Assembly (NCBI GenBank): GCA_026388375.1
Contig: JAPLJX010000197.1
Location: 1-34,114, forward strand
DNA: 34,114 nucleotides
Origin: Deltaproteobacteria bacterium
Lineage (GTDB): Bacteria > Desulfobacterota > Syntrophia > Syntrophales > UBA5619
Direction: 5' to 3'
Shown: positions 1-34,114 of the stretch, piece by piece
Layout: each line of letters starts with the position of its first letter
How positions within the stretch are numbered: position 1 is the stretch's first letter
Translations under genes and position numbers: made by a program
Notes under the pieces: generated by a model
Told to the model about the DNA's origin: nothing
The model's database searches: none
What the model saw: the letters and a program-made list of their open reading frames with translations, nothing else

Positions 1-1223
1 CGCCATCGCCTCCCCGCAGTTCCCTGTGAATGCGGAACCGACGCACAGGTAGAGGACCCGGGGATAACGGTCCAGGACGCTCTGATAATGCCCATGGCGC
101 TCGAAGACGGAGGCCTGTGCGGTGGAGACCTTTACGCCCCTGCGCATGACCGCATAAAGCTCCTCCGGGGCGAAATGGGTCTCGGGGAGGGATCTTTCCC
201 CGACGGTGATGTAGCTCTCCAGGATGGTCACCCCCAGATCCGCCGTGATCTCGCGGCTGATGGAACCTGCGGCGTCCGTCATGATATGCACGGCCTGTTC
301 GACCGGCCGCCGACGAAAAGAACGGACCTGGGCACCCAGATCGTCGGCGGACCACCGGACTATCTTTCCGAAGGCGGCGAGATCACCCCGGGCCTCCCTG
401 CCGTCGCGGGCGTGGAGATGGACCTTCAAATACTCCCCGTCCCGCAGGACGACAACGCTTTCCCCGACGGCGGAAATCCCCCGGAGAGCGCCCCGTCCCG
501 CAGGACGACAACGCTTTCCCCGACGGCGGAAATCCCCCGGAGAGCGTCCCCGGCTTCGCCTTCGACCCGGAGCACCGTATCCACGCAGCAGCCCGTTTCC
601 CCTTCCTCCGAAAAGGACGGAGAAACCTTGAGATAACCCTTGAAAATCTCCGTGACGGGTCTGAATCCGTCGCCGTCCCCCGCAAGGACGCTGAAAAAAC
701 CGTCCAGGTAGATGAAGATGCCCAAGGCGCCAGCATCGACGACGCCGGCAGCTTTGAGCTTCGGCAGGAGTTCCGGCGTGGAGAGCACCGCCCTTTCGAT
801 TCTTTGGAGCACCCGCTCGCGCCAGGGCGCATCGGCCATCGCCGGACTTTCCTCCACGGCCTCCGCCAACGCATCGAAAACGGTCAGCATCGTGCCCTGT
901 TTTGGGTCGTTCACCGCCTGCCAGGCGCGGTCCCGCCCCTGGCGAACGGCGACGGCGAGGTCTCGGGCCGAATCGGCCATGAGGAGACCGGAGAAAAACC
1001 GCGCGGCAATGTTCCCGGAATTTCCCCGGGCCGACAGCAGCAGCTCCCGGATGATCCGCTCCCGCCCCTGAGCCGACTGCCGCAGCGGGGAGAGACTGAC
1101 CACGAGGTTCCGTCCCGTATCGCCGTCGGCCACGGGAAAGACGTTGATCTCGTCCAGAAGGTCGGCCCAGGCGGCGACCCTTTCATAACCTGCGATCAAG
1201 GCCTGCGGGAAAGGCGTTTCCAT
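1..1223 (-). pseudogene. DegV/DAK2-type protein (N-terminal DAK2-like domain, C-terminal DegV domain), frameshifted by a 56-bp tandem duplication; C-terminus runs off the window
   Basis: N-terminal METPFPQALIAGYERVAAWADLLDEINVFPVADGDTGRNL..ARGNSGNI is DAK2-like. ORF stops at 426 just after the duplication. Translating with one copy removed continues as ..LRDGEYLKVHLHARDGREARGDLAAF..VHIMTDAAGSISREITADLGVTILESYITVGERSLPE.. (DegV-like) to position 1. Confidence 0.85.
435..546. repeat. Perfect 56-bp tandem direct duplication (435-490 and 491-546)
   Basis: ccccgtcccgcaggacgacaacgctttccccgacggcggaaatcccccggagagcg occurs twice back to back; 56 is not a multiple of 3. Confidence 0.97.
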
Positions 1224-1225
1224 CT

Positions 1226-1639
1226 TTAGAACCCCAGGGCCCGGCGTATCTCTTCCGGAATCGTATAAACCATTTCCATTTCCGGGGCCAGGACAGCGGC
1301 CTGTTCCGTCGTCCCGCGGGCGCAGACCGTTTGGTCCGCAACGAGGCGGATTTCGAAGGCGACGACGATCTTCGTGCGGGCGTCCTTCACGGTGGCCCGG
1401 CAGATGAATTCGTCGCCCCACCGGAGGGGATGGATGTGTTTGACGGCGCTCCGGATAATCGGGAATACGTACCGCGTCCGTTCATGGAAGGCGAACAGAT
1501 CGACACCCAAACCGTCGAAGAGTTCGGAACGAGCGATATCGAAATACTTCAGATAGTTGCCGTGCCAGACGATCTGCATCGGATCAAGATCGAAAAACGG
1601 CACCTTCATCTTTACTTCGTGACTCTGGCTTTTTTGCAC
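1226..1639 (-). CDS. 4HBT-superfamily acyl-CoA/acyl-ACP thioesterase (YbgC/FadM-like); GTG start at 1639 or internal ATG
   Basis: Hotdog motif FFDLDPMQIVWHGNYLKYFDIARSELFDGLG; compact 4HBT length. Confidence 0.85.
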   Translation of the reverse strand: MQKSQSHEVKMKVPFFDLDPMQIVWHGNYLKYFDIARSELFDGLGVDLFAFHERTRYVFPIIRSAVKHIHPLRWGDEFICRATVKDARTKIVVAFEIRLVADQTVCARGTTEQAAVLAPEMEMVYTIPEEIRRALGF

Positions 1640-1641
1640 GT

Positions 1642-1737
1642 TTACCCATTCTCCTTCTGAAAGCCGTTCCCGGAAATTTCGCGGGCCAAAACCTCGATGG
1701 CCACGTCCACCACCCCCGGGCGCGTTCCATCTCCCGC
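1642..1737 (-). pseudogene. Orphan 3' end of a disrupted gene (AGDGTRPGVVDVAIEVLAREISGNGFQKENG*)
   Basis: Open frame directly after the ATPase stop codon, ending TAA two bases before the thioesterase GTG. No room for the N-terminal part of a gene. Confidence 0.4.
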
Positions 1738-3045
1738 CTACTCTTGCGGCGGATTTATTGAAAATGCTGCATCTGCAATCGAAAACGCCTCCTCAAACAT
1801 CAGTTCCCAGTACGGAAGGCACCGCACCCGCGTTTCGCCCACCATGGCCTCATCGCTGAGACTCTTGTTGACGATATAGCCGCTCTCCGGATGATAACGC
1901 TCAAGGAATCCACGGTACGAGCGCGGGGCCTCAAGCTTTTTCATGTCGCTGTACTTGACCTCCAGTGGTGTCACGGCAGCCCCGCGCCGGATGACAAAGT
2001 CAACCTCGGCCTTATCCTTGGTGCGCCAGAAGTGGATCGTCGTATCCGCCAGGGGGAAGCGTTCCGTCAGCAGCGCGTGGATCGCGTTTTGAAAGACGAA
2101 TCCGGCCTCGCTGTCCGAGATGCCGCCGAAGCTGCCCGATGCGAAATTGCGCAGGCCGATATCGCAGAAATAGTAGACCGGCGCTTTGGTTATCTCTTTT
2201 CTGATGTTGGTGAACCAGGGGCTTACCTTCCGGACCATGAAGGTCTTTTCCAGATACCAGGGATAGGTTTTGACCGTGGGCAGGGAGAGCCCCAGGGTAG
2301 CGGACAGTTCGGAATAGCTGACCATCTTCCCGGTCTGGCTGGCCAGCACCCTCACGAGGTTGCTGAAACTGTCGCTCTTTTCTACCCGGAGGAGGTAGAC
2401 AATGTCCTTTTCCAGATAGCTGCGGAAAATCTCGTTGATGGTGGCCAGCTTTTCCTGGTGTGTTTCCGCCAGCACAACGCGTGGATAGCCGCCGTACATG
2501 AGGTATTCCCGGAAGAGCTGCTCTGTTCTTGCCGGCTCGGCGCGGAAAAATTCTCTGAGCCGGTCCGCGTATCGGTAACCGGTTCGGAAATCAGCGAACT
2601 CGCCAAAGCCGACCGTCGCAAGCTCGAATACGCGCTTTCTGCCGGCCAGCGACTCGCTGATCTTCTCCTTCAGCTCGATGCTTCCCGAGCCGGAGACCAC
2701 AAACTTCCAGGGGAGACCCTGATCGTACAGACCCTTCAGAAACAGCCCGGCGTTCTCCTTACGCTGGATCTCGTCAATAAAGACCACGCCGCCACTGCCC
2801 AGTTCCAAGCGAATCTTCTGGATAAGCGCGCCTTGAGACGCGAGGTGGCGGAAGTCGTCCTCAACATCCAGATTGAGCCAGAGGGTATTTCGCCCTCCGG
2901 AGCGAAGTTGGGCATCGAGTTGCTTGAGGATGGTTGTCTTACCCGATTGACGCGGCCCGACCAGCATGGTTATCTCGGGATGATCAAGATGCTCCGTCAG
3001 CGCTGTCATGAGCCGACGCCGTATGTACTGGTTCTCTGTATTCAT
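1738..3045 (-). CDS. AAA ATPase (AAA_14) with C-terminal DUF4143, PD-(D/E)XK-like
   Basis: Walker A MLVGPRQSGKTTILKQL, Walker B GGVVFIDEIQ, VVSGSGSIELKEKISESLAGRKRVFEL, C-terminal HFWRTKDKAEVDFVIRRG..PLEVKYSD. Confidence 0.9.
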   Translation of the reverse strand: MNTENQYIRRRLMTALTEHLDHPEITMLVGPRQSGKTTILKQLDAQLRSGGRNTLWLNLDVEDDFRHLASQGALIQKIRLELGSGGVVFIDEIQRKENAGLFLKGLYDQGLPWKFVVSGSGSIELKEKISESLAGRKRVFELATVGFGEFADFRTGYRYADRLREFFRAEPARTEQLFREYLMYGGYPRVVLAETHQEKLATINEIFRSYLEKDIVYLLRVEKSDSFSNLVRVLASQTGKMVSYSELSATLGLSLPTVKTYPWYLEKTFMVRKVSPWFTNIRKEITKAPVYYFCDIGLRNFASGSFGGISDSEAGFVFQNAIHALLTERFPLADTTIHFWRTKDKAEVDFVIRRGAAVTPLEVKYSDMKKLEAPRSYRGFLERYHPESGYIVNKSLSDEAMVGETRVRCLPYWELMFEEAFSIADAAFSINPPQE

Positions 3046-3170
3046 GGTTTTATTTTAGCACGAGAATTTGTAATGTCAATTTACTTTTACGGATTTTTGC
3101 ACCTTCCTTTTTTATTTGGCTGCCTTCATGATTGGACAGACAGATTCAAACTCTTTTTCTCACATATTTG

Positions 3171-4463
3171 TTAGCCTTTTGTTGTCTCGCCGACCGTTCC
3201 CGGCTCTCCTTCGCGGCCGAACCGGCGGACGGCAAGCTCGCGCCGCCGGGGGCGGAAGGTCCCGTCCGCCTTCTCCCTCTCCACGACCTGCTTGAAGAGC
3301 TTGAACATCTTGTAGTTCTGGGGTTCGTCCCGGTAAAAGGTCTCCCAGGCGTAGGTGAGCAGTTCCTGGAGGCGCTCCGGACTCATGTGACGCGGATGGA
3401 AGACAACCCGGTCGGCCGTATAGGCGTCCCAATCGTAGGTAAGGATCCGCTTCTCCCTCTCGAAATCTTCGAACGCCCGGGTATGGGGAAAGGGGGTGAG
3501 CACGGTGAACTCGGCCAGATCCAGCCCGATCTCCAGGATAAAGTCGATGAGCCGCTTGATGTCATCCTCCGTGTGCTGGTCCAGCCCCAGCAGGACCGTC
3601 CCCTCCACGGCGATGCCGTGGTCGTGATATCGCTTCACGCGGTCGCGGATGCGATCGGACGTGTCGAAGACGGCCTGATAGACATACCAGGCCCCCGCCC
3701 GGGCGGCCAGGTCGAGAACCTCGTCGTCCTCCTCGATCGGATGGCAGCACCATTTTTTCTTCAGCGGGATCATCTCGGTAAAGAGGTCGATCTCCCACTG
3801 GCGGTCCTGGGCCAGCGAGTTGTCGACGATGAACAGGCGGTTGTTGTCGATCGCGGCCATCTCCGCGATCACGCGGTCCACCGGCCGGGGACGGAACAGC
3901 CTCCCGCCCAGATAGCTGACGCAACAGGGGTAGCAGTTGAACCGGCAGCCCCGGGAGGCGTGCACGAGATCCACCATCTGTATCCCCTTGTAATTGTAGA
4001 AATCCCTTTTGAGGATATCGCGCCGGGCGGGGCCGATGATCTCGGTCGGCGGCGGCGCGGCGAAGAAGTCGTAGACGGGCTTGAGGCAGCCCCGCCGCCA
4101 GTCGGCGAACACCTCCTCCATCCGCCCCTCGGCCTCGCCCAGGAAAACGGCGTCGGCGTGTTGCCTTGTCCCTTCGGCATGGAGCATCGTTCCAATGCCG
4201 CCGCAGATCACCTTGAGGCCGCGTCGGCGGTAGTCGTCCGCGATCTCCCAGCCCCGTTTCATCTGGCAGGTCAGCATCATCGAGACGCCGACAAAATCGA
4301 CGCCGTCGTCCACGGGAAGGGGTTCCACGTTCTCGTCGATGAACTCCACCTCCCAATCCGGCGGCAGGGTCGCGGCAAAGACCACCGGACCGTGCGGGGG
4401 CAGGTGGAACTCCGTCTGCCGCTCCAGCTTCTGCCAACGCGGGTAAATGAGCCGAAATTTCAT
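3171..4463 (-). CDS. B12-binding-domain radical SAM protein
   Basis: CxxxCxxC in HASRGCRFNCYPCCVSY; N-terminal VDFVGVSMMLTCQMKRGWEIADDYRRRGLKVICGG typical of B12-type radical SAM proteins. Confidence 0.88.
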   Translation of the reverse strand: MKFRLIYPRWQKLERQTEFHLPPHGPVVFAATLPPDWEVEFIDENVEPLPVDDGVDFVGVSMMLTCQMKRGWEIADDYRRRGLKVICGGIGTMLHAEGTRQHADAVFLGEAEGRMEEVFADWRRGCLKPVYDFFAAPPPTEIIGPARRDILKRDFYNYKGIQMVDLVHASRGCRFNCYPCCVSYLGGRLFRPRPVDRVIAEMAAIDNNRLFIVDNSLAQDRQWEIDLFTEMIPLKKKWCCHPIEEDDEVLDLAARAGAWYVYQAVFDTSDRIRDRVKRYHDHGIAVEGTVLLGLDQHTEDDIKRLIDFILEIGLDLAEFTVLTPFPHTRAFEDFEREKRILTYDWDAYTADRVVFHPRHMSPERLQELLTYAWETFYRDEPQNYKMFKLFKQVVEREKADGTFRPRRRELAVRRFGREGEPGTVGETTKG

Positions 4464-5215
4464 GGAATCCTCTTTCCTTTCCCATTTCCGCTTCCGGGGT
4501 CGGAAGGTTCCTCGCCGGGAGGCGTTCCCGCGGGGGTCGGCCCGGAATCGTCGCCCAGGGCCTCGCTTTCCAGAAGCCTGAGCCGCAGCGTATAGGACAG
4601 CCAGCCGCTGCTTTGGATCTCCAGCGTGTCCGCCAGACCGGGCCTCTCCGGGAGGGGCATTTTTACCCTTTTTAGGAGCTCTTGTCCAGTCCCATAAAGG
4701 CGGATCGCCATGACGCCGCCCTTGAACGTCAGAACCTCCACGAGCCGCCCGTCGGCGCGTTCGAAGCGGCAGATCAGGGCGCCCGCTTCCCCCTCGCCCC
4801 AGGCCGTCGGCGCCTCTCCGGGCGGGAAAAAGGCCAGACGGATATCCTCCGCCAGCGCCTCTGCAAATGCAGGCGCGTCGCAGGGCGGCACGGCCCGGTG
4901 GACGGTCAGCGTCTCCCCCGCTTCGGCGTCGAACAGCACAAACCCCTCGATCGTCATCAGCGCCGTCCGGAAACCCCGCGTCCGGGGATCAGCCACCAGC
5001 ATCCCGACGGCCGTCCCCTTCGCGCCATCGGGCATGACCGTTTCCAGCGCGTGAACGAGCCGGTACTTCCCCGGCAGGAAGGGCCGCCGGCAGCCTTCCA
5101 GCACGGCGCTTTTCCGGGCCGGGTCGAGGGGCGTCAGGGGTTTCAATCCCGTGCAGGCGCCTACGGTCAGGAGCAGAAGGAAAAGCGGAAAAAGACGGCG
5201 GGGCATCACGTTCAT
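4460..5215 (-). CDS. DUF3261-like outer-membrane lipoprotein, as found in aryl-polyene-type loci
   Basis: Signal peptide with lipobox (LLLTVGAC); family suggested by sequence character and position next to LolA. Confidence 0.65.
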   Translation of the reverse strand: MNVMPRRLFPLFLLLLTVGACTGLKPLTPLDPARKSAVLEGCRRPFLPGKYRLVHALETVMPDGAKGTAVGMLVADPRTRGFRTALMTIEGFVLFDAEAGETLTVHRAVPPCDAPAFAEALAEDIRLAFFPPGEAPTAWGEGEAGALICRFERADGRLVEVLTFKGGVMAIRLYGTGQELLKRVKMPLPERPGLADTLEIQSSGWLSYTLRLRLLESEALGDDSGPTPAGTPPGEEPSDPGSGNGKGKRIP

Positions 5216-5853
5216 TCCACGTTCTCAAACAGGGAGGCAGGCAGGGAGCGGTTGAGCCGCACCTGACTGAAATCCAGTTCGGTGAAGGAGCGTTCGTCCT
5301 CCACCACCCGGACGCCCTTCATCACGCCCGCCTGCTCCCGGGAAAGGGTCAGTTCGATCCGCCGGATCATCTTGCCCCAGGAGGGTTCCCGCGGTACGAG
5401 CGTCACCCGCGGCTCGGGATCGGCCGACAGCGAGGCCTGGAAACGGGGGTTGGCGTCGAACCGGCCCTGCTGCCAGTTCACGATCTCCTCCAGGACCACC
5501 CGCATGGCGGTTAGCGACGCGCCGGTCTCCTCGCGCCAGCCGCCCGGATCCCGCAGGTAGCGCTTCACGGCGCCGCCGTTCATGATCAGGACGCTCCGGA
5601 CGGGACGGTCGTATTCCCAGCGGAGCGAGCCTGGGGCCTGGAAGAAAAATCGCCCCTCGGAGACAAACGGCTTTGTCAGCATCGGCAGCGTCTTCTTCTG
5701 CACGAAGCGGGCCTCGACGGAGGTGATCCGGCGGGAGGCCTCGCGGAGCCCTTCCCAACTGTCGGCCCAGGCAACAAGGAGCGGCAGCAGCAGGATCAGA
5801 CCGAAAAGGGAGATAACCAGGCGGCGCGCCTTGCCGGAAAAAGTTCTCTTCAT
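5212..5853 (-). CDS. LolA-like outer-membrane lipoprotein carrier
   Basis: Signal peptide, then SVEARFVQKKTLPMLTKPFVSEGRFFFQAPGSLRWEYDRPVRSVLIMNGG, a typical LolA_like core. Confidence 0.88.
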   Translation of the reverse strand: MKRTFSGKARRLVISLFGLILLLPLLVAWADSWEGLREASRRITSVEARFVQKKTLPMLTKPFVSEGRFFFQAPGSLRWEYDRPVRSVLIMNGGAVKRYLRDPGGWREETGASLTAMRVVLEEIVNWQQGRFDANPRFQASLSADPEPRVTLVPREPSWGKMIRRIELTLSREQAGVMKGVRVVEDERSFTELDFSQVRLNRSLPASLFENVE

Positions 5854-5855
5854 GC

Positions 5856-6584
5856 TCAGATCATCCCCCCGTTCACGGAGATGACCTGGCCGGTGATGTA
5901 GGAGGCGTCGTCGGAGCAGAGGAAGCGGACCACCTTCGCCACCTCCTCGGGCCGGCCGATCCGCCCCATCGGGATCATCTGCTTGATGTTTTCCACCGGG
6001 GCGTCCCGGATCATCTCCGTATCGATCGGTCCCGGCGCCACGACGTTCACCCGGATACCGAGCCGGGCGACCTCGGAACTTAGGACGCGGCTGGCGGCGA
6101 TGAGACCGGCCTTGGCTGCGGCGTAATTGGCCTGCCCCCGGTTGCCGACCAGGGCCGAAACGGAAGACAGCGAGACGATGGAGCCGCTTTTTCGGCGCAG
6201 CATCTTGCGCAGGACCGGCTTGGTCATGTTGTAGAAGCCGTGGAGGGTCGTATCGATCACCGCGTCCCAGTCCCTCCGGGGCATCATCAGGAAAAGACCG
6301 TCCGCCGTCACCCCGGCGTTGTTCACCAGCACGTCGATCCGTTCCAGCCGCCCGAGGAGGTCGTTCATCGCGCCTTCCGCCTCGGCGGCGTTGCCGACGT
6401 CGAACTTTACCGCCTCACCACTCCCGCCAGCCTCCCGAATCAGCCGCAGGGTCTCCGCCGCCGCCTCGTCGTTGGTTTTATATGTGATTACGATTTGGTA
6501 CCCGTGCGCGGCCAGTTCGACGGCGATGGCCCGACCGATTCCACGGCTGCCGCCCGTAACGACGGCAATCTGCGGTTCACTCAT
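5856..6584 (-). CDS. fabG: 3-oxoacyl-ACP reductase (FabG-like SDR)
   Basis: VVTGGSRGIGRAIA, NNAGVTADGLF, SVSALVGNRGQANYAAAKAG, GQVISVNGGMI. Confidence 0.95.
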   Translation of the reverse strand: MSEPQIAVVTGGSRGIGRAIAVELAAHGYQIVITYKTNDEAAAETLRLIREAGGSGEAVKFDVGNAAEAEGAMNDLLGRLERIDVLVNNAGVTADGLFLMMPRRDWDAVIDTTLHGFYNMTKPVLRKMLRRKSGSIVSLSSVSALVGNRGQANYAAAKAGLIAASRVLSSEVARLGIRVNVVAPGPIDTEMIRDAPVENIKQMIPMGRIGRPEEVAKVVRFLCSDDASYITGQVISVNGGMI

Positions 6585-6613
6585 GATTCCCTCTCCCTAT
6601 GTTTTCCCGGCGT

Positions 6614-8131
6614 TTACGACAACCGTTCCTTCAGCTCCTTCTTCAGGATCTTGCCCGCGGAATTGCGGGGGAAATCCTCGACGAAGACGATCTTCTTGGG
6701 AAGTTTGAAAAGGGCGATCCGGTCCCGGATGGCCGCGAGCAGCGCCTCTTCGGTCAGTTGCGCCCCCTCCTTGAGCAGCACAAAGGCGGCCACGACCTCC
6801 CCCTTCTTCCAGTCCGGCATCCCGACGACGGCCGCCTCCCGCACCTCCGGCAGGGCATGGATCACCCGCTCCACCTCGGCCGGGTAGATGTTTTCCCCGG
6901 AGCTGATGATCATCTCCACCTTCCGGCCGACGATGGTGATGAATCCCTCCTCATCCCGCCGTCCCATGTCCCCCGTGTGAAACCATCCACCCCGCATCGC
7001 CTCCGCCGTCTCGGCGGGTTTTTTCCAGTAACCGGCGAAGACGTTGGGCCCCTTAACGATGATCTCCCCCGCCTCGCCCTGCGCCACGTCGCGGTCCTGC
7101 TCATTCACGATCCTAAGCAGGACGTGGAGCACCTCCTTGCCCACGGAACCGGCCTTCCGGATCGAATCCTCCAGATCCAGGGAGGTGAGACGGAAGGTCT
7201 CCGTCATCCCATATCCCTGGGCAAAGAAGATCCCCTTCTCCTCCTGGTATTTGCGGATCACCGGGAGCGGCATGGGCGCCCCGCCGGCGATGAAGAAATG
7301 GATGTGGGAAAAATCCGCCTTCTCCCATTCCCCGGTCCGGGTGAGGAGCTGGAACATGACGGGCACGGCAAACATGTAATTGATCTTCTCCCGGCAGATG
7401 AGGCCGATCACCTCGGCGGCGTTGTAGAACCCCTTGAGGACGAGGGAGCCGCCCGCATAGAGGATCGGCAGGGCCGAGGCGCCGAGGGCGCCGATGTGGA
7501 ACAGCGGGGCCACGACGAGTGATTTGTAGGAGCGGTTGATCCCGCAACCGATCACCGTGTTAATCGAACCGAACAGGACGTTGCCGTGCGTCAGTACCGC
7601 CCCCTTGGGATCCCCCGTCGTCCCGGAGGTGTACATGATGAACAGGGGATCGGCGAGCGTAACCTCTTCCCGTGGGAGCGGTTCCGCGACGGGAAAGGGG
7701 GTGACGGCTTCCGCGAGAAAGGGATCGTCGCCGGCAGCCCCGCCGTGACGGAAGCAGCGCGGCATCCCCGGCCAGGAGGCCTTCACCTCCCCGACCTTGG
7801 CGGCAAAGTCCGCCGAATAGACGAGAACCCGGGGGGCGCAGTCCCGGAAGATGTATGCGAGCTCCGGAACGGCCAGACGAAAATTGACGGGTACCATGAT
7901 CGCCCCTGTCTTGGCGCATGCGAAGAATATCTCCAGAAACTCCGATGCGTTGGTCATCAGAACGGCCACCCGTTCACCCTTGCCGACCCCCCAGGCCGTG
8001 AGGGCGTGGGCCATCCGGTTCACCCGCTCGTTGAACTCGCGGTTCGTGAAGGAGCGCGCTTCCTCCTCCTTCAGGAACGGCCCCTCCGGATAGATCGCCG
8101 CCCGCTTGAAAATCCATTCGCCTACATTCAT
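6614..8131 (-). CDS. AMP-dependent acyl-CoA synthetase/ligase
   Basis: MYTSGTTGDPKGAVLTHGN, GYGMTE, GGWFHTGDMGRRDEEGFITIVGRKVEMIISSGENIYPAEVE, PRNSAGKILKKELKE. Confidence 0.95.
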   Translation of the reverse strand: MNVGEWIFKRAAIYPEGPFLKEEEARSFTNREFNERVNRMAHALTAWGVGKGERVAVLMTNASEFLEIFFACAKTGAIMVPVNFRLAVPELAYIFRDCAPRVLVYSADFAAKVGEVKASWPGMPRCFRHGGAAGDDPFLAEAVTPFPVAEPLPREEVTLADPLFIMYTSGTTGDPKGAVLTHGNVLFGSINTVIGCGINRSYKSLVVAPLFHIGALGASALPILYAGGSLVLKGFYNAAEVIGLICREKINYMFAVPVMFQLLTRTGEWEKADFSHIHFFIAGGAPMPLPVIRKYQEEKGIFFAQGYGMTETFRLTSLDLEDSIRKAGSVGKEVLHVLLRIVNEQDRDVAQGEAGEIIVKGPNVFAGYWKKPAETAEAMRGGWFHTGDMGRRDEEGFITIVGRKVEMIISSGENIYPAEVERVIHALPEVREAAVVGMPDWKKGEVVAAFVLLKEGAQLTEEALLAAIRDRIALFKLPKKIVFVEDFPRNSAGKILKKELKERLS

Positions 8132-8215
8132 CTGGTCTCCTCAAACAAAAATTCATAATTACTGATAAGCTCTCGCTTTTCTGCGGGGGAAGAATACGAA
8201 GGCGGGCCTTGTTTG

Positions 8216-9478
8216 TCAAGGCGATTTTGTCGCAGGCGATTCTGTCGCATCCTTCTCGAACACAAGACAGGCATAAGTTCCGCCGAAGGAGATTCCGCTC
8301 AGAAGCGCCTTCTTCACCGGCCGGCGGCGGGCCTCTCCGATCACAAACGGAAGGGAACAGAGGGGCCTCTTCAGGCCGACGGTCGGCGGAACAACCCCTT
8401 CCCGGACCGACAGTGCCAGGGCGGCGGCGCGGATCCCGCCGGAGGCGAAGATCTCTCCCGTCGCCCCCTTGAGCGACGTGATGAGCGGTTTGGCATCCCC
8501 GCCGCCGAAAACCCGTTCATAGGCCGCCGCCTCCAAGGCGTCGGGCTCAAAGCCGCCGTTTGCCGCCGCCTGAATGAGGTCGATGTCCGGCGGTACCGCG
8601 CCCGCCATCCGCATCGCCCTTTCCAGGGCGAATAGAAACCCGCGGGGATCGGCGGGCCAACCCGTCTGCGGCGACGGGGAGGAGGCCAGACCCCACCCCG
8701 TCAATTCGGCATAGGGCTCCGCCCCGCGCTCCCGGGCGAGTTCCCCGGCCTCCAGGCATACGATCCCGCACCCCTCCCCCATGACGGGTCCGTTGCGGTC
8801 AAGATCGAACGGCCGGGCACCCTCCGAGCCGCCATCCGCCGGGGAGAGGGCGCGAAAATGGTCGAGGGCCTCGTAGAAGAAAGGGGAGAGAATGTCCACA
8901 CCGCCGGCAAGAATCACGTCCGCCGTGCCGCGCCGGATCTCCATGGCGGCGTAAGCGATCGCCGTCTCGGCGGAGACAGCCTGATGGTTGACCGTCGTGT
9001 TCACCCCGCGAAACCCCAGTTCGATGGAGGCGTGACCGGCGGGGGCGTTCATCACCGTGTTGGGCACATGGATCGGATTGACCATGCCGGGGCCTTCCGT
9101 AAAAAGGATCCGGGCGCTCTGGACCTTGAGCTCCGTGTTCCCGAAGGCCGTCCCCATGACGATGCCGATCCGGTCCCGGTTGGCGTCGGTTACAGCGATC
9201 CCGGCATCACCCAGAGCCATACGGACGGAGGCCGTCGTCATGGCCGAAAGTCGGTCCATCTTTCTTAAGTTCTTCAGGGAAATGAAGTCCCGCGGCTGAA
9301 AAGCACGGATCTCCGCCCCCAGGTGCGACCCGAAACCGTCGGTCGGAAAGGCGGCGATCTCCCGGATTCCTGTCTCGCCGCGCCACAGGGCTTCCCGGAA
9401 CCGATCCTTGCCCACCCCCAACGGCGTGACCATCCCAATTCCGGTGACGACGACCCGTCTGACAACGTGATTACCCAT
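8216..9478 (-). CDS. Catalytically degenerate beta-ketoacyl synthase (chain-length-factor-like KS-beta)
   Basis: KS fold (RRVVVTGIGMVTPLGVG..GISFGGTYACLVF). Nucleophile region reads NTTVNHQAVSAETAI (no Cys), first His region IQAAANGG, second His region LKGATGEIFASGG. Confidence 0.87.
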   Translation of the reverse strand: MGNHVVRRVVVTGIGMVTPLGVGKDRFREALWRGETGIREIAAFPTDGFGSHLGAEIRAFQPRDFISLKNLRKMDRLSAMTTASVRMALGDAGIAVTDANRDRIGIVMGTAFGNTELKVQSARILFTEGPGMVNPIHVPNTVMNAPAGHASIELGFRGVNTTVNHQAVSAETAIAYAAMEIRRGTADVILAGGVDILSPFFYEALDHFRALSPADGGSEGARPFDLDRNGPVMGEGCGIVCLEAGELARERGAEPYAELTGWGLASSPSPQTGWPADPRGFLFALERAMRMAGAVPPDIDLIQAAANGGFEPDALEAAAYERVFGGGDAKPLITSLKGATGEIFASGGIRAAALALSVREGVVPPTVGLKRPLCSLPFVIGEARRRPVKKALLSGISFGGTYACLVFEKDATESPATKSP

Positions 9479-10730
9479 GCCGCACCTCCTCTTCCCGGAA
9501 GCGGCCGAAGATCACCGTCGTGTTGTTCCCACCGAAGGCGAAGGAGTTGGAGAGGACAACGTCCGGCGCGACGGACCGGGCGCCTGTCGTGACGTAATCC
9601 AGATTACACTCCGGATCGGGCGTCTCACAGTGGATCGTCGGGGGAATGAAGCCTTCCGTAATGGCGAGGACGCAGACGACCGCCTCCAGCGCGCCGGCGG
9701 CGCCGAGGGTATGGCCGTGCATCGACTTCGTCGAACTGACGGGTATGCGCCAGGCGCGAGATCCGAAGACCTCCTTGATCGCCCGCGTCTCCATGAGATC
9801 GTTGGGCGGCGTCGCCGTGCCGTGGGCGTTGATGTAATCGACCGACTCCGGCTGAAGCCCCGCGTCCGACAAGGCCGCCCGCATCGCCCGGACCGCTCCC
9901 GAGGCGCCGACATCCGGCGTGGTCATGTGGTGTGCGTCGCAGGTCACGCCGTAGCCCAGCACCTCGGCCAGAATCCGCGCCCCCCTCTCCTTCGCGCTCA
10001 CGAGGGATTCGAGGATCAGGATCCCCGCCGCCTCCCCGAGGGTCAGGCCGGCGCGGTTGCCGGAAAAGGGACGGCAGTATGCGGGATCCACGGCCTTCAG
10101 CGCGTTGAAGGCGGCGAAGGTCATCCGGCAGAGAGGCTCCGTCCCGCCGGCGATCATCGCGCGGGCGGCGCCGCTCCGGATCAGGTCCATCCCCAGGCCG
10201 ACGGCCGTCGCACCGGAGGAGCAGGCGGTCATGATCGTTGCCTTGGGCCCCCAGAGGTTGAACTGCGTTGTCAGATGGTTGGCCGTGGCGGCGCAGGATA
10301 CTGGGGACAGTCGGGAAAAACGGTTCGCCCTCCCCGCCTTGCGCAGGTAGTCCTGGAAGAAGGCTTCCGCCTCTAACAGGCCCCCGGCCCCGCCGCCGAT
10401 GACGACACCCATCTCCTCCCGCAGCGCCTCCGGAACAGGATTGAGCCCCGCCTGTGCGAGGGCCTGGAAGGTCGCCGTCAACGCCATGAGGTCCGAACGG
10501 GACATCCGCTTCAGCGATACGCTACGGGGGATCGTGTCGCGGGGGCGAAAGTCTTTCACCTGGGCGCCGTTATGGGTGCGGAACAGTGTCGTGTCGAAGA
10601 GGGTGATCGGCCCGATGCCGCATTCGCCCCGGCGAAGGGCAGCGGCGAAATCCCGGGTATCGCCCGCGACGGCGTTCACCGTTCCCAGGCCCGTGATCAC
10701 CACCCGTTTTTTATCATTCGCGATCGCCAT
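9471..10730 (-). CDS. Beta-ketoacyl-ACP synthase (KS-alpha, FabF-like, intact catalytic triad)
   Basis: MTACSSGATAVG, NAHGTATPPND, KSMHGHTLGAAG. Overlaps the degenerate KS by 8 nt. Confidence 0.94.
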   Translation of the reverse strand: MAIANDKKRVVITGLGTVNAVAGDTRDFAAALRRGECGIGPITLFDTTLFRTHNGAQVKDFRPRDTIPRSVSLKRMSRSDLMALTATFQALAQAGLNPVPEALREEMGVVIGGGAGGLLEAEAFFQDYLRKAGRANRFSRLSPVSCAATANHLTTQFNLWGPKATIMTACSSGATAVGLGMDLIRSGAARAMIAGGTEPLCRMTFAAFNALKAVDPAYCRPFSGNRAGLTLGEAAGILILESLVSAKERGARILAEVLGYGVTCDAHHMTTPDVGASGAVRAMRAALSDAGLQPESVDYINAHGTATPPNDLMETRAIKEVFGSRAWRIPVSSTKSMHGHTLGAAGALEAVVCVLAITEGFIPPTIHCETPDPECNLDYVTTGARSVAPDVVLSNSFAFGGNNTTVIFGRFREEEVRHG

Positions 10731-10743
10731 GAGCCATTCCCTT

Positions 10744-10868
10744 AGGGCCTGTAACAAAATTAGTGGAACAGTTAGCCGTTCGTGGTGAGCTTGTCGAACA
10801 ATGAATGGCTGCCCTTCGACAAGCTCAGGGCGAACGGATTTTGTAGCAGTTATTTTTTTACAGGCCCT
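10744..10868. mobile_element. About 125-bp MITE/REP-like element with terminal inverted repeats and an internal imperfect palindrome
   Basis: Left end AGGGCCTGTAA (10744-10754), right end TTACAGGCCCT (10858-10868); flanking TTA on both sides; inner arms cgttcgtggtgagcttgtcgaac / ttcgacaagctcagggcgaacg. Confidence 0.75.
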
Positions 10869-12357
10869 TAGACCTTTTTCCCAACAGTTTGTAAATGGGA
10901 AACATCGCGAGACCGAGGGAAAAGATCATCGCTCCCAAGGCTATCGGTCTGGTAAAAAAAATAGAAAAACTGCCCTGGGACATGAGCAAAGATCGTCTGA
11001 AATTTACCTCAAACATGGGACCCAGAACGAAAGACAGAATGAGCGGTGCGCCTTCATAGCCGTTTTGCCTGCACAGGTAACCCACCATTCCAAAGATGAT
11101 CATCACAAGGATATCGAATACATTATTGTTAATAGAGAACGCCCCCACCAGACAGAAAAGGAGCACCAGCGGGTAGAGTATCTTACCTGGAATTCTAAGC
11201 ACCTGCACCCAGAGAGGAATCAACGGCAGGTTCAAGATGACCAATACGACATTCCCGATATACATGCTGCCCACCAAACCCCAAAACAGATCAGGGTGAT
11301 CCTTGATCAGCAGAGGGCCAGGCACGATCCCATGGACCATAAAAGCCCCCAGCAGAACGGCCAACACAACATTCGGCGGGATCCCCAAGGTCAGGAAAGG
11401 GATAAAGGACGTGGATGCGGCAGCATTATTGGCTGATTCCGGCGACGCAACCCCTTCAATCGCCCCTTTACCGAATCGTTCAGGATTTTTCGCTACCCGC
11501 TTTTCCACTCCATAGGCAACGAAGGTGGCCAGAACAGGCCCTCCTCCCGGGAGAATTCCCAATAAAGACCCGATTGCGGTTCCCCGTACCATGGCCCATT
11601 TGGCTTGCATCCAATCCAATTTGGAGGGAAATAGCTTTGTTATGCGAACCTTTACAATGTTCCCGGAGGAAAGGGCTTCAAGATTATTGAATACTTCAGC
11701 CACGCCAAACAAACCCATGGCAAGCGGGGCAACCCCAATGCCCTCAAAAAGATTTAAAATGCCAAAGGTCATTCTTTCCTGGGAGGTAATAGGATCAAGA
11801 CCGACCCCGCTCAGGATCAGGCCGAGCAAAGCCATAACACAGGCTTTGAGTTTGGAACCATAAGACAGGTAGGTAATGAGGGAGAATCCCAGCGTGATGA
11901 GGGCAAAGTACTCCGGGGGGCCGAATTTCAGGGCAATGCGGGAAAGCGGATTGGCCATAATCTGCAAACCGACCAACCCTATCGTGCCGGCAAAAAAAGA
12001 ACCGAATGCGGCAATACCCAAGGCCGGCCCGGCACGACCCTGGCGGGCCATTTGATAACCGTCCAGACAGGTGACAACCGATGCCGTCTCCCCGGGTACA
12101 TTGACGAGGATTGAGGTTGTCGAACCGCCATACATGACGCCATAATAAATCCCTGCAAGCATAATGATTGCCCCGCTTGGCGCCAGTTGAAAAGTCATGG
12201 GCAACAGAATGGAGATGGCGCCCACCGGGCCAATTCCCGGAAGGACGCCGATCAATGTTCCCAGAAAACACCCTACAAAGACAAAGAAGAGATTTTCAGG
12301 TCTTACGGCGACCGACAAACCATAGAGTAAACCGCTTAACGCATCCACATTCTCCAC
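10858..12357 (-). CDS. Tripartite tricarboxylate transporter, large permease subunit (TctA family)
   Basis: FVGCFLGTLIGVLPGIGPVGAISILLPMTF, YYGVMYGGSTTSILVNVPGE, LLGILPGGGPVLATFVAYG. Confidence 0.95.
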   Translation of the reverse strand: MENVDALSGLLYGLSVAVRPENLFFVFVGCFLGTLIGVLPGIGPVGAISILLPMTFQLAPSGAIIMLAGIYYGVMYGGSTTSILVNVPGETASVVTCLDGYQMARQGRAGPALGIAAFGSFFAGTIGLVGLQIMANPLSRIALKFGPPEYFALITLGFSLITYLSYGSKLKACVMALLGLILSGVGLDPITSQERMTFGILNLFEGIGVAPLAMGLFGVAEVFNNLEALSSGNIVKVRITKLFPSKLDWMQAKWAMVRGTAIGSLLGILPGGGPVLATFVAYGVEKRVAKNPERFGKGAIEGVASPESANNAAASTSFIPFLTLGIPPNVVLAVLLGAFMVHGIVPGPLLIKDHPDLFWGLVGSMYIGNVVLVILNLPLIPLWVQVLRIPGKILYPLVLLFCLVGAFSINNNVFDILVMIIFGMVGYLCRQNGYEGAPLILSFVLGPMFEVNFRRSLLMSQGSFSIFFTRPIALGAMIFSLGLAMFPIYKLLGKRSKGL

Positions 12358-12369
12358 CCTTGAACATGA

Positions 12370-12876
12370 TCAAAAGCGCAGCACACCTCTGGGGAGCGGC
12401 GTTTGCAACAGATGATCGAACAGATAATAGCTCAGGAGAACGATAATCAGCGAGCCCAGGATCATCATCCATGGTTTCATTCTCCCCAAACCGAACAAAA
12501 CAAGCATCAACGCAAAGGTAGAGATGAGATAACCAAACTTCGGCACTACCAGCCAATAAACGATAAGGGCGGCCATTACGATGATCGCATTACGCCGATC
12601 CGCGCCATTCCATGCGTTAGACCGGAGCACCGGTTCTGTTTTTTTTAAAAGGCTGATCCCGAACAGGATGCCGGTACAGATTGCCAATAAAATACTCGCC
12701 CAGAAGAGAATAAAGCCCGGACCGGGATCATGAAGCGCCCCGACCCCCAGGCGGAGGGATGTCGTAAAGACAAAAACGGAGATAAAGAGGCATACAATAC
12801 CGCTTATAATGTCCCGTATATCCATTATTTCCCGATGATCGGCCTTAAAGAACGGCAGCGTGATCGTCCCATTCAC
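12370..12876 (-). CDS. Tripartite tricarboxylate transporter, small membrane subunit (TctB family)
   Basis: Four predicted TM segments, position between TctA and TctC, LGVGALHDPGPGFILFWASILLAICTG. Confidence 0.85.
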   Translation of the reverse strand: MNGTITLPFFKADHREIMDIRDIISGIVCLFISVFVFTTSLRLGVGALHDPGPGFILFWASILLAICTGILFGISLLKKTEPVLRSNAWNGADRRNAIIVMAALIVYWLVVPKFGYLISTFALMLVLFGLGRMKPWMMILGSLIIVLLSYYLFDHLLQTPLPRGVLRF

Positions 12877-13871
12877 TCCGGCGACGTAGCCGCTTCCTTA
12901 ATAAGACCCGTTGCGATCAAATGTGCATTAATTTTTTTCCAGTTTACCTTTAAAAAATCTTCGAATTGCTTGCCGTCATAGTATAGGGGAACCAGGTCAA
13001 GATTATCCAGGATGGCCAAATGTTGTTCATTTTTCGCAGCCTTGGCAAATGCCGCTTCGAGTTGTTTCACGATGTCGGGCGAAAGGCCGGACGGGCAGAC
13101 AATGCCAAATACCGCATCGTTGACAAAATCATAACCCAGCTCTTTTAAGGTCGGCACACCGGCAAATTTTGGTGATCTCTTGTCACCCATGGTTGCCAGC
13201 AAACGGGTTTGACCGGCTTTCACCGAGGGGATAAATTCCGATGTCAGCGCGCCGAACTCCACATGTACCCCTAAAAGGGCTGTAAGCGCTTCGGTCCCGC
13301 CTTTGAAGGGCACGTGAATCATGTGCGCTTTTTCCTTCACGGCGATTTCTTCAACGGCAGCGTGGGTCGTGCTTCCCACGCCGGTAGTCGCGTATTTGAT
13401 TTTTCCGGGATGGGACAGGGCGTCAGCAACCAAATCTTTTAGGGTTTTCCAGGGGGCATCATTCTGAACCACAATTCCCAATGGGGGTTCCGCAAACCCG
13501 ATAATGGGCCGGAAGTTTTTCAACGGTTTGAAAGGGACTTTCTGCATCTGGGGGACACGGATCAAGACCGAGCTTGGGGTTGCACACAGGGTGTAGCCGT
13601 CGTTATTTTGAGCGAGCAAGGATGCCAGCGCGACCGTGCCCGTGCCACCGGGCTTGTTTTCAATCACAACCGGCTGACCCAAAACCTTTTCCACCGCCTT
13701 GGCCAAGGATCTGGCACTCAGATCCATCGACCCGCCCGGTGCAAATCCAACCAAAAGAGTAATGGGCCTCTCCGGATACGCAGCCATGGCTTGGCTGCCG
13801 CCGATGACATGAAACGACAGCCATAAGCCGCCTGCAATGACCAAAACCAATCCTGCACTTTTTTTCATCAT
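12873..13871 (-). CDS. Tripartite tricarboxylate transporter substrate-binding protein (TctC/Bug)
   Basis: YPERPITLLVGFAPGGSMDLSARSLAKAVEKVLGQPVVIENKPGGTGTVA; signal peptide. Confidence 0.95.
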   Translation of the reverse strand: MMKKSAGLVLVIAGGLWLSFHVIGGSQAMAAYPERPITLLVGFAPGGSMDLSARSLAKAVEKVLGQPVVIENKPGGTGTVALASLLAQNNDGYTLCATPSSVLIRVPQMQKVPFKPLKNFRPIIGFAEPPLGIVVQNDAPWKTLKDLVADALSHPGKIKYATTGVGSTTHAAVEEIAVKEKAHMIHVPFKGGTEALTALLGVHVEFGALTSEFIPSVKAGQTRLLATMGDKRSPKFAGVPTLKELGYDFVNDAVFGIVCPSGLSPDIVKQLEAAFAKAAKNEQHLAILDNLDLVPLYYDGKQFEDFLKVNWKKINAHLIATGLIKEAATSPE

Positions 13872-14079
13872 TGTAATCTCACCTCCCCTGTACATCCTCC
13901 GTGGAAACCATTCGCGCCGGATTCAGGCGTAACAGACGTCCAAATTCCCGCTACCCATATCATGAATATTGAGGAAACAAAATCATTACCCGTCGAAATC
14001 TTGCATCGTCACCGAGGTCGGCGATTTGTGGATCGAAGACTGCTGCGCACCGACGACAGATAGAGAAATAAATTCCTTC

Positions 14080-14853
14080 TTATCCTTCAGCAAGCCGCCC
14101 CTCATAGAGCTCGCGTATTTCACGGATCAATACAGAGAGGCGGAAGGCGGGATCGCCATAATCGGGGTCGAACGCACCGATTCTCTCCACGTCAATGGCG
14201 ACAGGGATGCAGGTATTGAGCCGGAAGCGTCCCGGGACAAATAGACGGTTCGTGTTGCGGATCATCAGACATTGAATCGGCGCGCGGCAGTACCGGGCGA
14301 TGCTGAAGGCCCCCTTGTTGAACGGGCCGAGCCGGCCGGTCCGGCTCCGGGTCCCCTCGGGAAAAATGAAGATATTGCCGCCGGATGCAAGATATTCTCT
14401 GATATTCTCAACATGGCTGATCATGAGCGACGCATAATCGTCTCCCGCCTGCGAGGGGATGTAACCGGATTGCCGCAGAATCCAACTGAAGACAGGCACG
14501 TTGAAAAAGGCGTTCTTGACGATCGTCTTCTGTTTCTCGAACAGGGAGATGAGGAGAATCGGATCGAGATACGACAGGTGGTTGCAGACGATGATGGACG
14601 AGCGGATCGTCCGGACCTCATCCCGGATATTCAGGGTGACCCCGAGGGTGATGAGGCGCAGCAATCGGAACAACCCCTGGAAGAAAAGGCAATTCAAGCG
14701 CTGGAAGGCGGCTTCCCGATCCGTGCGCCGAAGCGTGGCCGCCGCATAACGGGGGGCAAATAAGAGGACGAATCCCAACGTGAAATAGCCCCACAGCAGG
14801 AGCGTCACGATGACATCCATCGCCGGTTTGATATGTCTCACGGGAAAAACCAT
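14080..14853 (-). CDS. 1-acyl-glycerol-3-phosphate acyltransferase-like (PlsC superfamily)
   Basis: HX4D motif CNHLSYLDP, FPEGTRSRTGRLGPFNKGA; N-terminal TM. Start chosen at MVFPVRHIK, just after the upstream KS stop. Confidence 0.88.
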   Translation of the reverse strand: MVFPVRHIKPAMDVIVTLLLWGYFTLGFVLLFAPRYAAATLRRTDREAAFQRLNCLFFQGLFRLLRLITLGVTLNIRDEVRTIRSSIIVCNHLSYLDPILLISLFEKQKTIVKNAFFNVPVFSWILRQSGYIPSQAGDDYASLMISHVENIREYLASGGNIFIFPEGTRSRTGRLGPFNKGAFSIARYCRAPIQCLMIRNTNRLFVPGRFRLNTCIPVAIDVERIGAFDPDYGDPAFRLSVLIREIRELYEGRLAEG

Positions 14854-14861
14854 GGCGGGAT

Positions 14862-16100
14862 TCAGACAAACCTCTTGATCAACAGGTTCGTATTGACGCC
14901 GCCGAAGGCAAAGTTCTGGATGGACGCAACACGTATCGGCTGTTCCCGCAGACGCATGGTATGCCGGATCATGGCGCATCGTTCGTCGGGTTCTTCCAGA
15001 TTGAGCGTCGGGGCGATAAACCCGTCCTGCATCATATAGAGGGTCAGGATGGTCTCGATGGCGCCGCAGGAACCCATCGTATGCCCCATGTATCCCTTGA
15101 GACCCGTCACGAAAGGGCCGCCACCGTAAACGGCATGGATGGCCTGGGCTTCGATCACATCGCCCATTTTGGTTCCCGTGGCGTGGGCGCTGACGAAATC
15201 GACCTCATCGGTCGCCAGAGCCGCATCATCGAGGCCAAGACGCAGGGTTTCGCTGATTCCGGCCCGATTCGGCAGGATGAGATCGCCTCCGTTGTTGTTG
15301 CAGGCAAAACCCACGACCTCGCCCAGGATCACGGCCCCGCGCTTCCTCGCCTGTTCGTATTCCTCCAACAACACCGCCCCGGCGCCTTCTCCGACGACCA
15401 GTCCGTCGCGCTGCCGGTCGAATGGCCGCGGCGTGCACCGGGGACGGTCGTTGAAGGCCGTGGAACAGGCCATCAGATTGTCGAAGACGGCCACGGTGGT
15501 CGTATCGTACTCATCCGCCCCGCCGCACAGCATCGCGTCCTGCATGCCGTACTTGACTGCCTCGTAGCCGAAGCCGATGGACTGACTGCTCGTCGTGCAG
15601 GCCGTGGAGGAGGAGATGACCCTGCCGGTGATGCCGAACATCTTCGTAATGTTCACCGCCGTCGTATGGACCATGGACTTGAGGTAATCGACGGCGCCGA
15701 TGGCGCGAAACTCGGACTGGGAAGCGCCGAAAAAGGTTTTATAGATCTCCCTCTGGACGGTGGGGCTGCCGTGGGTGGAGCCGAAGGCCACGCCCAAGCG
15801 GCCGGAGGTTACAAATTCCGGCGGCAGGCCGGCCTGATCGAGGACCTCTTTGGCCACCTGACAGGCGTAATACGCCACGGGGCCCATGGTCTTCCGGAAA
15901 GTGCGCCGGAAGTCGAAGGCGATCGGATAATCCACCGTCCCAAAGACCTGGGAGTGGATGAACTTTGACAGGAGGTGATCCTCCCGGAGCGTTTTGACGC
16001 CGGAGACACCCCGCCGGAGGCTGTCCACGATCTCCGCACGCGTGTGGCCGATGGGCGTGATGGCCGAACAGGCCGTGATGACGACTCTTCTTCCCTTCAT
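14862..16100 (-). CDS. Beta-ketoacyl-ACP synthase (intact)
   Basis: SSTACTTSSQSIGFG, SAHATGTKMGD, KGYMGHTMGSCG. Confidence 0.93.
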   Translation of the reverse strand: MKGRRVVITACSAITPIGHTRAEIVDSLRRGVSGVKTLREDHLLSKFIHSQVFGTVDYPIAFDFRRTFRKTMGPVAYYACQVAKEVLDQAGLPPEFVTSGRLGVAFGSTHGSPTVQREIYKTFFGASQSEFRAIGAVDYLKSMVHTTAVNITKMFGITGRVISSSTACTTSSQSIGFGYEAVKYGMQDAMLCGGADEYDTTTVAVFDNLMACSTAFNDRPRCTPRPFDRQRDGLVVGEGAGAVLLEEYEQARKRGAVILGEVVGFACNNNGGDLILPNRAGISETLRLGLDDAALATDEVDFVSAHATGTKMGDVIEAQAIHAVYGGGPFVTGLKGYMGHTMGSCGAIETILTLYMMQDGFIAPTLNLEEPDERCAMIRHTMRLREQPIRVASIQNFAFGGVNTNLLIKRFV

Positions 16101-16148
16101 GGCCGGACGTGCGCCTCCTTCCGCGCCGGGACTGATGGACTGAATGTT

Positions 16149-16436
16149 CTATGCATGCGTTTCCCGCCCCCTCACCCTGACCAGCCCCTCGACGTAGTCA
16201 ATAATCTGGTTGATGGTCCGGATTCCCATGGCCATTTTTTTCTCTTCGTGGGTCAGCTCGGACTTGAGAAACCGTTCGATTCCCAAAAGCAGTTCGATGG
16301 CGTCCACACTGTCAAATTCGTAGGTCTCTCGCAGATCTTTATCGAGGCCGGGCTGTTCGATCTCAAACTCGCGGCTGAAAATATTTAGTATTTCCGCGGT
16401 GATCTGTTCTCTTGTCATCGGCGTCCCATCTTTCAA
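16149..16436 (-). CDS. Acyl carrier protein
   Basis: About 90 aa, phosphopantetheine site EFDSVDAIELLLGIE; likely internal start at MTREQITAEIL. Confidence 0.87.
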   Translation of the reverse strand: MKDGTPMTREQITAEILNIFSREFEIEQPGLDKDLRETYEFDSVDAIELLLGIERFLKSELTHEEKKMAMGIRTINQIIDYVEGLVRVRGRETHA

Positions 16437-16747
16437 ATTTCATATTTACGATCGGGTTTTCGGGGGGACTATAATGATTTTTTAGACCGATGGCAAGCCC
16501 TACTTTCTCTAACATGATGCCGGCAGAAAAGTCAGCGGGTAATGTTCGGATCATCGGTTCCGACATCAGCGACGCCACTGCGGGTATCATCCTTGTGCAA
16601 CTTCACCATCCGTTTACGATCGCGGAAAAAATTTGATATACACAAAGATCGCTGATATAGAGGCACGCGATATGCTCAAACTTCACTTTTCCTTCGTGTC
16701 AGGCACGAGGCAGGCTATGCGGCATACATCCGGGCACATCTCATTTC

Positions 16748-17164
16748 ATGGGTGTTATTATGAAGATATCTGAAGTGCCACAGGATGATATAAAGACCCT
16801 GAACGGTGTGAAAAAAGCCCTATACGCTGTTGATGATCAAGGCTGTTATGCCAAAACCACCACCGGGGGATGGGAGGCGGAAGAAGTCGTCCTCAACCAG
16901 GTCATCGGCGACTTTGATGAGAAGGCCGGAGAGACCGCATCCCGGGTCAGAAATAACGAAACATCGCCGATAGAATACTTTATGTATAAGAATTGGATGG
17001 ACTCTCCGACTCTTGCCCAGGCCATGGGTCTTTACCACTGGCAGGTAAAGCGGCATTTTAAACCCTCCATTTTCAAGAAGCTCGACGATAGGACGCTTGC
17101 CGGGTATGCCACGCTCTTCAGGACATCGGTGGACGTTTTAAAGAATTTCCCGGGTGAGGATTAA
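16748..17164 (+). CDS. Conserved-looking small protein of unknown function, translationally linked to the BtrH-like gene
   Basis: Stop TAA at 17162-17164 immediately before the ATG of the next gene; YHWQVKRHFKPSIFKKLDDRTLAGYATLFRTSVDVLKNF. Confidence 0.7.
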   Translation: MGVIMKISEVPQDDIKTLNGVKKALYAVDDQGCYAKTTTGGWEAEEVVLNQVIGDFDEKAGETASRVRNNETSPIEYFMYKNWMDSPTLAQAMGLYHWQVKRHFKPSIFKKLDDRTLAGYATLFRTSVDVLKNFPGED

Positions 17165-18169
17165 ATGGCGGAATTGAAGCCATTGGAACACAGGCATTAT
17201 GCCCATTGCGAAAGCGGCGTGGTCACCGCGCTCCTGAGATGTCACGGTCTTGATCTTTCCGAACCCATGGTGTTCGGCATCACGGGCGGCCTGACCTTCG
17301 CCTATATACCCTTCATCAAAATAACGAACATGCCTTTGATATCGTACCGCATGCTCCCCGGTTCGATCATCAAGGGGGCCGGGAAAAACCTCGATGTCCA
17401 ATTCAGGACCAGGAGGTACAGGGAAAAAGAAAAGGCCCTTGCCGAACTCACTACCCTTGTTGACCGTGGTGAAATCGTCGGCCTGCAGACATCGGTTTAC
17501 TGGCTCCCCTATTTCCCGCCGGAGATGCGTTTCCAGTTTAACGCGCACAATCTCATCGTCTACGGGCGGGAAGGGGACGAATTTCTCATCAGCGACCCTG
17601 TTTTTGAACATCCCGTCCGGATCAAGGCGGATGATCTGCAGAACGCCCGTTTCGCCAGGGGAAGGCTTGCCCCGAAGGGTTTCATTTACTATCCTGTCCG
17701 GGTCAATCCCTCCATCGATTTGCGGGAAGCGATCAAAAAATCCATAAAACGAACGGTGCGCATGATGCTTTATGCCCCCATCCCCTTCATCGGCGTCAAG
17801 GGTATTCATTATATGGGAAGACAAATCGAACGACTAAAGATCCGCGAAGACCCGAGGTACGTCCGCCTCTTCCTCGGCCATATCGTGCGGATGCAGGAGG
17901 AAATTGGTACGGGAGGGGGCGGTTTCCGGTTCATCTATGCGGCCTTTCTCCAGGAAGCCGGGCGCCTCATGGGATCTACCCGACTGGAGGAGGCATCGCG
18001 CATGATGACGGAGGCAGGCGATATGTGGCGCCGCTTTGCCTCAGCCTGCGCCAAGGCCTGTAAAAGCAAGACGGGGGATTTTGATGTAGCGGAAATCGCC
18101 CAACTGGTGCAAAAATGCGCAATACAGGAGAAACATGTCTACTCCCATCTCAAATCGATTAAATTATAG
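17165..18169 (+). CDS. BtrH N-terminal domain/DUF4872-like protein (putative ACP-dependent acyl/aminoacyl transferase)
   Basis: EHRHYAHCESGVVTALLRCHGLDLSEPMVFGITGGLTFAYIPF matches the BtrH-N signature (HCxSG), LISYRMLPGSI, later NAHNLIVYGREGDEFLISDP. Confidence 0.8.
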   Translation: MAELKPLEHRHYAHCESGVVTALLRCHGLDLSEPMVFGITGGLTFAYIPFIKITNMPLISYRMLPGSIIKGAGKNLDVQFRTRRYREKEKALAELTTLVDRGEIVGLQTSVYWLPYFPPEMRFQFNAHNLIVYGREGDEFLISDPVFEHPVRIKADDLQNARFARGRLAPKGFIYYPVRVNPSIDLREAIKKSIKRTVRMMLYAPIPFIGVKGIHYMGRQIERLKIREDPRYVRLFLGHIVRMQEEIGTGGGGFRFIYAAFLQEAGRLMGSTRLEEASRMMTEAGDMWRRFASACAKACKSKTGDFDVAEIAQLVQKCAIQEKHVYSHLKSIKL

Positions 18170-19687
18170 ATGAAAATATACCTCATTCATCCGAAGACGC
18201 CGGAAAATTTCTGGGCCATGCGGGGGGCGCTGGATATCGTAGGCAAGCATAAGACACTTATGCAAAATACCGCCCTCTTGACTTTGATCGCCTTGACACC
18301 CAAAGATCTGGATGTTGAATATATTTATTGCGATGAGAATATCGCGCCCATTCATTGGGATATCGAGTGCGATCTTGTAGGGATTACAGGTTATACCCTC
18401 CAATTTGAACGGATGGGTTTCATCAGCGCCCAATTTCGAAAACATGGCAGACCTGTTGCCGTCGGTGGCATTTACGCGACACTTAATCCGGATAACGCAA
18501 AAAATATATGTGATCATCTATTCATCGGTGAGGCGGAGTATACCTGGCCGCAGTTTCTAAGAGACTGGGCTCAGGGCCGTGCAAAAACTGTCTATAAGCA
18601 AGAAACATTTGTCGATATCAAAGACTCGCCCGCACCGGATCTCTCCTATATAAAAGCAAAAGATTACAACTACTTTTCATTACAGACCAGCCGCGGATGT
18701 CCCAACAACTGTGACTTCTGTGATGTGGTTCGGGTCACGGGAAGAAAATACAGGAATAAATCAATCGACCAGATTATGCTTGAAGTTAAGAACGCCCATG
18801 CCTTCGGGGCGGGAACCATCTTTTTCTCCGATGACAATTTTGTTGTGAATCGAAAATTCACCATTGAACTTCTGCAGGAAATTATTAAATGGAACAGAAC
18901 TCTTGATATGCCGGTATCTTTCAGTACCCAGGCAACCATTATGATCGGCGCCGATGAAGAAATCGTCAAACTCCTGGCTGACGCGCGCTTCACGGTTATC
19001 TTTCTCGGACTTGAAACAATCAATAAGGACTGTCTTGAAGAAGTCAATAAAGGACAGATGGTCCAATACGATCCTTTTCAGGTGATTCCAAGGATTTCAC
19101 GTTATGGGATCATCCCGTTTATTGGAATGATCGTAGGATTTGACCATGATACGCCTGCTGTTTTCAAGGAAATAGAAGACTTTCTCGATAAAACCGCAAG
19201 CCCCTTTGCATCGATCAGTGTACTGAACGCCCCCAACCATACCCCGTTATATGAAAGAATGAAAAGCGCTGGCCGCCTCGTTGAAGATTTTCGGGGGTTC
19301 TGGCATCTCACGACGAATATCATCCCAAAACAACTGACCCCCCATGAACTATATTTTGGCCAAAAGCAGCTATTTAAAAAATTATATGAGCCTGAACATT
19401 TCGAACGCCGCATGATCGGTTGGCTCAATAACGTAAAATACTTCCCCGATACCTATTCCACGAGGAAAAAAAATCTCTTCCGGATTGTTATGATCATAAA
19501 GATTTTCCGTCATTTTACTTTACGGGTTCCTGCGCCGGTGAGAATGATGTTTTGGAATATCTTGAAAGAAACATGGAGGATCGATCCACGCCTCATTTCA
19601 AGGGCTGTTTCAATGCTTGTTCAGTATTGGCATTACTATGATTTCTCCCACAAAGAATCCGAGGAAAAGATGGAATTGGATGGATAG
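18170..19687 (+). CDS. B12-binding-domain radical SAM protein (DUF4070-like C-terminus)
   Basis: QTSRGCPNNCDFCDVVRVTGRKYRNKS, EYIYCDENIAPIHWDIECDLVGITGYTLQFERMGFISAQFRKHGRPVAVGGIYATL. Confidence 0.92.
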   Translation: MKIYLIHPKTPENFWAMRGALDIVGKHKTLMQNTALLTLIALTPKDLDVEYIYCDENIAPIHWDIECDLVGITGYTLQFERMGFISAQFRKHGRPVAVGGIYATLNPDNAKNICDHLFIGEAEYTWPQFLRDWAQGRAKTVYKQETFVDIKDSPAPDLSYIKAKDYNYFSLQTSRGCPNNCDFCDVVRVTGRKYRNKSIDQIMLEVKNAHAFGAGTIFFSDDNFVVNRKFTIELLQEIIKWNRTLDMPVSFSTQATIMIGADEEIVKLLADARFTVIFLGLETINKDCLEEVNKGQMVQYDPFQVIPRISRYGIIPFIGMIVGFDHDTPAVFKEIEDFLDKTASPFASISVLNAPNHTPLYERMKSAGRLVEDFRGFWHLTTNIIPKQLTPHELYFGQKQLFKKLYEPEHFERRMIGWLNNVKYFPDTYSTRKKNLFRIVMIIKIFRHFTLRVPAPVRMMFWNILKETWRIDPRLISRAVSMLVQYWHYYDFSHKESEEKMELDG

Positions 19688-19858
19688 GGAATTTTAAGGC
19701 TATTGGCGGTAAAAATCTGATCAATCCCGGTTGACGCGTACTTTCATGAAAATGGATGAGATCAAAACCCGATAGCAAGTAACCTCGCTTTCACCTACCA
19801 ACTCTTTAGTCCCAGACGGCTACACCAGATGAAGATTACAGGTTATAATTTGCAAGAA

Positions 19859-19886
19859 AAAGGCAGGGTTATATGACCCTGCCTTT
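19859..19886 (+). terminator. Hairpin, perfect 11-bp stem, 6-nt loop, about 170 bp downstream of the radical SAM stop
   Basis: aaaggcagggt-tatatg-accctgccttt. Confidence 0.5.
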
Positions 19887-20077
19887 CGATTTGGTACGCC
19901 CGGTTTACTAACTAAGTTTCTTCCGCAACCCGACATGTTTCGTGATATCGGTATTGGTTTTGACTGGTTGTTCACTTGCCTGATCCATCTCATTTAGCGA
20001 GGTTGATCTCATTGAGCGCCGCTTTCAGCCCATTGGCAAGCTTGTCCAGCTCAATTTATCACTACCGGAAACAAAAG

Positions 20078-20239
20078 TCACTCCTTTGGAGGTTCGATGG
20101 ATGTGCCAAACACTGCGATGCTCACCCCGATGATTAAGCCTGCGATACACCCAAACATCCCGCCGGCAAATCCATTCCAAAAAGCGCCAGTCACTGCGCC
20201 AACAATGCCGAGTCCAATCATGACTATCCACCGCCACAT
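20078..20239 (-). CDS. Small (53 aa) glycine-rich membrane protein
   Basis: MWRWIVMIGLGIVGAVTGAFWNGFAGGMFGCIAGLIIGVSIAVFGTSIEPPKE*, preceded by AAGGAGGAATTTAACC. Below the supplied ORF length cut-off. Confidence 0.65.
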   Translation of the reverse strand: MWRWIVMIGLGIVGAVTGAFWNGFAGGMFGCIAGLIIGVSIAVFGTSIEPPKE

Positions 20240-20315
20240 GGTTAAATTCCTCCTTTCGGATCAGTTAACTCTCATATACGCAGAGGTACTTCACCGTTAA
20301 TTAGGGTGACCAGCG

Positions 20316-20353
20316 GAAGGGAGCGATGTTACCCTGCCGACATCGCTCCCTTC
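20316..20353. terminator. Hairpin, perfect 14-bp stem, 10-nt loop, between minus-strand genes
   Basis: gaagggagcgatgt-taccctgccg-acatcgctcccttc. Confidence 0.5.
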
Positions 20354-20412
20354 GTCTTAATTTCGATGATCTTTTTTCAATCAAGGGATGCAATCCCCAT
20401 TGGAAATATGGA

Positions 20413-20745
20413 TCATTCTGACGGTTTGACAAATTTTTCCGCGCGGGAGGTGTGTGCTTCATCGTCGCAGTATCCTTCCCACAGAATCAATTCCGGATGT
20501 CCGTCCAGTGAGGTCCAATTTTCTACTTTGACGTTTGCTTTTCTTGTCTGGGTCTCATCAAAAACGCGACAATAGTATGCCTTCTTTTTGTCCGCCGGTC
20601 GGGTCACGCCTTTAAGTTGCCATACCCAGTCCGGTTCCTTCTTTAGTTCCATCAACATATATCTCCCGGCCATGTCAGGTATCTCTTTAGGTCCGGGCAA
20701 CTTTATTTCTCCATCGTTAGCGGACTTTTGTTTCCCCAAAAGCAT
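20413..20745 (-). CDS. Hypothetical protein
   Basis: 110 aa with RBS-like AAGGAGAATAAAA before ATG; regular composition. Confidence 0.6.
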   Translation of the reverse strand: MLLGKQKSANDGEIKLPGPKEIPDMAGRYMLMELKKEPDWVWQLKGVTRPADKKKAYYCRVFDETQTRKANVKVENWTSLDGHPELILWEGYCDDEAHTSRAEKFVKPSE

Positions 20746-20904
20746 TTTTATTCTCCTTGTATATTAACCTTCAAAGGTGGTTAAGGTCCTACGGCCTTAT
20801 AAAATGCAAAACGACAGTTTCTTCCGGCATGTTGTACCTTACTCACCCCCAAAATCTTGGCGAGGAACTATCACCCTACTATGTACATGGTCAAACGTGC
20901 CAGT

Positions 20905-21267
20905 CTACTTTTTAGCCGGGACATAGGTGACAGTCACTTGCTCGTTTGGACTGGCCTGATTAGATTTAGCGACAATATTAATGACATTTTTGCCTTCGGT
21001 CAGCGTGACATTGGTGGAGTACTTGCCGTCCTTAACAGGCACGTCTGCATCATTAATGCTCACCTTTGCCCCTGCACTTTCGGTTCCCTTCACACGGCCG
21101 CTTACCATTACCGTAGATGTATTAACAGTGGTACCATCCTTAGGCGTGTCGACCTTCAGAATTAGAGTCATCCCTTGCTCCCAAGGGGGGTTCTCACACC
21201 CAGTCAGTGGCAAGGCCAATAGAGAAAGCACGAATAAAATGCCTATTAATTTGAAAATGTTATTCAT
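20905..21267 (-). CDS. Small lipoprotein with a bacterial Ig-like domain
   Basis: Lipobox LALPLTGCE; TPKDGTTVNTSTVMVSGRVKGTESAGAKVSINDADVPVKDGKYSTNVTLTEGKNVINIVAKS. Confidence 0.75.
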   Translation of the reverse strand: MNNIFKLIGILFVLSLLALPLTGCENPPWEQGMTLILKVDTPKDGTTVNTSTVMVSGRVKGTESAGAKVSINDADVPVKDGKYSTNVTLTEGKNVINIVAKSNQASPNEQVTVTYVPAKK

Positions 21268-21435
21268 GATTAACTCCTTTCTTGAATTATTATTTGTTGA
21301 CATGTATCAATAAATAAGGAGGTTCCCCCGCCAAGTATCCCATCCAAGACTACAACCTGCGAGGCACCTGTCCGGGAGATCCGGTTGCGATGGGAAATTT
21401 CCAGGAGGGTTACTCCCGTTTTGTCCACTGGATAT

Positions 21436-21768
21436 TTATAGAAGGGTATTGAGGCGAGGGGGACCACGATCGGGATAGGTAACAAAATTGGCGGAAAGAG
21501 GATCAAAAGATGTTACCGGCATGTAGTCGACTAAAATGATCTTCGTGATAATCGGCACTACCGAAATGTGGACGACATCAAAACGATATTTGATCTCAAT
21601 CTGCCGGAATTGGCCGCTGAGTTTGCCAAAGCAATATGGGGAAGAGATGACGTGATCGCCTTTTCCATCCCCCTCTTGTTCAATAAAACCAAAGGGACCT
21701 GCGCTCAGCAAGACCAGCAATAGGAAAAGAAAGATTCTCTGTAACCATCTTGACCGAAAGAATCTCAT
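21436..21768 (-). CDS. Hypothetical secreted/membrane-anchored protein
   Basis: ORF with N-terminal hydrophobic signal MRFFRSRWLQRIFLFLLLVLLSAG; no recognised family. Confidence 0.35.
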   Translation of the reverse strand: MRFFRSRWLQRIFLFLLLVLLSAGPFGFIEQEGDGKGDHVISSPYCFGKLSGQFRQIEIKYRFDVVHISVVPIITKIILVDYMPVTSFDPLSANFVTYPDRGPPRLNTLL

Positions 21769-22009
21769 CGGTTCCTCATTCTCCGCATAGTTATGAGGAT
21801 CGACTCATAAAGTGGTTGCGGAATAACTGATGTTCTGCTGTATAATAAAATGTAAAGAAATACGATTCATGAAACATTTTTCGTGCATCTAATCCCTTAA
21901 ATAGATGGCTTGTCAAGTAAAAAGATGGCTTGTGTCGCGAGTACGTGACATGTCCGGTTTGTAGCACACAATCTGTCCGGTTTGTTATGGTCACCGCTGG
22001 AGGTGACGG

Positions 22010-22090
22010 ATGCGACGGACGGAGATGCTACAGGAGATCCGGAAGATGCGATTTGAAGAGGTGATCGTCAATCATTTCCGATTGAAATGA
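22010..22090 (+). pseudogene. N-terminal remnant of an ISNCY-type transposase
   Basis: MRRTEMLQEIRKMRFEEV then loss of homology (IVNHFRLK*); preceded by repeated tgtccggtttgt motifs. Confidence 0.45.
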
Positions 22091-22456
22091 TATAGGCCTA
22101 TCAAAATCACCAAGTACTTGACTACAGTCAACTATCAACACAGAAAATACCCCGCAATCTTTTTGAGACACGGGATTTCAGTAATCCTTCTCTGGTACCC
22201 TCAGACATGGTTATGGGCTCACACTTTTTTGATCAACGGTTACATACGGACTGAGAAGATACGCAAAAATAGCGATGAGACCGAGGGCGACATATATTCT
22301 CGTGTGCATTCCCAAGACCGCCCTATTCCATAAAAAGTATCGGAATTCTATCGCGAATATGGTACATGATCTGCCAGATGGCTTATTATATGTCTATGAC
22401 GGTTATTTTCAAGGCCATGATGCCAATATCGGCTTAATAATAGGGGGTTGCCACGT

Positions 22457-23323
22457 ATGAACCATGAGCACCAGAATGATGACATTGCCGGAGGACAGGC
22501 AATTATCGAAGGCGTCATGATGCGCCACGGAAACAAAATCGCGGCGGCCGTGCGAAGGCCGGACAAAGAAATAGTCTTTCAGGAGCAAGATTATATTCCG
22601 ATCACCAAGCGATATAAATTACTGGGATTGATGTTTATCCGTGGGTCTGTGACGCTCATCGAAATGATGATCATCGGGATGAAAACACTGTTGTTTTCCG
22701 CTGAAATGGCCATGACGGAAGTTGATGAGAAACCACAAGGATGGCAAATAGCCTTTTCGCTTATGATCAGCCTGGGAATAACGATATTCTTTTTCATTGT
22801 CATTCCCGCCTATATCTTTTCATTATTGAGAAACGTGATAGCTAACATCTTTTTCCTCAACGTGATCGAAGGGTGTATCCGCTTGGGGCTCTTCCTTTGC
22901 TTTTTGGGCGCCATGTTGCTGATGGAAGATATGCGGCGCGTATTCATGTACCATGGCGCAGAACATAAGACGGTATTCGCCTGGGAAAGCGGGCAGGATT
23001 TAATCGTTGAAAACATCAGGAAATTTTCGACCCGTCATCCACGGTGTGGAACAAGTTTTATCATGGTCGTTATGATTGTTTCCATTCTTGTATTTTCTCT
23101 TCTGGGCCGCCCGGATTTTCTCCATCGCGTTCTCTACAAACTTCTTCTTCCGGTTGTTTCCGGCATCTCCTATGAAATCATCCGGTTTACGGGAAAACGC
23201 AAGGACTGGCAGTGGGTGAAGATCTTGAGTTGGCCGGGACTGGTGATGCAAAAAATTACGACGCGTGAGCCCACGGATGATCAAATTGAAGTAGCCATTG
23301 CGGCAATGAAAAAAGTCATTTGA
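22457..23323 (+). CDS. DUF1385 (YqhQ-like) membrane protein
   Basis: GGQAIIEGVMMRHGNKIAAAVRRPD, YHGAEHKTVFAWE, TRHPRCGTSFIMVVMIVSILVFSL. Confidence 0.93.
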   Translation: MNHEHQNDDIAGGQAIIEGVMMRHGNKIAAAVRRPDKEIVFQEQDYIPITKRYKLLGLMFIRGSVTLIEMMIIGMKTLLFSAEMAMTEVDEKPQGWQIAFSLMISLGITIFFFIVIPAYIFSLLRNVIANIFFLNVIEGCIRLGLFLCFLGAMLLMEDMRRVFMYHGAEHKTVFAWESGQDLIVENIRKFSTRHPRCGTSFIMVVMIVSILVFSLLGRPDFLHRVLYKLLLPVVSGISYEIIRFTGKRKDWQWVKILSWPGLVMQKITTREPTDDQIEVAIAAMKKVI

Positions 23324-23567
23324 CGGCTCAGCAAGAGCCCTCCTTTTATAGTGTTAGGGGTCAAGTGTATTTGCATTTATGCGAAATCCTATACAATACG
23401 GAAGAAAGAGGTATAAGATACCCTATAAAGGCTTGATAGATTGGTTAGAGAATGTCGATCGTTTCGATGCATGAATAAAAAGATAGGTTGCCAGAATGAT
23501 AAGCGAGAGTAGAATTTAGATTCTTAAGGCAACACGTCCATTCATCAAAAGGACCCGGGTATTCCAT

Positions 23568-23768
23568 TCATTCTTTCTTATCCTCGATTTTCTTGACTTC
23601 TGAATGCTCTCCTAACTTCTCTTCCGGCTCAGCCATAGCCTTTTTAAAGCCCATGATCGCCTTGCCGATCATACTGCCCACCTCCGGAAGTTTGCCAGGG
23701 CCTTTGATAATCAGAACGATAACCAGGATAACGATAAGGTGCGTCGGCTGCAACAGACCTTCAAACAT
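23568..23768 (-). CDS. tatA: Sec-independent translocase TatA/TatE family protein
   Basis: Short TM, then GPGKLPEVGSMIGKAIMGFKKAM, charged C-terminus. Confidence 0.85.
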   Translation of the reverse strand: MFEGLLQPTHLIVILVIVLIIKGPGKLPEVGSMIGKAIMGFKKAMAEPEEKLGEHSEVKKIEDKKE

Positions 23769-24129
23769 CTTTCCACCTCCTACTTCTTATAACCATATTT
23801 TAATATACCATTTTATTTAAAAGGCAGAGCAAGAGACTTTTCATTAACCGTAATGATAATTACCACTAGTCATGACTTTTCTCCAAGAATGCCCCGTCTC
23901 AGATTTCAGGAAATTCGGATCAACCGGATGAACCTAAAATGAGACCGTTAATAACTTTGATTTTTCCCAGAATATTGCCCCATTTTAGGTGAACCTCTTG
24001 CAATAATGTCGTCATTGTAACCTTCAGCCGATTTTGTCGGGCACCCCATGGGGTCCCATTGCCTGCTGCGATACAACAAAAAGAATGTGTTCAGTGCCAA
24101 AAACCGTGTCTCTATCGCAGGAAGACAGT

Positions 24130-24168
24130 TAACATAGGGGAACAGATACTCCCTGTTCCTCTATGTTA
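24130..24168. terminator. Strong hairpin (16-bp stem with one G-T type mismatch, 7-nt loop) downstream of the minus-strand lipoprotein gene
   Basis: taacataggggaacag-atactcc-ctgttcctctatgtta. Confidence 0.5.
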
Positions 24169-24210
24169 TGATCAAAAAACTGCTTAGTCCCCATGAATCG
24201 ATATCAGGGA

Positions 24211-24741
24211 TTATTCAACCTTTCCAGACAAAGACAGCTTCTCTCGTTTAAGTGGAGAGGGGACGTAGACCAAGATCACATCAATCTTTCTGAGGGACTT
24301 TTCCTTGATGGCGTTCAGAGGGAGCGTGACGTCCAACGATCCTTCGGCAACTTCTTCAGGTTGAAGAACCTTCAAAAACGGAGAAACTTTTGAGACTTTC
24401 TCATCAGCCTTATAAGGAATTGGCTTTCCTGTTTCATTCAGGTATTCTAAAGTGATTGCCTTAATGTCCAGGATATCTTTCGATTTATTGGTGATCTTGA
24501 TTTTACCCTTAAGACTTGGCGTCTCGACAATCTCTTTAGAAGCAATGTTTACGGTCATGACTACTTTAAGGTCACTCAACTCCATCAGAAAAGCCGAACC
24601 CTTGACTTCAGCCTTGGGGGGAACCAAATCCTTTGTAACTTCCTCCTGCGTGGGGGCCACTGACTTGTTCTCTGAAGTACAGCCAAACAATCCAACGGCC
24701 AAAATTAAACCAATGATGATAAAGGTCTTTATGAAACGCAT
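24211..24741 (-). CDS. Hypothetical lipoprotein
   Basis: Lipobox ILAVGLFGCTS; RBS-like GGAGAAC upstream of ATG. Confidence 0.7.
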   Translation of the reverse strand: MRFIKTFIIIGLILAVGLFGCTSENKSVAPTQEEVTKDLVPPKAEVKGSAFLMELSDLKVVMTVNIASKEIVETPSLKGKIKITNKSKDILDIKAITLEYLNETGKPIPYKADEKVSKVSPFLKVLQPEEVAEGSLDVTLPLNAIKEKSLRKIDVILVYVPSPLKREKLSLSGKVE

Positions 24742-25064
24742 ACGATGTTCTCCTTTCTTTGCTATGCACCCGGTACATTGAGTGTTGTGGGGGTTAACGT
24801 CCTTCCAACAGGGATCCTGCAAGAACCTAAAGTAGCGGACATCTGATCATTTTTTCCCTCCTTATCTTTCCAGTTTGTCTCCATCGATGACACCCTTTTC
24901 GGTGATCTCATGGTGGCAGAACTATCTCCGGTTACAACATCCCGCCTCCTGTTGTTTTTGCACCGCGCTTGCCGGTTTATAAAACGATTAGACTGGCTAT
25001 CCTTCAATCACGGACTGACAAGGGTTTTTAGCGATTTCTTGAAATTCTAACTACGGGTAGTCAA

Positions 25065-25355
25065 TTAAGACCAGGAGGGAGGAGACCTGAAACCGTGGGA
25101 CAAAAGATGCAAGAAGGAAATTTTAACCGAGGACTTCTGATGAACGGAGCATGAGAAGACAAACGGCTCCATCTTGAAGGTGGTGTCATTTGCGATGGCC
25201 GCAGTGACGTTGTTGTCCAGAGAGCTGTACGGGCTGGAGATGATGCCGAGCTCTTCACGCAAATCCAAGATATCCGCCGTAAAGGCAGCAAAAGCGATGA
25301 AAAGGATAACGAGAAACAGTGTTTTCCTTTTATGAAGCGAAGCAGAAGCAGTCAT
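25065..25355 (-). CDS. Hypothetical protein with N-terminal hydrophobic segment
   Basis: HKRKTLFLVILFIAFAAFTADILDLREELG; weak support. Confidence 0.3.
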   Translation of the reverse strand: MTASASLHKRKTLFLVILFIAFAAFTADILDLREELGIISSPYSSLDNNVTAAIANDTTFKMEPFVFSCSVHQKSSVKISFLHLLSHGFRSPPSWS

Positions 25356-25633
25356 GAACGGTGCTCTTCCTGTATGTGCAGTGAGGCTGAGCCAATTCAA
25401 GAGGCTTGTCAAGAGTTATTTGCCACGGGGTAGTTTGGCCCATTAGATACTGCTTACCGTTTGAAATGTTGGATGCCCGCTAAAATTACTGGATGCTCTC
25501 TTTCAGGAAGAAACAAATTGTCATCGTCTTTAAAATTGTTGTCAAGAATACTTCGTCTTATGACAGATAAACATTGCGCATAACGCTAGGGCGCCGAAGA
25601 TCTTTTGTTTTCATCAGGGGCGGATGAGATGTA

Positions 25634-26868
25634 TTAAGGAAACAGGAGTGTAGCCAACGGAATATCTACCCAGCGATCAGGTTTTCCTTTTGTTTTCAGT
25701 TTAAGGGTGAATGTTTCTGGTTTACACACGATCTGGTAAAGCGTGCCGTCAACGGTTGCTCCTCCCTCTGCAAATTTCACATCCATGATGTTGCACATCC
25801 GAACCACGTCAATGCTCCCTTTGAACTGATCGGCCAGCTGCAGCAGGTTGGTCAGTCGTGGGTTGCTGCCTTCCGGGATCTGCGAACCGGTGCTGCCCTG
25901 TTCAACATAGGGTCCGATGCCCCACCCGTCAGGCACCACAAAATAATGGTTGGTCTGCGCGCATGGGGAATCCGTTCGGCAATGTTCCATTGGTAGCTAC
26001 GGGCTTCGTTCTTGTTGGCCACACCTATATTGTGTGGGTAACAGGGGAGGTTATTTTTCATCCAGGTATCTGCTTCAAACAGGGTGCCAGCCTGCGTCAG
26101 CAGCGAAAGAAGCATAGCATCATCTTTGACCCAGGTCTTCATGTTTAAATGGTCACCGGTCTCATAATAACCTGCAGCCTGCTTGTCATGAGGGGAACAG
26201 TCATTTTCTTCAACATAAATTCCTTTCTGATTGATCCCGGAGGAGGCATAGATGCACCCTGCCCAGGTGATCATGGCGAAGGGGATATCCCCATTGTCCG
26301 GGTGAAAAACCGTGACGACAATGTGATCGTTAAGGGGCAGAAATTCGGTATTGTAGTCATAGTTTCGTCCGTAAATCACTTTGCCTCCCGTGGAGTAATC
26401 ACCCCATGTGCTTAATGCCGAACAACGAGTGTTATAGCTTTCGGAACCAAACATTAAAACAATTTCCAGTGAGTTGGCCACCTTAAGTTGTTCCAGCGTG
26501 AGCCCGGAGGTCTCCGACATTCCCTGGAAAAACTCTTTGAAACGCTGCGGATAGGATTGATAGAGTTCTTCGATGATCTCGCTGTTTACCTTACCGCATC
26601 CTCTATTGATCTTGTCCTTGTATGGGGATACCAGGTTATATACGGCGCGGATATCGTCCGACAGAAAATATCCGTATTGACGCCCCATTTGCTTCCAGTT
26701 GCCGGAAAGCACCACGGTGGGCACATAGTCGTAAACCTGTTTTTTACCGCCTTCAAATTCATTGGATCGAGCAGAGCGATTGCTGTTGCTCTCACACCCT
26801 GAAAGAAGGAGTACAATTATTGCGAAGAGTAAGATTATTTTTATGATTCCGGGTTTCATTGAAAGCAT
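25634..26868 (-). pseudogene. C45-type (acyl-CoA:6-APA acyltransferase-like) Ntn hydrolase lipoprotein, split by an apparent frameshift
   Basis: Frame A (25852-26868): lipobox LLLSGCES, TRCSALSTWGDYSTGGKVIYGRNYDY. Frame B (25634-25990) continues QTNHYFVVPDGWGIGPYVEQGSTGSQIPEGSNPRLTNLLQL. The frames cross near 25,950. Confidence 0.7.
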
Positions 26869-27059
26869 TATATCCTTAAAACAATGATTGATATTGAATT
26901 GACAAGAACTTGCTTTCGCGTGGGATGAATATACGGAAAGCGATCTTGTATGTCAAGGAAATGCCCACTGCAAAAGGTGGGTCTAATGTCGATGACTGTC
27001 GCAAGATGAACATTGCCAAGAGAAAGGACGTACTCCTGTACAAATTAACGGATGCTCTG

Positions 27060-27144
27060 TTACAGGAAGAAGCATTTACCGGCGCGGACCCGCATGCAGG
27101 GCAGTGTGTGGGCTAAGGGAGAAAACCCCCGGCTACCCGATTAG
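27060..27144 (+). other. Possible group II intron 3'-end remnant
   Basis: gcggacccgcatgcagggcagtgtgtgggctaagggagaaaacccccggctacccgatta resembles DV/DVI-like ends seen after group II intron RT genes; pattern memory only. Confidence 0.25.
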
Positions 27145-28172
27145 CCTCTCTCTTTGGTTGCGTCAGTCTTGATCAGAATATCCCGAATCTCGCCCGGTGC
27201 TTTCGCCACCGCCCACCGCCAGTGTCCGAAACCGCCCTTCGTATTGACGGCCTGCACCCATTCGTCGAGATGTCGCCACTTTACCCGGTCTTGCTCCGCA
27301 TCCTGCCCCTTTGTTTCGAGGATCAAGGTGTCACCCGACACCAGGCGAACCAGAAAGTCCGGCCGATATTTGCGCACCACGCCACGATAGACATAAAGCA
27401 CTTCAAACCCCAGATGGTCATTTTTCACCCATGCTTCTACTGCGTCGCTTTCGTCCAGCGCAAATGCGTCGGAGGCTTCCCACGTGCTGTCAAAGACGCA
27501 AACATTGATGTGCGACTTTTTAGTGCGTTCGCACGGTTTGCCGGTGTACCAGGTACGCATTTCGCCTGTGGCACGAATGGGATGATCTCTATCGAAAATC
27601 GGCTCCAGCCGTTCGGTATTTTCATAGCGCACGGCTTCCCAGATGTGCTGCACGACACGGGACATATTGAGCGTAATGATCAGGCGGCGGCGCAGTTCGT
27701 CCTGGTAGAACAAGGGCGGATCGATCTTAATCTTGTCGCTGCCGATAACCTCCCCCACCAACAGCACCAATTGAGCCAGCAGGAGTTCCTTGTTGCCCGG
27801 CCAGTCTCGCTTCATCTGGTCGAAAACGTCGCGCGCCGTCTCGAAGATGATCCGCTGCGTCCGAAACTCGCGAGCCAGCCGTTCCAGTTCAATGCGGTTG
27901 ATATTGGTTACGTCCGGCTTGCCCTCCAGGATGGGCGCCAGTTCCGCCACCTGAGCTGTTTGAGCGGCATCCAGCGTCAAGGACTGCACCTTTGAAAAAT
28001 CCAGCGAGAGCGTCGGATGGAAAACGTGATCGATGCGCACCACGTTCGGCCAGCGGATTTCATACTGCCTCTTGGCCGGGTCAGGTTCAACCGCCGTCTT
28101 CGGCGCGGGTGGCGGCGGCGGGCCGTCCTGTCCGCCTTCGTGGGGCAGAAAGGTGAACGGAACGCCGAGGTA
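27141..28172 (-). pseudogene. C-terminal fragment of a type III-like restriction endonuclease R subunit
   Basis: YRPDFLVRLVSGDTLILETKGQ (PD-(D/E)XK-like). Homologous-looking sequence continues in frame through YLGVPFTFLPHEGGQDGPPPPPAP up to about 28172, then ends; helicase part absent. Confidence 0.75.
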
Positions 28173-28285
28173 ACAGATTGATAATTACCACATGACAGCA
28201 GTGCTACTTTTGTTTTTTACCGATGGCTGCTTACAGAAAAACGTTTTAAGCAAGTATGCTTAAACCTGATGAACCAAAAATCTGA

Positions 28286-29158
28286 TCAATACCTCTCTAA
28301 TTCAATAACCGCGTAATTCCCCCGCTGGTCTCTGTTGATATGCAACAGCGTCTTTGCTTGAAAAAGACCCACGAACAGGCTTACGCCGCAGGCCGTAGCC
28401 GAGCCGGAATATCCATAGTCGCGGAGATAATCAAACTCGGCAGCGGGTCGCAAAGTTTCCCTCAAGGCGGTGGCTTCATCATCGCCGATCAGCGCGCCGA
28501 AAGAGACCACTTCCACCGGCGATCTTTCCCGTTCCCTGATCCATCTCATACATGAAGGGCCGTCCCGGAATGACATGATCTCTGTAAACGCCCCGCAGGC
28601 CCCCTCCTTCTCAAGCTTTACGTAAAACCAGCCGCTCCCGTCAACCATTCGCCAGCCGCGACCACTCGGTTCTTTCCTGTTCATCCGGGAAAGAGAGGAC
28701 TCATCCACGCCGCCGATCAGGGCGCTCCTTTCCGCCCCCCCGGCAAAATCCGCCTTCAGCAGTTCCAGTCCCCTCTCGAAGGAAAGGTGCTGGCTGGAAA
28801 CGGTGATGTTGCGGCCCCGGATACCCAGATTCCGGGCAAGATGGAAAGCCGCCGTATTGCTCATCGTATTGATGAATCCAAAAGGTCTTGGCAGGGACTT
28901 GGACTCATAGATCTCATCGAGGACATCCGCGGTCTCGCCAAGGTTGCCGTCCTCCGTCGTCAGGTAGACGGCCGTAGCAGCCTCAAGGGGCTGCTGGTGG
29001 ACACATTGAAGGGCGCCAAGCAGCGAAAGCAGGATAAATCGGTTAACCCTGCGGAAATTTTCCTGGGTATAGCGTCTTATCTCCTCTTTTAGAAAATGGA
29101 TGTCCGCGTTCGCTTCCCCGGTAAAGGCAGAGGCGCTGTGAATGTACATTTCGCTCAC
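28286..29158 (-). CDS. Short degenerate beta-ketoacyl synthase-like protein (Ketoacyl-synt_2-like)
   Basis: 290 aa; KS-like FINTMSNTAAFHLARNLGIRGRNITVSSQHLSFERGLELL with no nucleophile Cys; C-terminal half shortened; overlaps the intact KS by 4 nt. Confidence 0.75.
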   Translation of the reverse strand: MSEMYIHSASAFTGEANADIHFLKEEIRRYTQENFRRVNRFILLSLLGALQCVHQQPLEAATAVYLTTEDGNLGETADVLDEIYESKSLPRPFGFINTMSNTAAFHLARNLGIRGRNITVSSQHLSFERGLELLKADFAGGAERSALIGGVDESSLSRMNRKEPSGRGWRMVDGSGWFYVKLEKEGACGAFTEIMSFRDGPSCMRWIRERERSPVEVVSFGALIGDDEATALRETLRPAAEFDYLRDYGYSGSATACGVSLFVGLFQAKTLLHINRDQRGNYAVIELERY

Positions 29159-30330
29159 TCTTTATTGTCCTTATTGGAGAGGATCAGGGTGGTGCAGTTG
29201 CCGCCAAACCCGAAGTAGTTCAGCATAAAAATGCCCTCCCCGGCTTCCATATTTTCCATCAGGGGCGTCAGTTTCAAGTTCTCATCCACTTCCCTGAAGC
29301 CGGGGGTGGAGGGGACAAAACCCGCCTTGACCGATTCCGTGAACAGTATCAGCTCGTTGACGCCGCAGGCGCCCACGGTGTGGCCTATGAAAGGCTTGAC
29401 GCACGTCACGGGTGGAATATCACGCCCGAAGGTCGCCCTCATGGCGGCGCACTCGGTCTTGTCATTGTTCTCCGTTCCCGTGGCATGGGCCTTGACGGCG
29501 CAGATATCTTCCGGTCCAATCCCCGCCTGCTTGAGGGCCCTGTTCATCGTTTCCGCAGCGGCAGATCCTTCCTCGTCGTTGCTGGTGATGCTGTAGGTAT
29601 CGCAGAGATTCGCCCCACCAAGGTGCATAAAATCACTGGCCTTCCTGCGCATCCCCTCCAGCACCACCGCACCGCAAGCCTCGCCGAGGATCAGGCCGTC
29701 CCGCGTCCTGTCAAAGGGCCTGTACTCCGAGGCGGCAATGGATTTCAGGGCTTCAAAACCGTAAAAACCGAGGTTGTTGAAGAGGTCGTAGCCGACGACC
29801 ATGGCCCTCTCGATGTGCCCTTCCGAGATCATGGCTGCGGCATAAAGCAAGGCGTTGGCGCTCGAAGTGCATGCCGTGGTGAAGGAATAGCAGTTACCCC
29901 CTATTCCGAACTTCTCCACGATGGCGCCGGCTATTTTGCCGTACCCAGAGGACGACTGGAGAAACATGCTCGACACGGTTGCAGACGTCTTGCGATGCTT
30001 GCCCTCAAACACGGGAACGTCCATGGACGTCGAGCCGAAGAACAGATGCATATCCTTGATCTCCGCATGGTTCAAGCCTGCATCGCGGAGCGCCCGGGAC
30101 ACCGCAGAAAAGAGAATCGCATAGAAATATTCCGCGGAGCGGTTATCCAGCTTATCCCCCTCGTTGCGGTTGATGAGATAGTACGGCCTGGTATAGGGCA
30201 GGCGGGCAATATTAAAGGGGATATGCTCAAGCTTTATCCTTTTATGGCGCACCGCATCAACAATCCCCTCCAGAGAATCTCCGAGGGAGCAGGTCATCGC
30301 CTTTCCCGTTACAAATGCCCTTCTTTTCAA
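29155..30330 (-). CDS. Beta-ketoacyl-ACP synthase (intact)
   Basis: TTACTSSANALLYA, KAHATGTENND, KPFIGHTVGACG. Confidence 0.93.
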   Translation of the reverse strand: MKRRAFVTGKAMTCSLGDSLEGIVDAVRHKRIKLEHIPFNIARLPYTRPYYLINRNEGDKLDNRSAEYFYAILFSAVSRALRDAGLNHAEIKDMHLFFGSTSMDVPVFEGKHRKTSATVSSMFLQSSSGYGKIAGAIVEKFGIGGNCYSFTTACTSSANALLYAAAMISEGHIERAMVVGYDLFNNLGFYGFEALKSIAASEYRPFDRTRDGLILGEACGAVVLEGMRRKASDFMHLGGANLCDTYSITSNDEEGSAAAETMNRALKQAGIGPEDICAVKAHATGTENNDKTECAAMRATFGRDIPPVTCVKPFIGHTVGACGVNELILFTESVKAGFVPSTPGFREVDENLKLTPLMENMEAGEGIFMLNYFGFGGNCTTLILSNKDNKE

Positions 30331-30334
30331 AATT

Positions 30335-30610
30335 CTACTCCGGCTGAATAAAGTCGGCGAAGGTGTTCAACGATCTCATAACCCGCCTCATTTCTTTGCT
30401 GTCGGTAATGGCGATGTTGTATTTATTCTGTATGGCCATAGAGATCTGCAGGGCATCTATTGAGTCCAGGCCGAGCTTGGAATCTCTGCCGAAAAGGGAT
30501 TCTTCGTCACCGATCTCTCCGGGATCAGTCATTACATCACACTCCTCTACGATCAATCTCTTCAATTCCATTTTCAGTCTCTCATCAAGAGAGCCTTTCA
30601 TCGTTTTCAT
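30335..30610 (-). CDS. Acyl carrier protein
   Basis: SKLGLDSIDALQISMAIQNKY phosphopantetheine site; 91 aa. Confidence 0.9.
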   Translation of the reverse strand: MKTMKGSLDERLKMELKRLIVEECDVMTDPGEIGDEESLFGRDSKLGLDSIDALQISMAIQNKYNIAITDSKEMRRVMRSLNTFADFIQPE

Positions 30611-31836
30611 ATCTCCCCCCGCCTCCGCAATAAGATTACCGTCAAGGTCAGCATGACGACCCCGAAAATAAACAGGTACAGGCTTTTCGGGAGAACATCG
30701 GAAACATTGCCGTTCCGCAGGAAGATATCGAGGAATCCCTCCAGTCCCCAGGACATGGGAGACATATTGGCAAGATCCTGCATAAACCCGGGCATGACAA
30801 ACTTAGGCACCATGATTCCACCCAGAGCGCCAAAAATGAGATTCAGGACCCCCCCGACGGTGGTTGCCTGCTCCGTCGTCCTGGCTGCAGAAGCAATGAG
30901 GAGCGCCATAGAGATGGCGCTGAAGCTTACGGAAGCTGCGATCAGGATAAGGCCGCCCATTGAATCCCCCAGGGTGAGGGCGGTGCCGCCGCACAGCGGC
31001 ACGATATAAACACCCATGGCAATCATGATGATCACCTGGATTGCGTTGATCAGAAGATAAGGCGCCATCTTGCCCATAATCAGACAGAACCTCGATACAT
31101 TCATGCTTTTGAGGCGCATGAGGGTGCCCTGCTCCCTTTCGGAAATAAAGGTGTTGGATATGGGTATGACAATAAAAAACATGGAAAATACGAGCCAGGC
31201 GGGAACGCTCTGCTGGACGGCGGACGGAATCTTGGAGTACCGTCCTTCCTTGTAAACGTAATGGACCTCGACCAAGCTCTCCTCGGCTGCCGTCATTTTC
31301 TCCCTGTCGATTCCGGCCAAGGGCAGGAGACTGCCCATACGGTCGATGAAGGCATCCCATGTCAACTTCGCCAGTTTTCCATCCAACGCGCTTTTCAAAA
31401 CAAGCTGGGTCTGGACGTTTACCGCAGGATTGACCAGGAGTTCCAGGGGTTTTTCATCCTTACCCTTTCCATTTTTCTCCACGAAGGCGGAGAAGTTTTC
31501 TTTGATGATCAGGGCAAACTTGTAATCCCGGGCAAGCATCTGTTCCTTGATCTTATCCGCGACCTTATCCGCGGCGGCCTCTTTCTCTATGAGGTGAAAT
31601 CGGAAAGTACGGAGTGCATCCATTGCCTTCAAGAATGCTTCCGATTTTTTTCCCGCATCCTGGTTCACGGCGAGGACATCTATGCTGACGGCGCCATGGA
31701 GTTCAAAAAGATCCCGCATCGCCAGGGACATGATCATGATGAAAACTGCGGGCATGATGAAGAGGACGGTTATGGCATGGATATCCCGGATGATCAGTAA
31801 AAATTCCTTTTTCAGAATGTACAGAATTTTAATCAT
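30607..31836 (-). CDS. ABC-2 type transporter permease
   Basis: N-terminal TM, large periplasmic loop, SMFFIVIPISNTFISEREQGTLMRLKSMNVS, C-terminal TM bundle. Confidence 0.93.
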   Translation of the reverse strand: MIKILYILKKEFLLIIRDIHAITVLFIMPAVFIMIMSLAMRDLFELHGAVSIDVLAVNQDAGKKSEAFLKAMDALRTFRFHLIEKEAAADKVADKIKEQMLARDYKFALIIKENFSAFVEKNGKGKDEKPLELLVNPAVNVQTQLVLKSALDGKLAKLTWDAFIDRMGSLLPLAGIDREKMTAAEESLVEVHYVYKEGRYSKIPSAVQQSVPAWLVFSMFFIVIPISNTFISEREQGTLMRLKSMNVSRFCLIMGKMAPYLLINAIQVIIMIAMGVYIVPLCGGTALTLGDSMGGLILIAASVSFSAISMALLIASAARTTEQATTVGGVLNLIFGALGGIMVPKFVMPGFMQDLANMSPMSWGLEGFLDIFLRNGNVSDVLPKSLYLFIFGVVMLTLTVILLRRRGEI

Positions 31837-31850
31837 TCTTAACGATACCG

Positions 31851-32603
31851 TCAGCCTTCGTCGCGCAGCCTGACGTCTGTCAGTTTGAGGAAAAGTTTCT
31901 CAAGGGTTCTATGGCCAAAATTATTCACGGCATCGTCACGTGTCAAAATGGCCTGTTTGTCGCCGTGGAGGATGATTTTTCCCTCGTCTATAATGGCAAT
32001 GTCATCGGACACCTGCTCGATCTCATCCATGTAATGGGATGTGTAGATGATTGTCGTCTTCCGCTCCCGGTTGATCTTCCGTATCGTCTCCAGGATGTAG
32101 TTCCTGGATTGTGTATCGACGCCCACCGTAGGCTCATCGAGATAGAGTATCTCCGGATCGTTTAACAGGCCTATTGCAAGGTTAAGGCGTCTTTTCATGC
32201 CGCCGGAAAACTTATCCACACGCTTTTTCGCAAAGCGCTGCATGCTTCCGATATCGATGCAAAATTCCATGCGCTCTTTCAGTTTCTTCCCCTTCAGACC
32301 CCACAGGGCGCCGAAATATTCCAGGTTCTCGAAAGCCGTCAGCAGTCTATAGAAAGCCAAGGCCTGGGGCACGTAACTGCATTTTAACTGGATGGCTTTA
32401 AGCTCACGATCGAGATCCAGGCCGTCGACGGTTATGCATCCGCTTTCTTTTCGGATGACGCCCGTAAGAATGGAGATCAGGGTGGTCTTTCCAGCGCCGT
32501 TTGGACCCAGCAGCCCCAAGATAGAGCCACGACGCACCGAAAGGCTCACATCCTTGAGAACGGGCTTGTCGTAGGACTTGTAAAGATGGTTGATCTCGAT
32601 CAA
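31851..32603 (-). CDS. ABC transporter ATP-binding protein
   Basis: GLLGPNGAGKTTLISILTG, KFSGGMKRRLNLAIGLLNDPEILYLDEPTVGVD. Confidence 0.96.
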   Translation of the reverse strand: MIEINHLYKSYDKPVLKDVSLSVRRGSILGLLGPNGAGKTTLISILTGVIRKESGCITVDGLDLDRELKAIQLKCSYVPQALAFYRLLTAFENLEYFGALWGLKGKKLKERMEFCIDIGSMQRFAKKRVDKFSGGMKRRLNLAIGLLNDPEILYLDEPTVGVDTQSRNYILETIRKINRERKTTIIYTSHYMDEIEQVSDDIAIIDEGKIILHGDKQAILTRDDAVNNFGHRTLEKLFLKLTDVRLRDEG

Positions 32604-32719
32604 CGGTTCACCATTGTAAGGGGTTAGGTCACTTTACCACCCCCTGGATCAGAGGGGCTGTGCTTTCCTGGTCATCCATCATCGGTTTGCCTATATGAAC
32701 ACCTCCCCCATGTCAAGAT

Positions 32720-33998
32720 TTAAGGTCCCTTTCCGGCGAAGAGTTCTGAGAAGACCTCGCGGTCAAAGAGCTCGTGACCCATGATCTGTCGCACGGCCTG
32801 AAAAGAGCCCAGAACGGTCCCCAGCATCCCCGGCGCCAGCGCGTTCTGGCCGGCGAAAAAGAGTCCGCCCAGCGGCGCGCGGTGGAGCGCGGAAGCGACC
32901 GGCAACTGACGCACCGAACGCATGATGCCGTAAGGCGAACCGTCCGGACTGTTCACCCAGTCGGCCCGGCGAATCTTTTCCTCCTGGTAATCCGCGCCGC
33001 GCCGGCCCGTTGTCGTATCCTCCCACCGGCGCCACCCGGAAAAAGGACTTTGGGTGATCATCATGAGGTGGCTTTTACCTTCCCGGCCGGCACGCAATTG
33101 ATAGAACACACCATCGGAAATCCATCCCTCCCGGTCCGTATGCAACCGGTAGATATTGTGCGGCAGGGCGGGGTGGGTCCGGGCGTCCACGGCGACATTC
33201 GCCGCGAACAGGCCTTCCGTCTCGACAAGGCTTCGGATCCGTCTTGCCTGACGGGGTTTGACGGCCCCCTCCGGCAGCATCGCCAGAACCGCCTTGGGAT
33301 GAACGGCGGCCACGACCCGGGTTCCCCGGAGCACCCTTCCGGAGGCGAGCCTCACCCCGGCAACCCCTTGACCGTCGGTCAGGATCGCCGCCGCCGGATC
33401 GTTGCAGATGAGGCTGCCGCCAAGCCCCGCAAATCGTGAGATGAACGCCTCCGCCAGATCCGACCCGCGTCCCCGCAAACGCCAGGCGGATAGAAGATAG
33501 GAAGTCAGCGCCATATGGTGGTAGATCACGGGGCAATCATGCTCCGAAAGCCCCATCCATCTCGAAGCGACGCAAAGAACGCTCCGCAGTCGGGCGGAAC
33601 AGTTCATCTTCGTCAGGTAGTCCGTGAGCGGCGAGAAAAGATCCATGTCGAGGAAAGGGATCGTCGCCGAAGACAAGAAAGATAGGGAATTCTGCAGATC
33701 GGTGATGGCGCGGAGATTTCCAAGGATCGTCGCGATCGGCCGGCGATCCTCCGGGAACGCCGCTTCCAACGCCTCGGCGAATGCATCAATCCCTTCCGGC
33801 AGATCGAACGTAAAATCATCGAAAAGGTAGCGGTCGATGGGGCCGCCCTGCCCCATCCGCTCCGCCGCCACCGCGACGCCCAGATAATCGAACATCCTCC
33901 GGAGAGGCTGCCCCTCCCCGAAAGCGCCGAAATAATGAACCCCGACGGGGCAGTCGACGCCGTCCCGGGCATAACTGCGCATCAGACCGCCCGGCAGG
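32720..33998 (-). pseudogene. CrtI/phytoene-desaturase-like FAD oxidoreductase, 5'-truncated (no N-terminal GxGxxG)
   Basis: PGGLMRSYARDGVDCPVGVHYFGAFGEGQPLRRMFDYLGV and C-terminal PLGGLFFAGQNALAPGMLGTVLGSFQAVRQI. The FAD-binding N-terminus is replaced by sequence antisense to a thioredoxin. Confidence 0.8.
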
Positions 33999-34114
33999 AG
34001 GCCGACCTGCCGCTGATGCTCGACTTCTATTCGCCAAACTGCGGCCCCTGCCGGACGCTGGCTCCGGTTATAGATCGGTTGGCGCGACAATTTTTCGGCC
34101 GGGCGATCATCGCC
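33998..34114 (+). CDS. Thioredoxin-fold protein fragment (CGPC), runs off window
   Basis: EADLPLMLDFYSPNCGPCRTLAPVIDRLARQFFGRAIIA on plus strand. Confidence 0.8.

Follow-up and report, generated by a model that had tools for sequence, protein, structure and literature searches.

A conserved DarG-DarH gene pair in a Syntrophales genome in which DarA and DarB were not found: a candidate two-gene acyl-transfer unit

In Azoarcus sp. BH72, a gene cluster with a DarH homologue, darE, underlies a pigment that is predicted to consist of a polyene acid esterified with a dialkylresorcinol (PMC3949708). CcbD works by a ping-pong mechanism, in which a carrier-protein-bound acyl group is handed to a cysteine and from there to an amine, with a Cys-His-Glu triad (PMC12945683). 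A literature search returned nothing on the function of DarG or DarH, nor on such clusters in Syntrophales. Here we describe a DarG-DarH pair in a Deltaproteobacteria bacterium of the Syntrophales (GCA_026388375.1, contig JAPLJX010000197.1). The window, by which we mean the whole stretch of 34,114 nucleotides that was analysed, comes from a metagenome assembly of 504 contigs, and only part of the expected pathway genes lie on its contig. Its features are:

5212..8131, minus strand: AMP-ligase, FlxB/FabG-like reductase and LolA2-like carrier, resembling genes of flexirubin and aryl-polyene clusters
8216..10757, minus strand: two more ketosynthase genes, belonging to the same type II assembly-line set
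10858-13895: tripartite tricarboxylate transporter genes
14080..14979, minus strand: PlsC-type acyltransferase (PF01553, 1.2e-24)
14862..16100, minus strand: KS3, beta-ketoacyl-ACP synthase with intact Cys-His-His motifs (PF00109/PF02801; motif check)
16149..16436, minus strand: ACP1, with a DSV phosphopantetheine motif, divergent from darG (PF00550, 5.1e-6)
16748..17164, plus strand: DarG, small partner protein (ORF; NCBIfam DarG_fam NF053536)
17165..18169, plus strand: DarH, predicted BtrH_N + DUF4872 acyltransferase (NCBIfam DarH_acyl NF053550; Pfam PF14399/PF16169)
18170..19687, plus strand: B12-binding-like radical SAM protein with DUF4070 (Pfam Radical_SAM + DUF4070)
28286..29158, minus strand: KS-like protein (no Pfam match; KS His motifs not found), possibly of the chain-length-factor type
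29155..30330, minus strand: KS4, ketosynthase (PF00109/PF02801)
30335..30610, minus strand: ACP2, with a GLDSID motif (PF00550)
30607..31836, minus strand: ABC-2 permease, in the canonical dar order (PF12698)
31851..32603, minus strand: ABC transporter ATPase, in the canonical dar order (PF00005)

Gene positions and the gapless packing of the three plus-strand frames, as given by an earlier reading made from the sequence alone, were confirmed: a TAA stop codon abuts the ATG of darH at 17164/17165 and a TAG stop codon abuts the ATG of the radical SAM gene at 18169/18170, while the minus-strand genes for ACP1, KS3 and PlsC diverge from them. Pfam assigned PP-binding, ketoacyl-synt N and C, Acyltransferase, BtrH_N with DUF4872, and Radical_SAM with DUF4070 to the products of the ACP-KS-PlsC and plus-strand genes. 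For ACP1, an internal ATG (16418) is a more likely start than the listed TTG. Of the two ketosynthases further along, the one at 9471-10757 carries the active-site motifs, which were not found by the same motif check in the one at 8216-9478. Elsewhere in the window (25852-26868), a protein showed a weak match to AAT, the acyl-CoA:6-aminopenicillanic acid acyltransferase, which stayed below the cut-off (E 0.011).

The small protein upstream of darH, to which the sequence-only reading had assigned no family, scored 154.3 bits against the NCBIfam DarG family (NF053536; cut-off 70, E 1.9e-45), and its status as an orphan is thereby ruled out; the flexirubin DarG equivalog model NF053545 gave 134.6 bits, under its cut-off of 170. 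DarG probably starts at position 16760 and spans 134 amino acids, because Met5 of the 138-residue frame is the conserved start among homologues (M in 108 of 113). Its AlphaFold model comprises a less certain N-terminal beta-hairpin, a long helix and a C-terminal helix-turn-helix of the Cro/CI type, with a pLDDT of about 96 over residues 60-130. Fold searches with this model returned many short Cro/CI matches with probabilities near 1, all to DNA-binding regulators including SinR, the 434 and P22 repressors and NGO0477, a prophage helix-turn-helix protein whose structure (3kxa) was the top yet weak match at E 0.029. Two basic positions, K/R101 and R102, are conserved across DarG homologues, and a Pfam scan of DarG found no helix-turn-helix match at E values up to 1.

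DarH was identified with 475.9 bits against DarH_acyl NF053550 (cut-off 300), and its nearest named relative, at 80% identity, comes from the Syntrophaceae metagenome assembly UBA10514. The DarH model (pLDDT 83.6) matched the folds of CtaG, AziU3/U2 and CcbD over more than 330 columns, with E values from 1e-9 to 5e-7 and TM scores of 0.65-0.73. AziU3/U2 shares this fold and forms an aziridine, neither an ester nor an amide. PDB sequence searches with DarG and DarH profiles gave nothing significant. In line with the earlier proposal of a BtrH-type enzyme with conserved Cys and His, DarH has a BtrH_N domain, and Cys15, the cysteine of the HCESG motif, and His128 are each invariant in all 109 homologues, accompanied by Asp144 (106 Asp, three Glu). 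Together these residues form a putative Cys15-His128-Asp144 catalytic triad.

Pairing of the two genes was examined in 197 genomes, namely the window genome and its relatives. DarG occurred in 64 and a strong DarH in 65, all 64 DarG genomes had DarH, and at each of the 86 DarG places in these genomes DarH lay directly downstream on the same strand. Several genomes have two or three pairs, and tandem arrays repeat DarG-DarH as a unit; G077, G105, G132, G136 and G141 are among those with tandem or multiple pairs. In a wider sample of 80 DarH loci, drawn from diverse bacteria, DarG again adjoined DarH or lay shortly upstream in nearly all. Of the exceptions, two loci are close to the end of a contig, and a third has DarG a few kilobases away on the opposite strand. 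The order conserved across these loci is DarA-DarB-DarG-DarH-ABC ATPase-ABC-2 permease-ACP-KS-KS-like, and homologues of the ABC ATPase (69/80), ABC-2 permease (68/80), ACP2 (68/80), KS4 (62/80) and KS-like gene (47/80) were found near the pair. The window holds the last five members of this order at 28286-32603, so that both blocks are present, though 10 kb apart. The linkage of a BtrH-like gene to ACP and KS genes with a dedicated small partner, as supposed from the sequence alone, thus extends across genomes, and the pair is real, widely conserved and already named, found here in a variant setting without its supposed substrate pathway. Neither of the outcomes that the earlier reading had named as refuting it, a lack of co-occurrence with ACP/KS genes or a loss of the conserved Cys/His in homologues, was observed.

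Mirror-tree analysis gave a partial correlation of 0.53 (95% CI 0.41-0.65) between DarG and DarH, compared with 0.00-0.16 between DarG and the ABC ATPase, permease or KS4. The known transporter pair of ABC ATPase and permease, used as a control, also reached 0.53, and KS4 and the permease, which are not known to touch, reached 0.54. This pattern favours a role of DarG as partner of DarH, and co-inheritance of immediate neighbours could give the same pattern.

Using profiles and proteins of close relatives, we found neither DarA nor DarB in the window genome (G000) or in the four other pair-bearing genomes of the same genus (G001, G007, G008, G009), while the controls were recovered (G019 and G071 for DarB, G074 for DarA). 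The DarB profile matches in the window genome (top E 6e-5) are at the generic KSIII/FabH-type level seen across the phylum, and a DarA or DarB hidden elsewhere in this genome is rejected on these searches. Among the 64 pair-bearing genomes, 32 were without DarB and 60 without DarA. DarA and DarB were both nearby in 61 of the 80 wider loci and neither was in 12; those of the latter with long flanks belong to Syntrophaceae, other deltaproteobacteria (Desulfatitalea, Desulfobacteraceae, Desulfuromonadaceae) and a spirochaete, groups that are largely anaerobic. A dependence of DarA on oxygen, which is hypothetical, would explain this distribution. About nine changes of DarB presence are needed on the DarH tree, and loss or gain was therefore recurrent. 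In a sister genus (G015, G016, G018, G019), DarB was present and DarA was not found, so that the cyclohexanedione would be expected to remain as the product of DarB.

In several relatives from other families DarG-DarH is preceded by rSAM-KS-KS-DH-ACP1-KS3-PlsC-PlsY, and in the window genome the KS-KS-DH-PlsY part lies on another contig (C495). At five loci (L034, L036, L133, L135, L137) a PlsY-like glycerol-3-phosphate acyltransferase gene (PF02660, 1.8e-32 in L034) follows PlsC upstream of DarG, which points to glycerolipid assembly in those clusters. The genes on C495, together with the AMP-ligase, FlxB-like reductase and LolA2-like carrier, suggest a type II polyene-lipid pathway, and the chain is probably a polyene, as judged from gene content only.

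The sequence-only reading had counted the radical SAM gene as a third member of the module. Nucleotide homology to G008 and G001, two genomes of the same genus, ends near 18171 and is picked up again near 28286, within the KS-like gene. The DarH and KS-like stretches, which are 10.1 kb apart in the window, are separated in these two genomes by between a few hundred and about 900 bases; the KS-like gene adjoins DarH in G007 and G009 as well. The intervening 10-kb segment (18170-28283) is of lower GC content, is not at that site in the same-genus relatives and may reflect either a genuine insertion or a join made in assembly, and GC3 drops from 0.66 to 0.49 at the DarH/radical SAM junction. Orthologues of the radical SAM protein (75-78% identity) are encoded on other contigs. 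The G008 orthologue neighbours genes for methylmalonyl-CoA mutase and amidohydrolases, whereas those of G071 and G090 lie within a cluster of the polyene-lipid type; in G071 a lipid A-type acyltransferase gene and an MMPL exporter-methyltransferase gene precede it. The protein itself has a CX3CX2C motif at residues 177-184 (CPNNCDFC), and its B12-binding match of 27.3 bits is below the Pfam cut-off of 32.1. Because its orthologues lie elsewhere and homology breaks at the junction, the radical SAM gene is not, by these comparisons, part of the conserved DarG-DarH unit, and its abutment on darH is private to the window contig. G071 is rearranged at the same site past DarH, because only a 33-base match to the end of the KS-like gene follows DarH there (contig C69, locus L132, 6097-6129), and the complete gene lies on contig C36.

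We propose, as the reading that is on balance just probable, that DarG and DarH form an acyl-transfer unit within a type II fatty-acid or polyene-type cluster and serve an acceptor other than a resorcinol, with DarG as a dedicated partner. A finished acyl chain, which we infer to be ACP-bound because ACP genes neighbour the pair, would be transferred from the carrier protein to Cys15 of DarH as a thioester and then, with the participation of His128 and Asp144, to a nucleophile. In canonical clusters this nucleophile is thought to be the phenol of a dialkylresorcinol; here, an acceptor other than a resorcinol is proposed because DarA and DarB are missing, and it would most likely be another lipid of the same cluster, either the product of KS4, the KS-like protein and ACP2 or a glycerolipid made with PlsC. 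DarG, a protein of helix-turn-helix fold made together with DarH, would act as a subunit or specificity factor instead of a free regulator, and the conjugate would then be exported by the ABC-2 transporter and the LolA-type carrier.

Doubtful, though the most substantial of the alternatives, is the reading in which DarG regulates transcription of the cluster as a Cro/CI-type protein and accompanies DarH without assisting it; DarH would then act alone like CcbD and CtaG. The confidently modelled helix-turn-helix of its C-terminal half, the regulators among its fold matches and the conserved basic residues are what such a protein would present, and a small partner is not described for CcbD in PMC12945683. 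However, the top fold E value is only 0.03 and Pfam detected no such domain; DarG also accompanies each copy of DarH, even in tandem arrays, and its evolutionary distances track DarH and not the remaining cluster. We regard as unlikely that DarH is an amide-forming enzyme which acylates an amine or amino lipid with the ACP-bound chain, the proposal made from the sequence: its structural relatives CcbD and CtaG form amides from carrier-bound acyl groups and resorcinol genes were not found in the window genome, but the window held no recognisable gene for an amino lipid or for the supply of an amine, and for Azoarcus an ester link between polyene and resorcinol is predicted (PMC3949708).

Somewhat less likely again, a resorcinol-type acceptor might still be made through an unrecognised replacement of DarA and DarB in an otherwise ordinary flexirubin/DAR pathway. 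The remaining dar order from the ABC ATPase to the KS-like gene is kept, and the loss of DarB looks recent, because DarB is present in G071 and G018, whose DarH proteins are close relatives; yet DarB was found in none of the five same-genus pair-bearing genomes, and half of all pair-bearing genomes share this lack. Least probable is a functional DarG-DarH-radical SAM operon whose third enzyme modifies the chain, since the break in homology at the DarH stop codon, the GC3 step and the orthologues on other contigs, with their neighbours in G008, speak against what the gapless abutment and the polyene-lipid-type clusters of G071 and G090 would suggest. Conservation of the radical SAM gene as third member is ruled out by this homology break and these orthologue positions.

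The reading of DarG-DarH as an acyl-transfer unit can be extended, more tentatively and with less than even confidence: the pair would serve type II polyene-lipid pathways generally as their off-loading module, rather than being an enzyme pair for dialkylresorcinols. In anaerobes without DarA, and often without DarB, it would attach the chain to a lipid other than a resorcinol, and DarG would be a helix-turn-helix fold that was recruited to serve as a subunit of the enzyme. If so, an undescribed, pigment-like lipid would be made by these anaerobes, and the pair points to an unexplored lipid in those related to Syntrophaceae. Despite its naming after dialkylresorcinol synthesis, the function of the pair is set apart from resorcinol making, because among the window genome and its relatives half of the genomes that bear it are without DarB and nearly all are without DarA. 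Genomes free of DarA and DarB offer natural backgrounds for finding the true acceptor of DarH, and the small protein DarG gains a testable role, that of an enzyme partner with a regulator-like fold.

Among described systems, the dar cluster of Azoarcus sp. BH72 is alike, by its published description, in having a small conserved hypothetical gene, darD, beside the BtrH-like darE, together with an ABC transporter, ACP and KS; it differs in having darA and darB, neither found in the window genome, next door, and its gene letters differ, since Azoarcus darG and darH are other genes (PMC3949708). The lincosamide condensing enzymes CcbD and LmbD share the fold of DarH and provide carrier-dependent ping-pong transfer via a catalytic Cys as a working model, but have only about 14% identity to DarH, a Cys-His-Glu triad and an amino-sugar acceptor. 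To our knowledge, no DarG-like partner accompanies CcbD or LmbD. CtaG of closthioamide biosynthesis, the top fold match, is 11-12% identical to DarH and forms an amide in another pathway; the PDB titles of its variant structures name C11, H128 and D144, which correspond in type to C15, H128 and D144 of DarH.
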